Origin: Streptomyces buecherae
Lineage (GTDB): Bacteria > Actinomycetota > Actinomycetes > Streptomycetales > Streptomycetaceae
Direction of reading: 5' to 3'
Assembly: GCF_014295035.1 (NCBI RefSeq)
Contig: NZ_CP060404.1
Span: 1 to 64,000 of the forward strand
Length of the DNA: 64,000 nt
The notes under the pieces were generated by a model. The model saw only the letters and a list, made by a program, of their open reading frames with translations, did no database searches and was not told the DNA's origin. Numbering within the stretch: position 1 is the stretch's first letter; each line of letters starts with the position of its first letter. Made by a program: the position numbers and the translations under genes. This document shows, piece after piece, positions 1-64,000 of the stretch.

Positions 1-180
1 CCGCGGAGCGGGCTATGTCTCGGCAAGCCGAGACATAGATACACGAATTGCGCAAGCGCAATTCGAATTCCGGCGCAAGCGCCGGAATGGAATTCCGCAA
101 GCGGAATTCAAAAGGCGGAACAATTCGCGCAAGCGCGAATTGCGAGCACCCGCGCAAGCGCGGCTGCCTGGGCTGGCAGC
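1..180. repeat. Linear-replicon telomere: consecutive hairpin palindromes
   Basis: The end starts with CCGC-GGA-GCGG (1-11), close to the CCCGCGGAGCGGG start of archetypal Streptomyces telomeres. Then come near-contiguous perfect inverted repeats at 13-38, 44-65, 67-88, 90-109, 121-142 and 150-163, each with arms of 5 to 11 bases around the same CAAG spacer, and a last one at 163-180 (GCTGCC/GGCAGC). In Streptomyces such palindromes fold in the 3' single-stranded overhang left after replication and are recognised by Tap and Tpg, whose genes lie at 3.0-5.7 kb. The first base of the standard end may be missing. The identification as a telomere is an inference from the palindromes plus the neighbouring tap-tpg genes. 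Confidence 0.88.
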
Positions 181-569
181 AAGGGGAGGTGCATTGCGCG
201 TCGGCCTGGGTAGGGCTGGGTTTCCTGGCCGCTGCAGCTGCAACAGATGTGACGGCCTGTCGGCCTGATGGGGTGTCGGCCCCACCGCAGCGACGGGCTC
301 CGCTGCGCTCCACCCAAACCCCTCCCCCACCCTCGAAACCGGCCGCTCACGTTCACCAATATTCCACCAGCATGCCCTATGAACCGTGCGACCAGGGCGA
401 GAATCAGCCAAGTATCAGTCTACAGGGAGAAGCTGTTGCAGGGGTGATGCATCAAGGGTGATGGCTGTGTAGAGTCTGGGGCCAGACACCACCACTCCGG
501 CCCGCCACTCACCGCGCCGGGCTCTCACTCCTATTACGTGCCGCATTCCGCGAAAAGGAGAACACGGGA
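181..569. other. Subtelomeric non-coding stretch
   Basis: Between the telomeric hairpins and the helicase gene I see no gene I can support; the open frames crossing it run through the palindromes. It holds short repeated GGCC/TGTCGGCC blocks near 252-284 and a GCTGCAGC element near 231-242. The 3' end (about 540-569) carries the promoter-proximal leader and ribosome binding site of the helicase gene. Confidence 0.5.
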
Positions 570-2975
570 ATGGCCGTGAAACTGCGGGAACACCAGGTTG
601 AGGCCATGGCCGCTATCGTGCGCGGTCTCGATATCCCGCCGGGTGGCATTCCCTGGAATGGGCTGCGCGGGCAGGTGCACGCTGCGTGCGGGACGGGCAA
701 GACCGTCATCGCGGCGGCCTCTGCGAAGCGGATTGCGCCCAAGGGTCGCATTCTCGTGGTGGTGCCGACCCTGGATCTCCTGGCGCAGACCGTGAAGGCG
801 TGGAGCGGGGCCGGGCACAAGGGGCCGGCGGTCATGGTGTGCTCGCCGCTGGATGATCCGGAGCTGTTCCACCTGGGGGTGCGGTCCACCACGAACCCCG
901 TGCGGCTGGCGCTGTGGCACTCCACGGGGCCGGTGACCATCTACGCCACCTACGCGTCGCTGGGCGTGCTGGTAGAGGCGTTCGAGGGCGCGTACGGCCA
1001 GAAGCTCGCGCCGGTGGACCTGGCGGTGGTCGATGAGGCACACCGGACGTCGGGCTCGATGGGTAAGGCGTGGGCGGACATCCATGACCAGACGAAGATC
1101 CCGGCGCGCCGCCGGCTGTATCTGACGGCGACGCCGCGGATCTGGGAGGAGCGGCTGAACCGCGAGGTTGCCGAAGGAGTGCGTGACCCGCTGCCGCGCG
1201 AGATGGCGGCCTCCATGGACGACGAGAAGGTCTTCGGGCCGGTCCTGTACAAGCTGTCGCTTGCGTCGGCGGTGTCGCGGAAGCTGCTGGCGCGGTACCA
1301 GATCATCGTCCTGGAGCTCCAGGACCCGGTCGTCACCCCGGAACGGCTGATGGGCGAGGAGCGGCACACCGAGGAGGTCCGCGGGCAGCGCCTCGGGGCG
1401 CTCCAGGCCGCGCTGCTGCACACGATGGCGCAGCACAACCTGTCGACGTGCATCACCTTCCACCACCGGACCATGGAGGCGCAGGCGTACGCGGAGGGTC
1501 TGGAGCGCGTGGCCAAGCAGCTGCACGCCGACCAGCCGGGGAAGTACCCGTCGGAGATCTGGGCGGACTGGCTGTGCGGCGAGCACGTCCCGGAGCGCCG
1601 GCGGGAGGTGCTGGGCAAGTTCGGCTCCACCGCCCGGCGCGCGGTGCTCTCCAACTGCCGGGTCCTGGGTGAGGGCGTGGACATCCGGGCCGTGGACAGC
1701 GTGGCCCTGCTGGACCCCAAAGGCGCGCCGCACGACATCGTGCAGGCGATCGGCCGCGCGCTACGTCAGAAGCCCGGAGAGGGCAAGCTCGCCTCTTTGA
1801 TCGTGCCGGTATTTCTCCAGCCCGATGAATCGCCGGAGGATATGTTCACCTCCGGTTCGTACAAGCCGTTGGTGAAAGTTCTTGAGGGCCTGCGGGCTCA
1901 CGATGAAGAGGCCGTGGAATTGCTGGCGATTCCACAGGAGCCTCAGAAGGCTGACGTACAGCCCTCCGAATACATCGGCGCCGCACCCGGTGATAGCGAG
2001 GAAGAAACCCGGTTGTTGCTCCGTTTCGCGGCTCCACGTGATCCGGTGATGGTCGCGAACTGGGTGTCCTTTAACGTGATCGACACCGAACGGCAGGACT
2101 GGGCGCGCGGCTGGGCGAAGCTCAAGGAGTACGTCGAGCGTGAGGGCCACGCCCGGGTTCCGTACGAGCACAAGGAGGGCGCGTTCCCGCTAGGGCAGTG
2201 GGTCGCGGAGCAGCGAAGGGCGTACGGGGCGGGGCAGATGAACGGCCGGCGCGCAGCGCGGCTGGAGAAGCTGGGCATGGCCTGGTCGGCAGCCGACGCC
2301 CGGTTCCAGGAGAACCTGGCAGCGGCCCGCGTGTACTACCAGGAGCACTGGACGCTGTGCGCTCCCCGGTCAGCGGCCGCGCTCGACAAGCCTGTGGGAC
2401 AGTGTTTGTCCAACCTACGCCGTCCGGGTGCGCTGAACGGCCACCCCGAGTGGGAGGCCGCGCTCCTGGCCGTGGACAAGGACTGGAACCCCTCGTGGCC
2501 CGCCGAGTGGCAGCGGCACTACGCCGCCCTACGCGAGCTGGTGCGCGACGAGGAAGGCACGGAACAGGTCCTGCCCGGCGTCACCGTGCACGGCATGGAC
2601 ATCGGCAAGTGGCTGGCCCGGCAACAGAAGCCCGAGGTGTGGGCGGCTCTGGCCGACGGGCAGCGCGAGCGTCTGGAAGCCGTCGGCGTCACCCCACTCG
2701 CCGCCGCTCCGGCCCCAGTGGAGACGGATGCGCCCGCGGGACCGTCCACGACACCCGTGAGCGCCTTCGACAGGGGCGTTGCGGCCCTGGCGCAGTACAA
2801 GGCCCGCACGGGCTCCGTGAAGGTCCCCAGAGGCCACGTAGAGCGACTTGGGGACGGGAGCGAAGTGAAACTCGGGGTCTTCCTCAGCAACAGCAAGAGT
2901 CGCCGGGGCAAGCTCACCACCGACAAACTCGCCACGCTCGCCGCACTCGGGCTGGAGTGGGCGCGGACAGGTTAA
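570..2975 (+). CDS. Telomere-proximal superfamily 2 helicase with helicase-associated (HA) repeats
   Basis: An 801-residue DEAD/DEAH-type helicase. Walker A GTGKT is at residues 41-45, DEAH at 155-158, motif III TATPR at 186-190, and motif VI resembles QAIGRALRQ near 393-401, so both RecA-like domains are complete. After about residue 500 come several copies of the helicase-associated motif (pattern W..L..Y...G...VP...LG.W...QR), two of them clear. The ATG at 570 follows AAAGGAG with 9 bases spacing. Helicase-like genes of this type (ttrA and relatives) are known as the outermost genes of Streptomyces chromosomes and plasmids such as SLP2, where they have been linked to conjugal transfer. TtrA identity is inferred from position and domains, not from alignment, so no symbol is given. 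Confidence 0.85.
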   Translation: MAVKLREHQVEAMAAIVRGLDIPPGGIPWNGLRGQVHAACGTGKTVIAAASAKRIAPKGRILVVVPTLDLLAQTVKAWSGAGHKGPAVMVCSPLDDPELFHLGVRSTTNPVRLALWHSTGPVTIYATYASLGVLVEAFEGAYGQKLAPVDLAVVDEAHRTSGSMGKAWADIHDQTKIPARRRLYLTATPRIWEERLNREVAEGVRDPLPREMAASMDDEKVFGPVLYKLSLASAVSRKLLARYQIIVLELQDPVVTPERLMGEERHTEEVRGQRLGALQAALLHTMAQHNLSTCITFHHRTMEAQAYAEGLERVAKQLHADQPGKYPSEIWADWLCGEHVPERRREVLGKFGSTARRAVLSNCRVLGEGVDIRAVDSVALLDPKGAPHDIVQAIGRALRQKPGEGKLASLIVPVFLQPDESPEDMFTSGSYKPLVKVLEGLRAHDEEAVELLAIPQEPQKADVQPSEYIGAAPGDSEEETRLLLRFAAPRDPVMVANWVSFNVIDTERQDWARGWAKLKEYVEREGHARVPYEHKEGAFPLGQWVAEQRRAYGAGQMNGRRAARLEKLGMAWSAADARFQENLAAARVYYQEHWTLCAPRSAAALDKPVGQCLSNLRRPGALNGHPEWEAALLAVDKDWNPSWPAEWQRHYAALRELVRDEEGTEQVLPGVTVHGMDIGKWLARQQKPEVWAALADGQRERLEAVGVTPLAAAPAPVETDAPAGPSTTPVSAFDRGVAALAQYKARTGSVKVPRGHVERLGDGSEVKLGVFLSNSKSRRGKLTTDKLATLAALGLEWARTG

Positions 2976-3031
2976 GGAATGGGATAAGTTTCGGGTTAAG
3001 CAGTACTGGTCCTGATGTGAGGGTGCAGGGA

Positions 3032-5128
3032 ATGGCGTCTGAGGAAGAGCTGTTCGCGTCCGTTGACGCTCTGTTGAATGAGGAGCCGCATCTGCCACCC
3101 CCGGTGGAGCGTGCCCGGTTGCGTGAGGCCGCTGGCATCACGCAGGCGCGCCTCGCGGCGGCCCTCAAGACCACGACGCAGTCGGTGAAGAACTGGGAGA
3201 ACGGCCGCTCCGAGCCGAAGTCGCCGCGTCTGGAGGCGTACCAGCGGTTGTTGAAGGGGTGGGCGGCGAAGTATCCGGCACGCGATGCAGCGGCTGCCGT
3301 GACGGCGCCGGCGGTGTTCGGTGAGCTGGCTGCCTCTCGGGGGGAGGCGGCTGGCGCCCCGCAGGCGCCCAGCGTTGCGGCCACCGGGCCGGTACGTACC
3401 GCTCCCCGGTCGACCGCGGCCTCGCGCCGCCCAGTCGCGAAGAAGACACCCCGGCCCTCTGCCGATCCGCGCTTCCCGCATGGTCCGCTTGCGGTCTTGG
3501 ATGGTGGGGGCTGCGCGTATGGCGTCGATGGGATGGTGCTCGACTGTCCGGCGACCACCATTCCCGAGCTCGTGGAGTGGACGCTAGGTGAGTCCGGCCT
3601 TGGTGCGCCGAAGCTCAACCGGTACGGCAAGGACTCCGACCCGCTGATCGTGCTCACCGCCGCGGCTGCCGTGAGGTTCGGGTTGCCCGAGCGGTTGGAG
3701 GGCCACGAGCAGCGCCGCTCTCTGCGTTTGCCGGAGGATCACCCGGTGGTCAAGCAGGTGGGGCGCGCGAAGTGGCAGCTCACGCAGCGGGGTTTCGGCC
3801 CGTGGGCGCGCATCTACCGTAAGGCGCAGGGCCGCGAGCGGCAGTGTGTGCAGCTGGCGATCCTGTCGTGGGATGCCCTTGATGAGCGGTCTTGGCCCGG
3901 CGTCGCCGAGATGGAGCCGGCTGAGATCGCCCGCGTGCTGGGGGTGTACGCCCAGCGGGTCATCACCCCGCGGGGGTCGACGGCTGTCTCGGGTCTGGAG
4001 TTGATGACGGCGCTGCGCCCGCCGACGAAGCCAGAGCGCGATGAGGGGGCCGGTAACTGGGTGAGTGGCTACAACCCGGGCTCGTTGGGGACGGAGCCGG
4101 TCGACCCGGCGCCGCCGGAGGCCACCCCGGAGCACCCGGTGGTCGTTCAGTCCGGCTGGAGTGGTGGCTTCCTCGATGAGGAGGCGTACCAGTGGGTGCG
4201 GCCGGTGGAGACGCTCTCCGATGAGGAGTGCATGCTGCCCTTCGCGGTCGGCCTGGATCTCAATACCGCCTTCCTGGCTGCCGCGGCTCGCCTGGTCGTC
4301 GGCCTGTCCGCCCCCGAACACTTCGTGGGCTCGGAGTTCAACCCGAAGATCCCCGGGAGCTGGCTGGTGGACCTGTCCCACATCGAGTTGGACCCGCGCC
4401 TGCCCTCGCCGTTCACGCCGACCGGCTCCCGACCGACGGGACCGGCCTGGTACCAGACACACACCCTCGCCTACGCCCAGGAACTCGGCTACGACGTCCA
4501 CCCGATCGAGGCGTACCTGCGCCGGGAGACCGGGGCCTACCTGGACCCGTGGCATGACCGGCTCAAGAGCGCGTACGTGGACACCCTCGCCGACCTTGGC
4601 GTGACCAAGGACCTGTCAGATGCCGAGTTCCTGACGGCGATGGAGCAACACAAGCAGGTTGACCCGGCCCTGGCCGCTGTCCTCGCGGCTATCAAGGCCA
4701 CGGTGAAGGGGGGCGTGGGCAAGCTCCGTGAGCGCCCGCAGGGCAGGCACTACAAGGAGGGTGAGCGGTGGCCGGCCTTGCAGCGGCCGACTTGGCGCCC
4801 GGATATCCGCGCTGCTGTCATCAGCAAGGCCCGGGTGAACATGCACCGCAAGCTGGGCAACATGGCGAGGATGACCGGACTGTTCCCGCTTGCCGTGCTC
4901 TCTGACTGCGTCGTCTACCCCTCACCCAGCGCGAGCCCGCTGGATTTCCTGCCCTACGCGGAATCCGGCAAGCCCCAGCCTGGTGCCTTTCGTCTTGGGC
5001 CCACTCCGGGGCTGGCGAAGTTGGAGGGTGTTCAGTCGATGTTGTGGGCGGTGGAGCTGATGGAGAAGGGACTCAACCCGGCCCGGCATATCAAGGGCGG
5101 CGACGCCGTTGTGGACGAAGGTGAGTAG
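3032..5128 (+). CDS. tap: Telomere-associated protein Tap
   Basis: A 698-residue protein; family members are about 700-740 residues. The N-terminus has an XRE-type helix-turn-helix (residues about 20-60, with the QSVKNWENGR recognition segment), followed by an Ala/Pro-rich linker to about residue 150 and a long conserved C-terminal region. Tap binds the folded 3' overhang of Streptomyces telomeres and brings in the terminal protein. ATG 3032 is preceded by GCAGGGA; upstream in-frame starts lie inside the helicase gene and were rejected. It starts 56 bases after the helicase stop and is followed 4 bases later by tpg, the standard tap-tpg arrangement. Identification rests on the XRE start, length, telomere position and the tpg neighbour. 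Confidence 0.88.
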   Translation: MASEEELFASVDALLNEEPHLPPPVERARLREAAGITQARLAAALKTTTQSVKNWENGRSEPKSPRLEAYQRLLKGWAAKYPARDAAAAVTAPAVFGELAASRGEAAGAPQAPSVAATGPVRTAPRSTAASRRPVAKKTPRPSADPRFPHGPLAVLDGGGCAYGVDGMVLDCPATTIPELVEWTLGESGLGAPKLNRYGKDSDPLIVLTAAAAVRFGLPERLEGHEQRRSLRLPEDHPVVKQVGRAKWQLTQRGFGPWARIYRKAQGRERQCVQLAILSWDALDERSWPGVAEMEPAEIARVLGVYAQRVITPRGSTAVSGLELMTALRPPTKPERDEGAGNWVSGYNPGSLGTEPVDPAPPEATPEHPVVVQSGWSGGFLDEEAYQWVRPVETLSDEECMLPFAVGLDLNTAFLAAAARLVVGLSAPEHFVGSEFNPKIPGSWLVDLSHIELDPRLPSPFTPTGSRPTGPAWYQTHTLAYAQELGYDVHPIEAYLRRETGAYLDPWHDRLKSAYVDTLADLGVTKDLSDAEFLTAMEQHKQVDPALAAVLAAIKATVKGGVGKLRERPQGRHYKEGERWPALQRPTWRPDIRAAVISKARVNMHRKLGNMARMTGLFPLAVLSDCVVYPSPSASPLDFLPYAESGKPQPGAFRLGPTPGLAKLEGVQSMLWAVELMEKGLNPARHIKGGDAVVDEGE

Positions 5129-5132
5129 GGGC

Positions 5133-5690
5133 GTGGGGGAGGTCGATGAGGCGATTGAGCGGGCCGATCGGGAATCGTTCACCCGTCAGCCACCGAAGAC
5201 GTTGAAGGGACAGATTGGCTTTTTGTTGCGACAGTTGGGGAGTGCGAAGGCTGTCGCGCGCGAGATCGGTGTCACCGCCGACTCGGTGAACCGCTATCGG
5301 CGCGGTGCCCGTAAGCACGCCCGCGCCGATATCGCGCTCAAGATCGAGGACGCGGTACGCAAACGCTGGCAGCCGCAGGTGCGCAAACGCCGACAACGGC
5401 AGGCCGCCACCATGACCGGGATCACCGTGGAGACCCGCGCCCGCTTCGGCTACACCGCACCGATCGGCACCACCGATGATGGACGGTTTAGGCGACTTAC
5501 CGTGCACCTCCCCCCGCAGTACGCGCAACGCCTGTTCGACGCCCGCGACGCAGGCGCCAGCGACCAGCAGATGCGCGCGATCATCGCCGAAGGATTCAAA
5601 GAGATCTACTTCCAAGACGGCGGAGCCCGCGCCACCGGACTCTCCGACGTCACCCTCAACGACATCGACTACCTCGACCTGGACTACTAA
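5133..5690 (+). CDS. tpg: Telomere terminal protein Tpg
   Basis: A 185-residue protein with the archetypal Tpg layout: N-terminal ADRESFTR segment, helix-turn-helix near residues 37-60 (AKAVAREIGVTADSVNRYRR), basic WQPQVRKRRQRQ stretch, and the strongly conserved GYTAPIGTTDDGR and LPPQYAQRLFDA blocks, ending IDYLDLDY. Tpg is covalently attached to the 5' DNA ends and primes end-patching synthesis; a threonine near position 114 is the reported acceptor in the S. coelicolor/S. lividans protein, and threonines 108, 113 and 114 fall in the matching block here. In-frame starts TTG 5109, GTG 5121 and GTG 5133 are possible; 5133 gives the usual 184-185 residue length and follows the tap stop directly, implying translational coupling. 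Confidence 0.93.
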   Translation: MGEVDEAIERADRESFTRQPPKTLKGQIGFLLRQLGSAKAVAREIGVTADSVNRYRRGARKHARADIALKIEDAVRKRWQPQVRKRRQRQAATMTGITVETRARFGYTAPIGTTDDGRFRRLTVHLPPQYAQRLFDARDAGASDQQMRAIIAEGFKEIYFQDGGARATGLSDVTLNDIDYLDLDY

Positions 5691-6271
5691 CCCCGACCTT
5701 CGCCACACGCCCGCACCCAGAACACCAGCAACTCAATGAAGCAGACAGCCATCTCACGCGCCCTGAGTGGATGGCTTGGCTGAGGGGTGGTGTGTTGGTC
5801 GAGAATACGGGGCGCGGCGGGCCGTCTGTCCGGCTGGTGGAGTAGGCGCGGTGGTGGCTGTTTGGGGGCTGTGGGTTGGTGATATCACTGCCTGGAGGAT
5901 GTCCGTGCCGGGTTGGTGACTGGCGAGGCGTCGGTAGTTGTGCTGCTGCTCTGCCTGTCCCCGGGCCCGTCCTTCATCATGGACGACGAACCCTGGGGAG
6001 GGTGACAGCGTTGGGGCAGCAGCGGAGCTGGCACCGCTCAAAATATGTCGAGCAACGCTGAACTGGTGAGAGGGCCGCCGCGCTATCCCACCCGCTGCCG
6101 GTCCTCCAGGATGGTCTCAGGCGATCGCCCAGAATAGTCTCGGGCGGTCGTCCAGGATGGTTTCGGGCTCGGTGATGCCGGCGCCTTCGACCAACACGCC
6201 CAGGCCGTGATCGCTATGGGAGTGCCACCGACTTCGTCCAGCCGCTGCCGTGAGCGAGACGCCCTGGCCGC
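5691..6271. other. Subtelomeric intergenic region without a supported gene
   Basis: About 580 bases between tpg and the IstB-like remnant. No frame shows a ribosome binding site together with a recognisable protein. The last 150 bases contain near-repeats of a GATGGTCTCAGGCGATCG / GATGGTTTCGGGCTCGG type (about 6111-6170). The region is probably decayed mobile-element DNA, given what follows. Confidence 0.4.
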
Positions 6272-6451
6272 GCGAGCAGCGGAAGGGAGGAGAACAGCCT
6301 CGCCATCACCTTGAACGAGTCGTTCGGGGACGAAGCTCTTCACCGATCCGCCCTTAGTGCGATAATCGTGGATCGGTTCGCCTTCGGTGGCACCATCAAC
6401 GAGCCCGGGATCGAGTCTTCCCGGCTCGCCAGCACCAACGGCCGGGCCGCC
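6272..6451 (+). pseudogene. Remnant of an IstB-like ATP-binding protein (IS21-type element)
   Basis: One frame reads SLAITLNESFGDEAL and then AIIVDRFAFGGTI...ESSRLAST, which resembles the C-terminal end of actinomycete IstB-like ATPases (pattern ASNESF...AAIVDRLTFNGTI.ETG..SYRLA). Only about 60 residues remain: the Walker A region, the rest of the ATPase domain and the partner IstA integrase are absent nearby, and a segment after NESFG appears to be deleted. IstB proteins are the helper ATPases of IS21 transposition. The match was made by eye from family memory, so family-level confidence is moderate. Confidence 0.55.
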
Positions 6452-6552
6452 ACCGGGCAGGGCGCTGTCACGAGTTGGCTCCGGGCGCTCCAGCGGTGTC
6501 ACGTCCGCCCGGTCTTTCGCTCGCGCAGTGGTCTTCGCTCCGGGCCCCTCGG

Positions 6553-7725
6553 TCACGGTAGGGACCGCAGGGGTGGGTGTTGTGTCGTAATCCCTGAGGG
6601 CTGGAGCAGCGGCGGAGGTTCGGGGCCAGGGTCCTCAGTGATCACGACGCCGGCCGCCGCGTGGTCGAAACCGGTTGGCCAGCGAGTGTGCTCGCTGGCC
6701 AACGCGCCCGTCAGGCGTGCCTGAAGGAGATCGGCCGTGCTCAAGTCGGAGCCCCGCAGGTCAGCCAGGCGCAGGTCGGCGCGGCGGAAGACAGCGCCGC
6801 CCGCGTCGGCCTTGCGTAGATTCGCCTCGCGCAGGTCGGCCTCGGTGAAGTCCGCGGCACGCAAGTCGGTTTCGACCAGCCGTGCGCCCCGCAGGTCAGC
6901 CAGAACGCAGCGAGCCCGGCGCAGGATCGCCGTCTTGAGGTCGGCGTGCCGCAGGTTGACCGAGACGAGAGACGCCTGCGTGAGGTTGGCGTGGTACAGG
7001 CCCGCCGCCTCCATACAAGACCGGTCGAGGTTGACCTCATGCAACCACAGCCCATCACAATCGGCCCGGCGCAAATCCGTCACACTGAGGTTTACCCAAG
7101 ACTGCTCTCGCGGTCGCAGCAACAGCACACCGAGCCCGGTCAACGCCACCTACGCATCGGCAGCACGCACCTCCAGCGGCACGACATCGTTGAAGGGCAC
7201 ACCCCTCGCTGGAGCTCCCGGCGCGGTAGGCGGCCACGGCAGGTGCGTACGCAGGTACGCGGCCTGGATGGAGATGACAGCCTCACGGTCCCGAGCGGAG
7301 TGCTCCGCGATACGCCACAGCGCATGGAGCCCACCGATACGTGTTTCCAGCTTGTCACTACCGAGCTGATCAACAGCCGTACTAAACCGGTCGGTAACAT
7401 AACCTTCCTGAGTAGCACACAAGCCGGCCTGACTCACACGCAGTTGCCGCCAGGTGGCGTACGCGCCGAACAGCACGACCACGCCACCCACAGCCTGCAG
7501 AAGTGTCGTACGCACGTCGTTCACTGCCTTGAGCCGATCCTGCGCAGCCACACCCTCCCCAGCCAGGTCATAATCCACCACCACACCCGGCAACACGACG
7601 AGCACCGCACCCAGGACCGCCAACCCCACACTCCCGGCGGACAGGGCCGTGATCGTACGATGCCTGGCCAACCAGTCGCGCCATGGCCTGCGACCGCGCT
7701 CCGGCTCCCCCATCTCCATGAGCAT
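6553..7725 (-). pseudogene. Membrane-anchored pentapeptide-repeat protein interrupted by an in-frame amber codon
   Basis: Reading leftward from ATG 7725, the first part (191 codons) has two hydrophobic segments (residues about 25-50 and 75-95), a YVTDRFSTAVDQLGS segment and an ALWRIAEHSARD segment typical of Streptomyces membrane pentapeptide-repeat proteins. A TAG at 7150-7152 stops it. The same frame then continues directly with 198 codons from GTG 7149: LTGLGVLLL, then many A(D/N)LR pentapeptide units. Joined, the product would be about 390 residues, the usual size for this protein type, so this is most likely one gene with a nonsense mutation. Alternatives are a sequencing error, or restart of the second half as a soluble repeat protein. 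Confidence 0.72.
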
Positions 7726-7934
7726 GGAACCCTAGGCGCCGCTCACAAGACGATCAAGAGCTACGGCCTGGGATGTACGGCTTGGAGCGGCGACGCTCCA
7801 CTGCGCTCGGACGTACAACCGTGGCGCTCTGCTCCACTCACCCAAGGCGAGTGTACGGAGGTGCGGATGTAGGTTCTCGTCCTGGCACGCCGGCACCCTG
7901 GAGACTCCCGGTCACGGCCTGGGAGGATGGCGTC

Positions 7935-8675
7935 ATGCTGCAGGTGTGTCTCAACGGCGCTCGAAGCCGCGCCGAGTGTCCCCATCTCCCGGTGACCCCC
8001 GCCGAACTGGCGGCGGCGGCCCGCGAAGCTGTCACCGCCGGCGCCCAGGACATCCATCTGCACCCCAAGGACCGTGACGGCCAGGACACGCTGGAGGCTG
8101 ACGCTGTCGCCGCCGCTGTCAACGCGGTTCGAGCCACGGTCCCAGGTGTCCCCGTTGGGGTCACCACCGGTGCGTGGGCCACGGCGGACCCGCAACTGCG
8201 CGCCGCGCAGGTCCGCGCCTGGACCGTGCTCCCTGACCACGCCTCCGTCAACTGGCACGAAACCGGCGCCGCCGAAGTCGCCACGGCCTTGCTGGAGCAG
8301 GGGATCGGTATCGAAGCCGGCATCTACTCCGGCACCCCCGCGGCACAGCGATTCCTGGACTGGCCCGACGCCCACCGAGCCCTGCGCATCCTGGCCGAGA
8401 TCACCGAGGCCACCCCACAGGACGCGGCCCACGCCGCTGCCGGCCTGCTCGACGACCTCGCATCAGCCACCCCACCGATCCTCCTGCACGGCGAGGACGC
8501 CACTGCCTGGCCCGTGCTCCACTTCGCGGCCTTCCATCATCTGGACACCCGAATCGGCCTGGAAGACGTGCTCCACCTTCCAGACGGCACCCCCGCCCAG
8601 AACAACGCCGCCCTCATCCACGCGGCCCGCGAGGCTATCCAGCAAACATGCAAAGCTGACCCTCATCGGGCCTAA
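7935..8675 (+). CDS. BKACE/DUF849-family beta-keto acid cleavage-like protein
   Basis: A 246-residue TIM-barrel-type protein beginning MLQVCLNGARS, with AGAQDIHLHPKD near residues 35-46, GVTTGAW near 75 and GIEAGIYS near 122. BKACE enzymes condense a beta-keto acid with acetyl-CoA and cleave it; they bind zinc through a histidine pair (the HLHPK segment supplies two). Family members are often about 270-310 residues, so this one is short and may be a divergent branch. ATG 7935 follows GGGAGG with an 8-base spacing; a longer frame from 7773 lacks a comparable site. No operon partner is visible, and the substrate cannot be read from the sequence. Confidence 0.7.
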   Translation: MLQVCLNGARSRAECPHLPVTPAELAAAAREAVTAGAQDIHLHPKDRDGQDTLEADAVAAAVNAVRATVPGVPVGVTTGAWATADPQLRAAQVRAWTVLPDHASVNWHETGAAEVATALLEQGIGIEAGIYSGTPAAQRFLDWPDAHRALRILAEITEATPQDAAHAAAGLLDDLASATPPILLHGEDATAWPVLHFAAFHHLDTRIGLEDVLHLPDGTPAQNNAALIHAAREAIQQTCKADPHRA

Positions 8676-9267
8676 GCACGCGCCCACGTGACTCCCCTGC
8701 CCCAGAACAGGCAAGCACGAAGGTGCAAGCTGGCCAGGGACTCGCGCAGTTACAGGACACCTGGGTCGGCTGCCATCATCTATCAACCGCCTGAACCGGG
8801 AGAAAGTCGTCCGGCCGGCTCAGCGGAGGGCGGAAGTCGTCCGGCCGGCTGAGCGGAGGGGGCCGGCGGCTGCCCTATGCGCGATCTGTTCGTCCGGGCT
8901 CGTCTGATGGGGTCGGCCACACAGGACGTAAAGTCACGTCGAACTTCGGCAAGCAAGTGCCGGCGGTGGAAGCCCCCGCCGTCGTTCATCACAAACACCG
9001 TCGCGACGACGACCACGGCGACAACCGCCAGAGCGCGATGTAGACCAGCACCCACATCGCCGCGCTCCGCCGCCCGCCCGCGCCCGCTGTACCAGCCGGC
9101 CCACGACACCGGCACCGTAACAACGGCCGCTCCCGAGAACACCTCAGGACAACCACGCTCGTGAACCGCACGATCACGGCCGGAACCGGACCTAAAGCTG
9201 AAACATGCCGGGGCGCGGGAGGGCAACGGCAGATCCCGCACGCGGCGAGCGTCAGCCGCGTTGCCTG
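8676..9267. other. Intergenic region without a supported gene
   Basis: Between the BKACE-like gene and the cyclodipeptide locus. It contains the 30-bp tandem repeat at 8801-8860 and otherwise no gene that I can support. The minus strand around 9057-8850 could encode a short membrane peptide only if one base is restored (see rejected items). Confidence 0.45.
8801..8860. repeat. Two tandem copies of a 30-bp unit
   Basis: Units 8801-8830 and 8831-8860 agree at 27 of 30 positions; the shared core is AAGTCGTCCGGCCGGCT followed by AGCGGAGGG. The unit also contains a CCGGCCGG palindrome. Its role is unknown; it lies in non-coding subtelomeric DNA. Confidence 0.85.
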
Positions 9268-9299
9268 GCGGTCGGGCTCTGACCACAGAGCCCGACCGC
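9268..9299. terminator. Hairpin downstream of the cyclodipeptide operon
   Basis: A perfect 14-bp stem (9268-9281 with 9286-9299) around an ACCA loop lies about 90 bases past the stop of the leftward P450 gene. It has no U-tract, which is common for Streptomyces terminators. Confidence 0.6.
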
Positions 9300-9390
9300 G
9301 GGTCGTCACTCGCCTGCCTGACGAGACGGGCACGGTGACAGGCGGGCATGTACGACGAGCCGCACGCGCCGTGTCACCGGCGCGTGCGTG

Positions 9391-10599
9391 TCACCAGGAG
9401 GCGGGGATCGCCTTCGGGCGGCGGAAGAAGAGGCCCTCGTGCCAGCGGATCTCCTCGGGTTCCACGGTCAGGCGCAGTCCGGGCCGGCGAGCCATGGCGA
9501 GCACCATCGCGGTGATCAGGGAGCGGGCCAAGCGGTTGCCGGGGCAGAAGTTGGGGCCATGGCCGAAGCCGAGGTGTCCCGGGCCCTGGCGCTCGGGGAG
9601 GAAACTGTCGGGGTCCTCGAAGGCGTTCGGGTCATGGTTGGCGGCCTCCAGCGAGACCATCGCCACCTCTCCCGCCCGGATCGGAACGCCGTCGATGTCC
9701 GCGTCCTGGGTGGCCATCCGTTTGGCAGCTCCGGTCGAGAGCGGTGTGTAGCGCAGGAGTTCCTCCACCGTCTCCGGGACCAGCGCGGGATCGCCGTGCA
9801 GCCGAGCGAGGGTTTCCGGGTGCCGCAGCAAGGTGATCACAGCGCCGCACAGAAACCCCGAGGAGGTGGGAAATCCGGCGATCAACAACAGCGCGGCGAT
9901 CTCGGACAGCGCGGCGTCATCCAGCGGACCGGCCTCGGCCGACGCTTGGGCGAGCCGCTTGAGCAGATGGTCCCCGGGCCCCTCGGCCAACCGGCGAGCG
10001 TGGGCGGTGAAGAACCGATGGATGTCGATGAGACCCGCGCGCTGCTCGGCGGCGGTCGCACCACAGAACTGGAGAGCGAGGTCGGTCCGCTCACGCAACA
10101 GCGCGACCTCTTCGGCGCTGAGCTCACCGAGCAGGACACGGGAGGTCATCGCCGCGGCCAAGGGCTCCGCGAAACCCGCCGCGAGATCAACGGGCCCCCG
10201 GCGCTCAGCGAGGTCACCCAGCAGCGTCTCGGCCCGATCACACAGCCACGCCTCGTGGCGCCGAGCCGCACGCGCTCCCAGACCTTCGGTGAACACGGAG
10301 TGCATGCCCGCCTCACGCAACACCGATACTCCATCACCGGTGGTGCCAGGAGCACGCAGTTCCACAGGCTCCTGGCGAGGCGCACCGGGAGCCATCGCAG
10401 CGGTCGAGCTGAACCGCGGATCCTCCAACAACCGCTTGGCGGTGGCGTACCGGGTGACAAGCCACAGCCGGTCCCCGGTGTACTCGGAAACCACCGGGCA
10501 AACCGGCGCGTCAGCTTCACGCAGGCGTTGGTGGTGCGGGGAGAGAGCCTGACTCCAGTCATGGAAGGGAAAGGTGAGAGGGCCTTGGGCAGTGGTCAC
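9391..10599 (-). CDS. Cytochrome P450, probable cyclodipeptide-tailoring enzyme
   Basis: A 402-residue class I bacterial P450. The heme-binding loop FGHGPNFCPG places the cysteine ligand at residue 352, and ExxR is E280-R283. The I-helix reads AGFPTS (241-246) where most P450s have AG(x)(D/E)TT, so the acid of the acid-alcohol pair is replaced by proline. GTG 10599 was chosen because AAGGAG lies just upstream and it removes a non-homologous leader. It lies downstream of and on the same strand as a cyclodipeptide synthase; P450s in such loci are known to hydroxylate, couple or dimerise cyclodipeptides. No ferredoxin is encoded next to it, so redox partners would come from elsewhere (one set is at 56.9-58.4 kb). 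The actual substrate and reaction are unknown. Confidence 0.9.
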   Translation of the reverse strand: MTTAQGPLTFPFHDWSQALSPHHQRLREADAPVCPVVSEYTGDRLWLVTRYATAKRLLEDPRFSSTAAMAPGAPRQEPVELRAPGTTGDGVSVLREAGMHSVFTEGLGARAARRHEAWLCDRAETLLGDLAERRGPVDLAAGFAEPLAAAMTSRVLLGELSAEEVALLRERTDLALQFCGATAAEQRAGLIDIHRFFTAHARRLAEGPGDHLLKRLAQASAEAGPLDDAALSEIAALLLIAGFPTSSGFLCGAVITLLRHPETLARLHGDPALVPETVEELLRYTPLSTGAAKRMATQDADIDGVPIRAGEVAMVSLEAANHDPNAFEDPDSFLPERQGPGHLGFGHGPNFCPGNRLARSLITAMVLAMARRPGLRLTVEPEEIRWHEGLFFRRPKAIPASW

Positions 10600-10640
10600 G
10601 GTGAAACACTCCTTCACATACGGCAGGCGCGGCCCGCTCC

Positions 10641-10780
10641 TCTGGGCGCAGGGCGGGTCTCCTGGGACCGGTCCGGAACCGCTGGGCGTCATGCGGGTTC
10701 GCTGGGACCGGTGCGGGTCCTCTTGGCACAGTGCGGGTCCGCTGGGAACAGTGCGGGTGCCGTGGGATCAGTACGGGGCC
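10641..10780. repeat. Seven tandem 20-bp units between the CDPS and P450 genes
   Basis: Counted in exact 20-base steps from 10641, each block fits the degenerate consensus NCTGGGNNCAGTGCGGGTCC; the four blocks from 10681 to 10760 are closest. The last block overlaps the final codons and stop of the cyclodipeptide synthase gene. The array forms most of the 168-base gap before the P450 start, so in the leftward mRNA it would lie in the P450 leader. Confidence 0.8.
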
Positions 10781-11622
10781 GCGTGGTCCTGGAGCAGGAT
10801 GAAGCCCTGGTTGGCCGCGGCGTGCAGGGGGCCGGCCCCGGTGTAGAGCAGATCGGCGAAACCCACCGGCGCGTGATAGCTGACCAGCGACGAGGAAACA
10901 CCCAGGATGCTCGGGGTGTCCATGAAGAAAGGCAGTTCGTCGATGAGGTACTCCAGGGCCAGGGTGGCGGCGCCGCTGCCCTGGCCTTCCGGCGTGGGGC
11001 CGTCGCCCTGGCCGGAGTTGGCCGCCGTCCCTGGTTCGCCTGCCGGTCCGGAGTCGGCTGCCGCCATGGGGAGGGCGCGGGCGGACACCTTCCGGCAGAT
11101 GGCACGGGTGCGTTCGTCGGTGGTCAGCGCGTCCCGGACACGCAGGTGCAGTCGCTGATAGGCCTCGGACTGCGCGAGGTCGGACAGCAGGTGGGTGTGC
11201 TGGTCCGCCACGGGGACCTCGCTGCGCTCGAAGGCGCGGCGGATCCGCCTGCGGACACACGACACCTCTTTCCGCGCCTTCTTGTGCGCCGCCTGCTCGC
11301 TATAGCCCCGAACACGGTAGTTGGACGCCAGGGAGCGATCGGGGACGATGACGTCTGTTCGCTGGAAGGTGGCATGCGCCCAGCGGAACATACGGGCGAG
11401 GGTGGGGATGGTGAAGTAGCCGTTGCCTGGGCTCACCCCGATCAGCAGGTGATCGGCCGCGCGCAGGAGCTGACGGCAGTTGGGTGTGTACGCGAGCGGG
11501 GTGTAGCCGCCGGCTGTTACGGCCACGGATAATGGTTCGGAGGCGGCAGCTGGCGTGGATGCTGCCGCGGGTGCGGAGATCTGTAACGCCCTGGGCATGG
11601 CTGGCGTCAGGGAATACGACAC
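10768..11622 (-). CDS. Cyclodipeptide synthase (tRNA-dependent), NYH-type
   Basis: A 284-residue protein with the hallmarks of CDPSs, which make diketopiperazines from two aminoacyl-tRNAs. The motif IGVSPGN gives the catalytic serine at 64 (AlbC Ser37) and Asn67 (AlbC Asn40). EYLIDELPFF gives Tyr225 and Glu229 (AlbC Tyr178, Glu182), and SYH gives Tyr249-His250 (AlbC Tyr202-His203), with spacings identical to AlbC, which assigns it to the NYH subfamily. A basic helix RRRIRRAF near 124-131 fits the tRNA-binding patch. An insert rich in Gly/Pro (about 185-217) is not typical. Start is GTG 11622; an internal ATG ten codons later is an alternative. It is the first clear gene of a leftward operon with the P450. 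The amino acid pair cannot be predicted safely by eye. Confidence 0.93.
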   Translation of the reverse strand: MSYSLTPAMPRALQISAPAAASTPAAASEPLSVAVTAGGYTPLAYTPNCRQLLRAADHLLIGVSPGNGYFTIPTLARMFRWAHATFQRTDVIVPDRSLASNYRVRGYSEQAAHKKARKEVSCVRRRIRRAFERSEVPVADQHTHLLSDLAQSEAYQRLHLRVRDALTTDERTRAICRKVSARALPMAAADSGPAGEPGTAANSGQGDGPTPEGQGSGAATLALEYLIDELPFFMDTPSILGVSSSLVSYHAPVGFADLLYTGAGPLHAAANQGFILLQDHAAPY

Positions 11623-11835
11623 AGGGAACCCTTCGGATGGCTGCGAATGGGGCTCTGCTCGGTGTGGACGTCCGTGACCGGCGCCGCTTCATTACGGCGA
11701 ACGGCGCACAGACGGGAAGCGGAAAGTGTCCTTCTTGGGCTGTTCCGAGCGCGCCAACCCCCTCACGACGCTGGGAGGGGGCGACAGGCTCCGGCTCGTT
11801 CGCCAGCCCGTCGTGCGCTGCTCAGCGGGGACCGG

Positions 11836-12063
11836 TCACCTGAGTTGGGCCCTGGTACGACTGCGTGGCGTACACGCCCGGACGTCAGCCGGGGTCGCGT
11901 ACCACGGAACGGCGGTGGGGTGGCGGGTGCTCGCCTCGCTCCAGAGCACGCGATGAGAGCCGTAACCGGGCCCGGGTGTCACCGGCCGCTGTGGAAGGTG
12001 CGTACGGCACAGGCGGATGATGGCCAGCTTCGTACCCCGCGTGGTGCGCCTTGGATACGTCAT
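11836..12063 (-). CDS. Possible small leader ORF of the cyclodipeptide operon (75 residues)
   Basis: ATG 12063 has an excellent ribosome binding site, GAGGGAGAGG at 12071-12080 with 7 bases spacing, and lies between the divergent TetR operator and the CDPS gene. The 75-residue basic product (MTYPRRTTRGTKLAIIRLC...) resembles no family I recognise and has no signal peptide or membrane segment. It could be a leader peptide, a small gene of the operon, or chance. Support is the ribosome binding site and position only. Confidence 0.35.
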   Translation of the reverse strand: MTYPRRTTRGTKLAIIRLCRTHLPQRPVTPGPGYGSHRVLWSEASTRHPTAVPWYATPADVRACTPRSRTRAQLR

Positions 12064-12130
12064 CGCAGTGCCTCTCCCTCGCGTGGTCCGTGCGCTACCG
12101 CAGAACTCGTCGAACAAAGAAGCAACCCGC

Positions 12131-12153
12131 TCACCGGAGTCTAACTCCGGTGA
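12131..12153. promoter_or_regulatory. Perfect palindromic operator of the TetR/cyclodipeptide locus
   Basis: TCACCGGAGT-CTA-ACTCCGGTGA: ten-base perfect arms with a three-base centre, 44 bases upstream of the tetR start and on the other side about 70 bases before the small leftward ORF. Size and placement are typical of a TetR-family operator, so I infer autoregulation and control of the leftward CDPS-P450 transcript. Confidence 0.75.
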
Positions 12154-12196
12154 ACGTAGCCTGGCAACGGAGACCAAGATACGACAAGGTACGTGC

Positions 12197-12832
12197 ATGT
12201 CCACACCGCACAAGAGCCGGCGGAGCGATTACGCGGAGGCCACCCGACTGGCCATCATCGAAGCCGCGCGGCTGCTCTTCTCGCACAAGGGTTACTTCGC
12301 GACCACGGTCGAGGAAGTCGCCGCCAAGGCCCGGGTCGCCCCCACCACCGTCTACGCCGTCGGCGGCGGCAAACAGGGCCTGCTGCGCACCCTGGTGGAC
12401 ATCTGGAGCCAGGCCCCCATCGTCGCCGCGTCAATGGACGAGTTCGAGTCCCTCACCGACCCGGACGAGCTGCTACGGCAACTCTCCGCCGTGACGAGAA
12501 CCATGCGGGAGAGCTTCGGCGACATCATGCGCATCCTGATCGCCACAGCGCCCCACAACCGGGACGCGGCCCACGCCCTGGCGATCGGGACCCGACGCTA
12601 TCGAGACGCGCTCACCAACGTCGCCACCCACCTAGAGAAAATCGGCGGCACACACCCGGAAATGACCACAGAACAAGCAACCAGCATCCTGTGGTTTTAC
12701 TTCGGATACAACGGATACTTCACGCTAGTCGACGAGAACGGATGGTCCTACGACCAGGCCGAACCCTGGCTCGCCCACCAAGCCACCATGGCCCTACGAG
12801 CCTCTCCACCGGGCCATGAACACATCGGCTAA
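12197..12832 (+). CDS. TetR-family regulator of the cyclodipeptide locus
   Basis: A 211-residue TetR-type repressor. The N-terminal DNA-binding domain covers residues about 12-60 (IIEAARLLFSHKGYFATTVEEVAAKARVAPTTVYA, with a GGGKQGLLRTL segment in place of the common F.SKE.L). The C-terminal ligand domain contains several aromatic residues near 175-195 (ILWFYFGYNGYFTLV). ATG 12197 follows AAGGT. The gene diverges from the CDPS operon, and the palindrome at 12131-12153 lies just upstream, making it the probable pathway-specific repressor. The ligand is unknown; a cyclodipeptide product is a plausible guess. Confidence 0.88.
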   Translation: MSTPHKSRRSDYAEATRLAIIEAARLLFSHKGYFATTVEEVAAKARVAPTTVYAVGGGKQGLLRTLVDIWSQAPIVAASMDEFESLTDPDELLRQLSAVTRTMRESFGDIMRILIATAPHNRDAAHALAIGTRRYRDALTNVATHLEKIGGTHPEMTTEQATSILWFYFGYNGYFTLVDENGWSYDQAEPWLAHQATMALRASPPGHEHIG

Positions 12833-13906
12833 CCACCCCCTGAACGAGACCAGATGCCGTCAACCAGCCTTCCACGGAAGAAGCTGACCGACACACTCGG
12901 TGTCAACCACCGGACACCGGCGGCTGGAAGGGGCGGCCTCCACTCACCTCGCTGACGCAGCGGGCCACCCCGGCCCGAAGGCTCCGGTTGCCGGCAGGCG
13001 CGGACACACCCCCAGCGGGATATGCTCCACCACCGTCTTCGCCTCGCGCATCGCGTCAGCGAGGCAACACATGGTCAGGACAGTAAAACCCGCACACACT
13101 GCCAGGGGCGACCTGCGGTCAGTGAGGTGCGGGACTCTCGGCGGGCGGCGTGCGGTGGTGGCGAGTAGACGGTGTAGGTCATTCCTCCGTCTGTCGGTGT
13201 GGTGACCGCCCCCGGCCTTCGCTGCGATCGAACAGCACCGCGATGCGGGGCGTTTTCGCCAGGTCGTCTCCCGGCCACGCCTGTCGCTGCCCGTGCGGCG
13301 GATGTCCCCAGCCAGGTCACTCAGACTCGCCGTTCGGGGATCAGGCCGATCGCGGCGATGGAGATGCCTGACATTGAAGTCGGCCTCCTGGCTCACTCGT
13401 CACAAAAGCGGCGCCCCTCTCCCAACGACCGCCACTCCCCTCGCCAGTCATCTCTGCTCGCGATTGGCACATCTTCTGCCGCAAGCGCCGATCCATTACC
13501 TCCGTCACCGCCACCCACATCAACCTCTGAATCGCCTTCCCATGCGTCACCGTGGCCCCGTCCAAAACCGTTTACCTCCCTATCACCGCATTACTCGGCT
13601 CGGCCACTACTCACCTCGACAGCGCGATTGCTCCCCGCTCCCGAAATGCCCCGCGCATGCCCCGGAACACCGCGCCTCACACGCCACGGAACTGCGTTCA
13701 CCAGGCAAGATGGGACCGCCAAAGCGCTTGTTTCCGTGCGCGAGTTGAGGGTTCGGCGCGCCAGTCGAAGGCTGTTGCCATTGTTGTGTGGGGTGGGCTA
13801 GCGTGCAGAGTGGTCGTCATACGGCGAGTGTTGGCACACGGGGTGCGAGAGGCCGTGTCGACCAGGCGTATCGCCGGTTCATGCGCTCATACCGGAAGGT
13901 TGGGTA
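12833..13906. other. 1.07-kb region without a supported gene
   Basis: The only structures I can point to are a short hairpin at 12898-12919 (CGGTGTC/GACACCG) that may end the tetR transcript, and a 17-codon minus-strand mini-ORF at 13374-13321 with AGGAGG at 13384-13389. Codon-position GC bias in the longer open frames is not gene-like. The region separates the cyclodipeptide locus from the next cluster. Confidence 0.45.
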
Positions 13907-14638
13907 ATGGCGAAGAAGACCCCAGGTCTCCCCCGGGTGGGCGTGACCACGCGCTTTCGGTCCGCTCTTGTCAGCCACAGCATTCATCGCGGCTATATCG
14001 AACAGGTGGCGCGGTCCGGCGGTTTGCCTCTCGCCATTCCCACCGTCGAACCGGAATTCTGCGACGATTATCTGAATACGGTGGACGGGCTGTTGTTGAC
14101 CGGGGGCGAAGACATCGACCCGCGATTCAGCCCCGGGACGCCCCGCCAGCGCGACTACACCTACCATCCGCGGCGCGACGCCTTCGAGTCCCGCCTCGCC
14201 CGCCGCGCGCTCGACCGTGGGCTGCCGGTGCTCGGCATCTGTCGGGGCTCGCAGGTTCTGTGGTCCGTGACGGGTAACCCGCTGATCCCCCACCTCCCGG
14301 ACGTCAACGGCGGCCAAGTGCTCCACCGGCACTCGCCCACCGAGCCCGCCCAGCACAGCGTCCGCCTCGTGCCGGGCAGCAAGGTGGCGCGGGCGTACGA
14401 CGAACCGGTGGTGAAGGTGGCCTCCCTGCACCACCAGGGGCTTGGTCCACAGACACCCGGCGATCTGCGCTGGCGGGTGGTCGGGCATGCCGAGGACGGC
14501 ATGGTGGAGGCGTTCGAACGGGAGGATACGGCCGCGCCCTGGGCCGTCGGTGTGCTGTGGCATCCCGAGCTGCCCGTCGGCGATGACCGGACCGACCCCC
14601 TGATCGCCGCCTTCGTCTCCGCGATCGGCACGTCATGA
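13907..14638 (+). CDS. Peptidase C26 / gamma-glutamyl-gamma-aminobutyrate hydrolase-like class I GATase
   Basis: A 243-residue PuuD-like hydrolase. The nucleophile elbow GICRGSQ places the cysteine at residue 112, the histidine-glutamate pair is in GVLWHPE near 222-228, and LLLTGGEDIDPR is the conserved loop at 62-73. These enzymes cleave gamma-glutamyl amides. ATG 13907 follows GGAAGG. The stop overlaps the next start (ATGA), so it is translationally coupled to the GNAT gene. In a biosynthetic setting it could remove a gamma-glutamyl protecting group or open a glutamyl conjugate; this is inference. It is the first of two such hydrolases in the window. Confidence 0.87.
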   Translation: MAKKTPGLPRVGVTTRFRSALVSHSIHRGYIEQVARSGGLPLAIPTVEPEFCDDYLNTVDGLLLTGGEDIDPRFSPGTPRQRDYTYHPRRDAFESRLARRALDRGLPVLGICRGSQVLWSVTGNPLIPHLPDVNGGQVLHRHSPTEPAQHSVRLVPGSKVARAYDEPVVKVASLHHQGLGPQTPGDLRWRVVGHAEDGMVEAFEREDTAAPWAVGVLWHPELPVGDDRTDPLIAAFVSAIGTS

Positions 14639-15345
14639 CCTTCGGCATTCAGCGTCTTGGCCCGGCCGACCTCGGGCTCCTCCTCGACCTCCAGGAGAAG
14701 ATCCACGCCGCCCAGCCCGATCCCGACACCTTCCAGCGCAGCACGCCCGAGTTCCTGGCGTACTGCCTGGCGGACGGCGGGCGTTGCTACCGGGCCGTCC
14801 ACGGCGACGAGACGGTCGCGTACCGCATCGTCTACTTTCCGCGTGAGCGGCCGTTCAACCTGGCCATCGACACCACCGTGCCCGCCGCCGAGTACGGCAC
14901 CGTGGCCCACTTCGACACCATCGGCGTGCTGCCGGAGTGGCGGGGTCACGGGCTCGCCCGGCGCCTCAACTCCCGAGCCCTGACCGATCTGGCCGACACC
15001 GGCACCCGGCACATCCTGGCCACCAGCGCGCCGACCAACCCGTACGGCGTTCGGGCGCTGACGGAGGCCGGGTCGCGTGCCATCGGTGTGGTCGAGAAGT
15101 TCGGTGGCAAGCTCCGCCTGCTGTTCTACCGGCCCTATCCGCAGGCATGGCCCGCGGCTCCCGCTACCGGTGCCCAGCCGGTCGCGGCAGCGCGGCGGCA
15201 GGTCGCACTCGTGGACACGGCCGCCCTGGTCGACGCCTTCCGCCAGGGTTGGGTGGGGGCCGGCGTCCGGTTCACGGCGGCGGGCACCGCCGACCTGCGC
15301 ATGGTGCGCTCCTGCCTGCCGGTGTCCCTCCGTACGCATGACTAG
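14635..15345 (+). CDS. GNAT-family N-acetyltransferase
   Basis: A 236-residue protein with a GNAT domain in its first 165 residues. The acetyl-CoA loop is HFDTIGVLPEWRGHGLARRL (about 91-110), matching the V-x-P-x-x-R-G-x-G pattern with one shift. The C-terminal 70 residues have no recognisable domain. It overlaps the upstream hydrolase by four bases (ATGA). Its neighbours are the FAD oxidoreductase and PLP decarboxylase, suggesting an amine or amino acid as acceptor. Confidence 0.85.
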   Translation: MTFGIQRLGPADLGLLLDLQEKIHAAQPDPDTFQRSTPEFLAYCLADGGRCYRAVHGDETVAYRIVYFPRERPFNLAIDTTVPAAEYGTVAHFDTIGVLPEWRGHGLARRLNSRALTDLADTGTRHILATSAPTNPYGVRALTEAGSRAIGVVEKFGGKLRLLFYRPYPQAWPAAPATGAQPVAAARRQVALVDTAALVDAFRQGWVGAGVRFTAAGTADLRMVRSCLPVSLRTHD

Positions 15346-15437
15346 CCCGGCCCGGCGCTTCGGTCAGCCTCCGCGGCGGAGGGCTGGTCCGCGCCACCGT
15401 CCTCGTTCCCATCGGCTCGAACAGGATCGTCCGCGCC

Positions 15438-17324
15438 ATGAAGACCGCCATGAAGACACTGCTCACCGTGGTCAACCCCGATCTCGCCCGTACCGACTTT
15501 CTGCGCTCGGGGGACGTGGTCCACGTACCCGAGGCGGCCGACGCGGACGAACACCGGCTGTTGGACGCGCTGTGCCGGCACGGCGCCACCGCGTTGGTCG
15601 CCACCCAGCGGCCCAGTGACACCCTGCTGCACGCCTGGGCGCGGCACGCCGCCGGCCCGGTCCAGGTCGCCTACGCCGTCCCCGCGGCCGGCCGCTCCAG
15701 CGGTCCGTGCGCTCCGGCCGATGCGGGGCGTACCGTCCCGCCGCCGCGCTCCGGCGGCCGGCACCAGCCGGCGCCCACGGTGTACGAGCACGCGCTGGGC
15801 GGCACCGACGTGGAGTCCATCGCCACCGCCCTGGCCCACTGCGAGCGCGCCGTCGCGCGCGCCCGCACCGTACCCGCCGGCCTGGCGCCCGCGGCCGGCG
15901 GCCCGCGCGAGGCGTTCCTGATCGGCGCCGGTCTGGTCAACCTGGTCACGGCCGTGTACCTGGCGGACGCCGGCTACCGGCTCACCCTGGTCGACCGATC
16001 GCCCGCGCCGGGCACCGCGCCGTGGTGGGCGTACGGCTGCACCCACGGCGGTGACGACGCCCGCATGTTCACCTTCACCGAGATGGACGGCTACAACAAC
16101 ACGGACTTTCACGGTGGCGTGCCCACCTGGTTCCGGCGACCGGTCACCGACCGTGGCTGGCTGGCCCGCGAGCCCTGGTCGCTCACGGCACAGGAGCACG
16201 CCTGGATTCAGGCGTTCGAGAGCGTGCCCTCGTGGTTGGCCCGCGCGTACACCGCGGACGTCTTCGCGCTCAGTTCCGAGGCCGGCCGGGAGTGGTCGGC
16301 GCTGCGCGCCCGGTTGCCGCACCTGTTCGAGGACGTGGTGCTGACCGACGGCATCCTGCGCGTGTACACCGACCCGGACCACCTGCGGGCCGCCACCGCG
16401 CGGCACCGGTCGATCGGGGCCCTGCTGGGTGAGGTCACCCCCGCGGACATCGCCCGCGACCATCCGGCTCTGGCTCGCGCCGCCGGGGCCGGCGCCCTGG
16501 CCGGTGGCGTGCTGGTGCCCGGCTTCACCCTCAACGTGCACAGCTTTACCGAGCGTCTGGTGGCCCATCTGGTCGATCGCGGGGCGCGCTTCCACTGGCG
16601 TACGCCGGTCACGGGTGTGCGCCGCGATGCGCACGGCGCGCTGGTCGGCTTCGACTGCGCCGTGCCGGTACCCGAGCACGCCCACGTGATCGCCTCCCCC
16701 GGCGTGGCCGGCGCGGCGCTGCTGCGCGGCACTCCCTGCGAGGGCCGCGTCCACGGCGTGCTCGGGGGTTGGATGCGCGTCGACAACCGTGATCCGGCCC
16801 TGCGGACCTCGCTCAAGGTCGCCCGGCGCGGCCACGTCACCGAGGACGCCAACATCACCGTGGCTCGCGACGGCGACGGACGGAGCGTGTTGATCGTCGG
16901 TTCCGGTTACGGCTACATCGGCACCTCGGACAGTCCCGACGAGCGCCAACTCGCCGCCATCCGCGCCGGGATCACCAACACCATCAGTCAACTCTTCCCC
17001 GGCAGCGCCGCGCCGGCCCCCTCGTCTCGGACGCACGACAATTACGCGTTCAAGTACTGCGTGCGCCCGTGGACGGCCACCTCGCTCGGCCTCTACCACG
17101 TCGAAGCCCGCCAGCCACGTCGTACGGCACCGCAGCAGGGTGGCTTGTTCATCGTCACCGGTGGGCACAACACCGGCGGTTTCGCCCAGTCACCGGCCAT
17201 CGGGCGCGCCGTGCTCGCCTCGGTGTGCGGCGCCAGCCACCCGATGCACACCCTCTACCACCCGGAGCGCCACCCGGCACCCGTCGCGCGGTTCGCGCCC
17301 CTGTCGCTCCCCTCCCCCGCCTGA
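15438..17324 (+). CDS. FAD-dependent amino acid oxidase-like oxidoreductase with extra N-terminal region
   Basis: A 628-residue protein. Residues about 159-187 form the dinucleotide fold (FLIGAGLVNLVTAVYLADAG...LVDR); the third glycine of GxGxxG is Asn. The rest follows D-amino acid oxidase/DadA-type enzymes, ending with the second FAD contact GGHNTGGFAQSPAIG (about 579-593). The first 150 residues are an added region with alternating strands and helices that I cannot assign; it loosely resembles the substrate half of a D-2-hydroxyacid dehydrogenase, and residues 85-112 are a Pro/Gly/Arg-rich linker. ATG 15438 or ATG 15450 may be the start. It probably oxidises an amine or amino acid in the same pathway as the decarboxylase downstream. 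Confidence 0.8.
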   Translation: MKTAMKTLLTVVNPDLARTDFLRSGDVVHVPEAADADEHRLLDALCRHGATALVATQRPSDTLLHAWARHAAGPVQVAYAVPAAGRSSGPCAPADAGRTVPPPRSGGRHQPAPTVYEHALGGTDVESIATALAHCERAVARARTVPAGLAPAAGGPREAFLIGAGLVNLVTAVYLADAGYRLTLVDRSPAPGTAPWWAYGCTHGGDDARMFTFTEMDGYNNTDFHGGVPTWFRRPVTDRGWLAREPWSLTAQEHAWIQAFESVPSWLARAYTADVFALSSEAGREWSALRARLPHLFEDVVLTDGILRVYTDPDHLRAATARHRSIGALLGEVTPADIARDHPALARAAGAGALAGGVLVPGFTLNVHSFTERLVAHLVDRGARFHWRTPVTGVRRDAHGALVGFDCAVPVPEHAHVIASPGVAGAALLRGTPCEGRVHGVLGGWMRVDNRDPALRTSLKVARRGHVTEDANITVARDGDGRSVLIVGSGYGYIGTSDSPDERQLAAIRAGITNTISQLFPGSAAPAPSSRTHDNYAFKYCVRPWTATSLGLYHVEARQPRRTAPQQGGLFIVTGGHNTGGFAQSPAIGRAVLASVCGASHPMHTLYHPERHPAPVARFAPLSLPSPA

Positions 17325-17396
17325 CCCACCGCGCGAGCCCGGGGCTCGCCAACCGGCCGGGCGCCCGCCCCGCGCCCCCAGACCAGGAGTCTCCCG

Positions 17397-18857
17397 ATGC
17401 GCCCGCACCCGCCGCTCGACCCCGCCGACTGGGACGCCTTCCGCGCCCTCGGGAAACAGATGATCGACGACATCGCGGACCACCTGTCCGGCATCCGCGA
17501 CCAGCCGGTGTGGCAGCCGGTGCCCGAGGAGATCGCCGCCTCCTTCGAGACCGAACTACCCACCAGCGGGCGGCCGATGGAGGAGGTGTACGAGGAGTTC
17601 CGCCGCACGGTGTTGCCCTTTCCTCGGGGCAACATCCACCCGCGGTTCTGGGGCTGGGCCAACGGTTCGGGCGTACCGATCGCCGCGTACGGCGACCTGC
17701 TCGCCTCAGCTATCAACTGCACCGTCGGCTCCCGGGCCAACGCCGCATTGCTGGTCGAGCAGCAGGTGGTCAACTGGCTCGGGCAGGCGCTGCGCTGGCC
17801 CGCGTCCGGGTCCGGGCTGCTGACCAGCGGCGCGTCGATGGGCCAGGTCATCGCGTTGGCCACGGCCCGGGCTCACCGGGCGCCCGAGGTGCGCGCCGAG
17901 GGCGCCGCGGCCACCGGCATCCAGTTCACCGTCTACGGGTCCACCGAGACCCACCACTCCGTCGACAAGGCCGTCGAGCTCCTGGGCATCGGGAGCCGGT
18001 TCTTCCGGCGCGTCCCGGTGGACGCCGACCACCGCATCGACGTGGCGGCACTGCGCGCCGCGCTGCGCGCCGACCGGGAGGCCGGCCTGCACCCGCTGTG
18101 TCTGATCGGCAATGCCGGAACGGTCAACACCGGCGCCGTCGATCCGCTCGCCGCGTTGCTGTCCGTCGCCCGCCAGGAGGACCTGTGGTTCCACGTGGAC
18201 GGCGCGTTCGGCGCCTTCGCCCAGCTCCTGCCCTCGCACCGGGCCCTGCTCGCGGGACTGTCCGAGGCCGACTCGCTGGTGTGTGACCTGCACAAGTGGC
18301 TGTACCTGCCGTTCGACGTGAGCTGCGTACTCACCCGCAGGGAAGGCGACCTGGAAGGTGCCTTCCGCTCCAGCGCGGACTACATCAGCAAGACCGCGCG
18401 GGGCCCGGCCGCCCACCCGCTGTCCTTCGCCGACCGCGGGGTGGAGCAGTCGCGGCGCTTCCGCGCGCTGAAGGTGTGGTTCGCGCTCAAGACGTACGGC
18501 GTCGACGGCTTCGCCGGCGCGATCGCCGAGAACATCGCCCAGGTGGCGCATCTGACCAAGCTCGTGGAGGCCGCGTCCGACCTGGAACTCGTCTCCCGGA
18601 GCGAACTCAACATCGCGTGTTTCCGCTACGTGTGGCCGGGCGCCACACCTGACGCCCTGAACCGCGTCAACCGGGCCGTACTGGAGCGGCTGCAGACCGA
18701 GGGCATCGCGATGCCCTCCCACACCGTCCTGCACGGCGCCTTCGTGCTCCGCGTCGCGCACCACAACCACCGCACGATCAGCGCGGACTTCGACCACCTG
18801 GTCAGTCAGGTGCAGCGGTTGGGCGCCGAGCAGGTCGCCGCCGACGGCGAGCGGTGA
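17397..18857 (+). CDS. PLP-dependent group II decarboxylase (aromatic L-amino acid decarboxylase type)
   Basis: A 486-residue fold-type I decarboxylase. The cofactor lysine is Lys300 in CDLHKWLYLPFD, the PLP-nitrogen aspartate is Asp268 in HVDGA, and the THHS segment (185-188) stacks the ring. These enzymes convert aromatic or related L-amino acids to amines; some homologues catalyse decarboxylation-dependent oxidative deamination instead. ATG 17397 follows CAGGAG at good spacing, 72 bases after the FAD oxidase. With the oxidase, acetyltransferase and gamma-glutamyl hydrolase it forms a compact amino acid-modifying set followed by an exporter. Confidence 0.9.
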   Translation: MRPHPPLDPADWDAFRALGKQMIDDIADHLSGIRDQPVWQPVPEEIAASFETELPTSGRPMEEVYEEFRRTVLPFPRGNIHPRFWGWANGSGVPIAAYGDLLASAINCTVGSRANAALLVEQQVVNWLGQALRWPASGSGLLTSGASMGQVIALATARAHRAPEVRAEGAAATGIQFTVYGSTETHHSVDKAVELLGIGSRFFRRVPVDADHRIDVAALRAALRADREAGLHPLCLIGNAGTVNTGAVDPLAALLSVARQEDLWFHVDGAFGAFAQLLPSHRALLAGLSEADSLVCDLHKWLYLPFDVSCVLTRREGDLEGAFRSSADYISKTARGPAAHPLSFADRGVEQSRRFRALKVWFALKTYGVDGFAGAIAENIAQVAHLTKLVEAASDLELVSRSELNIACFRYVWPGATPDALNRVNRAVLERLQTEGIAMPSHTVLHGAFVLRVAHHNHRTISADFDHLVSQVQRLGAEQVAADGER

Positions 18858-18987
18858 GGCGGGCCGGCGGCCGGGCGGCCGGCGGGACGCGGGGTGTCCG
18901 GGGGTGGTGTGTCGCGGGGCGCCATGGGCCACGCGGCCCGTACGCCACGGCGTGTGGCGGCTCCGGGCCCGGCGGGGGCGGGCGAGT

Positions 18988-18993
18988 TAGGCT
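18988..18993 (+). promoter_or_regulatory. Possible -10 element of a leaderless transporter transcript
   Basis: TAGGCT lies six bases upstream of ATG 19000 and fits the TANNNT consensus. No ribosome binding site precedes the ATG, so transcription may begin at the start codon. No clear -35 element is visible. Confidence 0.4.
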
Positions 18994-18999
18994 GCGGCA

Positions 19000-20037
19000 A
19001 TGGCGATGAAAGCCTCCCGCGCGTACACCGTGGGCCTGCCGGCCGCCCTGGCGGCGACGGCCCTGTGGGGCTTCACCTTCCTCGGCCCGGCCGCCGTCGA
19101 GCCGGTCAACATCTACTACCTGGTTCTCGGGCGCTACGTCGCCTTCGGGTTGCTGTCGCTGACCGTGCTGCTCCTGCGTCGTGGCAGCCTGCGCTCGCTG
19201 GGTCGGCGTCGCCTGCTGGTGGCCATGCGCCTGGGCGTCGTGGGTTACATCGGCTTCTACCTGCTGCTGGCGATGTCCGCCGAACTCGGTGGTGGGGTGC
19301 TCGCCTCGACCATGACGGGGCTGATCCCCCTCATGGTCACGCTGGTCTCCAACCGTCTGGAGAAGGTGCTGGCCTGGCGCAGGCTGGCGGCTCCGATCGT
19401 GGTGATCTCCCTCGGCCTGCTGCTGGTCAACGCCGGCACCCCCACCGACGGCGCGTCCAGCAGCTCTGACCTGGCCCTCGGCGCGCTGCTCGGCTTCCTG
19501 TCCGCCGCGGCCTGGTCGTACTTCGTGATCGCCAACCGGCGGGCGTTGGGTCGGGTCGGGTCGAACATCGACGGTACGACCTGGACGACCGGCATCGGGC
19601 TCGGGGCCTGTTGCGGGTCGCTGTTCCTGCTGCCCCTGGCGCTGGCGGGGGGCGGTCGGGCGCCGGTGGCGGACGCGGGTACCTGGTGGTCCTTCGTCGG
19701 GTGGTCGGTGGCGTTCGCGGTGCTGGGCTCGTGGTGCGCCACCTGGTTCTGGAACAGCGCCTCCAAGCGGTTGCCGGCCACCGTGATGGGGCCGGTGATC
19801 GGCATGGAGGCGGTCTGTGGTGCGGCCTTCAACCTGATGTGGGAGGGGCGTACGCCGACCTTCCACGAGTTGTGGGGCGGCCTGCTGGTGATCACGGGCG
19901 TCCTGCTCGCCTCGTATCTGTTCAACCGGGCCGACCTCGGCCGCGCCAACCCTCCGTCGCCGGGGGCCGGCGAGCCACCCGTCACGGCCGAGCGGGTGGC
20001 CGGGACGCTGCCGGAGAAACCCCCCTCCGCCGGCTGA
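19000..20037 (+). CDS. EamA/DMT-family transporter
   Basis: A 345-residue membrane protein with about ten hydrophobic segments in two EamA repeats (roughly residues 10-145 and 165-310) and a hydrophilic Pro-rich tail. Family members export amino acids and small metabolites. ATG 19000 lacks a ribosome binding site but has a near-ideal -10 box directly upstream. Being the last gene of the 13.9-20.0 kb set, it is a candidate exporter for that pathway's product, though its apparent own promoter weakens the operon argument. Confidence 0.87.
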   Translation: MAMKASRAYTVGLPAALAATALWGFTFLGPAAVEPVNIYYLVLGRYVAFGLLSLTVLLLRRGSLRSLGRRRLLVAMRLGVVGYIGFYLLLAMSAELGGGVLASTMTGLIPLMVTLVSNRLEKVLAWRRLAAPIVVISLGLLLVNAGTPTDGASSSSDLALGALLGFLSAAAWSYFVIANRRALGRVGSNIDGTTWTTGIGLGACCGSLFLLPLALAGGGRAPVADAGTWWSFVGWSVAFAVLGSWCATWFWNSASKRLPATVMGPVIGMEAVCGAAFNLMWEGRTPTFHELWGGLLVITGVLLASYLFNRADLGRANPPSPGAGEPPVTAERVAGTLPEKPPSAG

Positions 20038-20194
20038 GCCGCCGGGCTCTGCCGGCCCGCCCCGGCGGCGGAGCCGGGTGGCCGACACGGCGGGCGGGCG
20101 GAGCGGGGGTGCGCGAACGCCCACAGTCGCCGACGCGCGGGAGCCGGACCGGGCCTCCGGAGCGTGCCCGCTTATCCCAGCCGGGTGTTGACGG

Positions 20195-20593
20195 TCAGGA
20201 GGGCGGAGGGGGGTCGATCGCGCCGCCGACGCCGGAGCGGCCGGCCGGCACGCCGATGAGGTGCACGCTGACGTGGTCCCGCACGGATTGACCGCAGGCA
20301 TCGGCGACCGCGTCGGTGATCGCCCGGATCAGTCGTCCCGGCGCGTCGCTGATCCCCGGCAGGCTCAGCGCGGCCTCGCGCACGTGGAGCGAGACGAGGG
20401 GGGCGTGCACGCTGGCCGGGGCACCGCCGACGCCCCAGCGCTGCCGGGGAACGCCGAAGATCTCCACGACCGCCATGGCACGCGCCCGCTCGCCGTACAC
20501 CTGGACCAGCGCCTCCGTGAGCGATCGGATCAACCGGCCCTCGACCTCCCCGTCGAGTTCCTCCTCGTGCACCCGTACCTGGAAGTGCGGCAT
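20195..20593 (-). CDS. Tandem tautomerase-superfamily protein
   Basis: A 132-residue protein starting MPHFQVRV, so removal of Met would expose the N-terminal proline that is the catalytic base of 4-oxalocrotonate tautomerase-like enzymes. Two similar halves are visible: residues 1-60 and 67-125, each with a helix RLIR(S/A)(L/I)T(E/D)A and a strand ending (E/H)(I/L)(F/I)GVP. The second half lacks an initial proline, as in fused tautomerases. ATG 20593 follows GGGAGA. It diverges from a marR gene over an AT-rich operator region. Confidence 0.72.
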   Translation of the reverse strand: MPHFQVRVHEEELDGEVEGRLIRSLTEALVQVYGERARAMAVVEIFGVPRQRWGVGGAPASVHAPLVSLHVREAALSLPGISDAPGRLIRAITDAVADACGQSVRDHVSVHLIGVPAGRSGVGGAIDPPPPS

Positions 20594-20632
20594 CTGGTCT
20601 CCCGTCGCTGGTCGCTCGCCTACCCTGAGGGC

Positions 20633-20672
20633 AGCTTTGCTTTGTAAGCAAAATATCTTTGACCACAAAGCT
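20633..20672. promoter_or_regulatory. Divergent MarR operator region with nested inverted repeats
   Basis: This AT-rich island holds TTTGCTT-TGT-AAGCAAA (20636-20652), CTTTG-ACCA-CAAAG (20657-20670) and the outer pair AGCTTTG/CAAAGCT (20633-20639 and 20666-20672). It separates the leftward tautomerase gene from the rightward marR gene and is the likely binding site for the regulator. Confidence 0.7.
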
Positions 20673-20689
20673 AAATCCGGGAGGGTGCA

Positions 20690-21232
20690 GTGTCAACGGA
20701 GGAGACCCCGACCGCGCGGACCGACGCCGACCCCGGTGTCGACTCCGACATTGACTCCGACGTCGACTCCGGCGTGGACGACGCGATCCGCACCCTGCTC
20801 GTGCTCATGCCGCGCATGGTCGGAGCGGCCAAGCGGATTCCGGTCCCCGCCGAGCTCCAGTCACTCGAACTCGCCCCCCGCCACCTGTCCCTGCTGTCGC
20901 ACCTGCTCTTCGACGGGCCGCTGACGGTCAACGAGCTGGCGGCCCGGCTCGAAGTCGCGCCGACCACCGTCAGCCTGATGGTCGGCGAACTGAGCCGGAA
21001 GGAGATCCTGGAGCGACACGAGGACCCGACGGACCGGCGGCGGCGCATCGTGAGCATCACCGACGGGATGCGGCCGGCGATCGAGGGCTGGCTGGCGCGC
21101 GGCGCCACGGCCTGGAGGAAGGCCCTCGCTCCCCTCTCACCCAGCGAGCGACGGTTGTTCGTGCGCACCCTGCGCGCGTACGAGACGGCGATGCTCGAAA
21201 GCCTGCCGCGCACCGGCCAGGCGGCTCCCTGA
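20690..21232 (+). CDS. MarR-family transcriptional regulator
   Basis: A 180-residue protein with an acidic N-terminal tail (residues 12-30 rich in D/S) and a winged helix: LTVNELAARLEVAPTTVSLMVGEL is the recognition unit (about 82-105) and DPTDRRRRIVSIT the wing (about 113-125). GTG 20690 follows GGGAGG. It faces the tautomerase gene across inverted repeats, a typical MarR arrangement with autoregulation and control of the neighbour; the inducer may be a phenolic compound. Confidence 0.9.
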   Translation: MSTEETPTARTDADPGVDSDIDSDVDSGVDDAIRTLLVLMPRMVGAAKRIPVPAELQSLELAPRHLSLLSHLLFDGPLTVNELAARLEVAPTTVSLMVGELSRKEILERHEDPTDRRRRIVSITDGMRPAIEGWLARGATAWRKALAPLSPSERRLFVRTLRAYETAMLESLPRTGQAAP

Positions 21233-21484
21233 CCCAGCCGGGCCAGTCGGCCGCGCCGCGGAGAGAGTCCGGGGGTACGGGGCCGTGGCGCCAGGGCGTG
21301 TCGCGGGCCCAGCTTGGCGAACGCGCCTCCCGCTCCAACCCGGCCAACAGCCGTTCGGGCAGCGGCGCGTTGACCGGCCAGTGCCGAGCCACCGTCCGCG
21401 TGGCGGTGCCCCATCGCGGCCGTGGTCGGGCCGGTTGAGATCTTGACCGGGCTCGCGGCCTATGGAGATAGTGTGCGCATCAAG

Positions 21485-21500
21485 GTGTGTTCGAACACAC
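21485..21500. promoter_or_regulatory. Perfect 16-bp palindrome upstream of a secreted-protein gene
   Basis: GTGTGTTCGAACACAC is a perfect palindrome, and CAAG/TTTG flanks extend it almost to 24 bases. It ends 22 bases before ATG 21523, inside the probable promoter or leader. The binding protein is unknown. Confidence 0.65.
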
Positions 21501-21522
21501 TTTGTCGACGAGGGGGGTTCAC

Positions 21523-21900
21523 ATGAAGGCGGTTTCCGGCCCACGGGGCATCACGGCCGTACTGGCGGCAACCTTGCTGCTGCTCGGCGGCGCCACCGCC
21601 ACGGCACAGGCCGAGCCCACGAACCCGCCGACGCCCGCGGCGCCCTGCGACTACCCCTCCGTCTGCTTCGTCAAGGACGGCAAGGTCGTCTACGCGTACG
21701 ACGAGGTGATCCCCTGGCAGTACCTGCCGGAGCGCCTGCCCGCGCCCGTCCAGGTCATCAACACGCGCCACGAGAGCATCTGGATCGGCGACACCAAGGG
21801 CGGGGCCGAGTGCGTCCAACCCGAGTCGATCGTCGACAAGTGGCTCGGCACCCTTGAGACGCTGCGGATCGACGACTCGGTGGAGTGCCGTCTCACCTGA
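21523..21900 (+). CDS. Small secreted protein of unknown function
   Basis: A 125-residue protein with a clear Sec signal peptide (hydrophobic core ITAVLAATLLLLGGATATAQA, cleavage after about residue 31). The mature part of about 95 residues contains three cysteines, including a CDYPSVC pair near the N-terminus, and a motif INTRHESIWIGDTKGG. The overall shape recalls peptidase-inhibitor-like small exoproteins (family I36 type), but I cannot confirm this. ATG 21523 follows AGGGGGG; upstream starts fall in the palindrome. Confidence 0.75.
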   Translation: MKAVSGPRGITAVLAATLLLLGGATATAQAEPTNPPTPAAPCDYPSVCFVKDGKVVYAYDEVIPWQYLPERLPAPVQVINTRHESIWIGDTKGGAECVQPESIVDKWLGTLETLRIDDSVECRLT

Positions 21901-22310
21901 CCCCGATGCCGCGACCGTCGCGGTGGGACGGGTGGCGCGCGGACCCGGGTTGAGGCGTTGGAGCGACGAGAAGGGTGTGCGGCCCGGCGGAGGACGTACG
22001 TGAGGCTGTGGCGGGAAACCGCTGTCCGGGGCCTGGCGTGGGCGAGGACGCTCGATGCCGCGCTGTGTGTCGGCTACTTCCTGACCGGGCGCAGTGCCGC
22101 CTCCCGGGCCAGCCAGGCCCACCCATCTTCACGCCCCGCGTCACCGTGGTGGCCGACCTTCGCTCCGGGCGGGACGCGTGGTCGGGTGCCGCGCGGCGCA
22201 GCCGGAACGGCTGACCGCTCGCCGCCGGGTGGGATGGCCCGCGCGGTCAACTCGCCGCCTAGGGCGGCATGTTGGGCGCGAGAAGCCGTGAGAACCGGGA
22301 GGGCGCGGGC
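21901..22310. other. 410-base intergenic stretch, no supported gene
   Basis: No ribosome binding site plus recognisable product on either strand. An in-frame ATG at 22269 could lengthen the next gene by 14 residues. Confidence 0.4.
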
Positions 22311-23168
22311 GTGGACTGGCACAGGGTTCTGCTGCTGTGGTGCGCGGCGTGCGCTGGCTGGGCGCTGGTCGGGTACGGCCGGTCGCTGGCCGGGGTCACC
22401 CGGGCGCAGCGGGCGGTGCGGGTGTGGGGACGGATCGCCTCGGTAAAGACCCCTGCGCACGGCGATCCGGGCACGGCCGGGATACCCGTGGTGATCGCCT
22501 TTCCCGACCCCGCCACCGGGCGGGAGCACGCCCTGCCGTACACGGCCGAAGGCGGCCGGCAGTTGGACGCGGTCTGGGTCGGCCGCGAGGTCGCCGTGCT
22601 CCACCCGCCCGGCCAGCCGCAACGGTTTCAGGTCGCCTACGACCTCGCGGACGGCCGGCACGGGCGGGCCTGGCCGCACTTCGCCGTCTTCCTGCTGTAC
22701 GCCGGGCTGGTCACCGAGCTGGCTCTCCGGCACGGCTACCCGTGGGCGCTGCTGTGCGCGGGCGGGCCGCTGACCGTGCTCATGGTGCTCGTCCTGCGCA
22801 ACGAGGTCAGCCTGGCCCGCCGCGAGGCGGCTCGCCTGGCCGGGGCGGTCAGCGTTCCGGGACGCGTCGTCGCCGTTCAGGAGGCCACCCACGAGGACGG
22901 CGAGTCCCAGTGGACCAGCCACGACCCGGTCCTCACCTTCACCACCCGCGAGGGAACGCTCGTCACCGCCCGCCCCCGACCCGCACTGGCGGACCCGGCG
23001 CGTGCGTACGGCCGCGTGGTCACCGTCCACTACGCGCCCGACCACCCCGAGGTCTTCACCCTTGACCTCGCCGCTTCGCGACGCTCCCGGGCCCGGTCCG
23101 TCCTCTTCGTCATCGTGTCGTTGTCGCTGTGTGCGGCGACGACTGTGGCGGGTGCGGTCATGGTGTGA
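22311..23168 (+). CDS. DUF3592-type membrane protein
   Basis: A 285-residue protein (299 if ATG 22269 is used) with a hydrophobic segment at the N-terminus (LLLWCAACAGWALVGYG), two in the middle (HFAVFLLYAGLV and PWALLCAGGPLTVLMVLVL) and one at the end (VLFVIVSLSLCAATTVAGAVMV). Two matching beta-rich extramembrane units each contain a (V/R)VV.V.YAP.HP or VAVLHPPGQP motif, the pattern of DUF3592 proteins. GTG 22311 has the better upstream purine run. Function unknown; found widely in actinomycetes. Confidence 0.7.
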   Translation: MDWHRVLLLWCAACAGWALVGYGRSLAGVTRAQRAVRVWGRIASVKTPAHGDPGTAGIPVVIAFPDPATGREHALPYTAEGGRQLDAVWVGREVAVLHPPGQPQRFQVAYDLADGRHGRAWPHFAVFLLYAGLVTELALRHGYPWALLCAGGPLTVLMVLVLRNEVSLARREAARLAGAVSVPGRVVAVQEATHEDGESQWTSHDPVLTFTTREGTLVTARPRPALADPARAYGRVVTVHYAPDHPEVFTLDLAASRRSRARSVLFVIVSLSLCAATTVAGAVMV

Positions 23169-23374
23169 CCCCCGACCCCGGCCGCCACCGCGACCGCGAC
23201 CGCCGCCGCGAAGCGTGCGGCAAGGACACCGCCACACAGGGGCGACCCCCACGCCCTCGCCTCTTCCCCACGAGGCTCGGGCGGGGGGCCGGTCGTGCCC
23301 TGGCATCTGGCGCGGTGACCTGGTCCTCCGGCTCCGCCGGGCCTTGCGGGCACCGCGAGGAGAAGTGGTGCGGG

Positions 23375-23971
23375 TCAGCTCACCACGTACAGCTTCTTCG
23401 GCCAGCCGATGCGGTCGAGGCGCTTGAACAGGTCCCTGATGTCGGCCGGGTTGAGCTTGATGCAGCCGTTGGAGTAGTAGTCGTTGGGGTTGCTGTTGGT
23501 CCACCGCTCGGACTCGATGGAGCCCTGCTTACCGTTGGGCTTCATCTCGCTGTGGATGAACAGCTCGGTGCGCTTGGTGCCGTTGTGGCACTTGCGGTCG
23601 GAGAGCTTGATGACCAGGCCGTTGATGATGCCGTCGAAGTTCTTGCGGTGCCACTGCACGGCGTACGGCTTCTTCTCCGCGTTGGGCAGCCAGCCCTTGC
23701 CGACGGCGCAGGTGTCCTTGGTCTGGCCCGAGCCCGCCTTGTACTTCTTGAGCACCTTGTCACGGCCGGCGGTGCGCTTCACGAGTTCGAGGCGGGAGTT
23801 CGTGACCGAGCCCTTGTCGAAGCGTAGGTAATGGGCGTCGGTGGCCTGGACGGAAGCCTGGGTATCGGTCCGCGCCTGGGCCGGGACAGCCGTGGTGACC
23901 GTCAGGCCACCGACGATGACGGCGGCGAGCGCGAGGGGCGTGATGTGTGCGGGCCTTGCGGTCTTACGCAT
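23375..23971 (-). CDS. Secreted L,D-transpeptidase (YkuD domain)
   Basis: A 198-residue exported protein: signal peptide residues 1-33 ending VPAQA, then a YkuD catalytic domain. The motif ELFIHSEM gives His140 and YYSNGCIKL gives the nucleophile Cys170, with asparagine and lysine in place of the common H/R in SHGC(I/V)R. Such enzymes form 3-3 peptidoglycan cross-links or attach proteins to peptidoglycan. It is short, with no separate peptidoglycan-binding domain. It is transcribed alone, convergent with the DUF3592-type gene. Confidence 0.87.
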   Translation of the reverse strand: MRKTARPAHITPLALAAVIVGGLTVTTAVPAQARTDTQASVQATDAHYLRFDKGSVTNSRLELVKRTAGRDKVLKKYKAGSGQTKDTCAVGKGWLPNAEKKPYAVQWHRKNFDGIINGLVIKLSDRKCHNGTKRTELFIHSEMKPNGKQGSIESERWTNSNPNDYYSNGCIKLNPADIRDLFKRLDRIGWPKKLYVVS

Positions 23972-24186
23972 GAGAACACTCCGTGGTTTGCGGGTGGCGG
24001 TTCGCGCCTTCTTGCCCTTTGAGACTGCTGGCCGCGGACGGGCCGAGGCAATGGCAACCCGCTGTCCCGGACAGGTGTGGGTTGTCCGGGCTGGTCAGAG
24101 ACCTGTCCGGACGCTGTCCGGGACCGGTGGCGAAGGAGGCGGCATCGGTATTGTCCGCGTGACGCGGGATGGCTCACGATGTCCGC

Positions 24187-25134
24187 ATGGCGAATGTGGG
24201 GGAGATTCAGCCGCAACAGGCCGCGAACATACGTGAGTTCACGACTGCCATGCGACAGCTCAAGGAGCGCTCCGGACTGACGTACCGACAGATCGAGAAG
24301 CGGGCCGCCGAGCACGGCGAGGTGCTGGCGCGCAGCACGCTGGCGGACGTCCTCGGCGGAAAGGTCGCGCCGCGTCCCGAGCTTGTGGCCGCGTTCGTAC
24401 GCGTCTGTGGGGACGGGGAGCGGGTGAGTGAGTGGCTGGAGGCGCGGGAGAGGGCTGTGAGCGGTGGAGGGAGTCAAGCCGACAGCGCCGACAGCGAGAC
24501 TGAGGCAGGGGCACCCACTCAGCGCACACGGCGTGGGATGCGCCAGCGCCGCGTGCCCGCGCTGTTGCTGGGGATCGCGGTGGTGTCCCTCGGGGTCGCC
24601 ACCGTGTGGGGCACGGGCATCGTGGGCGAGCCGGGCGGCTCCGGTGGCGGCGGAGGCGAAGCGCCCGCGACCTCGGGGAAACGGGCCGTCCCGCCGCGAG
24701 GGCCAGTGGAGATCCGGCCGGCCCTGGCGGACAACCTGTGCCTGACCGACGGGCATGCCGAAGGGTACGACTCGCTGGTGGCGGTGCAGCGTCCGTGCCA
24801 GGACGTCGCCCCGCAGGAGACCGAGCTGGTGCCGGCGGCAGGTGACACGTTCCTGGTGCAGTGGTACCACCCCGACCACGGCAGGGGCTGCCTGCACGTG
24901 GTGACCGCTCGCGCGGGTGCCGCTCTGTTGGAGCCCTGGGAGGACTGCGCGAAGACGAGCAGGTTCCACCTGGAGCCCGCAGCGTCCGGTGGTGGCGGTC
25001 AGTACGTGCTGCGCGTGGCCGACGGTGGCTGTGTGGCCATCAGCGGGTCGGCGAAGTCAGCCGGGGCGCCAGCGGTGAGGCAGCCGTGCGACGGGAGCGC
25101 GGCCCAGGTCTTCTTTCTCTCGCCCGCGACCTGA
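24187..25134 (+). CDS. XRE-type DNA-binding protein with membrane anchor and extracytoplasmic domain
   Basis: A 315-residue protein (321 from ATG 24169). Residues about 10-85 form a helix-turn-helix domain typical of actinomycete XRE proteins (ALKERSGLTYRQIEKRA pattern; here LKERSGLTYRQIEKRA then LARSTLADVLGG). A single membrane segment follows (about 122-146, ALLLGIAVVSLGVATV), a Gly-rich linker, and a C-terminal domain of about 145 residues with paired cysteines (LCLTDGH, RPCQ, GCLHV, DCAKT, GCVAI, QPCDG) and a QxF-like end suggestive of a ricin-type beta-trefoil. This would be a one-protein membrane sensor. No partner gene is adjacent. Confidence 0.78.
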   Translation: MANVGEIQPQQAANIREFTTAMRQLKERSGLTYRQIEKRAAEHGEVLARSTLADVLGGKVAPRPELVAAFVRVCGDGERVSEWLEARERAVSGGGSQADSADSETEAGAPTQRTRRGMRQRRVPALLLGIAVVSLGVATVWGTGIVGEPGGSGGGGGEAPATSGKRAVPPRGPVEIRPALADNLCLTDGHAEGYDSLVAVQRPCQDVAPQETELVPAAGDTFLVQWYHPDHGRGCLHVVTARAGAALLEPWEDCAKTSRFHLEPAASGGGGQYVLRVADGGCVAISGSAKSAGAPAVRQPCDGSAAQVFFLSPAT

Positions 25135-25267
25135 GCCGGCTGGTGGTGTGACGACCAACCCACGGCCCCGCCCCGGCCTGGCGGCCCCACGTGGCTGAAC
25201 ACCGTGGGTGGCCGTCTGAGTACACCTACTCAGGACAGGGCCGGGGCGATCCCGGAAGGCTGGCACC

Positions 25268-26005
25268 ATGACGATGCCACCTCCCGCCGGACCACCGCCG
25301 TATCAGCCCGAGCCCGCCGCGTACGGAAACGCCTACCCGTCCGGCCCGGCATACGGACCTCCTGCGGGCGTCCCCGGGTACGGGGCTCCGCCTCCTCCCG
25401 GCCCCGGCTTTACAGGCCCACCCCCTCCCCCGGCCCGGCGGCCGGGGAACCGCCGGGCGGTGGTCGCCGGTCTCGTCGCGCTGGCCCTGCTCCTCGTCGG
25501 GGGGACCACCGCATGGTGGCTGACGTGCGACGAGGACCGCTCCCCGCTGGCCGGTCAGCCGCGCGTCACGGACGAGAAGGCCGGGATCTCCTACGCGCTA
25601 CCCGAGGGCTGGGAGCGCGACAAGGGCGGCCTGATCGACGCCTTCACCTCGGCGGCCGGCAAGAAGAGCGGTGACGGCAAAGGTGGCTCGGTCATGGCCG
25701 GCCGGGCCGGCGGCGTACCGCAACCCAGGCTGCGGTACGAGGCGGAGCGCGCGGCCTCGTCGAACGCCGAGTTCTTCTGCCCGGACGGGAAGTCGACACC
25801 CCAGGAGTCCAAGGCGACGACGGTGGGCGACCGGCCGGCGCACACGGCGTTGCTCAAGGTCACCCACCCCGACTGCGGCACCCTCTATCTCCGCATGACC
25901 CTCATCTCACTGGACGACAGCCGCTCGGCGTTCCTCCTCGGCCTCACCGAACAGCGGGGGCGGGAGCAGGTCGACAGGGTGCTGGAGGACGCCGCCCTGC
26001 TGTGA
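25268..26005 (+). CDS. Proline-rich single-pass membrane protein
   Basis: A 245-residue protein: a Pro/Tyr/Gly-rich cytoplasmic N-terminus (residues 1-60), one membrane segment (RAVVAGLVALALLLVGGTTAWWL, about 64-86) and an extracellular domain of about 155 residues starting with an ISYALPEGWER segment found in many actinomycete exported proteins. Two cysteines (FFCPD and PDCG) may pair. ATG 25268 follows GGAAGG. The function is not known. Confidence 0.75.
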   Translation: MTMPPPAGPPPYQPEPAAYGNAYPSGPAYGPPAGVPGYGAPPPPGPGFTGPPPPPARRPGNRRAVVAGLVALALLLVGGTTAWWLTCDEDRSPLAGQPRVTDEKAGISYALPEGWERDKGGLIDAFTSAAGKKSGDGKGGSVMAGRAGGVPQPRLRYEAERAASSNAEFFCPDGKSTPQESKATTVGDRPAHTALLKVTHPDCGTLYLRMTLISLDDSRSAFLLGLTEQRGREQVDRVLEDAALL

Positions 26006-26472
26006 CCCTCACCGCCGTGCCCGCTCGGCATCCTCGCCACCGCATGCCGCCGCCAGCCCGTAGCGTGGCAGACCGCGATCAGGCGTGTGACGATCCGGCC
26101 ATGCGGAAGGTCGCGGCGTTGGCTGTCGTGTCGGGAGCGACGAACGCTGCCCCGCGCCTGGACCGAGCCGGGCGCCGACGCCTTGTGCGAGGGGCCGCGC
26201 GGGAGGGACGGGTGTTTCGGGGTACGTGTCCGGGACCGCACCTTCGGCCACGGGGAGGCACCGGCACACCAGGACACCCTCGCGTACCGGACGGGCGGGC
26301 GGCACGCGCCGGGTCATGGACAGGCGGCGCGCACCCGGATGGCTCGCTGGATGTGACCAATCTCCTCATATCCGCCACAAGAGGTTTGGTCACCCGTGAT
26401 CGGGCGCAGCAGCTTGAGTCGTACGAGACCGCTCCCCACGCGGTTCGCAACACAGGAAGGTAAGGGCGAGTC
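26006..26472. other. 467-base upstream region of the ProP-like transporter, no supported gene
   Basis: Open frames here lack ribosome binding sites and family resemblance. The final 120 bases are less GC-rich (around 26360-26420) and probably hold the transporter promoter. Confidence 0.4.
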
Positions 26473-27957
26473 GTGACCACTGGCACACCCCCCGATGACG
26501 CCGCGCTGGACCCCGAGGCCGTCAGACGCCACCGGCCGCTGTTCCGGGCCATCGCCCGCCGGAAGAACCCCAAGCTGCGGCGGACCGACATCACGGTCAC
26601 CGATGAGAAGACCGTGCGGCGCGCGGTGAAGGCGGCGTCACTCGGCAACGCCATGGAGTGGTTCGACTTCGGCATCTACAGCTACCTCGCCGTCACCATC
26701 GGGCACGTGTTCTTCCCGTCCGGCAACGACACGATGCAGCTCCTGTCGTCGTTCGCGACCTTCGCCGTGGCCTTCCTGGTACGGCCGCTCGGCGGGCTGT
26801 ACTTCGGGCCGCTCGGCGACCGGGTGGGCCGCAAGAAGGTGCTCGCGCTCACCATGATCCTGATGGCGCTGGGCACCTTCTGTATCGGGCTCATCCCCTC
26901 GTACGCCTCGATCGGTTTCTGGGCGCCGGTGCTGCTGATCCTCTTCCGGCTGCTCCAGGGCTTCTCGACGGGTGGTGAGTACGGGGGTGCCTCGACCTTC
27001 ATCGCCGAGTACGCGCCCGACAAGAAGCGTGGCTACTTCGGCAGCTTCCTCGAACTCGGCACCCTGGCCGGTTACGCGAGTGCGGCGGCCCTGGTGGTCG
27101 CGCTGACCGAGTGGCTGGGCGACGGCACGATGGAGGACTGGGGCTGGCGGGTGCCGTTCCTGGTCGCCGGGCCGTTGGGCCTGGTGGGTCTGTACCTGCG
27201 GCTCAAGCTGGAGGAGACGCCGGCGTTCCAGCGGCTTGAGGAGGAGATGGCGGACGAGCACATCACGAGTGAGGGGACCGAGCTCAAGGAGATCTTCGTG
27301 GCGCAGTGGCAGCGCCTGCTGCTGTGCGTGGTGCTCGTGGCGGCGTACAACATCTGCCACTACATGCTGCTCTCCTACATGCCCACGTACCTCACGGACG
27401 AGCTGGACTACGACGACTCGCACGGTCTGCTCATCCTGGTCGGCACCATGGTCGTGCTGATGTGCCTGGTTAACCAGGTCGGCCGGCTCAACGACCGCAT
27501 CGGCCGCAAACCGCTGCTGGCGGCGGGCATGGGTGGCTTCATCCTGCTCTCCGTCCCCGCCTTCTGGCTGCTCCAGGAGGGGAGCTTCGCGGCCGTCACC
27601 GCCGGCATGCTGATGCTGGGCCTGCCGCTCGTCTGCCTGCTGGGCACGATGTCCGCCGTCCTGCCCGCCCTGTTCGCGACGAACGTCCGCTACGGCTCGC
27701 TGTCCATCGGCTACAACCTCGCCGCGTCCCTGTTCGGCGGCACGACCCCGCTGGTCATCACCGGCCTGATCAGCCTGACCGGCAGCGACATGATGCCCGC
27801 CGTGTACGCGATCGTGGCGGCCTCGGTCGGCCTGGTCGCCGTGGTGTTCATCAAGGAGACGGCCCGCCAACCACTGGAGGGCTCCCAGCCCTCGGTCTCC
27901 ACGCACAAGGAGGCCGTGGAGATGGTGACGTCCCAGACCCAGGACCCCACGTTCTGA
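26473..27957 (+). CDS. MFS transporter of the metabolite:H+ symporter (ProP/ShiA-like) family
   Basis: A 494-residue transporter with twelve predicted membrane segments. The MHS signature is present: ASLGNAMEWFDFGIYSYLA (about 55-73), the loop 2-3 motif LGDRVGRKK (about 116-124) and RLLQGFSTGGEYGGA (about 159-173). Family members carry proline/betaine, citrate, shikimate or alpha-ketoglutarate with protons. A 50-residue hydrophilic N-terminus precedes the first segment. GTG 26473 lies after GGTAAGGGCGAG. It stands alone, with no enzyme genes to suggest a substrate; compatible-solute uptake is the best guess. Confidence 0.9.
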   Translation: MTTGTPPDDAALDPEAVRRHRPLFRAIARRKNPKLRRTDITVTDEKTVRRAVKAASLGNAMEWFDFGIYSYLAVTIGHVFFPSGNDTMQLLSSFATFAVAFLVRPLGGLYFGPLGDRVGRKKVLALTMILMALGTFCIGLIPSYASIGFWAPVLLILFRLLQGFSTGGEYGGASTFIAEYAPDKKRGYFGSFLELGTLAGYASAAALVVALTEWLGDGTMEDWGWRVPFLVAGPLGLVGLYLRLKLEETPAFQRLEEEMADEHITSEGTELKEIFVAQWQRLLLCVVLVAAYNICHYMLLSYMPTYLTDELDYDDSHGLLILVGTMVVLMCLVNQVGRLNDRIGRKPLLAAGMGGFILLSVPAFWLLQEGSFAAVTAGMLMLGLPLVCLLGTMSAVLPALFATNVRYGSLSIGYNLAASLFGGTTPLVITGLISLTGSDMMPAVYAIVAASVGLVAVVFIKETARQPLEGSQPSVSTHKEAVEMVTSQTQDPTF

Positions 27958-28208
27958 CCGGCTTCGGTCGTTGTCGGGGCTGACCGATCGATGTCGGGGG
28001 CTGAGAGGCGGCGGCGAGCGGGTGGGACGCGTCCGGAAGACCGGGCCCGGGGAGTTCGCGGCGGGGAACGGGAGGGGAGCGCGGGCCCCGACAGGGCGTG
28101 TGCGTCCCTGTGGCGGAGGACAGCCGAACGAGGTGGGAGGACGCCATCGGGCATCCGCGGGGTGTACGCGTCTTGCGAGCCGGTTGTTGCGTGCATGACG
28201 ATACCCGC

Positions 28209-29606
28209 ATGGTGAATCCGACGGGCGCTTCTCGGCGCACCCTGCTCGCTACCACCGCGGCCACCGCCGCTGCGGCTGCCACGTCCACCGGTGTCGCGGT
28301 CGCGGGCGAACGGGGCCGGCTCGCCCCGCAACCGCCCCCGCCGGAACTTCGGACCCTGCTCCGGGAGATCGACCACCGCCGCATCGAGGCGACCGTGCGG
28401 CGCCTGGCCGCCTTCGGCACCCGGCACACCCTCTCCACCCAGGACGACCCCGAGCGCGGCATCGGCGCGGCCCGCGACTGGATCCTGGCCCGGATGCGCG
28501 AGTACGCGCGGGCGTCCGGCGGCCGGATGACGGTCGAGCTCCAGTCGTACGTGCAGCAGCCGGCACCCCGTATCCCGGTTCCGACCCGGATCTCCAACGT
28601 CGTCGCCACCCTGCGCGGCACGACCTCACCCGACCGCGTCTATGTCGTCTCCGGGCACTACGACTCCCGTGCCAGCGACGTCATGGACCACACCAGCGAC
28701 GCCCCGGGGGCCGACGACGACGCCTCCGGGGTGGCCGTCGTGATGGAGCTGGCCCGCGTCATGGCCACCCGGCGCACCGGCGCCACGTTGGTCTTCGCCG
28801 CCGTGGCGGGCGAGGAGCAGGGCCTGTACGGCGCGGCCCACCTCGCGCAGAGCTACCGGGAGCGGCAGGCCGACGTGCAGGGGATGTTCACCAACGACAT
28901 CGTCGGCAGCTCCACCGCCGACGACGGCAGCCGCGACCCCCACACCATTCGGCTGTTCGCCGAGGGTGTGCCCACCTCCGAGACCCCGCAGGAGGGCGAG
29001 GTACGGCGCTCCGTGGGCGGCGAGAACGACTCGCCCTCGCGCCAGCTCGCCCGGTTCGTGCAGGACGTCGCGGGACCGGGGGTGACCGGGATGAAGGTCC
29101 GGGTCATCTACCGCCGTGACCGCTATCTGCGCGGTGGCGACCACATCCCCTTCCTTGAGCGCGCCTACCCCGCGGCCCGGTTCACCGAGCCCGCCGAGGA
29201 CTACGCCCACCAGCACCAGGACGTGCGCGTCGTCGACGGCAAGCAGTACGGGGACCTGCCCGAGTTCTGCGACTTCCCCTATATTGCCCGCGTGGCCCGC
29301 GTCAACGCCGCGGCCCTGTGGAACCTGGCCCAGGCCCCCGGTACGCCGCGCGGCGTGAAGATCCTCACCGCGGCCCTGACCAACGAGACGGAACTGGTGT
29401 GGGAGCGGGGCCCCGAGCCGGACCTGGCGGGCTACGAGGTGGTCTGGCGCGAGACCACCGCCGCCCAGTGGACCCACGCGCGGCCGGTGGGTGACACCAC
29501 CCGCCACACCGTCGACCTGTCCAAGGACAACGTGTTCTTCGGCGTCCGCGCGGTCAACCGGGCGGGGCTACGCAGCCCGGTGGCCTTCCCGACCCCACAG
29601 CGCTGA
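28209..29606 (+). CDS. Tat-exported M28-family aminopeptidase
   Basis: A 465-residue protein. The N-terminus carries a twin-arginine signal ([10 protein letters not shown] at residues 8-17, cleavage near AVA at 30-32). The M28 peptidase domain shows the zinc-binding set: His150 in SGHYDSR, Asp near 169 in GADDDASG, Glu202-Glu203 in AGEEQG, and a later HQHQD. The C-terminal 95 residues look like a fibronectin III-type unit (ETELVWERG...[10 protein letters not shown]). It probably releases amino acids from extracellular peptides. ATG 28209 was chosen because it begins the Tat signal; the upstream extension is not coding-like. Confidence 0.88.
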
Positions 29607-29683
29607 CCGGCCCACGCGCTCACCGCACGACACCAGGCGCGGCACGGCGCCTCCACGAAGAGGGTGGAGGAGTGCGCGGTACG

Positions 29684-29719
29684 GCCCGGAGCCGCGGGGA
29701 GGTTCCCGCGGCTCCGGGC
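29684..29719. terminator. Bidirectional hairpin between convergent genes
   Basis: A perfect 15-bp stem (29684-29698 with 29705-29719) around GAGGTT lies between the ends of the M28 peptidase and the leftward imine-reductase-like gene. Confidence 0.75.
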
Positions 29720-29765
29720 ACCCGTGCCATACGGGGGTCGCGTGGCTCAGCCCGCGTTCGGCGCG

Positions 29766-30650
29766 TCAGGCCGGGGCCGTGCCCGCCCGCAGGAGGGAGC
29801 GCAGGCTGGTGAGGCTGTCGTTCGCGTGGCCCGCCGCGACGCCGCGCCGGAACACGTCGAGCACCGCCTCGGGCAGGCCCGTCTCCACTCCCCCCGCCCG
29901 CACCGTGTCCACCACGTGCTCCATGCTGGCCACCCCCATGGCGAGCCGGTCCACGTCACCCGTGTCGTCCCCGGCGCTGAGCCGTGGCGCGTAGAACCGG
30001 AAGAACGTCGACAGCGAGTCGGCCACGTCGACCGAGTACGGCAGAATCTCCTCGACCGAGATGCCGTGCGCCTCGGCCACGGCCACCGAGTGCAGCCAGG
30101 CGGTCAGGCTCGTCCAGAACAGGTCCATCTGGATCTGGTAGTACAGCGCCGCGAGCCCCGGGTCCTCGCCCCGGTACTCGACCCTGCTGATCACCTCCAG
30201 GGCGCCCCGGTGCTCCTCGACGAGGTCCTCGGGCCCGCTGTAGTACGTGAAACCGTCCGGCGTTCCCACCAGGTCCGGCGAGACCGCCACCCCGGCGGTG
30301 AGGTAGCGCGCCCCGTGTCGGGTCGCCCATACCGCCGCCTCGCGGGCCCGCTCCGGGGTGTCGGAGCTGAGGTTGGCGAGGACCCTGCCCGGGAGCGCGG
30401 CCGTCACCGGTTCGAGGAGCGCGTACATCGCGGCGTAGTCCGTCAGGCTGAGGATCACCAACTCGTTGGCGCCCAGGGCCTCTTCGACCGAGGGAGCGAG
30501 CCGCGCGCCGGCCGCCACCAGGTCATCGGCCTTGCTCGCGGTCCGGTTCCACACGGTCACCTCGTAGTCCCGTGCCAGGTAGGCGCGCACCATGGCACGC
30601 CCCATCGGGCCCAGCCCGATCACCGTCACGGACCGTCCGTTCGTACCCAT
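29766..30650 (-). CDS. NAD(P)-dependent imine reductase-like oxidoreductase
   Basis: A 294-residue protein of the beta-hydroxyacid dehydrogenase/imine reductase group. The N-terminal Rossmann fold has VTVIGLGPMGRAM (about 8-20) with NRT at the adenosine-phosphate position (suggesting NADPH). The helical C-terminal domain contains AALYYQIQMDLFWTSLTAWLH, the region that carries the catalytic Asp or Tyr in imine reductases. Length is normal for that group. ATG 30650 follows GGAGGG. It diverges from a TetR gene with repeated operators between them, so it is probably induced by its substrate or a toxic compound. Confidence 0.83.
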   Translation of the reverse strand: MGTNGRSVTVIGLGPMGRAMVRAYLARDYEVTVWNRTASKADDLVAAGARLAPSVEEALGANELVILSLTDYAAMYALLEPVTAALPGRVLANLSSDTPERAREAAVWATRHGARYLTAGVAVSPDLVGTPDGFTYYSGPEDLVEEHRGALEVISRVEYRGEDPGLAALYYQIQMDLFWTSLTAWLHSVAVAEAHGISVEEILPYSVDVADSLSTFFRFYAPRLSAGDDTGDVDRLAMGVASMEHVVDTVRAGGVETGLPEAVLDVFRRGVAAGHANDSLTSLRSLLRAGTAPA

Positions 30651-30674
30651 CAGAATCCCTCCGCCGCTCTCTAA

Positions 30675-30735
30675 AACGAACGCTCTATTTAGCGCTGCGA
30701 CGCAACGTAGCACACCACTGGAACGAACGCTCTAT
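30675..30735. promoter_or_regulatory. Two direct-repeat operator copies between the divergent IRED and TetR genes
   Basis: AACGAACGCTCTAT occurs at 30675-30688 and again at 30722-30735, 47 bases apart. The second copy sits just upstream of TAAGCT (30740-30745), a possible -10 box of a leaderless tetR transcript whose GTG is at 30753; the first is close to the start of the leftward gene. The TetR protein probably binds both. Confidence 0.75.
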
Positions 30736-30752
30736 CCGATAAGCTGGCCCGC

Positions 30753-31346
30753 GTGAACACGGAGACGAAGACCGCGGCGACCCCCGACACCCGCACCCGT
30801 ATCGTCCGCGCGGCGTCCCTGCTGATGCAGCGACAGGGCTACGACGGCACCGGGATCAAGCAGATCGCCCAGGAGGCGCAGGCCACGCTCGGCTCCGTTT
30901 ACCACTTCTTCCCCGGCGGCAAGCAGGAGCTGGCCGTCGCCGCCATTCACCACGGCGACCAGGAGTTCTACGACGTGTTGCGCGAGGCGCTGGAGCGCGA
31001 GGAGGACACCGCGCGGGCCATCGCCGACCTGTGCGACGAGCTCGCCGATGGCCTGCACGCCTCGCAGTGGGTGGACGGCTGCCCCATCACCACGACCTCG
31101 CTCGGCACGGCGGGCCGCGCCCCCGACATCCAGACGGCCGCGGCGCAGGCGTTCGCCCGCTGGCGCGGGCTGGTGCGCGACAGGTTGCGCGCCTCCGGCA
31201 TGAGCGAGGGCGACGCGCACGACCTGGCCCACACCGTGATCAGCACGATGGAGGGCGCCGAGTTGGCGGCCCAGGTCGCGCAGAGCAAGGAGCCGCTGCG
31301 GATCGCGGGCAAACACCTCGCGCGCCTCATCGCCCTGCACCAGTAG
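30753..31346 (+). CDS. TetR-family regulator
   Basis: A 197-residue TetR protein. The DNA-binding domain is residues about 14-60 (RIVRAASLLMQRQGYDGTGIKQIAQEAQATLGSVYHFFPGGKQEL pattern). The C-terminal segment begins with a LHASQWVDGCPITTTSLGTA motif shared by many actinomycete TetR proteins next to oxidoreductases. The GTG start is seven bases after a -10-like TAAGCT, suggesting a leaderless mRNA. Divergent from the imine-reductase-like gene, its likely target. Confidence 0.9.
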   Translation: MNTETKTAATPDTRTRIVRAASLLMQRQGYDGTGIKQIAQEAQATLGSVYHFFPGGKQELAVAAIHHGDQEFYDVLREALEREEDTARAIADLCDELADGLHASQWVDGCPITTTSLGTAGRAPDIQTAAAQAFARWRGLVRDRLRASGMSEGDAHDLAHTVISTMEGAELAAQVAQSKEPLRIAGKHLARLIALHQ

Positions 31347-31355
31347 CCCCGGACA

Positions 31356-31409
31356 CACACCCGCCCCCGACTCCCGGGCGCCTGTGGCGCGGAGTCGGGG
31401 ACGGGTGTG
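31356..31409. terminator. Hairpin between convergent transcripts
   Basis: Arms 31356-31374 and 31391-31409 pair over 19 positions with one C-A mismatch and a 16-base loop, between the tetR stop and the end of the leftward DUF3817 gene. Confidence 0.7.
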
Positions 31410-31443
31410 GCCGGGCGCGTCAGGCCGGCGCGTGGTCCGCGCC

Positions 31444-31728
31444 TCACTCCTCCTCGCCGAGGCGGGGCCGTTGGGCCGCCGACGCCTCCTGGGGCATGCG
31501 CCGCAGGACGAGCAACCCGCCGATGCCGGGAACGAGGGCGCGCGGGCGGGCGCCCGGAGCCAGGGCCGGCGGGGTGCGCCAGGCGATGACGATGATGACC
31601 AGGTAGGCCGTCCCGTGCGTCGGGCCACCGAGCGAGGTGATCACGCCAACGTGCACGGTGAAGACGTTGACCAGCAGGAACGCCAGGGAAACGGCTTCCA
31701 CCACGGCCGCGATGCGAAGTACGCGCAC
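31444..31728 (-). CDS. DUF3817-like small membrane protein
   Basis: A 94-residue protein with two to three hydrophobic segments. The start RVLRIAAVVEAVSLAFLLVN and the GPTHGTAYLVIIVI segment match the DUF3817 pattern (R..A..EA.S......GP.HG). GTG 31728 lies just past the stop of the preceding gene (31734), so the two are probably co-translated. The C-terminal tail is hydrophilic. Function unknown. Confidence 0.7.
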   Translation of the reverse strand: MRVLRIAAVVEAVSLAFLLVNVFTVHVGVITSLGGPTHGTAYLVIIVIAWRTPPALAPGARPRALVPGIGGLLVLRRMPQEASAAQRPRLGEEE

Positions 31729-31733
31729 GATGC

Positions 31734-32222
31734 TCAGGCCCCCGTCGTGGAGCCGGGGCGCACGATCATCAGGACGACGACCACCGCCCACAGCAGGTTG
31801 AACGTGCCCGTGACCATGGCCAGGCGCGCGGCAGCCGAGCGGGCCGCCTCCGCGACACCGGCGTCCGCGCCCGAGGCCGCGCCCACCGGCTGGACGAGCA
31901 GGCGTTGTTGCCCGGGCAGGATCGCCAGCAACAGCAGCGCCGCCGCGGCGGCGGTCAGCACGATCGAGGTCAGCAGCCAGGCGTCCGTGAGCACGCCGAG
32001 CTGGGCCCCCGTGGCGACCCCGAAGACCGGGACCGCGATGCCGACGACGGTGTAGCCGCGACACACGCGGTGCAGGAGCGCCGCCGTACGGGCTTGGTCC
32101 GAGCCGTCGCCGCCGACCGCCGGGGAGCGGACGTAGCGGGGGAACATCGAGGCCGCGACCGTGATCGGCCCGATCGCCAGGATCGCCGCCAAGACGTGCA
32201 CGGACAGCAGGAATTTCGTCAC
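31734..32222 (-). CDS. Four-helix membrane protein (DUF2269-like)
   Basis: A 162-residue protein with four membrane segments (about 2-22, 50-70, 75-100, 130-150). The first reads KFLLSVHVLAAILAIGPITVAASMFPRY, the pattern of DUF2269 proteins. GTG 32222 follows AGAAGGG; a longer start at 32279 would run into the divergent promoter. It is the first gene of a leftward pair with the DUF3817-like gene and faces the padR gene. Confidence 0.68.
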   Translation of the reverse strand: MTKFLLSVHVLAAILAIGPITVAASMFPRYVRSPAVGGDGSDQARTAALLHRVCRGYTVVGIAVPVFGVATGAQLGVLTDAWLLTSIVLTAAAAALLLLAILPGQQRLLVQPVGAASGADAGVAEAARSAAARLAMVTGTFNLLWAVVVVLMIVRPGSTTGA

Positions 32223-32239
32223 CGCAGAGCCCTTCTGGG

Positions 32240-32307
32240 TTGGCTGCCAATAGGTTGGCTGTCGAACTATAGGTAGCACGTTCGCACGCCCTTTGGGTAG
32301 GCTGCCT
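32240..32307. promoter_or_regulatory. PadR divergent promoter and operator candidates
   Basis: Contains a direct repeat GGTTGGCTG (about 32238-32246 and 32254-32262) and TAGGC-T-GCCTA (32297-32307), a near-perfect palindrome that overlaps TAGGCT, a -10-like box nine bases before ATG 32312. The padR transcript is therefore probably leaderless or nearly so and autoregulated. Confidence 0.5.
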
Positions 32308-32311
32308 AACC

Positions 32312-32653
32312 ATGAAGGCGAGCGCGGTACGCGGGCATCTGGACGGGCTCTTGCTGTCCGTACTGGAATCCGGCCCGCTGCACGGATACGCGGTCATCAC
32401 CGCGGTGCAGGAACGCAGCAACGGGGTCCTGGAGCTGCGCAAGGGCACGATCTACCCGGCGTTGAACAAGCTGGAGCGGCTCGGACTGCTACGCAGCGTC
32501 TGGGAGTCCGAGGGCGAGCGGCGACGGCGGTGTTACGAACTCACCGACGCCGGCCGGCGCAGCCTGGCGACCGAGCGGTCGGTGTGGCGCGAGTTCACCA
32601 CCGCGATCGGCGCCGTGTTGGAGCCGGCACCCCAGCCCGGACAGGCGACATGA
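32312..32653 (+). CDS. PadR-family transcriptional regulator
   Basis: A 113-residue PadR protein: LDGLLLSVLESGPLHGYAVI (residues 10-29) and GTIYPALNKLERLGLLRS (about 45-62) are the conserved winged-helix segments. Its stop overlaps the start of the next gene (ATGA), the usual pairing of a short PadR with a membrane protein. It faces the DUF2269/DUF3817 pair and may control it as well. Confidence 0.93.
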   Translation: MKASAVRGHLDGLLLSVLESGPLHGYAVITAVQERSNGVLELRKGTIYPALNKLERLGLLRSVWESEGERRRRCYELTDAGRRSLATERSVWREFTTAIGAVLEPAPQPGQAT

Positions 32654-33327
32654 GCGCGCCCACCACCGACGCGGACCCCATCGAGGCCCACGTCGCGGAT
32701 CTGTCGGCGGCGCTGCACGGGCCGGTCCGGGTCAAGTCCCGGATGGTGATGGACCTGCGGGACGGCCTCATCGACGCGGCCCGGGACCTGTCGTGCGGGC
32801 GCGAGCCGGACCACCATGCCGCGCGGCAGGCGGTGTACGAGTTCGGCACCGTCGCCGAGATCGCCCCGAGCTTCCAGCGCGAACTCACCATCGCCCAGGC
32901 CCGGCACACCGCCCGCGCGGTGATGCTGATCGTCCCCTTCCTGTTCCTGTGCTGGCACCTGGCGGAGACGTGGGACGGCTCGACCGGCCACCAACTGCCC
33001 GATCTGGTCCAGTTGTTGGTGGCTCACCTGGGTGGCATCGCGGCGTCGGCCGCCTTCCTCGCGGCGGCGGCGCTGGCCGCCACCGGCGCCCTCGCGCGCT
33101 GGCTTCCCACCCCGCACCAACTGCCGCTCCTGGTCGCCTGGACGGGTACGACGGCGGCGGTCGCCCTCGCCATCAGCGCGCTCACCCTCACGCTGGCCTC
33201 GGTCCTGGCGACGAACTGGCCGTTGAGCGCCGTCGCGGGCGTCGTGACCATCGCGTTCCACACCCGGATCGCCGCCTCGGCGCGCGCCTGCCGCGAGTGC
33301 GCCCGCGTCACCCTCGCCGGCCCGTAG
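32650..33327 (+). CDS. PadR-coupled membrane protein with permease-prefix-like domain
   Basis: A 225-residue protein. The first 90 residues resemble the permease prefix domain that accompanies PadR regulators (IEAHVADLSAALHGP...VKSRMVMDLRDGLIDA). Four hydrophobic segments follow (about 98-112, 125-152, 163-180, 182-205). The start overlaps padR by four bases. No ABC transporter gene follows, so it may be a stand-alone partner of PadR. Confidence 0.8.
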   Translation: MSAPTTDADPIEAHVADLSAALHGPVRVKSRMVMDLRDGLIDAARDLSCGREPDHHAARQAVYEFGTVAEIAPSFQRELTIAQARHTARAVMLIVPFLFLCWHLAETWDGSTGHQLPDLVQLLVAHLGGIAASAAFLAAAALAATGALARWLPTPHQLPLLVAWTGTTAAVALAISALTLTLASVLATNWPLSAVAGVVTIAFHTRIAASARACRECARVTLAGP

Positions 33328-33360
33328 GGCCACGGCCGCCACCCCACGAGCCGTACTCCC

Positions 33361-33407
33361 GCGCGCCACGGGCCGCTGACCGAATGGGTCAGCGGCCCGT
33401 GGCGCGC
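33361..33407. terminator. Strong hairpin terminator
   Basis: A perfect 21-bp stem (33361-33381 with 33387-33407) and a GAATG loop, 33 bases after the stop of the PadR-coupled membrane protein. Confidence 0.85.
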
Positions 33408-33776
33408 GGCCGTCATGTCGTCACCCGTGCCGCGCGGGGACCGGCCCGCGATGTGAGAGCCCCCCGGCCGGTCACCGAGCCGTGACCGGCGGCTCGTCGC
33501 CTCACCGGCCGGGCGACCCACCCCACACCCACCGGCGCGGCAGTCGCCGGGCCTCACCGGCCGCGCGCAGGGTTGGTCGTCATCCGAAGCGCCACCGCCC
33601 GGCGCAGGGCATCTGACCGCTGGCGTGCTCGCCGGGCCGCGGGGGCGGGCCGGGGCGCCGTCGGCGTGGGGCGGGCGTGTCCGAAACGGGCAAAGCGCGA
33701 CGTCCGCCCTGGGAAAGACGCGCGTCCGCGCCCCGGGGTTCACTGCGGCCACCTACCAGCGAAAGGGAGCCCGATC
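33408..33776. other. Upstream region of the cupin operon, no supported gene
   Basis: About 370 bases, very GC-rich, with no coding signal. Presumably contains the promoter of the cupin-MFS-ADH-SDR operon; I cannot pick out -35/-10 boxes with confidence. Confidence 0.4.
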
Positions 33777-34310
33777 ATGCCCGAGGCAGCCAACAGCGAG
33801 TTCTGGAAGACCCTCAAGCCGATCCAGAACTCCTTCAAGCCCGACGCCCTGCCCGAGGTCTACCTCTCCCAGGTGGCCACCGACGACGACCGGTACTACG
33901 TGCCGTTCACCGAGACCGTGGGCTCGCGCCCGCTGTGGATCAACGTCAAGGACAACTCCTGGGCCGACATCCTGCGCGCCAAGGAGGCGGGGCTGGTCAA
34001 CCGCCACTACCACCCGCACGAGGTGTTCGCGTACACCATCTCCGGAAAGTGGGGCTACCTGGAGCGGCCCTGGACGGCGAGCGCGGGCGACTTCGTCTAC
34101 GAGGCGCCGGGCGAGGGACACACCCTGGTGGCGTACGACAGCGGCGAGCCGATGAAGACGTTCTTCATCGTCAAGGGGCCGCTGATCTGGCTGGACGAGA
34201 ACGGCGAGACGGCCGGCTACTTCGACGTCCACGACTACATCGAGATGTGCCGCAACCACTACGAGCGGGTGGGCATCGGCGCCGACTACGTCAACTCCCT
34301 GTTCCGCTGA
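33777..34310 (+). CDS. Cupin protein of the 2,4'-dihydroxyacetophenone dioxygenase family
   Basis: A 177-residue single-domain cupin. The first metal-binding motif is NRHYHPHEVFAYTISGKWGY (about 80-99), giving two histidines and a glutamate, and the second is APGEGHTLV (about 115-123). 2,4'-Dihydroxyacetophenone dioxygenase and relatives cleave a side-chain C-C bond with Fe(II) and O2; many homologues have other substrates. ATG 33777 follows AAAGGGAG. It is the first gene of a tight rightward operon with an MFS transporter, zinc alcohol dehydrogenase and SDR, which suggests catabolism of an aromatic or polyol-like compound. Confidence 0.78.
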   Translation: MPEAANSEFWKTLKPIQNSFKPDALPEVYLSQVATDDDRYYVPFTETVGSRPLWINVKDNSWADILRAKEAGLVNRHYHPHEVFAYTISGKWGYLERPWTASAGDFVYEAPGEGHTLVAYDSGEPMKTFFIVKGPLIWLDENGETAGYFDVHDYIEMCRNHYERVGIGADYVNSLFR

Positions 34311-34341
34311 CCTTGGCCCACCGCACCGATCCGAGGTCCCC

Positions 34342-35667
34342 ATGACCGAGCCACCCACCCAGACCAGCGCGCCGCCCCCGGCCCCCGTCAGCGACGCGGC
34401 GCTCGCCTACGAGAACCGGCTGTTGCTGGTCCTCTTCCTGGCCTTCGGATTCGTCTTCTTCGACCGTCAGGCGCTGTCCTTCCTCGCACCGTTCATCGAC
34501 GACGACTTCGACCTGTCCAACACCGAACTCGGCGTGCTGTCGGGCGCGTTGGCGTTCACCTGGGCACTGTCCGGGATGGTCATCGGGCGCGTCTCGGACC
34601 GGCTCGGGCGGCGCAAGCCGCTGCTGATCGGCGCCGTCGTGCTCTTCTCCGTCTTCTCCGCGGCGGGCGGGCTGATGACCGGGTTCTTCGGGTTGCTCGC
34701 CGCCCGCGCGCTGATGGGAGTGGCCGAGGGGGCGGTATTGCCCCTGTCCCAGTCCCTGATGGTGGAGGCGTCCCAAGAACACCGCCGCGGCCTGAACATG
34801 GGGCTGTTGCAGGGTTCGGCGGCCGGCCTGCTGGGCGGGATCGCCGCCCCGCTGGTGGTGGTGTGGGTGGCCGAGCACTTCGGCTGGCGCACGGTCCTGC
34901 TCCTGACGATCGTGCCCGGCCTGCTCATCGCGGCCTGGATGGCCAGGTCGGTGCGTGAGGTACCGCCCGGGGTGGAGCGCGACCCGGCCCGTGGCAGGGT
35001 CGCGGCCACGCCCGCCGGCGCCTCGACGCCGCTGCGGGAGGTGTGGGCGCACCGCAACATCGTCCTGTGCACGCTCGCGGCCTGCTGCTACCTCACCTGG
35101 TTCGTCGTCATCATCACCTTCACCCCCGTCTACCTCGAGGACGAGAAGGGCTACTCCTCCGGCACCATGAGTGCGGTGATGACCTGCTTCGGCGTCGCCT
35201 GGGTGCTGTGGGGGTTCCTCACGCCGGCGATCTCGGACCGCGTCGGCCGCCGCACCACCATGGTCGCCTTCACCTCGGTCGCCGTCCTGTGCCCGCTCGC
35301 GGTGGTGTACGTGGACAACCCGCTGCTGCTCGGCGCCGTCATCGTGTTCACCTACACCGGCCTGGGCTGCTTCACCCTGATCATGGCCACCATTCCCGCC
35401 GAGACCGTCCCCCGGGGCGCGCTGGCCACCGCGCTCGGCCTGGTCATGGGCGTCGGCGAGTTGACCGGTGGCGTCCTCGCCCCGCTGGCCGCCGGCTGGG
35501 CCTCCGACACCTGGGGGTTGCAGACCGCCATGTACATCTCCGCCGGTGGCGCGGTCGCCGTCGTCCTGCTCTCGTTCGGCCTGCGCGAGACCGCCCCCAG
35601 GGTGCTGCGACGCCGGGCCGAGCGCACCGGAGCCCCCACCCCGACCAAGGCAGGAGCGACCCCGTGA
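34342..35667 (+). CDS. MFS transporter (anion:cation symporter-like)
   Basis: A 441-residue twelve-helix MFS protein. The start of helix 1 reads FGFVFFDRQALSFLAPFI (about 34-51), the loop 2-3 motif is GRVSDRLGRRKPL (about 82-94), and the central loop holds the long hydrophilic stretch at 200-232. The overall pattern fits organic-acid or aromatic-acid uptake carriers. It lies 31 bases after the cupin gene and overlaps the dehydrogenase start by four bases (GTGA), so it is probably the substrate importer of the operon. Confidence 0.9.
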   Translation: MTEPPTQTSAPPPAPVSDAALAYENRLLLVLFLAFGFVFFDRQALSFLAPFIDDDFDLSNTELGVLSGALAFTWALSGMVIGRVSDRLGRRKPLLIGAVVLFSVFSAAGGLMTGFFGLLAARALMGVAEGAVLPLSQSLMVEASQEHRRGLNMGLLQGSAAGLLGGIAAPLVVVWVAEHFGWRTVLLLTIVPGLLIAAWMARSVREVPPGVERDPARGRVAATPAGASTPLREVWAHRNIVLCTLAACCYLTWFVVIITFTPVYLEDEKGYSSGTMSAVMTCFGVAWVLWGFLTPAISDRVGRRTTMVAFTSVAVLCPLAVVYVDNPLLLGAVIVFTYTGLGCFTLIMATIPAETVPRGALATALGLVMGVGELTGGVLAPLAAGWASDTWGLQTAMYISAGGAVAVVLLSFGLRETAPRVLRRRAERTGAPTPTKAGATP

Positions 35668-36764
35668 AGGCCGCCGTCTGGCACGGAGCCCGCGACGTAC
35701 GCGTCGCGGAGACCGACGTGCCCACCCCCGGACCCGACGAAGTGCTGATACGGGTGGCGTACTGCGGGATCTGCGGCAGCGACCTGCACGAGTACGCGAA
35801 CGGCCCGCACGCCATCCCGACCACCACCCCACACCCGGCCTCCGGGGTCACGGCGCCCCTGATCCTGGGGCACGAGTTCTGCGGGACCGTGGCCGCGCTC
35901 GGGTCCTCGGTCGCCGACCTCGCTGTGGGCGACCCGGTGGCCATCGAGCCGAACTACCGCTGCGGCACCTGCCCGCGCTGCCAGGCCGGCGACTACCACA
36001 TCTGCCGCCACTTCGGCTTCGCCGGCCTGATGGGGCACGGCGGGTTGGCCGAGTACGCCGCGGTCCCGCGCTACATGGCGCACCCACTGCCCGCCGCCGT
36101 GCCGCTGGAGCAGGCCGCGCTGTTCGAGCCGGCCTCGGTCGCCCTGCACGCGCTGCGGCGCGCCGAGCCCCTGCGCGGGTCGCTGGCGGTCGTCGGGCTC
36201 GGGCCCATCGGCCTGCTGGCCGTCCTGCTCGCCGCGAGGCGCGGCGCGACCAGGATCATCGCCGTGGACGTCGCGCCGGCCCGGTTGGAGATCGCGGCCC
36301 GGCTCGGCGCCACCGACCTGGTGGACGCCTCGGGCGGGGCCGACGCGGCGGCGATGGTGCGTGGGTTGACCGGCGGCGAGGGGGTCGACGTGGCGTTCGA
36401 GGTGGTGGGTTCCCAGGCGGCCCTGGACACCTGTCTGGGTGCGACCCGGCGCGGCGGGCGGGTGGTCCTGGTGGGGCTGGCCCAGCAGGTGCGCCTCGAC
36501 GCCTTCGCCCTCGTCAACAACGAGCAGTCGATCATCTCCACCGTCGGCTACCGCGACACCTACCCGGAGCTGATCCGACTGGTTGCCGACGAGGGCGTGG
36601 ACCTGCGGCCCGTGGTCACCTCGACGGTGGCCCTCAAGGACGTGGTGGACCAGGGTTTCGAGGCGCTGCTGGGCGGCGGCGGGCAGATCAAGGTGCTGGT
36701 GGACCCCGCACCCGACGCGGTCACCACCGCGCCAGCCACCCACCGAGCGGAGGCCGCCCGATGA
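35664..36764 (+). CDS. Zinc-dependent medium-chain alcohol/polyol dehydrogenase
   Basis: A 366-residue MDR enzyme. Catalytic-zinc residues are Cys35 in CGICGSD and the GHE motif (about 72-74); the structural zinc loop is CGTCPRCQAGDYHIC (about 97-111). The NAD fold has VVGLGPIGLLAV (about 173-184) with an acidic residue after the next strand (AVDVAP), fitting NAD preference. It resembles 2,3-butanediol, sorbitol and threonine dehydrogenases. GTG 35664 overlaps the MFS stop, with AGGAG upstream. It presumably oxidises a secondary alcohol in the operon's pathway. Confidence 0.92.
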   Translation: MKAAVWHGARDVRVAETDVPTPGPDEVLIRVAYCGICGSDLHEYANGPHAIPTTTPHPASGVTAPLILGHEFCGTVAALGSSVADLAVGDPVAIEPNYRCGTCPRCQAGDYHICRHFGFAGLMGHGGLAEYAAVPRYMAHPLPAAVPLEQAALFEPASVALHALRRAEPLRGSLAVVGLGPIGLLAVLLAARRGATRIIAVDVAPARLEIAARLGATDLVDASGGADAAAMVRGLTGGEGVDVAFEVVGSQAALDTCLGATRRGGRVVLVGLAQQVRLDAFALVNNEQSIISTVGYRDTYPELIRLVADEGVDLRPVVTSTVALKDVVDQGFEALLGGGGQIKVLVDPAPDAVTTAPATHRAEAAR

Positions 36765-37495
36765 CCACTGGTTTCGCCCCCGACGCCTTCGCCCACCGCA
36801 CCGTGGTGATCACCGGGGGGACCTCCGGCATCGGCGCCGCGACGGCCACCCTGCTCGCGGAACTCGGCGCCGAGGTGCACGCGCTTGGCCTGCCACCGGT
36901 CCGGAGCGAGGAGTTGCCTCGACACCCTCGGGTGACGGTCACCGAACTCGACGTCACCGACCACGCCGGGCTCACCCACCGGATCACCGCGGCCGGCCCG
37001 CTCGACCACCTGGTCACCTGCGCCGGCCTGAGCCGGGATCGTGCCGAGTACGAGCCGGCGAGCTGGGAGCACGTACTCGCGGTCAACCTCACCGCCACGA
37101 TGGTGGCCTGCCAGGCGGCGCGGCCCGCGCTGGCCCGGGGCGGCGGCAGCATCGTCACCGTCTCCTCGATGTTCGGCTTCTTCGGCAGCCGCGACCGGCC
37201 GGCGTACAGCGCGAGCAAGGGGGGCATCGCCCAGTTGACCCGGTCGCTCGCGGCCGAGTACGCCGCCGACGGCATCCGCGTCAACGCGGTGGCCCCCGGC
37301 TTCGTCACCACCTCGCTGGCCCGCGGCATCCTCGACGACCCGGCCGCCACCCGGTCGGTGCTCGCCCGGGTCCCGCTCGGCCGGCTCGGCCGCCCGACCG
37401 AGATCGCGGCGGCGATCGCCTTCCTGTGCTCGCCGGCCGCGACGTACGTCAACGGGGCCGTCGTCCCGGTGGACGGGGGTTACCTGGCCGTCTGA
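36761..37495 (+). CDS. Short-chain dehydrogenase/reductase
   Basis: A 244-residue classical SDR. Motifs: TGGTSGIG (about 19-26), NAG-equivalent TCAGLS (about 86-91), catalytic Ser in VSSM (about 133) and YSASK (about 149-153), and PGFVTT (about 179). It overlaps the zinc dehydrogenase by four bases (ATGA), so the four genes from 33777 are one translationally coupled unit. Two dehydrogenases of different folds suggest consecutive oxidations. Confidence 0.92.
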   Translation: MTTGFAPDAFAHRTVVITGGTSGIGAATATLLAELGAEVHALGLPPVRSEELPRHPRVTVTELDVTDHAGLTHRITAAGPLDHLVTCAGLSRDRAEYEPASWEHVLAVNLTATMVACQAARPALARGGGSIVTVSSMFGFFGSRDRPAYSASKGGIAQLTRSLAAEYAADGIRVNAVAPGFVTTSLARGILDDPAATRSVLARVPLGRLGRPTEIAAAIAFLCSPAATYVNGAVVPVDGGYLAV

Positions 37496-37725
37496 CCCCG
37501 ACCCCGCTCAACCCTTCGGCCGCCGGGCGCGCGGAGGTACGCTGCGCCTGTCGGCACGCTGACAACGGGCCGCGGCACAGACAGGCGCCGCGCACTCGCG
37601 TCGGCCGGGGCCGCCCGCCCTCCCCACGACGAGCCAGCCTCTGGGCGGGTCCCAGCCGTAGCGCTACCCAGCGGATGCCGGTACCTTTCCCCGCCACGGG
37701 TACGCCCACCGGCAAGGAGGCTCAG

Positions 37726-38724
37726 ATGACCACACCCGCCGCCCGCGCGGCCTCCCACGTCTCCACGCGGTGTGTCGACCCGGCCGACCGGGTCGACTTC
37801 TGGGAGGAGTACAACCGCAAGGCGCTCGTCGGCCTGACCTGCTCCCCCTACTCCGAGCAGGGGCTGCTGGCCTCGCAGACCAATGTCCAGTTGCGCGATC
37901 TGCGGCTCGCCGACATCGCCGGCAACGAGCACGTGATCGAGCGCACCCCGCGTACCTGTCGCGCGCTGCCGAAGGACTCGGTGTTCGCCACCCTCCTCAC
38001 CGCGGGGCAGGCCGTCTTCTTCCACGCGGGTGGCTGTCTCAGCGTGCGCGCCGGTGACCTGGTGCTCTACGACACGCGTCAGTCGTATTTGTTCGGGTTC
38101 CCCTCCACCATGCGGCAACTGCTGGTGGACATTCCCAGCCGGACGTTCAGCGAGCACTGCGCCGCCGGCGGGGTGGCGACGCCGCTTCTGTTCGGCGGGG
38201 AGTCGGCGACCGAGGGGGCGCTGGTCTCCACGCTGCGCTCGGTCCTGACCGACTGGACCGCCGGGCGCGGGAGCGGCGACGCGGTGAGCACGGAGGCCAC
38301 CGTGCTGGACCTGGTCAGGTCGCTGGCCGCGCCCCGCATCGACGGTCAGAGCCCGGCGCCGGCCAGGCCGTCGCAGTTGATGGTGGCCAGGGAGTACGTC
38401 GCCCGCCACCTGTGCGACCCACGGCTGTGCGCCGAGCACGTCGCCGACGCGGTCGGGGTCTCCACCCGCCACCTGAGCCGCATCTTCGCCACGACCGGGG
38501 TGAGCCCGTCGCGGTACATCCTGGAACAGCGGCTGGCGAGGGCCCGCGAGCAGCTCACCGATCCCCGCTCCCGGCACCTGACGGTCGCCGACGTCGCCCA
38601 CCAGTGGGGTTTCGCGAGTCAGGCGCACTTCACCCGGGTCTTCCGGGACCACTTCGGGCACACGCCCGGCGACGCGCGCCCGGCCCCCGACCCCGCCGCC
38701 CTCCGACCGCGACGCAGGGGCTGA
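37726..38724 (+). CDS. AraC-family activator (AraC_binding_2 type)
   Basis: A 332-residue protein. The N-terminal cupin-like effector domain (about 10-215) starts with DRVDFWEEYNRKALVG, typical of AraC_binding_2 regulators. The C-terminal DNA-binding domain has two helix-turn-helix units: LCAEHVADAVGVSTRHLSRIF (about 240-260) and LTVADVAHQWGFASQAHFTRVFR (about 288-310), ending HFGHTPGDAR. ATG 37726 follows AAGGAGG. Lying 230 bases downstream of the SDR on the same strand, it is the likely activator of the cupin-MFS-dehydrogenase operon. Confidence 0.92.
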   Translation: MTTPAARAASHVSTRCVDPADRVDFWEEYNRKALVGLTCSPYSEQGLLASQTNVQLRDLRLADIAGNEHVIERTPRTCRALPKDSVFATLLTAGQAVFFHAGGCLSVRAGDLVLYDTRQSYLFGFPSTMRQLLVDIPSRTFSEHCAAGGVATPLLFGGESATEGALVSTLRSVLTDWTAGRGSGDAVSTEATVLDLVRSLAAPRIDGQSPAPARPSQLMVAREYVARHLCDPRLCAEHVADAVGVSTRHLSRIFATTGVSPSRYILEQRLARAREQLTDPRSRHLTVADVAHQWGFASQAHFTRVFRDHFGHTPGDARPAPDPAALRPRRRG

Positions 38725-38741
38725 CCCGCGGCCCTGCCAGC

Positions 38742-39191
38742 TCATGGGCTTTCGGGTGGTGGCTCGGCGGTGGGCCGGGCCGGGCGCGCGGCTGTCGGGG
38801 GGCGGGTGCGGGCCAGGTAGCCGATCTTGCTGGGGTGGTGGCCGGTGATGTCGGCGGTCCGCGCGACGCTGTAGCCGAGGAGGTGGTGCAGCACGATCGC
38901 GTCGTACTCCAGGGGCGAGCGCGCCGCCAGGGGCAGTGGCCGGACGCGGCTGCCGGTGTGCGCGACCAACTGCTCCCAGGCGGCCACCGCGGGGTTGCTG
39001 CTGCCAACGATCCTCAACCAGTGGCGGACGAGTGCGCCGAAGGCCCGTTCCACGGCGTCCGGGCCACGCCGTGGTCCCAGGTGCACGCGGGCGTAGCCGA
39101 GGTAGGGGCCCGCGTACAGGGTGCGGAAGCCCTCGAACACCACGGCCCCCCGAGCGCGGCGGGCGGGGCACCAGGAGGCGGACACGGTCAC
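38742..39191 (-). CDS. Small sigma-70-like protein coupled to the upstream HTH regulator
   Basis: A 149-residue protein. VFEGFRTLYAGPYLGYARVHLG and AVERAFGALVRHWLRIVGSSNP (about 14-60) resemble sigma region 2, and LEYDAIVLHHLLGYSVARTADITGHHPSKIGYLARTR (about 95-131) resembles the region 4 helix-turn-helix. It is shorter than ordinary ECF sigma factors. GTG 39191 overlaps the stop of the upstream HTH gene by four bases (GTGA), so the two are translated together. It may act as a degenerate sigma factor or DNA-binding accessory. Confidence 0.65.
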   Translation of the reverse strand: MTVSASWCPARRARGAVVFEGFRTLYAGPYLGYARVHLGPRRGPDAVERAFGALVRHWLRIVGSSNPAVAAWEQLVAHTGSRVRPLPLAARSPLEYDAIVLHHLLGYSVARTADITGHHPSKIGYLARTRPPTAARPARPTAEPPPESP

Positions 39192-40273
39192 CCGAACGCC
39201 TGGGCCGGCAGTCGGTGTGGGCCGGTGGACGCGGGCGCGGGCGGGGGGTGGCCGGCGTCGGCGGCGAGCTTGGCCATGTGCCACAGGGGGCGGATGGTGT
39301 CCGCGCGCCCGCGCAGCGCCTCGACCAGTTGGCCCACCCGCTCCCATTCGGGCACTCGCGAACCGTCCAGCATGCCGCGGATGTCCGCCACCGACAGGCC
39401 GTCGCGGCTCAGCGTGCGGATGTCGGAATAGGTCGGGCAGGCCGCGGAGAGGTGGAGGCCGCGCAACGCGGCGTGCAGGGTGAGCGGCGCCGTCATCTCG
39501 TAGCCGCGCGCCGCCTCCCACAGGGGGCGCAGGTCCGCCGGGTCGGCGCCGTAGGCCAGTCCGAGCTGGTGGGTGACCGTCCATGACGGCAGGCGCTCGC
39601 CGGCCAGGACGCGGCATAGGTACGAGGCGGTGACCTGGCTCTCTCCGCCGGCGACGCGCAGGGTCTTGCCGCTGGCGCGGTGGAGGTGGGCCAGGGCGTT
39701 GGCCAGCGTGGTCCCGGGGTCGTCCGGCGGGGCTAATCCAGCGCGCCCGTCGGCCCCATCGGCACGTCCCCTACCACCCGGCTTCCCGCGCGGCGAGGGG
39801 GGCTTTCGGGAGCGGGGGGCGCTGGGTGCAGCCTTGCGCTGGCGGCGGTCCTGGCGCCGGGCGCACGCCTCGGCGGAGTAGTCGCGGCTGAGCTTGTCGA
39901 CGCTGATGTTCATCGCGCCGGCGATGTCGGCGGCCTTGTGCTTACGGGCGCGGGCTTGCTGGACGACGGCCGCGGTCAGGTCGCCCGTGTACAGCTGGCT
40001 TTCCGTGATCTTCTCCAGGACGTTCAGGGCCTGGCCGTCGCGGACCAGGCGGACGATGTCCTGCAGGTGGTGGGCCGCCTGTTCGGCGACCTGCACGGCG
40101 TAGTCGTCGATGTCGGCGGTCTCCGGCTGGCTGCTGCGGAGTTTGCGATAGGCACGGCCGCACGCCTCGCTGCAGTACTGCCGCGGGCGGCCGACGCCGG
40201 CGCTCTGGTCGACGATGTTGGGGCAGCCCGGGTTGGGGCAGGGCAGGCTGCTGCCCGACGCCTTCGTGGTCAT
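39188..40273 (-). CDS. Multi-domain HTH regulator with N-terminal zinc-ribbon-like motif
   Basis: A 361-residue protein. Cysteines 12, 17, 34 and 38 form a CxxxxC-x16-CxxxC cluster (PCPNPGCP...QYCSEACGRAYR) that looks like a small zinc-binding finger. A helix-turn-helix follows near 100-130 (HKAADIAGAMNISVDKLSRDY). After a basic Pro-rich linker (about 140-185) come two similar XRE-like units, one at about 187-250 (SQVTASYLCRVLAGERLPSW) and one at about 258-330 (LSVADIRGMLDGSRVPEW), each ending (D/T)(L/I)RPLW..A. ATG 40273 follows a GGGCGAC run. It is translated with the sigma-like gene. Target genes are unknown. Confidence 0.75.
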   Translation of the reverse strand: MTTKASGSSLPCPNPGCPNIVDQSAGVGRPRQYCSEACGRAYRKLRSSQPETADIDDYAVQVAEQAAHHLQDIVRLVRDGQALNVLEKITESQLYTGDLTAAVVQQARARKHKAADIAGAMNISVDKLSRDYSAEACARRQDRRQRKAAPSAPRSRKPPSPRGKPGGRGRADGADGRAGLAPPDDPGTTLANALAHLHRASGKTLRVAGGESQVTASYLCRVLAGERLPSWTVTHQLGLAYGADPADLRPLWEAARGYEMTAPLTLHAALRGLHLSAACPTYSDIRTLSRDGLSVADIRGMLDGSRVPEWERVGQLVEALRGRADTIRPLWHMAKLAADAGHPPPAPASTGPHRLPAQAFG

Positions 40274-41396
40274 GTCGTGTCGCCCTTTCGGGAGTGTGCG
40301 GGAGGAAACCCGGTACGGAAACGGGGAGTTTCCCGTGGCGTGGGGTGGAAATCTCCGGCCGGCCGGGGCCACGAGCGGGGACGCGTGGTGGCCACGCCGA
40401 CGCGGTTCGCGCGGCTGTCAACAACGAGCGACGGCCGGCCGGGGCCGGCGGGAGACACGAAGGCGCCGGTAGCGCGGGAGCGGGCGGCGCTCGGCGGGCG
40501 TCGGCCGGGTGTGGCACGCGATGGCCCCGCCGCCCGCGTCAGCGAGCCGCCGTGGCCAGACGCTCGCCAAGAAGGCTTTCAGGAAGGGCAGTTCGCGCTT
40601 GTTGCCAAGGGCGTCAAGCCATCCGCGGGTTTCGAACCCCCGGCCGCGCGGGATGCTAATTTCGGACTCCCGCGGGCGGTCGCTCATCGCGGCCTGGTCG
40701 CGGACATGGTCAGGAGGCATCGCGCCCTCCTCGATCGTATGGGTCAGTTGAGAGCGGGCGGTCCCGGTTCATGGTTGGCGCCGGGCCGGGACCTCCGTGG
40801 CGTGCGCGACGCTACCCGTTCACTCATACGATCACCATCACTACGGTCCGTTAATGGGGCGCTTGCGGTTCTCGAATATTCGCTTTTGCAAAAGCCGAAA
40901 CCGCCTCGATCGCACTCGATCAAAAACGTTCACCCTTGCCGCCCAAAGCGGTCCGCTCGGACGCAGGCTCCGACCTTCGCGCGCCCCGGCGCGCGCCCGA
41001 CCGCCCTGCTTCGAGCAAGGAAGCCCCCGCCCACCGGGCTGGGCCGGGTCTCCGCACCCGCCGGGCCAGGCCACTTCTCCGCGCGGGCCGGGCACTCCCC
41101 CGCCGGCTGACCGGCCGGGGACCACCGAACGACGCCCCCACGGCGGCAGCCCACGCGACCGACGCGGCGTGCGCCCGACCGACGCGATCCGATGCCCGGG
41201 GCGGTCACGACCGTGGCCGGGCGAGGTCGGCTCGCTACCTCAACCCACCCGATCCGCCTGTCCGAGCGGGGCCGACGGAGCGCTCATGGGCCGGGCGGAA
41301 ATTCGGGCGTGGCGCGCGACAACTACCGCCTCCCGGTGGCCTCGTGCGCGCTCGGTCCACCCGCGCGGCCGGTCGGTGTCGGTGCGGCTCGAACCG
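40274..41396. other. 1.1-kb intergenic region upstream of the chitinase gene
   Basis: I find no gene that I can support. The region 40820-40925 is notably AT-rich for this replicon and contains the nested palindromes listed separately. Near 40627-40643 a GGGTTTCGAACCCCCG segment resembles a tRNA T-arm on the minus strand, but no cloverleaf can be built around it. Confidence 0.45.
40865..40904. repeat. Nested palindromes in an AT-rich island
   Basis: Outer arms GCGGTT (40865-40870) and AACCGC (40899-40904) enclose CGAATATTCG (40873-40882) and GCTTTTGCAAAAGC (40882-40895), both perfect. This could be a cruciform or a multi-site operator. It lies about 370 bases downstream (relative to the leftward transcript start) from the HTH gene start at 40273 and 640 bases before the chitinase. 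Confidence 0.7.
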
Positions 41397-41425
41397 TTGA
41401 CGGCTTGGTCCAGACCATTTACCGT
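41397..41425 (+). promoter_or_regulatory. Chitinase promoter with DasR-type dre operator
   Basis: TTGACG (41397-41402) and TACCGT (41420-41425) are separated by 17 bases. The spacer is CTTGGTCCAGACCATT (41404-41419), a close match to the dre consensus ACTGGTCTAGACCACT with a perfect outer core TGGTC/GACCA. DasR is the GlcNAc-responsive GntR repressor of Streptomyces chitin genes; a dre lying between -35 and -10 would block polymerase directly. The predicted transcript start is about 105 bases before ATG 41539. Confidence 0.82.
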
Positions 41426-41538
41426 ACGACTGCTCCTGGCCGCCGAGCCCCAGGTTTCGCGCACCACGGCCCCCAGGTGATGCGTACGTGTGCACGGTTC
41501 CGCACTTCCCCTGTTCAACCCCCCACAGGGAGAGAGCC

Positions 41539-43830
41539 ATGTTTCGACACCACCGCAGATTCAGGGGCAGAGCCGCGGCTCTGCTCACCGCGCTTCTCCT
41601 GCCACTCGCCCTGTTGACGGGCCTGTCGAGCTCTGCCCAGGCGGCCGGAAAGCTGACCGCGACCTTCTCCATCCAGGACAACGGCTCCTGGTGGAAGGGT
41701 ACGTACACGCTGCACAACAGCGGCTCAACCGACGTCACCGGCTGGCAGTTGGAGTTCGACCTGCCACCGGGCACGACGACCAACGGACACTACTACGGCG
41801 ACGCCACCGTCACCGGCAACCACGTGTCGGTCAAGAACGCCCACTACAACGGCACCGTCCGGGCCGGCGGCACGAGCGACCCGTTCAGCTACTGGTTCAT
41901 CGGCAACGGGCCGGCGAAGGCGCCGACGACGTGCACCATCAACGGCGACAAGTGCGACGGCACCCCGGACGTCCCGCCGTCGACGCCCGGCACCCCCAAG
42001 GTCACCACCGCCACGGCCCGCAGCATCTCGCTGAACTGGACCGCCGCCACGGCGGGTGACTACCCCGTGAAGTCCTACGAGGTGGTCAGCGACGGGGCCA
42101 CGGTGGCCACCACGGACACCACGTCCGCGACGATCACCGGGCTCACCCCGGCCACCACGTACCAGTACGCGGTGCGGGCCAAGGACACGCGGGGCAACCT
42201 CGGCCCGCTCAGCGCGCCGGTCAGCGCCACCACCGTGGACCCGGCCACCGACCCGACCCCGCCGACCGCCCCGGGCGGACTGCGTTCCACCGCCAAGACC
42301 GCCTCCACGGTCAGCCTGGCCTGGGAGAAGTCGACCGACAACGTCGGCGTCGCCGCGTACGACGTGTACCGGGACGGCGCGCTGGCCAGGACCGTCGCCG
42401 CTGACACCACGACCGCGGTGATCAGTGGCCTGTCCCCCGTCACCGAGTACACCTTCACCGTCAAGGCCCGCGACGCGGCGGAGAACTCCTCCCCCGTCTC
42501 CGGCGCCGTGAAGGTCACCACCGACGACCTGGCCGGCTCCGGCAAGCACCTGAACGTCGGCTACTTCGTCCAGTGGGGCATCTACGGGCGCCAGTACTTC
42601 GTCAAGAACCTGGACACCTCGGGCGCCGCCGCCAAGCTGGACGTCATCAACTACGCCTTCGAGAACCTCGACCCGAAGAACCTGACCTGCATGGCCGGGG
42701 TCACCAAGGGCACCACCAGCAACCCGCAGGACCCGGACCAGGGCACCGGCGCCGGGGACGCGGACGCCGACTACGCCCGGCCCATGTCGGCCGCCCAGTC
42801 GGTGGACGGCGTGGCCGACGACGGCTGGGGCAAGCTGCGCGGCAACTTCAACCAGATCAAGAAGCTCAAGGCCAAGCACCCGCACCTCAAGGTCCTGGTG
42901 TCGCTGGGGGGTTGGACGTTCTCGAAGTTCTTCTCGGACGCGGCGGCGACCCCGGAGTCGCGCGAGAAGCTCGTCAAGTCCTGCATCGACGTGTGGATCA
43001 AGGGCGACCTGCCCGCCTACAACGGCGCGGGTGGCCCGGGCACGGGTGCCGGCGTCTTCGACGGCATCGACCTGGACTGGGAGTGGCCCGGCTCGCCCGA
43101 CGGCCACCCGGGCAACCACTACAGCGCCAAGGACAAGGACAACCTGACGGCGCTGCTCGCCGAGTTCCGCAAGCAGCTCGACGCGACCGGCGGCGAGCGC
43201 AAGCTGCTGACCGCCTTCACGCCGGCCGACCCGGTCAAGGTCGAGCAGGGCTGGGACCTGTCGAAGATCTTCAACTACCTGGACTTCGCCAACATCCAGG
43301 GTTACGACTTCCACGGCTCGGGCAGCGACAACTCCTGGGAGCCCAACCGCACCGGCCACCAGGGCAACCTCTACACCGACACCGACGACCCCTATCCGAC
43401 GCACTTCAGCATCGAGAGCGCCCTCAAGATCTACACCGATGCCGGGGTCAACCCACGCAAGCTCACCATCGGCTTCCCGTTCTACGGCCGTGGCTGGCAG
43501 GGCGTGGCCGACGGCGGGAAGAAGGGCGAGTGGCAGTCGGCGAACGGCGCGGCGCCGGGGCAGTTCGCCGAGGAGGCCGGTATTCGCGGCTACCAGAACA
43601 TGTTGGCCAGCGTGCCCAACATGACCGTCCACCACGACGAACAGTCCATCTCCACCTACGGCTACACGGGGCCGGGCGGCCAGTGGTGGTCCTTCGACGA
43701 CGCCTGGTCGATCCAGAAGAAGACCGCCTGGATGAAGTCGAAGAACCTGCTCGGAGCCATGATCTGGGAGATGTCGGGTGACACTCCCAACGGCAGTCTC
43801 ATGTCCGCCATCGACAAGGGGCTGCAGTAG
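41539..43830 (+). CDS. Secreted GH18 chitinase with CBM2 and two fibronectin III domains
   Basis: A 763-residue exoenzyme. Signal peptide residues 1-36 (cleavage after SAQA-A), CBM2-type cellulose/chitin-binding module about 37-140 (SWWKGTYTLHNSGSTDVTGWQLEFDLP), fibronectin III at about 150-232 and 243-328, then a GH18 catalytic barrel from about 336. The DxxDxDxE motif FDGIDLDWEWP gives the catalytic Glu515, and SLGGWTFS (455-462) is the other GH18 signature. The order resembles Streptomyces ChiC/Chi63-type family-18 endo- or exochitinases. ATG 41539 follows AGGGAGAGAG. Regulation by DasR is expected from the dre element in its promoter. Confidence 0.95.
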   Translation: MFRHHRRFRGRAAALLTALLLPLALLTGLSSSAQAAGKLTATFSIQDNGSWWKGTYTLHNSGSTDVTGWQLEFDLPPGTTTNGHYYGDATVTGNHVSVKNAHYNGTVRAGGTSDPFSYWFIGNGPAKAPTTCTINGDKCDGTPDVPPSTPGTPKVTTATARSISLNWTAATAGDYPVKSYEVVSDGATVATTDTTSATITGLTPATTYQYAVRAKDTRGNLGPLSAPVSATTVDPATDPTPPTAPGGLRSTAKTASTVSLAWEKSTDNVGVAAYDVYRDGALARTVAADTTTAVISGLSPVTEYTFTVKARDAAENSSPVSGAVKVTTDDLAGSGKHLNVGYFVQWGIYGRQYFVKNLDTSGAAAKLDVINYAFENLDPKNLTCMAGVTKGTTSNPQDPDQGTGAGDADADYARPMSAAQSVDGVADDGWGKLRGNFNQIKKLKAKHPHLKVLVSLGGWTFSKFFSDAAATPESREKLVKSCIDVWIKGDLPAYNGAGGPGTGAGVFDGIDLDWEWPGSPDGHPGNHYSAKDKDNLTALLAEFRKQLDATGGERKLLTAFTPADPVKVEQGWDLSKIFNYLDFANIQGYDFHGSGSDNSWEPNRTGHQGNLYTDTDDPYPTHFSIESALKIYTDAGVNPRKLTIGFPFYGRGWQGVADGGKKGEWQSANGAAPGQFAEEAGIRGYQNMLASVPNMTVHHDEQSISTYGYTGPGGQWWSFDDAWSIQKKTAWMKSKNLLGAMIWEMSGDTPNGSLMSAIDKGLQ

Positions 43831-44038
43831 CGACGGCGGGCTCCGGTCCGCCGCACGCCCCCGAGGGCGAGCCCGCGTGCGCGCACCGCTGACGCGCGCG
43901 GCGCCGCCCTCGCGGGAGCAGGTGGGTCCCGCTCGGCAGGACGCCGGCCCGGTCGCGCGCGTGCGCGGCCGGGCCGGCTGGCGTCCGGCGGGCTCCGGCG
44001 CGCCATGGGCCGTGGCCGGCCGCGCGACGGGCTCGGGG

Positions 44039-44911
44039 TCAGGTCGGGCCGGGCGCGTGGTGGCGCGCGTAGTGGGCGGCGATCTCGTCGGTGGTCGTCA
44101 GCCAGACGCCCGGGTGGCGCGCGACGTACTCCAGCGCCTGCGCCACGTACCTGTGGCGGAAGGGTTGGTTGGCGACGAAGGGGTGCAGGGCCAGCGACAT
44201 CACTCGCCCGCTGTCGGCCGACTCGGCGTAGAGCTGGTCGAGTTGGTCCCTGACGATCCGCACGAACTCCGGGCCGCTCAGGTTCTTTCCGACGAACAGG
44301 GTGATGTCGTTGACCTCGATGGGATACGGGACGCTCATCATCCCCGGCACGTTCAGCCAGTACGGCTGGTCGTCGTTGGCCCAGTCGAGGACGTAGTCCA
44401 GTCCCAGTTCGGCCAGCACGTACGGGGTGCGGAAGGTCTCGGTGAGCGCCGGGCCCAGCCAGCCGCGTGGTCGGCGCCCGGTGGCCCGCTCGATGGTGTC
44501 GACGATCTCGCGCACGTAGGCCAGCTCCACGTCGGGCTCCATGTCGGCCTGGTAGCGGGAGTTGTCCTTGCCGTGTGCGACCCAGGTCCAGTCCCGGGCC
44601 CGGCCGGCCTCGATGATCCGCGGGTAGCGCGCGCAGACGTCGGAGTTCAGCATGACGCTGGCGCGCAGGCCGAGGTGGTCGAGGCAGTCCATCATGCGCC
44701 AGATGCCCACCCGCGGACCGTAGTCGCGCCAGCCGTGGTTGAGCGGGTCGGGTGACAGGCCCGCCGTGTGGGGCGCGATGCTGAGCCCGGGGCGGTCCAC
44801 GGGATAGTGCTCGACGTTCAGTCCGACGTAGAAGGCGACGCGGGCGCCCGACGGCCAGCGGATCGGCTCGCGGTCGACGATGGGACTGTAGTCGTAGGGC
44901 TCGTGGTCCAT
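44039..44911 (-). CDS. Polysaccharide deacetylase-like protein (allantoinase PuuE/CE4-like)
   Basis: A 290-residue NodB-fold protein. The start FYVGLNVEHYPVDRPG and later LGLRASVMLNSDVC, WVAHGKDNSRYQ and SLALHPFVANQPFRHRYV follow the polysaccharide deacetylase group that includes the metal-independent allantoinase PuuE. Several canonical CE4 metal ligands are not obvious, as in PuuE. ATG 44911 was taken because it starts MDHEPYDY; six upstream codons are possible. It is convergent with the chitinase, so joint action on chitin is possible but a purine or amide hydrolase is as likely. Confidence 0.75.
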   Translation of the reverse strand: MDHEPYDYSPIVDREPIRWPSGARVAFYVGLNVEHYPVDRPGLSIAPHTAGLSPDPLNHGWRDYGPRVGIWRMMDCLDHLGLRASVMLNSDVCARYPRIIEAGRARDWTWVAHGKDNSRYQADMEPDVELAYVREIVDTIERATGRRPRGWLGPALTETFRTPYVLAELGLDYVLDWANDDQPYWLNVPGMMSVPYPIEVNDITLFVGKNLSGPEFVRIVRDQLDQLYAESADSGRVMSLALHPFVANQPFRHRYVAQALEYVARHPGVWLTTTDEIAAHYARHHAPGPT

Positions 44912-45025
44912 CAGCGCTCGCCTCACCACCGTGGTCGGGGCCGGTACGCCGCCCAGGGTAGTGACCGGCGACCCGCGACGGCCCGGCGCTCCCGGCCGGG
45001 GGCCGCGCGGCGGGACGGTGCCGGG

Positions 45026-45060
45026 CGCGGGCCGGCCGTGTCGTGACCGGCCGGCCCGCG
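45026..45060. terminator. Hairpin downstream of the methyltransferase gene
   Basis: A 13-bp GC-only-type stem (45026-45038 with 45048-45060) and a nine-base loop lie 17 bases after the stop of the leftward methyltransferase gene. Confidence 0.65.
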
Positions 45061-45076
45061 CGGTGGGCGCGCGGTC

Positions 45077-45997
45077 TCACGCCTCGGGGGTGCGCAGCAC
45101 GAGTACGTGGTACTCCAGATAGCCGCGACAGAAGCGACGGTAGGGGCCCATCAGCGCGTCCGTCTGAGCCGTCAGCTCCTTGCCGTAGCGCTCCTCGATC
45201 TCCGCGCGCCGGTCCTGGTAGAGCAGGGCCATCAGCTCGCCGGCGAGCATCGAGTTCGGCGTCATGTTCCGCACCGTCAGGATCTCGTAGCCCGCCTCCT
45301 GCACCTCGGTGAGCAGGGTGGCGAACGGCGTCGGCGGCGGGCTGGCCCACAGCCTGGTGAAGGCGGCCTCCTCGTCGGCGGGCGGTGTGCCGCGGCGGGA
45401 GAACTCCGTGAGCAGGAAGCGCCCGCCCGGGCGGATCACCCGCCGTGCCTCGCGCAGGCCGGCCGGTCGGTCCGTGAGGTGGGCGAAGCAGTCGATGGAC
45501 CAGGCGGCGTCGAACGAGGCGTCCGCGTACGTCAGGTCCATGGCGTTGCCGCGCTCGAAGGTGACCCGCGCGCCCGGGCCCGCCGCGCTCGCCCGCTCCT
45601 CGCACCGGGCCAGTTGTTGGCGGCTGACGGTGATGCCCGTGACGTGCGCGCCGGTGCGCTGGGCCAGGCGGACGGCCGGCCCGCCGGTGCCGCAGCCGAT
45701 GTCGAGCAGGGCGGTGGCGCCCGCGGCGTCGAGGGTGTCGATGTAGAAGTCGGTCTGCCGGTCCTGCGCGAGGTCGGCCAGGTCGACCAGTGAGGGCCTG
45801 CGGAGGGGGGTGTCGTGCGGTACGAACATGCCCACGTGGACGGCGGCTCCGCCGAGCGTCATGGCGAGCATGTCGCCGAACTCGTCGTACATCGCGCCGA
45901 CCTCGTCCGGGGTCGGCGCGGCGGGCTGGTCGGGGGCGTCGGTCGCGGTGGTGGCGTCCGTGTCGGGTGCGGCGTCGTGGTCGGCCATGGCCGTCAT
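45077..45997 (-). CDS. SAM-dependent class I methyltransferase
   Basis: A 306-residue protein. An Ala/Asp/Thr-rich N-terminus (1-30) precedes DEVGAMYDEFGDMLAMTLGGAAVHVGMF, a segment seen in small-molecule methyltransferases of the UbiE/geranyl-diphosphate C-methyltransferase type. Motif I is LLDIGCGTGG (98-107), motif II VTFERGNAMDLTYADASFDAAWSIDCFAHL, and the post-motif RPGGRFLLTEF. ATG 45997 follows GAAGGGA. No biosynthetic partner is adjacent, and the substrate is unknown. Confidence 0.87.
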   Translation of the reverse strand: MTAMADHDAAPDTDATTATDAPDQPAAPTPDEVGAMYDEFGDMLAMTLGGAAVHVGMFVPHDTPLRRPSLVDLADLAQDRQTDFYIDTLDAAGATALLDIGCGTGGPAVRLAQRTGAHVTGITVSRQQLARCEERASAAGPGARVTFERGNAMDLTYADASFDAAWSIDCFAHLTDRPAGLREARRVIRPGGRFLLTEFSRRGTPPADEEAAFTRLWASPPPTPFATLLTEVQEAGYEILTVRNMTPNSMLAGELMALLYQDRRAEIEERYGKELTAQTDALMGPYRRFCRGYLEYHVLVLRTPEA

Positions 45998-46591
45998 GGG
46001 TCCCTTCAGCGCGAGGAGGCTGGTCGTGGTGGCGCGGCGTGCCGGGGTCGTCGGTGGGGCGGGTGCCGTACGCCGGAGAGGGTGGGCTCGGGGCGGGCTT
46101 GGTGGGGCCGGGTCCTGGCGGGCGTGCGGGCTGGCCCCGGACGGCTCGGCCGGCTGCCGTGCGGCAGGGGTGGCTGTCGCCTCGTACGGTGGTGCTCGGC
46201 CCGCCACGTCAGCGTGCCACCTGGGCTGGCGGGTTGTCTGCGGCTGCGCCGCGCGTGCGGGTGGTCGGGCGCGGGGAGGGGCCCCGTATCCGCCGGGCGT
46301 GAGCCGGGCGCGCGGCGCGCGCCGTGGGCCGGTGCCGGGCCCGCCACCAGCGGCTGAACCGCCGCACGCGGCCGGGAAAGGTTCGGCAGGGCCGCTCCGG
46401 GGCCGTGGAACGTGGCCGATTCCCCGTCTGTGGCACGGCCGGGCCCCACCCGTGCGCCCGGGGTGCGCGGGTGGCGCGCGCAGGCGCCGGGTGCGCCCGC
46501 GTTCGCGCCGGCGGTGGCGGCGGGTGGCGGCGGCTCCCGGTGGCCGTGGTGCCGGTCGGCGCGGTCGGCCACGGGCCGGTGCGGGGCATGG
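45998..46591. other. 594-base GC-rich intergenic region, no supported gene
   Basis: Between two leftward genes. Open frames exist on all strands because of the extreme GC content, but none has a ribosome binding site and a recognisable product. Confidence 0.45.
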
Positions 46592-47617
46592 TCAGGGCCG
46601 GCCGGCCGCGCTGACCTCCTCGCCCGGGGGCACCGGGCCCGGGGGCGTGCCGTCGCCGAAGGGGCGGCCGCCCAGTTCCTCGCGGTGGTGTGGCGTCAGC
46701 CAGTCGGCGAGGTCGGGCCCGAGCGCGACGACGCGGGTGGGGTTGATACCGGTGTGCACCTGGTAGTAGTGGCGCTTGATGTGGTCGAAGTCCACCGTGT
46801 CGCCGAAGCCGGGGGTCTGGAACAGGTCGCGGGCGTAGGCCCACAGCACCGGGTCCTCGGCCAGCTTCCAGCGGTTGCACTTGAAGTGGCCGTGGTAGAC
46901 GACGTCGAACCGCACCAGCGTGGTGAACAGCCGGATGTCGGCCTCCGTGATGGTGTCGCCCATGAGGTAGCGGCGGTCGGCGAGCCGCTGTGACACCTGT
47001 TCCCAGCACTGGAAGAGCGCCCGGCAGGCGCGTTCGTATTCGGCCTGTTCGGTGGCGAAGCCCGCCTTGTAGACGCCGTTGTTCAGGTCGCGTCCGATGG
47101 TCGCCATGAGCTGGTCCATCTCGGCGCGCAGCGCGGCGGGGTAGAGGTCGGGGGCGCCGGGGCGGTGCAGCGCCGTCCACTCGGTGGCCAGGTCGAGCGT
47201 GAGCTGCTGGTAGTCGTTGGTGACCAGTTGGCCGCTGGGCACGTCGACCACGGCGGGCACGCTCACGCCGCCTGGGTACTCGCTGGCGCGGGCGTCGTAC
47301 GCCTGGCTGAGGAAGCGGATGCCGAGCACCGGGTCGCGGCCGTCCGGGTCGAGCGTGAACCGCCAACTGCGGTCGTCCTGGAGGGGGTCGGCGATGCCCA
47401 GGGACAGGGCGTCCTCCAGGCCGAGCAGCCTGCGGGCGATCACCGCCCGGCTGGCCCACGGGCAGGCGCGGCTGGCGATCAGCCGGTAGCGGCCGGCCTC
47501 GACGGGCCAGCCCTCGGCTCCGTTCGCGGTGATGCGGTCGGTGAAGTGGCTTGGCGAGCGCCGGAACGGTTTCCTGCCGTACGCGCTGTTGCCCCGCTCG
47601 TTCTCGTTCTCGCCCAT
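46592..47617 (-). CDS. Glutathionyl-hydroquinone reductase-like (xi-class GST-fold) protein
   Basis: A 341-residue protein of the YqjG/ECM4 group. The thioredoxin-fold half has the active-site loop SRACPWASRAVIARRLLGLE (about 49-68), where CPWA(H/S)R carries the catalytic cysteine at about residue 52; FLSQAY and VPAVVD follow. The helical half contains DLNNGVYKAGFA, YLMGDTITEADIRLFTTLVRFD and FDHIKRHYYQVH..INPTRVV, all diagnostic. Actinomycetes use mycothiol rather than glutathione, so the physiological thiol is probably mycothiol. ATG 47617 follows AGGAGAGG. It may repair quinones produced by aromatic catabolism. Confidence 0.92.
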   Translation of the reverse strand: MGENENERGNSAYGRKPFRRSPSHFTDRITANGAEGWPVEAGRYRLIASRACPWASRAVIARRLLGLEDALSLGIADPLQDDRSWRFTLDPDGRDPVLGIRFLSQAYDARASEYPGGVSVPAVVDVPSGQLVTNDYQQLTLDLATEWTALHRPGAPDLYPAALRAEMDQLMATIGRDLNNGVYKAGFATEQAEYERACRALFQCWEQVSQRLADRRYLMGDTITEADIRLFTTLVRFDVVYHGHFKCNRWKLAEDPVLWAYARDLFQTPGFGDTVDFDHIKRHYYQVHTGINPTRVVALGPDLADWLTPHHREELGGRPFGDGTPPGPVPPGEEVSAAGRP

Positions 47618-47952
47618 CACGCCTCTCCTGGTCGCTCGCCGTGCCGGGTGGGGTCGGGCCCCGACGGGTGGTCGGCGCCCGGCCGTGCGCCGCCACCTGA
47701 CCGCGGCGCCCCGCCCGGCGACGGCGGTCGCTCGCCGGGTGAGCGCGTGCGGTCGCGGGGCGCGGCTCGGGTACCCCGCGCCGGCGTCACCACGCCCACC
47801 GGCCCCACCGGCCAGGTGTGACGCATCGCCATCCTGCGTCGCCGCCGTCGCGTCCCGGCGCATTGACCGCACCGCCATCCGTGGCCCGCGTGCGGGCGGG
47901 GCCCGGCGCGACCGGGCCGGCGCGTGGCCCAGGCGGGCCCGGGCGGGTGCCG
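47618..47952. other. 335-base intergenic region, no supported gene
   Basis: Upstream region of the GST-fold gene and downstream of the iclR gene. Highly GC-rich, no coding signal found. Confidence 0.4.
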
Positions 47953-48741
47953 CTAGAGCTCGGCGCCGATGGCCTCGGCCGCCGTGTGGAGCAGGGGGGC
48001 CAGGTCGGCGGCGCGGGTGGCGCCGAGGCGGGTGCTGGGGGCGGAGATCGTCACGGCGGCCACGCAGACGCCGTCCCGGTCCCGTACGCCCACGCCGATG
48101 CCGTGCACGTCGGTCACGCTCTCGTCGATGTTGAGCGCGTAGCCCCTGCCGCGGCACGCGGCGAGGTCCTGTTCCAGCGCCGCCAGGTCGCGCACCGTCG
48201 TGGGGGTGAGCTGTTCCAGGCCCTGGGCGTAGGTCATGCGCACCGTCTCCCAGGGCAACTCCGCCAACTGCGCCTTGCCGCCGGCGGTGGTGTACGCGGG
48301 GAGCCGGTCTCCCGTCCGGGGGGCCACCCGCAGCGGGTGCGGGCCCTCGACGCCGTCCAGGAAGACCGCGTCGGGGCCGTCGAGTTGGAGCAGGTTGCTG
48401 GTCTCGGCCGCCGCGTCGCGCAGCCGCTCCAGGTGGGGGCGGGCGATGCGGACGAGTTCGCGGGTGCCGATGCGTCTGCGCGATTCCACCGCGGCCCGGC
48501 CGTGGGCCAGGCCGAGAAGTACGGGCCCGAGGCGGTACTGCCGACCGTCGGGAACCTGTTCGACGAAGCCGTGGCCGCGCAGCGTGGACAGCAGTCGGTG
48601 CGCGGTCGAACGGGCCACTCCGAGGTGCTCGCTCACGTCCGTCACCCGGACGGTGTCCCGGCCTCCCAGGTAGACCAGGGTGCGCAGCGCGTTCGCGACC
48701 GAGCTCGCGCCGTAGACATCGTCATCCATCGCATTCGACAT
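47953..48741 (-). CDS. IclR-family regulator
   Basis: A 262-residue IclR protein: winged helix at about 10-70 (SVANALRTLVYLG...VRVTDVSEHLGVARSTAHRLLSTL), effector domain from about 85 with the conserved LLQLDGPDAVFLDGVEG, YTTAGGKAQLA and INIDE-like LNIDESVTDVHGIGVGVRD segments. ATG 48741 is preceded by an inverted repeat at 48765-48779. It diverges from a marR gene. IclR proteins commonly control aromatic catabolism, and the meta-cleavage genes at 52.8-56.1 kb are candidate targets. Confidence 0.93.
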   Translation of the reverse strand: MSNAMDDDVYGASSVANALRTLVYLGGRDTVRVTDVSEHLGVARSTAHRLLSTLRGHGFVEQVPDGRQYRLGPVLLGLAHGRAAVESRRRIGTRELVRIARPHLERLRDAAAETSNLLQLDGPDAVFLDGVEGPHPLRVAPRTGDRLPAYTTAGGKAQLAELPWETVRMTYAQGLEQLTPTTVRDLAALEQDLAACRGRGYALNIDESVTDVHGIGVGVRDRDGVCVAAVTISAPSTRLGATRAADLAPLLHTAAEAIGAEL

Positions 48742-48764
48742 AGCGGAAAGCTTAGGCGTCGATG

Positions 48765-48779
48765 TTCTGGAATGCAGAA
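48765..48779. promoter_or_regulatory. IclR operator candidate
   Basis: TTCTG-GAATG-CAGAA, a perfect inverted repeat with five-base arms, 24 bases upstream of the iclR start. The size and AT-containing arms fit IclR-family sites. Confidence 0.55.
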
Positions 48780-49005
48780 GTCCTCTTGTGTGCCGTGGTC
48801 CGGTCGCCCCGGCACGCCGTGGCGGACCGCCGGCGGGGCCGGGTGGTGTCCCGTCGCCGTGGTCGCCGGCCCGCGGGGCCGGTGAGCTGGGGTCATTCGG
48901 GCGCCAGGACCGGTGAAACGGGGCCCCGCCCGTACAATCTGGTCCCGAACGACCGGAGGGGCCGTCGGGCCGTCCGGGTCCGTACCGGCGACATTGGGAG
49001 CACTC

Positions 49006-49578
49006 TTGCCCGGCCAGCGGTCCATCACAGAAGCGGAGAAGCTCGCGGAGGCGAAGCTGGGTGGGATACCCATCCGGCGGGAGCAGATGGTGGCCGTGGC
49101 CAACATCCACCGGGCTGCCTCCACCGTGCGGCACCACCTGGAGAACTCCGTGCTGCGCAGCTCGGACCTGACGTGGACGGCGTTCGTCGTGCTGTGGGTG
49201 GTGTGGGTCGGTGGCGAGTCGGAGACCCGGCACGTCGCGGAGGAGGCCGGCATCTCGAAGGGGACGCTGACCGGTGTCGCCCGCACCCTGGAGTCGCGCG
49301 GGCTGTTGCGCCGCGCCGGCCACCCCACCGACGGCCGGCTCGTGTTGCTGTCCGTGACGGAGCAGGGTGAGGAGTTCATGCGGCGCGTCTTCCCCGAGTT
49401 CAACGAGGAGGAGGTGTTCGTGACGTCGCAGTTGAGCGAGGCCGAGTGCCGCACGCTCGCGGACGGGTTGCGGCGCGTGGTCCTCCAGGTGGAGCAGCAC
49501 GGCGAGGAGCGCCGCAGGACACTGCTGAACGGGGCCGAGCCCGCGCCCCGGCGCAGCGGCCGACGCCCCAAGGGCTGA
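49006..49578 (+). CDS. MarR-family regulator (TTG start)
   Basis: A 190-residue winged-helix protein. SETRHVAEEAGISKGTLTGVARTLESRGLL (about 75-104) is the recognition unit and HPTDGRLVLLSVTEQG the wing (about 107-122). The TTG at 49006 follows GGGAG with five bases spacing; GTG/ATG alternatives upstream lack this. A TACAAT box at 48933-48938 may be the -10 element. It diverges from iclR and converges on the puuD-like gene 16 bases away, at the left edge of the catabolic island. Confidence 0.85.
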   Translation: MPGQRSITEAEKLAEAKLGGIPIRREQMVAVANIHRAASTVRHHLENSVLRSSDLTWTAFVVLWVVWVGGESETRHVAEEAGISKGTLTGVARTLESRGLLRRAGHPTDGRLVLLSVTEQGEEFMRRVFPEFNEEEVFVTSQLSEAECRTLADGLRRVVLQVEQHGEERRRTLLNGAEPAPRRSGRRPKG

Positions 49579-49594
49579 GCCGACCCCGCCTGGC

Positions 49595-50344
49595 TCAGCG
49601 GTACGCGGACGCGGCGCGCACGAGCGCGTCGAACAGGCGTTGCTGGGCCGGGTCGGTGCGGGCGGTGTCCTCGGGGTGCCACTGCACGGCCAGGAACCAG
49701 CCGCCTCCCCCGGTCGCCTCGACGGCCTCGATCGTGCTGTCGGCGGCGCGCGCGGTGGCGGTCAGGCCCTCGCCCAGCCGATCGACGTGCTGGTGGTGGA
49801 AGCAGGACGCGTCGACGGTGGTGGCCCCGGTGACGAGCGCGACGGCGGACCCCGGGGTGAGGGAAACGGGGTGACGCATGTGCCGGTGTTCTCGGCCCGG
49901 TCCCCCCATGTCCTGGTGGAGGGTGCCGCCCAACGCCGTGTTGACGACCTGCAGACCGCGACAGACGGCCAACAGCGGCAGGCCCAACTCCCTTGTCTGG
50001 CGGGCTGCTTCGAGGTCGAAGGCGTCCTGTTCGTGGTCCACGTCGTACACCGCCTCGTGTGCCTCGTCGGCTCCGTAGCGGTGCGGTGAGAGGTCGCCGC
50101 CGCCGGGGAGGAGCACGCCGTCGAAGCGGGTGAGGCGGGCGGCGGTCTCGGCCGGGTCGCAGACGCCGGCGGGAGCGTGCGGGTGGATGGTGGCGGGTTC
50201 GCCGCCCGCCCGCCACACCGCCTCGACCAGCGCCCGGGCGTTGACCTCGGCGGCGTAGCGCAGCGCGGAGGTGGTGGCGGCGAAGCGGGCCGGGACGGCG
50301 ATCAGGGGCCGGTGAGCGCGGCGGCCGTCGCGGGCGCGGGTCAC
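49595..50344 (-). CDS. PuuD-like gamma-glutamyl amide hydrolase (peptidase C26)
   Basis: A 249-residue class I GATase-like hydrolase. VLLPGGGDLSPHRYG (about 75-89), the nucleophile elbow LLAVCRGLQVVNTALGG (about 128-144) and LAVQWHPED with the catalytic His-Glu (about 217-225) are present. In the putrescine (Puu) route it releases GABA from gamma-glutamyl-GABA; relatives in aniline catabolism act on gamma-glutamyl aromatic amines. GTG 50344 overlaps the stop of the upstream aldehyde dehydrogenase (GTGA), a puuC-puuD order seen in polyamine operons. The symbol is withheld because the substrate is uncertain. Confidence 0.88.
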   Translation of the reverse strand: MTRARDGRRAHRPLIAVPARFAATTSALRYAAEVNARALVEAVWRAGGEPATIHPHAPAGVCDPAETAARLTRFDGVLLPGGGDLSPHRYGADEAHEAVYDVDHEQDAFDLEAARQTRELGLPLLAVCRGLQVVNTALGGTLHQDMGGPGREHRHMRHPVSLTPGSAVALVTGATTVDASCFHHQHVDRLGEGLTATARAADSTIEAVEATGGGGWFLAVQWHPEDTARTDPAQQRLFDALVRAASAYR

Positions 50345-51825
50345 CACTGGATCCAGGTGGTCTTGAGTTCGGTGTACTTCTCCAGCGCGTGGGCGGACTT
50401 GTCGCGTCCGTTGCCGGACTGCTTCATGCCGCCGAAGGGCACCGTGAGGTCACCCTCCTCGTAGCAGTTGACCCAGACGGTGCCGGCGCGCAGGGCGCGC
50501 GAGACCTGGTGGGCCGTGGACAGGTTGGCGGTCCACACGCCGGCGGCCAGCCCGTAGTCGGTGGCGTTGGCCAGGGCCACCGCCTCGTCGAGGTCCTCGA
50601 AGGTGAAGACGGACAGCACGGGTCCGAAGACCTCGTCGCGCGCCAGTGCGGAGTCCGGGGCCACGCGGTCGAAGACGGTGGGTTGGAGGTAGGTGCCCCC
50701 GGTCTGGGTCAGGACGCGCTCGCCACCGGTACGCAGCCGGGCGCCGGTGTCGATGGCCGCGTGGACGTGGCCCAGCACCCGGTCCAGGTGGTCGCCGCTG
50801 ACCAGCGGGCCCATCGCGGTGGCGGGGTCGAGCGGGTCGCCGACGCGCAGGGCGCGGGCCCGGTCGATGACGGCCTGGGTGACACGTTCGGCGATGGAGG
50901 AGTGGACGAGCAGCCGGGAGGGGGCGGTGCACATCTCACCCTGGTTGAAGAAGATGCCCCAGGCGGCGGTGGCCGCGGCCTGCTCGAGGTCAGGAGCGTC
51001 GGGGAGGATGATGTTGGGTGACTTGCCGCCCAGTTCGAGCCAGACGCGCTTGAGGTTGGAGTCGGCGGCGTAGCGCAGGAAGTGGCGGCCCACGGCGGTG
51101 GAGCCGGTGAAGGCGAGGACGTCGACGTCGGGGTGGAGGCCGAGGGCGCGTCCGGCGACCGGGCCGCTGCCGCCGACCACGTTCAGGACGCCGGGCGGCA
51201 GGCCGGCCGCGCTGGCCACCCTGGCAAGCCGCAGGGCGGACAGGGGTGAGTTCTCCGCAGGCTTGAGGACGACCGTGCAGCCGGCGGCGAGGGCCGGGGC
51301 GACCTTCCAGCCGGCGAGCGTGAGGGGGAAGTTCCACGGCACGACGGCCCCCACGACGCCGGCCGGCTCACGGGTGACGAGGGCGAGGGCGTCGGGGGCG
51401 GTGTGCGGGGACTCGTCGGTGAGCTTGTCGGCCAGTTGGCCGTACCAACGGAAGGTGTTGATCAGGGCGCGTAGTTCGATGTCGTACGCGTCGGTGATGG
51501 GCTTGCCCATCTCCAGGCTCACGGTGAGGGCGAGGTCAGCCCGCTCGGCCTCGATGAGGTCGGCGACGCGCGACAGGAGCCGGCCGCGTTCGGCCGGGGC
51601 GAGCCGTGGCCACGGGCCGCTGTCGAAGGCCCGGCGGGCGGCGGCGACGGCCAGGTCCACCTCGGCCGCTCCCCCGTCGGCCACGTCGGCCAGCGGCCGG
51701 CCGTCCCGCGGCGACACCACGGTGAACGTGCCGCCTCCCGCGTGCGGGGAGCCGTCGATGTGGTGCGTCCCTGGCAGGTCGAGCGTCTGCGCGCGGCGTA
51801 TCCAGTCGTCGTGGGTGGCATCCAC
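50341..51825 (-). CDS. PuuC-like aldehyde dehydrogenase
   Basis: A 494-residue NAD(P)-dependent aldehyde dehydrogenase. Motifs: VVPWNFPL (about 161-168), FTGSTAVG (about 240-247), catalytic glutamate in LELGGKSPN (about 265-273) and catalytic cysteine in FNQGEMCTAPSR (about 293-304), with FGPV and the C-terminal GGMKQSGNGRDKS. The spacing of the last motif and length match gamma-glutamyl-gamma-aminobutyraldehyde dehydrogenases. GTG 51825 follows GAGGA. It is translationally coupled to the puuD-like hydrolase. Confidence 0.9.
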   Translation of the reverse strand: MDATHDDWIRRAQTLDLPGTHHIDGSPHAGGGTFTVVSPRDGRPLADVADGGAAEVDLAVAAARRAFDSGPWPRLAPAERGRLLSRVADLIEAERADLALTVSLEMGKPITDAYDIELRALINTFRWYGQLADKLTDESPHTAPDALALVTREPAGVVGAVVPWNFPLTLAGWKVAPALAAGCTVVLKPAENSPLSALRLARVASAAGLPPGVLNVVGGSGPVAGRALGLHPDVDVLAFTGSTAVGRHFLRYAADSNLKRVWLELGGKSPNIILPDAPDLEQAAATAAWGIFFNQGEMCTAPSRLLVHSSIAERVTQAVIDRARALRVGDPLDPATAMGPLVSGDHLDRVLGHVHAAIDTGARLRTGGERVLTQTGGTYLQPTVFDRVAPDSALARDEVFGPVLSVFTFEDLDEAVALANATDYGLAAGVWTANLSTAHQVSRALRAGTVWVNCYEEGDLTVPFGGMKQSGNGRDKSAHALEKYTELKTTWIQW

Positions 51826-52161
51826 CGTGGGTCCTCGTTTCGTGGAGAGTGCGCGGGAAGGGGGCGGGCCGTGCGTCGGGAGGCTGATGGCTTGGGCGGG
51901 CGCCGGCTTGGGCGGACGGCAGGCCGGTGCGTACGGCGCGCGCCGGCCTGGCCTGTGGCGTGCGCGGGCGGGGCCGGGTGCCTGGGTGGTTCGGGTGTGG
52001 GTGGTACGGGTGTGGGTGGTACGGGTGTGGGTGGTACGGGTGTGGGTGGTACGGGTGTGGGTGGCGGTGTGGAGCGGGCCGGTGCGGCGGCGTCGGGTAC
52101 AGGCACCCGGCCGGGTGGCCGGGGGACGCGTGGTGTGCAGGGTTGGCCGTGGCCGGGTGGG
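51826..52161. other. 336-base intergenic region with minisatellite
   Basis: Between the upstream tetR and the puuC-like gene, all leftward. No gene is supported. The middle is occupied by the 15-bp tandem array, which may separate transcription of puuC-puuD from the genes above. Confidence 0.5.
51984..52064. repeat. 15-bp tandem repeat array
   Basis: Five units of GGGTGGTACGGGTGT from 51984 to 52058 (the first has TTC for TAC) plus a partial sixth (GGGTGG). The unit is purine-rich on the plus strand and its G-runs could form quadruplexes. Copy number is likely to vary between strains. Confidence 0.9.
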
Positions 52162-52788
52162 TCAGCCTTCGGCTGGCTGGTCGGTGTCCTCGTCGCTCAG
52201 CCTGGCCAGCAGCGCTCGAAGCTCCGTCAGCGCCTCTTCGGTGACCTCTCGCTCGCCGAAGACGAGTTGGTGGAGCACGAGCCCTTCGAGCGCGGCGAAG
52301 ACCAGTCGAGACAGCCCCCGCTCCACCGGGCGGGCCAGGGCTCGGGAGAGTTCGCGCTGGGCGGCGTCGAAGTACTCCTCGTACAGGGCGCGCAACTGGG
52401 GCATCAGTTCCGGCCGTCGCCTGGCCTCCAGCAGCAGTTCGTACTGGAACGCCTGGACGTCCGGTCCCGAGGCCACCATCGCCCCGAGGTCGGCGGCGAA
52501 GTCCCGCGCCGTGCCGGTGCCGGTGTTGAGGGCGTTGACGCGGAGCGAGGAGCGGATGGCGTGGTTGACGGACTCCTCGATGAGCGCGTCGCGGGAGCCG
52601 AAGTGGTGGACGACGAGCCCGTGGGTGACGCCGGCCTCCTCGGCGACGGCCCGATACGTCAGCTTGCGCAGACCGCCGCGCGCCACCACGCGTACGGCCG
52701 CGTCCAGCAGGGCGGTCCGGCCCGTCCCGTAGTTCGTCACGCGCTTGCGGGAGCCGCACGCGTCGGCGGGTCGGACGGGGTCGCTCAT
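52162..52788 (-). CDS. TetR-family regulator within the catabolic island
   Basis: A 208-residue TetR protein with helix-turn-helix at about 22-68 (LLDAAVRVVARGGLRKLTYRAVAEEAGVTHGLVVHHFGSRDALIEE). The G-L-V-V-H-H-F-G pattern is seen in actinomycete TetR proteins near catabolic genes. ATG 52788 lies 28 bases after the HpaG-like gene stop, so it is probably co-transcribed with the meta-cleavage genes. It is a candidate to bind the GTTTG-N4-CAAAC operators near 58.5 kb. Confidence 0.9.
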   Translation of the reverse strand: MSDPVRPADACGSRKRVTNYGTGRTALLDAAVRVVARGGLRKLTYRAVAEEAGVTHGLVVHHFGSRDALIEESVNHAIRSSLRVNALNTGTGTARDFAADLGAMVASGPDVQAFQYELLLEARRRPELMPQLRALYEEYFDAAQRELSRALARPVERGLSRLVFAALEGLVLHQLVFGEREVTEEALTELRALLARLSDEDTDQPAEG

Positions 52789-52816
52789 GGCACCGACCCT
52801 ACCGGCGGCCGGCCGG

Positions 52817-53662
52817 TCAGCGCCGCGGCGGCCTGATGCCACGGAACTCCCAGTCCCCGCCGAGCGCGGTGGAGCGCACCTCCTCGGACTCGGTCGGCTG
52901 GGCCCCCACGTCGGTGCGGACGGCCGTGGGGCCGGTGACGATGTGGTTGGTGAGGCAGCCGAGTCCCTCGACCTCCACCTCGACGACGTCGCCGGGACGC
53001 ACCGGCCGGGAGTTGGCCGGGGTGCCGGAGAGCAGCACGTCGCCGGGGTACAGGGTGATGGTGCGGGCGATGTCGGCGACGAGGTAGTGCATGTCCCAGG
53101 TCATCTCGTCGGTGGAGCCGTCCTGGACGACCTGTCCGTTGACCCGGGTCCGCAGCCGCTTGTCGTGGAAGTCCCAGTCGGTGACCAGGCCGGGGCCGAG
53201 CGGGCACAGGGTGTCCGAACCCTTCACCCGCAGCATGGAGCCCGCGTCGGTGTCCCGGAAGTCGTGCAGGCCGTAGTCGTTGGCCACGGTGTAGCCGGCG
53301 ATGTGGTCGCCGGCCTGCGCCGGAGCGATGTTGCGGGCGGTCTTCCCGATGACGATGGCGACCTCGCCCTCGTAGTTGAGCCAGGTGCAACCCTCGGGCC
53401 GGACGACCGCGCCCCGGTGGCTGTTGAGCGCCGAGGTGGGCTTGTGGAAGTACGTGGGGGTGTCGGGCAGGTCGAGTTGGAACTCCTCCACCCGGCTGCG
53501 GTGGTTGAGGTGGACCGCGATCACCTTGGAGGGGGTGACCGGCGGGAGGTGGTGGGCGTCCTCGACGCTGACGCGGCGGCCGTCGCCGGCGATCAGTTCG
53601 TCGCCGTCGCGGACGGCCTGCACGGCTGCGCCGTCGAGGAGGATGCGGCGGTACTCGGGCAT
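52817..53662 (-). CDS. FAH-family hydrolase/decarboxylase (HpaG-like)
   Basis: A 281-residue fumarylacetoacetate hydrolase-fold protein. VIAVHLNHRSRVEEF, the metal-binding LNYEGEVAIVIGK, NDYGLHDFR and LYPGDVLLSGTPAN are characteristic of HpaG/HHDD isomerase-type enzymes, which decarboxylate or isomerise products of homoprotocatechuate meta cleavage. ATG 53662 follows AAAGG. It is third in the hpaE-hpaD-hpaG-like order. In HpaG of enterobacteria two such halves are fused; here there is one. Confidence 0.85.
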   Translation of the reverse strand: MPEYRRILLDGAAVQAVRDGDELIAGDGRRVSVEDAHHLPPVTPSKVIAVHLNHRSRVEEFQLDLPDTPTYFHKPTSALNSHRGAVVRPEGCTWLNYEGEVAIVIGKTARNIAPAQAGDHIAGYTVANDYGLHDFRDTDAGSMLRVKGSDTLCPLGPGLVTDWDFHDKRLRTRVNGQVVQDGSTDEMTWDMHYLVADIARTITLYPGDVLLSGTPANSRPVRPGDVVEVEVEGLGCLTNHIVTGPTAVRTDVGAQPTESEEVRSTALGGDWEFRGIRPPRR

Positions 53663-53676
53663 GGCGGGGGGCCTTT

Positions 53677-54603
53677 CTAGGCGGGGCGGGGTGCGGCGGG
53701 CGAGGCGGGTTGGCCGGTGCCGGTCCAGCCGTCGGCGGGGCGGTCGAACCAGAGGTGCACCTGTCCGGTGCCCACCGAGTTCTCGTACTCGCCGTACTGG
53801 CGTCCCCTGGCGGTGCACGCCCGCTCGCCGAGGGCGCCGGCCATCATCAGGTAGTGGAAGAACTTCGCCTCCGGCTTGACCTGCCAGAACGCGTCCATGG
53901 TGTCGATGACCCGGTCGTGGCGGCCCTGACTGAGCCAGTCGATGCGCTCCAGGTCGGCCGCCCGCGCCCGCGGCGAGAAGATGTGTACCGGGTCGCTGGC
54001 CTCGTGGTCGCGTAGTTCGCGCAGCGGCCAGAAGGTGTGGGAGAGGGCGCCGGAGGCGATCAGCAGGACGCGTCGGCCCGGGGTCGCGGCGATGCCGTCG
54101 GCCACCGCGCGGCCGAGGCGCAGGTGGTCCTCCATGTCGCCGGTCTGGCACACGCCGATGGACAGCCAGCGCTTGTGGGGCAGCCTTTCGCCGAGGAACT
54201 TCCACAGGTTGATCGTGGCGTAGTAGATCGGCAGGTGCACGTCCTCGATCGGGGTGATCCAGGTGCCGTGCTTGTCGGCGAACGAGGCGACGTGGTGGGC
54301 GAGTTCGGGGTCACCGGGGAAGTCGTACGGCATCCGGCACATGCCGCGCGGCAGCTCCTCGGAGGTGAACAGGCCGGCCCGACGGTGCTGGGCGGCCACC
54401 ACGAACTCGACGGTGGTGGCCCAGTGCGAGTCCAACACCAGGACGGTGTCGTAGTCGTCCCGCTCGAAGACGTCCCGGCGGAGCTGCTGGAGCCCGGTGA
54501 CGAGGGTGACCTCCTTACCCTCGTTGAGTTCGAGTCGGGTCTCCCGGGGGAGCACGATGGTGGGCACATGGGCGAGCAGGCCCGCCCCGACGATCTCACC
54601 CAT
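53677..54603 (-). CDS. Class III (LigB-type) extradiol dioxygenase, HpaD-like
   Basis: A 308-residue LigB-fold enzyme. The non-heme iron ligands are expected from AHVPT (His12), DSHW (His about 59) and the acidic residue around 240-245. SIGVCQTGD, LLIASGALSHTFWPL and MDAFWQVKPEAKFFHYLMMAGAL are characteristic of 3,4-dihydroxyphenylacetate 2,3-dioxygenases of this class. It would open the ring of homoprotocatechuate or a related catechol between C2 and C3. ATG 54603 overlaps the HpaE-like gene by eight bases and it is followed 14 bases later by the HpaG-like gene. Confidence 0.87.
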   Translation of the reverse strand: MGEIVGAGLLAHVPTIVLPRETRLELNEGKEVTLVTGLQQLRRDVFERDDYDTVLVLDSHWATTVEFVVAAQHRRAGLFTSEELPRGMCRMPYDFPGDPELAHHVASFADKHGTWITPIEDVHLPIYYATINLWKFLGERLPHKRWLSIGVCQTGDMEDHLRLGRAVADGIAATPGRRVLLIASGALSHTFWPLRELRDHEASDPVHIFSPRARAADLERIDWLSQGRHDRVIDTMDAFWQVKPEAKFFHYLMMAGALGERACTARGRQYGEYENSVGTGQVHLWFDRPADGWTGTGQPASPAAPRPA

Positions 54604-56059
54604 GGTCCTTCCAACCCTTCGGCGCGGTGACCGTGTTCTTGAGGTCGCAGTAGAAGTCGAAGCTCCAGGTGCCACCCTCGCGGCCAAGGCCGGAGTGGCG
54701 GGAGCCGCCGAAGGGTGCCTTGAGGTCGCGGACGAAGAAGCAGTTGACCCAGACGGTGCCGGCGACCAGGCGGGCGGTGACGCGTTCGGCGCGCTCGGGG
54801 TCGCCGGTGGCCAGCGTGGCGGCCAGGCCGAAGCGGGTGTCGTTGGCCAGGTGGACGGCCTCGTCCTCGCTGGTGAAGGTCTGCAGGGTCAGGACCGGGC
54901 CGAAGACCTCCTCCTGCACGATCTCGGAGTCCTGTCGCACGTCGGTCAGCAGCGTGGGCGCGTAGTACTGGCCCTCGCCCGGGTGCCCGCCGATGACGGC
55001 GCGGGCGCCGGCCGCCAGGGCCCGCCGTACGAAGCCGTCGATCTTGGCCACCTGGCGGGGGTGGATGGTGGGCCCGATGTCGGTGGACTCCTCCCGTGGG
55101 TCGCCCTGCCGCAACCGGGACGCCTTGGCGACGAAGCGGCGGGTGAACTCCTCGGCCACGGCCTCCTCCACCAGGAGGCGGGTGGCGGCCAGGCACACCT
55201 GGCCGGCGTTGTCGTACTGCTCGACGGCGAGATCGACGGCCAGGTCCAGGTCCGCGTCGGCGAAGACCAGCAGCGGTGACTTGCCGCCGAGTTCGAGGCT
55301 GAGCGGGGTGAGGTTCGCGGCTGCCGAGGCGGCGATGTGCTGGGCGGTGGGCACGGAGCCCGTGAAGCTGATGCGGCGCACGTCCGGGTGGCTGGTCAGG
55401 GCGTCGCCGACCTCCGAGCCGTAGCCCTGTACGACGTTGAGCACGCCCGCCGGCAGGCCGGCCTCGGCGGCGATGTCGGCGAGCAGCGAGGCGGTCAGCG
55501 GCGACCATTCGGCGGGCTTGAGCACGACCGTGTTGCCGGCGGCCAGGGCCGGGGCGACCTTCCAGGTCGCCAGCATCAGCGGCGCGTTCCAGGGGGTGAT
55601 CAGCACGCACGGGCCCGCCGGGTCCCAGGTGACGTGGTTGGTGTGGCCTCGGGTGGCGAAGTCCTCGTGCTCCAGGGTGAGCAGCCAGTCCGCGAAGAAG
55701 CGGAAGTTGTGGGCGACGCGCGGCATGACGCCGCGCCGGTGGGAGCGCAGCAGCGCGCCGTTGTCCACGGTTTCGACGTTGGCCAACTCTTCGGTGCGCT
55801 TCTCCACGCCGTCGGCGACGGCGTGCAGGAGGCGGGCGCGTTCGGCGCGCGGGGTGGCGGCCCAGCCGGGGAAGGCGGCCTTGGCGGCGGCCACGGCCGC
55901 GCGGGCCTCGGCGGCGGTGCCCCGGGAGATCTCCCCGATGGGGGCGCCGTCGATGGGTGAGGCGTCGGTGAAGGTCCGCGGGGAGGCGACCCGCTGGCCG
56001 CCGATCCAGTGCCGGGTGTCGACGGCGACCCCGGCGACGGTGGTGCGGTGTTCGCTCAT
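54596..56059 (-). CDS. 5-carboxymethyl-2-hydroxymuconate semialdehyde dehydrogenase-like (HpaE-like) ALDH
   Basis: A 487-residue aldehyde dehydrogenase with ITPWNAPLML (about 152-161), FTGSVPTAQ (about 228-236), LELGGKSPLLVF (about 252-263), catalytic cysteine in DNAGQVCLAATR (about 284-295), and the C-terminal FGGSRHSGLGREGG. The last motif and the N-terminal DTRHWIGGQ resemble HpaE enzymes, which oxidise the ring-cleavage semialdehyde produced by HpaD. ATG 56059 is the natural start. The overlap with the dioxygenase gene supports a paired function. Confidence 0.88.
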   Translation of the reverse strand: MSEHRTTVAGVAVDTRHWIGGQRVASPRTFTDASPIDGAPIGEISRGTAAEARAAVAAAKAAFPGWAATPRAERARLLHAVADGVEKRTEELANVETVDNGALLRSHRRGVMPRVAHNFRFFADWLLTLEHEDFATRGHTNHVTWDPAGPCVLITPWNAPLMLATWKVAPALAAGNTVVLKPAEWSPLTASLLADIAAEAGLPAGVLNVVQGYGSEVGDALTSHPDVRRISFTGSVPTAQHIAASAAANLTPLSLELGGKSPLLVFADADLDLAVDLAVEQYDNAGQVCLAATRLLVEEAVAEEFTRRFVAKASRLRQGDPREESTDIGPTIHPRQVAKIDGFVRRALAAGARAVIGGHPGEGQYYAPTLLTDVRQDSEIVQEEVFGPVLTLQTFTSEDEAVHLANDTRFGLAATLATGDPERAERVTARLVAGTVWVNCFFVRDLKAPFGGSRHSGLGREGGTWSFDFYCDLKNTVTAPKGWKDHG

Positions 56060-56105
56060 GGCCTGTGGCTCCTGACGGTCAGGGCGTGGGTGGGGCGGGG
56101 CGCGG

Positions 56106-56930
56106 TCACTGGGCGCCCGAGGTGTGGGATGCCAGGAGTCGGCCGCCGTCCCAGACCACCCCGACCTGCTGGTAGTAGGCGGCGATCGGCTCGTGGATCT
56201 CCAGGCGGGCCAGTTCCTCCGTGGGCGCGTCGAACAGTTCCAGCTCGGCCTCCCCCACCCAGGGCTGCCCGCCCTCGACGGCGGCGGCGCCGGACTCGAC
56301 CAACTCGTCCAGGGCCAGGCCGCCGCCCTTCTCGATGGAGGGCAGCCAGCGGTGGTGGGCCATGGGGTGGCCGTTGACGAACCCGTTCGTCGGGGAGGGT
56401 TCGCGCAGGGTGACGACGGCCTGGGCCAGGCGCCGGTCCGCGGCGGCCAGGGTGGCGCCGAACCGGGCGCCGGCCTCGATCCGCGGGGCGGGCCCGTAGG
56501 GGTGGGGGCGGGTCTGGTGGATGGAGCCGAGCTTCTTCGGGTAACCCTGGTGCAGCCCCCGGGCGATGGCGAAGTCCTTGTCGACCCAGATGTAGACGCA
56601 GCGGGTGTAGGTCCGCTCGCCGTACTTGCAGCGGACGACGGCGAACGCCTCCTTGTACTGGGCGAGCACCGGGTCGAGCAACTCCCGCCCCGAGGCGGCG
56701 CAGGACTGCCAGTCGGCCCAGATCAGCGCCACCGCGCCGGGGTCCTCGTCGGCGAGCTCCAGCGGCTGGGGCAGCAGTTCGCGCACCCGGGCGGGGTCGG
56801 TGCGGTACTCGACGGTCAGCAGGTCGCCCGAGTAGCGCCACGGCGGCGGGGGGATCAGCGACGCGTCGCCCGTCGCGGTCTTGGGGTGGAAGTATCCACG
56901 CACCCTGGTCACGGTCACTTGGCTCTCCAT
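56106..56930 (-). CDS. Acetoacetate decarboxylase-family protein
   Basis: A 274-residue member of the acetoacetate decarboxylase-like fold. YRTDPARVRELLPQPLE (about 41-57) and GYPKKLGSIHQTR (about 128-140) match conserved segments; the lysine pair in PKKLG corresponds to the Schiff-base lysine region of the family. Homologues act as decarboxylases, hydratases or aldolases. It lies between ferredoxin reductase and the HpaE-like gene, where HpaF/HpaH-type steps are needed, so it could fill one of those steps. ATG 56930 starts four bases after the upstream stop. Confidence 0.82.
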   Translation of the reverse strand: MESQVTVTRVRGYFHPKTATGDASLIPPPPWRYSGDLLTVEYRTDPARVRELLPQPLELADEDPGAVALIWADWQSCAASGRELLDPVLAQYKEAFAVVRCKYGERTYTRCVYIWVDKDFAIARGLHQGYPKKLGSIHQTRPHPYGPAPRIEAGARFGATLAAADRRLAQAVVTLREPSPTNGFVNGHPMAHHRWLPSIEKGGGLALDELVESGAAAVEGGQPWVGEAELELFDAPTEELARLEIHEPIAAYYQQVGVVWDGGRLLASHTSGAQ

Positions 56931-56934
56931 GGGG

Positions 56935-58194
56935 CTAGGTGGTCGGGGACTGCTGGAGGAGGTCGGCGCGGTGCCGGGCGGCGGCCGCCACGGCCGCCCG
57001 GCCCCCGAGGGCGACCACGCCGACCAGGCGGCCCTCGCGGTGGTAGCCGACGACGACGTCCGCGCCGGGCTCGCCGTACAGGACCCTGGCGTCCGCCGTG
57101 CCGAGGGCCGGGGCGCCGAAGGACTGCAACCGGAAGTCGTGCTGGTCGCTCCAGAAGGTCGGCAGCGGCGCGAAGGGCGCCAGCTCGCCGCCGACGCCCG
57201 CCCCGAAGTCGGCTCCGGTTCCGGCTTTGGTGTCGGCTCCGGCTCCGGCTCCGGCGAGGTGGGCGGTGAGCACCCTGGCGGCGTGCTTGGCGGTGTCGGT
57301 GGGGATCGACCAGTGCTCGACGCGGCGGGGCACGCCGTCGTAACGCAGGCCGGGGAAGCGGGCGACGTCGCCGACGGCGACCACGTCGGGTCGCCCGCCG
57401 ACGCGCAGGTGGGCGTCGGTGAGTACGCCGTCGGTCAGGTCGAGCCCGTTGCCGGCCAGCCACTCGGTGTTGGCGAGCGAGCCCACCGACTCCACCACCA
57501 CGTCCGCGGCCAGCGTCCGGCCGTCGTCCAGGCGTACGCCGGTGACGCGGTCTCGGCCGGCGAAGCCGGTCACGTGTCTGCCGAGGGCGAAGCGCACGCC
57601 GCGCCGTTCGTGGCGGACGCGTAGCTCCGTAGCGAGCGACTCACCCAGGGGGCCGAGCAGGGGCAGTGGCAGCGGGTCGACGACCGTGACGTCGGCCGCG
57701 CCGAGCGCGCTGACGGTGGCGGCAACCTCGCAGCCGATGAAGCCGGCCCCCACCACGACGACGCGCGCGCCCGGCTCGGCCAGTGCGGCGCGCAGCCGCC
57801 GCGCGTCGCCGAGGGTGCGCAGGGTGTGTCGGCCGACCGAGGGACCGGGGCAGGTCAGCCGGCGTGGGCGCGTGCCGGTCGCGATGACCAGCGCGCGGTA
57901 GGGCAGGGTGCGGCCGTCGACCAGGTCGACGGTGCGGCGGTCGAGGTCGGCTCGGACGGCCCGAGTGCCCAGCAGCCAGGTCGCGTCGGCCACGCTGGGG
58001 CGCGGTCGCAGGGTGAGGGAGGCCGAGGACGCCGTGCCGGCGAGGAACGCCTTGGACAACGGCGGTCGGTTGTACGGCGGGTGGGGCTCGTCCCCGACGA
58101 GGGTGATCGGCCCCTCCCAACCCGCGGCGCGCAGTTGCTCGGCGGCGCGCAGGCCGGCCAGGGACGCACCGACCACGACGATGGGGGCGCGCAC
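56935..58194 (-). CDS. NAD(P)H-dependent ferredoxin reductase
   Basis: A 419-residue FAD-dependent pyridine nucleotide-disulphide oxidoreductase of the putidaredoxin/rhodocoxin-reductase type. FAD fold VVVGASLAGLRAAEQLRAAG (about 5-24), PPYNRPPLSKAFLAG (about 39-53), NAD fold VVVGAGFIGCEVA (about 146-158), and VVAVGDVARFP near 270-280. GTG 58194 begins three bases after the ferredoxin stop. It should pass electrons from NAD(P)H to the ferredoxin for a P450, presumably the one at 60116. An Ala/Gly repeat (GAGAGADTKAGTGADFGAG) at about 315-335 is unusual. Confidence 0.92.
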   Translation of the reverse strand: MRAPIVVVGASLAGLRAAEQLRAAGWEGPITLVGDEPHPPYNRPPLSKAFLAGTASSASLTLRPRPSVADATWLLGTRAVRADLDRRTVDLVDGRTLPYRALVIATGTRPRRLTCPGPSVGRHTLRTLGDARRLRAALAEPGARVVVVGAGFIGCEVAATVSALGAADVTVVDPLPLPLLGPLGESLATELRVRHERRGVRFALGRHVTGFAGRDRVTGVRLDDGRTLAADVVVESVGSLANTEWLAGNGLDLTDGVLTDAHLRVGGRPDVVAVGDVARFPGLRYDGVPRRVEHWSIPTDTAKHAARVLTAHLAGAGAGADTKAGTGADFGAGVGGELAPFAPLPTFWSDQHDFRLQSFGAPALGTADARVLYGEPGADVVVGYHREGRLVGVVALGGRAAVAAAARHRADLLQQSPTT

Positions 58195-58197
58195 GGC

Positions 58198-58386
58198 TCA
58201 GTGCTCGATCCGGATGGCCTGCAGCGGGCACACGTCGGCCGCCTCCTCCACCGCGTCGCTCAGGGCGTCGTCGGGGTTGGACAGGTGGGTCAGGCGCCCG
58301 GCGTCATCGAAGCGGAAGACCTCGGGCGCGGCGAAGACGCACTGGCCGTGGTCCTGGCACTTGCTCATGTCGACGACGACCTTCAT
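58198..58386 (-). CDS. [3Fe-4S]-type P450 ferredoxin
   Basis: A 62-residue ferredoxin: CQDHGQC (Cys10, Cys16) with a third cysteine in DVCPLQAI (about 53), the pattern of Streptomyces P450 ferredoxins that carry a 3Fe-4S cluster, followed by the usual C-terminal AIRIE. ATG 58386 follows a full AGGAGG. It is the first gene of the leftward catabolic operon and is paired with the reductase downstream; it diverges from the ligase-P450 transcript. Confidence 0.95.
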   Translation of the reverse strand: MKVVVDMSKCQDHGQCVFAAPEVFRFDDAGRLTHLSNPDDALSDAVEEAADVCPLQAIRIEH

Positions 58387-58491
58387 GGCCAGTCCTCCTG
58401 TACGGGTACGTGAGGGGGCGTCGGAGGGGAGATGAGGGGCCCGACCGCGGAGGTCGGGCCCCAGCCAGCGGGACGGCGGGCACCGTAACTC

Positions 58492-58505
58492 GTTTGGCTT
58501 CAAAC
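58492..58505. promoter_or_regulatory. Operator copy 1, GTTTG-N4-CAAAC
   Basis: GTTTG-GCTT-CAAAC lies 106 bases upstream of the ferredoxin start. It is identical in arms and spacing to the copy at 58595-58608, which implies one regulator for both divergent transcripts. Confidence 0.75.
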
Positions 58506-58594
58506 AAGATAGGAAGCGGCCACCCCGGGGTCAAGAGCTATCCGGATGGATAAATTTCTGCCGCCAACCCCTTGCCGGCGGCCGGCGGCCTACC

Positions 58595-58608
58595 GTTTGA
58601 TGTCAAAC
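58595..58608. promoter_or_regulatory. Operator copy 2, GTTTG-N4-CAAAC
   Basis: GTTTG-ATGT-CAAAC, 132 bases upstream of the ligase start at 58741 and 103 bases from the first copy (58492). The shared flank CAAACAA also repeats. TetR-family binding is likely because TetR genes lie in and next to both transcripts. Confidence 0.75.
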
Positions 58609-58740
58609 AACAGCGCCTCCCGCGCACCGCGGTACGAGGCACGGCCCCTGGCATCCCCCTCCCCCCGGCCCACTCCCCCGGCCCTTCCCCGCGCGCCCCG
58701 CGGCGCTGGGAGGCGCCCCCCTTCCCCAGAGGAGACACCG

Positions 58741-60096
58741 GTGAGCGCATCCGACACCTCACCCGTCCACCGGCGCATGGAGCAGTTGGCCGCCGCCGGC
58801 ATCGACGTGGTCCGGGTGACCTATCCCGACCTCATCGGCACCGAACGGGCCCGGGACGTCCTCCTGGACCACCTCCCCTCGGCCTGCGACCACGGCCTGG
58901 CCTTCTGCCGCGCCGTCTACCACACCAGCCCACAGGGGGACACGGTCGACGTCGCCGGCGGCCTCGACGCCGGCCTGCCGGACATCCGCGTCACCCCCGA
59001 CCTGGACACCCTGACGGCGCTGCCCTGGGAACCCGGGGTCGCCACCTGCCTGGGCAACGTCACCGACCCGGCCACCGGGCTGCCCGCGCCGGAGTCACCG
59101 CGCGACCTGCTGCGCGCCGTCCTCGACCGGTGCGCCGAACACGGCCTGCGGCCCGTGGTGGGACCGGAGTTGGAGTACTTCCTGTGCGACGAGGCGCCCG
59201 ACCGGCCACAGGGTTGGCGCCGCTACAGCGACGCCGACGGCGTCGTCTACACGGCCGGGCTGCGCGCGGACCGGGACAACCACCTGCTGCGCACCCTGCG
59301 CCTGCTGCGCGACCTGGACATCGGCGTCAGCGGCGGCAACCACGAGTACGACGGCTCCCAGTTCGAGATCAACCTGACCCACGGCGACGCCGCGCGCGCC
59401 GCCGACCGCGCCTTCCGCTTCAAGTCCGCGATCAAGGAGCTGGCCCGCAAGGAGGGTCGCCTGGCCACCTTCATGGCCAAGCCCTTCAACGACGCCGGCG
59501 GCTCCGGCTTCCACCTCCACCTGTCCTGCGTGGACGCGGAGGGCGCGAACGTCTTCGCGGACCCCGCCGCACCGTACGGCCTCTCGGCCACCGCCCGGCA
59601 CGCGCTGGCGGGCGTCCTCGCGCACGCGCCGGCGCTCAGCGCCCTGGCCAACCCGACCGTCAACTCCTACAAGCGGATCGGGCCCGACACCCTGGCGCCC
59701 TGGCTGATCGACTGGGGCCTGGACAACCGCAGCGCCATGGTGCGCGTCCCACCCGAGCGCGGCGCCGGTTCCCGCCTCGAACTGCGCCTCGGCGACGCGA
59801 GCGCCAACCCGTACCTCCTGATCGCCGCCACCCTGGCCGCGGCCCTGCTCGGCATCCTGGCCCGCGAGGAGCCGCCGGCCCCGCTGGAGGGTTACGGCTA
59901 CGACGCCGCGCGGGCCGAGCCACTACCGGCCACCCTGTCCGCCGCCCTCGACGCGCTGGAGGCGGACACCGCGCTGACCGAGACGCTGGGCAAGGACTTC
60001 ACCGCGTCCTACCTCGCCTACAAGCGCGACGAGGTCACCCGCTTCCAGCGGCACGTCACCGACTGGGAGTTCACCGAGTACGCCTACCACCTGTGA
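58741..60096 (+). CDS. Glutamine synthetase-family gamma-glutamyl-amine ligase
   Basis: A 451-residue GS-fold enzyme. VVGPELEYFL (about 140-149), GGNHEYDGSQFEINL (about 198-212), FMAKPFNDAGGSGFHLHLS (about 243-261), NPTVNSYKRI (about 304-313) and RVPPERGAGSRLELRLGD (about 335-352) are the substrate, metal and ATP segments. The ammonium-site residues of true GlnA are altered, as in PuuA/GlnA3/GlnA4 ligases that glutamylate putrescine, ethanolamine or aromatic amines. GTG 58741 follows GAGGAGA. It precedes the P450 by 19 bases and, with the PuuC/PuuD-like genes, could run a gamma-glutamylated amine pathway. Confidence 0.9.
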   Translation: MSASDTSPVHRRMEQLAAAGIDVVRVTYPDLIGTERARDVLLDHLPSACDHGLAFCRAVYHTSPQGDTVDVAGGLDAGLPDIRVTPDLDTLTALPWEPGVATCLGNVTDPATGLPAPESPRDLLRAVLDRCAEHGLRPVVGPELEYFLCDEAPDRPQGWRRYSDADGVVYTAGLRADRDNHLLRTLRLLRDLDIGVSGGNHEYDGSQFEINLTHGDAARAADRAFRFKSAIKELARKEGRLATFMAKPFNDAGGSGFHLHLSCVDAEGANVFADPAAPYGLSATARHALAGVLAHAPALSALANPTVNSYKRIGPDTLAPWLIDWGLDNRSAMVRVPPERGAGSRLELRLGDASANPYLLIAATLAAALLGILAREEPPAPLEGYGYDAARAEPLPATLSAALDALEADTALTETLGKDFTASYLAYKRDEVTRFQRHVTDWEFTEYAYHL

Positions 60097-60115
60097 CACC
60101 GAGGAGGCGACAGCC

Positions 60116-61414
60116 ATGAGCCGCGTGCCACCCCCGCCCGCCACCACCGACGCCGCGCGCGAACCGATGCCCCTGGCCGAGGTGAACCTCGCCGACCTGG
60201 ACCGGTTCACCGATGGCGTCACACCCTGGCGGATGTTCCACACCCTGCGCCACCAGGACCCTGTCCACTGGCAGCCCGAGGACGCGCCGAACTCCGGCTT
60301 CTGGGCGGTGACCCGGCACGCCGACATCGCCCGCGTGGACCGCGACCCCGAGACGTTCACCTCCTCCAGGTTCGTCAACCTGGAGGAGGTCGACGACGAC
60401 CAGATCAGGCGGCGCGCCTCGCTGCTCGAACTCGACGGCCTGCGTCACCGGGCCCTGCGCGGGTTGCTCCAGCGCCAGTTCGGCGCGCGCGTCATCAGCG
60501 GCTACGCCGACTTCCTGCGCGGCCTGACCGCCACCACCCTGGACGCGGCCCTGGCCCGGGGCACCTTCGACTTCGTCGAGGAGGTGTCGGCTGACTTCCC
60601 CATCAACGTCCTCGCCCGCCTGCTCGACGTGCCGCCCGAGGACAACCAGCGGCTCATCGACTGGGGCAACCGCATCATCGGCCACACCGACCCGGACTAC
60701 GCCGACGTCCTCCTGGACAGCGCGGAAAGCGAGCGGTACCGCGACCTCCCCTTCCGCTCCCCCGCGTCGCTCGAGGTCTTCGCCTACGGGAGGGAGTTGG
60801 CGCGGCAGCGACGCGGTGGCGCGGGCACCGACCTGGTCTCCCGGCTGGTCAACGAGGTGCCCCGGGACGGCGTGCCGCTGTCCGACCGGGACTTCGACAA
60901 CTACTTCCTGCTGCTGGTCGTCGCCGGCAACGAGACCACCCGGCACACCATCAGCCACGCGATGCTGGCGCTCCTCCAGCACCCCGAGCAACTCGCCCGG
61001 CTGCGCGACGACCCCTCCCTCATCCCCACCGCGGTCGAGGAGTTCCTGCGCTGGGCCTCCCCCGTCTACCACTTCCGCCGCACCGCCACCCGCGACACCG
61101 AGCTGGGCGGCAAGCGCGTCCGGGCCGGCGAGAAGGTCGTCATGTGGTTCGCCTCCGGCAACCGCGACGAGGAGGTCTTCGGCGACCCGTACGCCTTCGA
61201 CGTGGCCCGCCGGGACAACGACCACCTCACCTTCGGCAAGGGCGGCCCGCACCTGTGTCTGGGCAACCAGTTGGCCCGCACCGAGATCCGCATCCTGTTC
61301 GAGGAGCTCGTCCCGCGCCTCGCCGACGCGCGCCTGGCCGGCGACGTGCCGCGGGTGCGGTCCAACTTCGTCAACGGCATCAAGCGCCTGCCCGTGACGG
61401 TCACCCTGGCCTGA
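60116..61414 (+). CDS. Cytochrome P450 of the catabolic island
   Basis: A 432-residue P450 with a canonical I-helix AGNETT (270-275), ExxR at E309-R312, and the heme loop FGKGGPHLCLG with Cys381. The N-terminal part (WRMFHTLRHQDPVHW...SGFWAVTRHADI) resembles CYP125/CYP124- and linalool-hydroxylase-like groups. It follows the ligase gene by 19 bases and ends at a strong terminator. Ferredoxin and reductase genes start the divergent operon, so a complete class I P450 system is present. It may oxidise the free or glutamylated amine; the substrate is unknown. Confidence 0.93.
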   Translation: MSRVPPPPATTDAAREPMPLAEVNLADLDRFTDGVTPWRMFHTLRHQDPVHWQPEDAPNSGFWAVTRHADIARVDRDPETFTSSRFVNLEEVDDDQIRRRASLLELDGLRHRALRGLLQRQFGARVISGYADFLRGLTATTLDAALARGTFDFVEEVSADFPINVLARLLDVPPEDNQRLIDWGNRIIGHTDPDYADVLLDSAESERYRDLPFRSPASLEVFAYGRELARQRRGGAGTDLVSRLVNEVPRDGVPLSDRDFDNYFLLLVVAGNETTRHTISHAMLALLQHPEQLARLRDDPSLIPTAVEEFLRWASPVYHFRRTATRDTELGGKRVRAGEKVVMWFASGNRDEEVFGDPYAFDVARRDNDHLTFGKGGPHLCLGNQLARTEIRILFEELVPRLADARLAGDVPRVRSNFVNGIKRLPVTVTLA

Positions 61415-61425
61415 ACCGGCGGCAC

Positions 61426-61472
61426 GCGCGCGCATCGGCCCCGAGGCGTCGCCTCGGGGCCGATGCGCGTGC
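61426..61472. terminator. Bidirectional hairpin terminator
   Basis: Stem 61426-61447 with 61451-61472, 22 pairs with one G-T wobble and a GTC loop, between the convergent P450 and NTF2-fold genes. Confidence 0.88.
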
Positions 61473-61488
61473 GCCGGTGGGGGCGTAC

Positions 61489-61932
61489 TCAGTCAGCCGT
61501 CTGGTCGCCGGGCTCGACGCCGGCGCCCGCCGCCCCGGCCGTGTCGGAACGTTCCGGGTCGCGGCGGAAGAACGTCTTGCTGGCGATCAGCCACGCGCCG
61601 TCCTGGCGTACCAGCGAGAAGTGGTTGGTGAAGTCGTGGCCCTGGTAGCCGTACTCGTCGAGCACGGCCACCGCCACGTCGCCGCTGACCTCCACCGCGC
61701 GGATGCCGTACGTGTAGTCGCGGGACCACCTGGGGGCGTCCGCGTCGGCCGCGACGACCTCGCTGAACGCCTCGATCGGCGCGGAGACGAACTGCTCGCC
61801 GAGGTAGCCCCACATGTGCGCGTCCGCGCGGAAGGCGGCTCGCACGGCCTTCGGGTCGGCGGCGCGCACCGCCGACACGTACGCCTCCACCGCGGCCCGC
61901 ACGTCGTCGTGGGCTGTCTTGCGCTGACTCAT
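61489..61932 (-). CDS. NTF2-fold/SnoaL-like protein
   Basis: A 147-residue protein of the nuclear transport factor 2 superfamily: helix VRAAVEAYVSAVRAADPKAVRAAFRADAHMWGYLG and later strands AVAVLDEYGYQGHDFTNHFSLVRQDGAWLIASKTFFR. Relatives are small-molecule hydratases, isomerases or dehydratases, or of unknown function. An HFSLVRQDGAW strand is typical. It follows the rightmost aldehyde dehydrogenase on the same strand (51-base gap), so it is probably co-transcribed with it. The C-terminal 20 residues are disordered (Gly/Ala-rich). Confidence 0.82.
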   Translation of the reverse strand: MSQRKTAHDDVRAAVEAYVSAVRAADPKAVRAAFRADAHMWGYLGEQFVSAPIEAFSEVVAADADAPRWSRDYTYGIRAVEVSGDVAVAVLDEYGYQGHDFTNHFSLVRQDGAWLIASKTFFRRDPERSDTAGAAGAGVEPGDQTAD

Positions 61933-61983
61933 CTGACTCTCCTCATGGGGCTGACGGGTTGGCGGGATGGCGGGTTGGTGGGA

Positions 61984-63432
61984 TCAGCCGTGGTGCATCC
62001 ACACGCCCTTGGTCTCGGTGAACACGTCCAGCGCCTGGGAACCCATCTCCCGCCCCCACCCGCTGGCCCCGAAGCCGCCCCAGGGCGCCGCGGGGTCGGG
62101 GACCGGCGGCATGTTGACGAACACGGCGCCGGCGCGGATGTCCGCGGCGAGCCGGTGGGCCGTGGACAGGTCCCTGGTCCAGATCGCCGCCGCCAGCCCG
62201 TACCGGGTGTCGTTGGCCCGCGCCGCCAACTCGTCCTCGTCCTCGTAGCTGAGCACGGGCAGCACGGGGCCGAACACCTCCTGGCGGGCGATGGCCATCT
62301 CGTCGCGTACGCCGGCGAAGACGGTGGGCCGGTAGAAGTTGCCGCTCTCCAGGTCGCCGTCGGCGCGCGCCCCGCCGGTGACCAGTTCGGCTCCCTCGGC
62401 CACGCCCTCCTTGACCAGGGTGTCCACCCGTCGCAGGTGCTCGTCGCTCACCAGCGGTCCAAGATCGGTCTCCGGGGCCAGGCCGGGCCCCAGGCGCAGG
62501 GCGGCGACGGCCGCCGCGAGCTTCTCGGTGAACTCCTCGGCCCGGCGCCGGTCGACGTAGAAGCGCGCGTAGGCGGCGCAGACCTGTCCGCTGTTGAGCA
62601 GCGCGCCCTGGACGTTGCCCCGCACGGCGGCGTCGATGTCGGCGTCCCTGGCGATGATGCTGGGCGCCTTGCCGCCCAGTTCCAGGGTGACCCGCTTGAG
62701 GTCGTTGGCCGACGCCCGGACGATGCCCTGGCCCACCTCGGTGGAGCCGGTGAAGGAGACCTTGTCCACCCGGGGGTGCTCCACCAGGGCCCGGCCCGTC
62801 GCGGGGCCGCCGGTGAGCACGTTCACCACGCCCGGCGGGAAGCCGGCCTCCTCGCACAGCCGCGCCAGGTGCAGGCTGGACAGCGGCGTCTGCTCGGCCG
62901 GCTTGAGAATCACGGTGTTTCCGCAGGCCAGCGCGGGTGCCATCTTCCACGAGGCGATCATGAGCGGGAAGTTCCAGGGGGTGATCAGCGCGCACACCCC
63001 GACCGGCTCGCGCCGCGTGAAGTGCGTGGTGTCCGGGAAGGAGACCGGGCTGACCGCTCCCTCGATCTTGGTGACCCAGCCCGCGTAGTAGCGGAAGTGC
63101 TCCGCGGCCCCCGCGACGCTGACGGTACGGGCCACCCCCAGTGGCTGGCCCTGGTCGCGGGTCTCCAACTCCGCGAGCCGGGTCGCGTCGCGGTCGATCA
63201 ACTCGGCGACCCGCCAGAGCAGTTTGGCGCGTTCGGCGGCGGGCAGCCTGGCCCACGCGGGGTCCGTCAGCGCCTGCCGCGCGGCCCCCACGGCGGCGTC
63301 CACGTCGGCCTCCGCCGCCTCGGCGCAGGTTCCGATGACCGATCCGGTGGCGGGGTCCAGGGTGGTGAACTCCGCCCCGTCGGCGGCGGCCGTCCACTCG
63401 CCCGCGATGAAGAGCCGGCCTCGCACGTCCAT
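61984..63432 (-). CDS. Aldehyde dehydrogenase
   Basis: A 482-residue enzyme with ITPWNFPLMI (about 148-157), FTGSTEVGQG (about 225-234), LELGGKAPSII (about 250-260) and the catalytic cysteine in NSGQVCAAYAR (about 282-292). It differs from the other two aldehyde dehydrogenases in the window in the C-terminal region (GGFGASGWGREMG). The best general match is betaine-aldehyde/phenylacetaldehyde-type dehydrogenases. It could oxidise the aldehyde formed from the amine substrate. A TetR gene follows upstream. Confidence 0.9.
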   Translation of the reverse strand: MDVRGRLFIAGEWTAAADGAEFTTLDPATGSVIGTCAEAAEADVDAAVGAARQALTDPAWARLPAAERAKLLWRVAELIDRDATRLAELETRDQGQPLGVARTVSVAGAAEHFRYYAGWVTKIEGAVSPVSFPDTTHFTRREPVGVCALITPWNFPLMIASWKMAPALACGNTVILKPAEQTPLSSLHLARLCEEAGFPPGVVNVLTGGPATGRALVEHPRVDKVSFTGSTEVGQGIVRASANDLKRVTLELGGKAPSIIARDADIDAAVRGNVQGALLNSGQVCAAYARFYVDRRRAEEFTEKLAAAVAALRLGPGLAPETDLGPLVSDEHLRRVDTLVKEGVAEGAELVTGGARADGDLESGNFYRPTVFAGVRDEMAIARQEVFGPVLPVLSYEDEDELAARANDTRYGLAAAIWTRDLSTAHRLAADIRAGAVFVNMPPVPDPAAPWGGFGASGWGREMGSQALDVFTETKGVWMHHG

Positions 63433-63489
63433 AGGAGATCCCTTTCTTGGCCTGGGGCGCGCTCCACGAGCGCTCCCGCGGGAGGTGGA

Positions 63490-64000
63490 TCAGTCGGTGA
63501 TGTTGCGCATCAGCCGGTCGACATGGGCGCGGTGTTCGGGGATCAGCTCGCCGCTGGGGAACATCAGGCAGGTGACGTTGGCCCCGATGGACATGCTGAT
63601 GACCTCGCCGGCCAGCGCGGTCACGGTCGGCGCCTCGGGTGACTCGCCCCGGTCGCGCGCCTCGGCGATCCGCACCGCGAGCCGCCTGCGCCACTCCCTG
63701 AGGTGCTCGCGGTAGAGGGTGGCGAGTTCCTCGTTGGCCACCGAGTGCTCCCACAGGGAGAGCAGCACGCGGGCGGAGTCGATGCGGTACGTGTCCAGCG
63801 GCAGCGTCACCTCGATGTCGTGCCGCAGCGCCTCCTTCGGGTCGAGCGAGGGATCGCCGTCGTTGATCCGCTCGTTCATCTCCGCGAGCACGCTCTGGAA
63901 CGTGGCGGCCACGATGCTGTCCTTGCTGGGGAAGTAGCGCTTGAGCGCACCGTTGGCGAATCCCGCCTCAGCGACGATGCTCCTCATGGTCGCGGCCTCG
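63490..64000 (-). CDS. TetR-family regulator, N-terminus outside the window
   Basis: At least 170 residues are visible, reading leftward from the window edge. EAATMRSIVAEAGFANGALKRYFPSKDSIVAATFQSVL is the recognition part of a TetR helix-turn-helix, so only about 20-30 N-terminal residues are missing. The C-terminal domain ends SGELIPEHRAHVDRLMRNITD. The frame stays open to base 64000. It lies 57 bases upstream of the aldehyde dehydrogenase gene on the same strand, so it may be co-transcribed, and is another candidate regulator of the island. Confidence 0.9.
   Translation of the reverse strand, partial: EAATMRSIVAEAGFANGALKRYFPSKDSIVAATFQSVLAEMNERINDGDPSLDPKEALRHDIEVTLPLDTYRIDSARVLLSLWEHSVANEELATLYREHLREWRRRLAVRIAEARDRGESPEAPTVTALAGEVISMSIGANVTCLMFPSGELIPEHRAHVDRLMRNITD

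What the first reader, a model, noticed from the sequence alone, without database searches (positions are those of the whole stretch)
49595..61414. Hybrid pathway: gamma-glutamyl amine route plus P450 system plus catechol meta cleavage
GS-like ligase, P450, ferredoxin, reductase, acetoacetate-decarboxylase-like protein, HpaE/HpaD/HpaG-like enzymes, and PuuC/PuuD-like enzymes share one divergent regulatory region. Polyamine-type operons and homoprotocatechuate operons are each known, but joined to a P450 they suggest degradation of an aromatic amine (phenethylamine, tyramine, dopamine or an anilide type) through a glutamylated intermediate. HpaF-, HpaH- and HpaI-type genes are not in the window, so the decarboxylase-like protein or genes to the right must complete it.
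Basis: inference. Interest (0 to 1): 0.75.

Follow-up and report, generated by a model that had tools for sequence, protein, structure and literature searches.

The report
Glutamate-capped tyramine-to-GABA ring-cleavage pathway
A gene cluster found in the same form in dozens of Streptomyces species encodes a set of enzymes that is predicted to cap tyramine or dopamine with glutamate, cut the aromatic ring open while the cap is on, and release GABA; I found no description of such a route in the papers I could search.

Summary
PuuD-, PuuC-, HpaG-, HpaD- and HpaE-like genes, an acetoacetate-decarboxylase-family (ADC) gene, ferredoxin reductase, ferredoxin, a GS-like ligase and a P450 lie at 49595-61414. 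It is one unit: in 200 family genomes, all 22 with the dioxygenase ortholog also have the P450 ortholog; of 64 named loci with full flanks, 52 hold all nine core genes. A palindrome, GTTTGNNNNCAAAC, marks its promoters: 3 exact sites in the 8.4 Mb genome, 2 of them here. In rearranged relatives it sits at the new promoters too.

Best reading (inferred): the ligase caps tyramine/dopamine as the gamma-glutamyl amide; P450 makes the catechol where needed; dioxygenase, HpaE-like and HpaG-like enzymes process the capped ring; the ADC-family enzyme, as hydratase-aldolase, releases pyruvate and gamma-glutamyl-4-aminobutanal, the PuuC substrate; PuuD then gives GABA. This explains the missing PuuB, HpaH and HpaI. 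Support: a tyrosine-decarboxylase-like gene sits inside the operon in four relatives, and elsewhere under the same palindrome in three more. No step is tested at the bench. P450 is absent from some clusters, so the starting amine may vary.

The parts
48913..49578 (+). MarR-family regulator (candidate binder of the shared palindrome; inferred)
   Evidence: Pfam MarR 39.2 bits; ortholog in 46 of 64 full-flank named loci; kept in the decarboxylase-type clusters, where TetR is absent
49595..50347 (-). PuuD-like gamma-glutamyl hydrolase (Peptidase C26)
   Evidence: Pfam Peptidase_C26 159.9 bits; NCBIfam PRK11366 gamma-Glu-GABA hydrolase is the best match, 65.6 bits, below its cut-off 266; CRGLQ and QWHPE motifs seen in the sequence
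50341..51825 (-). PuuC-like aldehyde dehydrogenase
   Evidence: Aldedh 565.5 bits; best NCBIfam match PuuC 552 bits, cut-off 850
52162..52842 (-). TetR-family regulator
   Evidence: Pfam TetR_N, TetR_C_31; present in 57 of 64 full-flank named loci
52817..53662 (-). HpaG-like FAA-hydrolase-family protein (predicted isomerase/decarboxylase)
   Evidence: FAA_hydrolase 196.3 bits; best solved relative HpaG/HpcE isomerase/decarboxylase 1gtt, 238 bits with the family profile; start placed
53677..54603 (-). LigB-type extradiol dioxygenase (HpaD-like)
54596..56059 (-). HpaE-like semialdehyde dehydrogenase
   Evidence: Aldedh 539.6 bits; best NCBIfam HpaE 529 bits, cut-off 638
56106..56930 (-). Acetoacetate-decarboxylase-family protein (predicted hydratase-aldolase)
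   Evidence: ADC 190.7 bits; best relatives MppR (4jm3) and 4zbo/6eej, lysine motif Q-G-x-P-K shared
56935..58194 (-). Ferredoxin reductase (P450 partner)
   Evidence: Pyr_redox_2 198.8 bits
58198..58386 (-). Small ferredoxin, 62 aa (P450 partner)
   Evidence: Fer4_15/Fer4_13; start placed
58492..58505 (.). Palindrome GTTTGGCTTCAAAC (candidate operator 1)
58595..58608 (.). Palindrome GTTTGATGTCAAAC (candidate operator 2)
58741..60096 (+). GS-like gamma-glutamyl-amine ligase, 451 aa
   Evidence: Gln-synt_C 337.3 bits; ribosome-binding site plus start, GGAGACACCGGTGAGC, found at up to 2 mismatches in 77 of 85 divergent regions
60116..61414 (+). Cytochrome P450 (predicted ring hydroxylase)
   Evidence: p450 75.4 bits; heme-Cys (HLCLG), AGNETT and EEFLR motifs seen in the sequence (motif meaning recalled)
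61489..61932 (-). NTF2/SnoaL-like (lumazine-binding-like) protein, accessory, role unknown
   Evidence: occurs with the ABC-importer type of cluster
61984..63432 (-). Third aldehyde dehydrogenase, accessory
   Evidence: present in all 7 ABC-importer-type named loci
63490..63999 (-). Second TetR regulator (continues past the window end); followed to the right, outside the window, by a dipeptide-type ABC importer at chromosome 64.1-69.3 kb

Best explanation
The genes at 48.9-61.4 kb form one co-inherited unit marked by a shared promoter palindrome, and they are predicted to break down tyramine- or dopamine-type amines by capping the amine with glutamate, opening the ring while the cap is on, and releasing GABA. 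Inferred steps: (1) the GS-like ligase makes the gamma-glutamyl amide; (2) P450 with ferredoxin and reductase hydroxylates gamma-glutamyl-tyramine to gamma-glutamyl-dopamine (not needed where a catecholamine is the substrate); (3) the LigB-type dioxygenase cleaves the ring at the 2,3 position; (4) the HpaE-like enzyme oxidises the semialdehyde; (5) the HpaG-like enzyme decarboxylates and isomerises; (6) the ADC-family enzyme, as hydratase-aldolase, releases pyruvate and gamma-glutamyl-4-aminobutanal; (7) the PuuC-like enzyme oxidises it to gamma-glutamyl-GABA; (8) the PuuD-like enzyme frees GABA and returns the glutamate. The cap would stop the amino-aldehyde from cyclising, as in the Puu pathway (recalled). 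Shown: gene content, conservation, shared palindrome, family relationships and a closed atom balance. Inferred: substrate and each activity.
For: Co-inheritance: in 200 family genomes the dioxygenase ortholog (68% identity or more) is in 22, and all 22 have the P450 ortholog (76% or more); the P450 is without it in 2: G131, at a contig end, and G144, where the P450 is split. Of the 80 named loci fetched by the dioxygenase (the best 80 of 266), 64 have full flanks: 52 hold all nine core genes and 60 hold the core apart from P450/reductase. Palindrome: 2 of the 3 exact sites in the own 8.4 Mb genome, reversed-pattern control 0. In the 64 loci an exact copy occurs in 57 and a relaxed one somewhere in all 64; all 93 exact copies lie within 450 bp of a cluster gene's match start. 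By my tally, 30 of 40 exact sites in 18 cluster-holding genomes are in cluster or decarboxylase promoters (control pattern 7 in these 18); 5 cluster-less genomes hold 3 in all (control 1). In genera g2/g5 the modules are split and both HpaE|PuuC and ADC|GS promoters carry it. Decarboxylase: a PF00282 gene whose best NCBIfam matches are tyrosine decarboxylases and best solved relatives 6ebn/5hsi sits between the HpaG- and ADC-like genes in L116, L118, L124, L127. In G023, G031, G004 its 83-85% ortholog lies elsewhere with an exact palindrome 21-68 bp upstream of the match. Completeness: no HpaH/HpaI model match; no DAO hit in the cluster loci; GABA transaminase above cut-off in the genome. A two-carbon side chain yields exactly the PuuC substrate; formulas close.
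Against: No activity is tested. HpaD, HpaE, HpaG, PuuC and PuuD models all score below their equivalog cut-offs. P450, reductase and ferredoxin are missing from the cluster in 9 of the 80 named loci, truncated contigs not counted (L094, L109, L133, L151, L164, L116, L118, L124, L127), and no P450 ortholog at E <= 1e-90 exists elsewhere in 5 of the 8 such genomes that could be searched, so hydroxylation is not part of the core. The decarboxylase scores are weak (120 bits against a cut-off of 905), its close orthologs carry only generic names, 17 of 32 genomes searched have no match at E <= 1e-100, the own one among them, and 8 more distant relatives (67-79%) have no palindrome. The own genome holds a copper amine oxidase, so a classical tyramine oxidase route is possible. 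Three cluster-holding genomes of one genus (G117, G014, G111) have no exact palindrome. The P450 is nearest to CYP125/CYP124-type enzymes, known for aliphatic hydroxylation (recalled).
Confidence: 0.62

Rival explanations
1. Two ordinary modules side by side: a homoprotocatechuate (4-hydroxyphenylacetate) meta-cleavage operon and a polyamine or ethanolamine gamma-glutamylation operon that merely share a promoter region.
For: The best family names are HpaD/E/G and PuuC/D.
Against: Nine-gene co-inheritance; same palindrome on both modules where they are split; no HpaH/HpaI model match in the genome; no DAO (PuuB-type) hit in the cluster loci; a separate GS + ALDH + permease + PuuD-like locus at 1.256-1.263 Mb may already serve polyamines or ethanolamine (inference).
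Confidence: 0.12
2. Same logic but a different aryl-ethylamine: for example 3-methoxytyramine or a methoxyphenethylamine (P450 as O-demethylase), octopamine/noradrenaline, or a peptide/amide-bound amine brought in by the ABC importer.
For: P450 is optional and some clusters carry a second P450 (6 of 80 named loci); importers are swapped: amino-acid permease in 50, ABC importer in 7, both in 0 of 64.
Against: The decarboxylase in the regulon of some relatives is nearest to tyrosine decarboxylases, which points to tyramine/dopamine.
Confidence: 0.18
3. The ADC-family protein only decarboxylates, and the ring-fission product is finished by unrelated enzymes elsewhere; PuuC/PuuD serve another aldehyde.
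For: Family name. Only the HpaH and HpaI models were searched in the genome; other hydratases and aldolases were not.
Against: Its closest solved relatives are MppR and the 4zbo/6eej protein, not the classical decarboxylases, which match only at 22-25 bits. MppR condenses pyruvate with an aldehyde, per the passages of PMC7820114, whose authors suggest a possible role of two ADC-superfamily proteins as aldolases in phenol breakdown.
Confidence: 0.08

Closest known systems
Puu (gamma-glutamylated putrescine) pathway, PuuA-PuuB-PuuC-PuuD (recalled)
   Same: GS-like ligase caps an amine; PuuC-like and PuuD-like enzymes would end with gamma-Glu-GABA to GABA + Glu.
   Different: No PuuB-type oxidase hit in the cluster loci; the aldehyde would come from ring cleavage and retro-aldol, not from amine oxidation; substrate predicted aromatic.
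Homoprotocatechuate (Hpa) meta-cleavage pathway; the P. putida U tyramine/dopamine catabolon (Arcos 2010, seen only as a citation in PMC10606097)
   Same: 2,3-dioxygenase, semialdehyde dehydrogenase and isomerase/decarboxylase types.
   Different: In the classical route the amine is first oxidised away to 4-hydroxy- or 3,4-dihydroxyphenylacetate, and HpaH + HpaI finish (recalled). Here the amine would stay on as a glutamyl amide and one ADC-family protein would replace HpaH + HpaI.
GS-like ligase + P450 + ferredoxin clusters for cyclic amines (pipA/morA type)
   Same: P450 with ferredoxin in an amine pathway; in G. molinativorax GS genes bear the locus numbers next to the bioI and pipA P450s (PMC9477822 passages).
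   Different: Aliphatic N-heterocycle substrates; no ring-cleavage, HpaE/G or ADC genes named in the passages seen.
gamma-Glutamylanilide route of aniline degradation (TdnQ/AtdA1; recalled)
   Same: GS-like glutamylation of an aromatic amine before ring oxidation.
   Different: The glutamyl group is lost at the dioxygenase step and a free catechol is cleaved (recalled); here the cap is predicted to stay on through ring cleavage.
MppR / 4zbo-type ADC superfamily aldolases
   Same: Sequence family and lysine motif.
   Different: Predicted to run in the breakdown direction, in a catabolic operon.

Membership tests
Puu gamma-glutamylation pathway | GS-like gamma-glutamylputrescine synthetase (NF045547 above cut-off) | tested here: not met
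   268 bits against cut-off 650; the GS family itself is clear
Puu gamma-glutamylation pathway | PuuB-type FAD oxidase present in the cluster | tested here: not met
   no hit in the cluster loci with one DAO-family query at E <= 1e-5
Puu gamma-glutamylation pathway | PuuC dehydrogenase and PuuD hydrolase above equivalog cut-offs | tested here: not met
   PuuC 552 of 850, PuuD 65.6 of 266, though each is the best match of its protein
Homoprotocatechuate (Hpa) pathway | HpaD, HpaE, HpaG above equivalog cut-offs | tested here: not met
   117 of 316; 529 of 638; 203 of 276
Homoprotocatechuate (Hpa) pathway | HpaH hydratase and HpaI aldolase in the genome | tested here: not met
   no match at E <= 0.001 to TIGR02312 or TIGR02311; in the same calls the models rang in 1 and 4 of 14 control genomes, none over cut-off
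LigB-type (class III) extradiol dioxygenases | LigB domain and fold | tested here: met
HpcE/HpaG isomerase-decarboxylase (FAH) family | FAA_hydrolase domain closest to HpcE/HpaG | tested here: met
   1gtt best, 238 bits; YExE and ND motifs shared (motif meaning recalled)
ADC-superfamily pyruvate aldolases (MppR-like) | ADC sequence family with Schiff-base lysine; closer to MppR than to true decarboxylases | tested here: met
   4jm3 172.8 bits, 4zbo 170.7, classical ADC 22-23 bits; lysine pair after GYP invariant in 14 sequences; NCBIfam MppR equivalog cut-off itself not reached, 176 of 380
ADC-superfamily pyruvate aldolases (MppR-like) | hydratase-aldolase activity | not testable with these tools
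   needs enzyme assay
Tyrosine/aromatic amino acid decarboxylase (relatives' cluster gene) | tyrosine decarboxylase equivalog cut-off | tested here: not met
   TIGR03811 120 of 905, TIGR03812 119 of 299, but these are the two best matches; best solved relatives 6ebn/5hsi

The most novel reading that the evidence does not exclude
A new aromatic-amine catabolic route: tyramine/dopamine is kept as its gamma-glutamyl amide from the first step to the last, the ring is cleaved on the capped molecule, an ADC-family hydratase-aldolase does the work of HpaH and HpaI in one protein, and the nitrogen leaves as GABA. It turns an arylethylamine into GABA, pyruvate and CO2 and is switched by one palindrome-bound regulator.
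Probability: 0.58. Interest if true: 0.82.

Novelty: new variant of a known kind. Interest (0 to 1): 0.72.

Why it matters
If right, it links two textbook pathways through one shared intermediate and assigns roles to enzymes that databases now label as homoprotocatechuate or catechol enzymes: nearly all of the named entries among the 120 listed dioxygenase relatives, from Streptomyces and some other actinobacteria, are called 3,4-dihydroxyphenylacetate 2,3-dioxygenase or catechol 1,2-dioxygenase (gene context outside Streptomycetaceae not checked). It would give the ADC superfamily a catabolic hydratase-aldolase, and predict that many Streptomyces convert tyramine or dopamine to GABA. Every step has a defined substrate and product, so it can be tested enzyme by enzyme.

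Tried and rejected
Anilide-type substrate: rejected because ring cleavage of an anilide would not give the PuuC/PuuD substrates (inference). Genes to the right completing Hpa: rejected. P450 as a core step: weakened, since it is absent from the cluster in 9 of 80 named loci. TetR as the palindrome binder: less likely, since TetR is missing from the decarboxylase-type clusters that still carry relaxed palindromes, but not excluded; MarR was not found within the flanks of 18 of 64 loci, which counts against it in turn. Sister clusters L086/L087 (P450 57-58%, GS 33-36%, PuuD 48-50%, no dioxygenase hit) show the same P450 type with another GS/PuuD set; they gave no substrate. The more distant dioxygenase of G142 (54%, L084) lies among HpaB, Asn-synthase-like and TauD genes and was set aside. 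Of the 17 decarboxylase matches, the 4 in-operon ones, the 3 with a palindrome and 8 without were looked at; two at 46% (G004, G031) were not. GS residues: the residue aligned with the flap Glu of authentic GS is not Glu (role of that Glu recalled); suggestive only. Literature: searches listed no paper on gamma-glutamyl-tyramine or -dopamine catabolism in bacteria (listings seen; passages seen in PMC7820114, PMC9477822, PMC10606097, and one reference-list entry in PMC8967917); subscription journals are not held, so a published description is possible. The activity of the 4zbo/6eej protein was not read.


Full report
What is there. The window is the first 64 kb of a single 8.4 Mb contig; the closest named relative holds the cluster about 44-65 kb from both chromosome ends (Streptomyces philanthi bv. 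triangulum 23Af2, L092/L093). Better starts were placed for the ligase (58741), ferredoxin (58386), HpaG-like protein (53662) and dioxygenase (54603). Two regulators (MarR 48913-49578, TetR 52162-52842) belong to the neighbourhood.

It is one unit. In 200 genomes of the family the dioxygenase has a 68-100% ortholog in 22 and the P450 a 76-100% ortholog in 23, plus one split copy in G144; all 22 dioxygenase genomes have the P450 (a 54% dioxygenase in G142 was not counted as an ortholog). A scan of named genomes with the dioxygenase found 266 relatives and kept the best 80 loci, two of them from one genome; of the 64 with full 10 kb flanks, 52 hold all nine core genes and 60 hold the core if P450 and reductase are left out. 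These are the closest relatives, so the figures do not speak for the 186 not kept. In two other genera the order is broken up and rebuilt, yet the same genes stay together (L078-L083). Some unnamed and named loci are the same strain, so counts of the two sets must not be added.

One switch. The divergent promoter holds two exact copies of GTTTGNNNNCAAAC (2 matches at up to 1 mismatch in the window, 0.44 expected, 11 of 100 shuffles reach 2, so the window alone proves little). The whole genome has three exact sites and none of the reversed control; the third is at 95385, at the start of an amidohydrolase gene. In the 64 full-flank named loci the exact palindrome is found in 57 and the relaxed one (TTTGNNNNCAAA) somewhere in all 64; all 93 exact copies are within 450 bp of the match start of a cluster gene. 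These loci are related, so conservation alone is weak. The stronger evidence is that the palindrome sits at new promoters when genes move: in both HpaE|PuuC and ADC|GS promoters of the rearranged genera, upstream of PuuC in some loci, and at an unlinked decarboxylase gene. Genome-wide, by my tally against the cluster coordinates, 30 of 40 exact sites in 18 cluster-holding genomes are in cluster or decarboxylase promoters and 10 are elsewhere; the reversed control gives 7 in these 18. Three of the 18 genomes have no exact site. Five cluster-less genomes have 3 sites together (control 1).

The decarboxylase clue. In L116, L118, L124 and L127 a PF00282 decarboxylase gene stands between the HpaG-like and the ADC gene of the same operon (Pfam on the L127 copy; the others 92-94% identical). 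Its best NCBIfam matches are the two tyrosine decarboxylase models and its best solved relatives are 6ebn and 5hsi, all weak and below cut-off. Relaxed palindromes lie at GS|MarR and upstream of the HpaE gene in these four clusters. In G023, G031 and G004 its 83-85% ortholog lies on another contig than the cluster but has an exact palindrome 21-68 bp upstream of the match; in G023 a MarR gene is next door. Eight more distant relatives (67-79%) have no palindrome, and 17 of 32 genomes searched have no match at E <= 1e-100. This ties a predicted aromatic-amine-forming enzyme to the regulon in seven genomes. The own genome lacks this ortholog, but the window has another decarboxylase, among whose best solved relatives are DOPA and aromatic amino acid decarboxylases, at 17397-18857.

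What does not fit easily. P450 and its partners are missing from nine of the 80 named clusters, and no P450 ortholog was found in the whole genome in five of the eight of these that could be searched. Hydroxylation is then a front-end option: such strains would start from a catecholamine or use another hydroxylase. The P450 is nearest to CYP125/CYP124 types. The genome has a copper amine oxidase, so a classical tyramine route may coexist. Specific family models are all below cut-off, as expected for changed substrates but also for a wrong guess.

Transport. Clusters carry either an amino-acid permease (50 of 64) or a dipeptide-type ABC importer with a third ALDH (7 of 64), never both; 7 show neither. 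The window is of the second kind; the importer lies just outside it at 64.1-69.3 kb.

Verdict. A real, conserved, co-marked pathway; the most likely function is glutamate-capped catabolism of tyramine/dopamine to GABA. It is a new variant built from known enzyme families; the paper searches made list nothing that describes it. Confidence in the substrate class about 0.6.

Noticed in passing
window 13907-20037: Peptidase_C26 (PuuD-like), GNAT, FAD-dependent oxidoreductase, DOPA/aromatic-amino-acid-decarboxylase-like gene and EamA transporter in a row, same strand: possibly a second gamma-glutamyl/arylamine locus on the same chromosome arm.
   Followed up: partly
window 9391-11622: Cyclodipeptide synthase next to a cytochrome P450: a likely cyclodipeptide natural-product pair.
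   Followed up: no
L092, L093: S. philanthi bv. triangulum carries the whole cluster near both ends of its chromosome, as if inside terminal inverted repeats; the own genome has one copy of its P450.
   Followed up: no
L086, L087: Sister clusters with a 57-58% P450, GS, a GATase and a PuuD-like protein, class III aminotransferase, acyl-CoA dehydrogenase, ALDH and APC permease but no dioxygenase hit: another likely gamma-glutamyl-amine P450 pathway.
   Followed up: partly
L237 6342, L238 5914: In genus g5 an exact palindrome also lies beside a FAD oxidoreductase (DAO), an ALDH-like frame and an amino-acid permease, as if a PuuB-type set shared the regulator.
   Followed up: no
L183 7385 (chromosome 95385): Third exact palindrome of the own genome, at the start of an Amidohydro_3 gene; meaning unknown.
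   Followed up: no
L157 12720-13916 and 5 other named loci: A second, different P450 (about 27% identical) between TetR and the permease in 6 of 80 named loci, with a ferredoxin-like hit beside it in several.
   Followed up: no
window 51826-52161: Where most relatives have the amino-acid permease gene the window has only a short gap with a repeated stretch (visible as VRVWV repeats in the ORF translations).
   Followed up: no
L085: G144 keeps only the ligase and a split P450 of the cluster, with no dioxygenase: a decaying copy.
   Followed up: no
L084: A 54% dioxygenase relative sits among HpaB-type hydroxylase, asparagine-synthase-like, TauD-like and PLP genes: perhaps a natural-product cluster using L-DOPA-type ring cleavage.
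   Followed up: no
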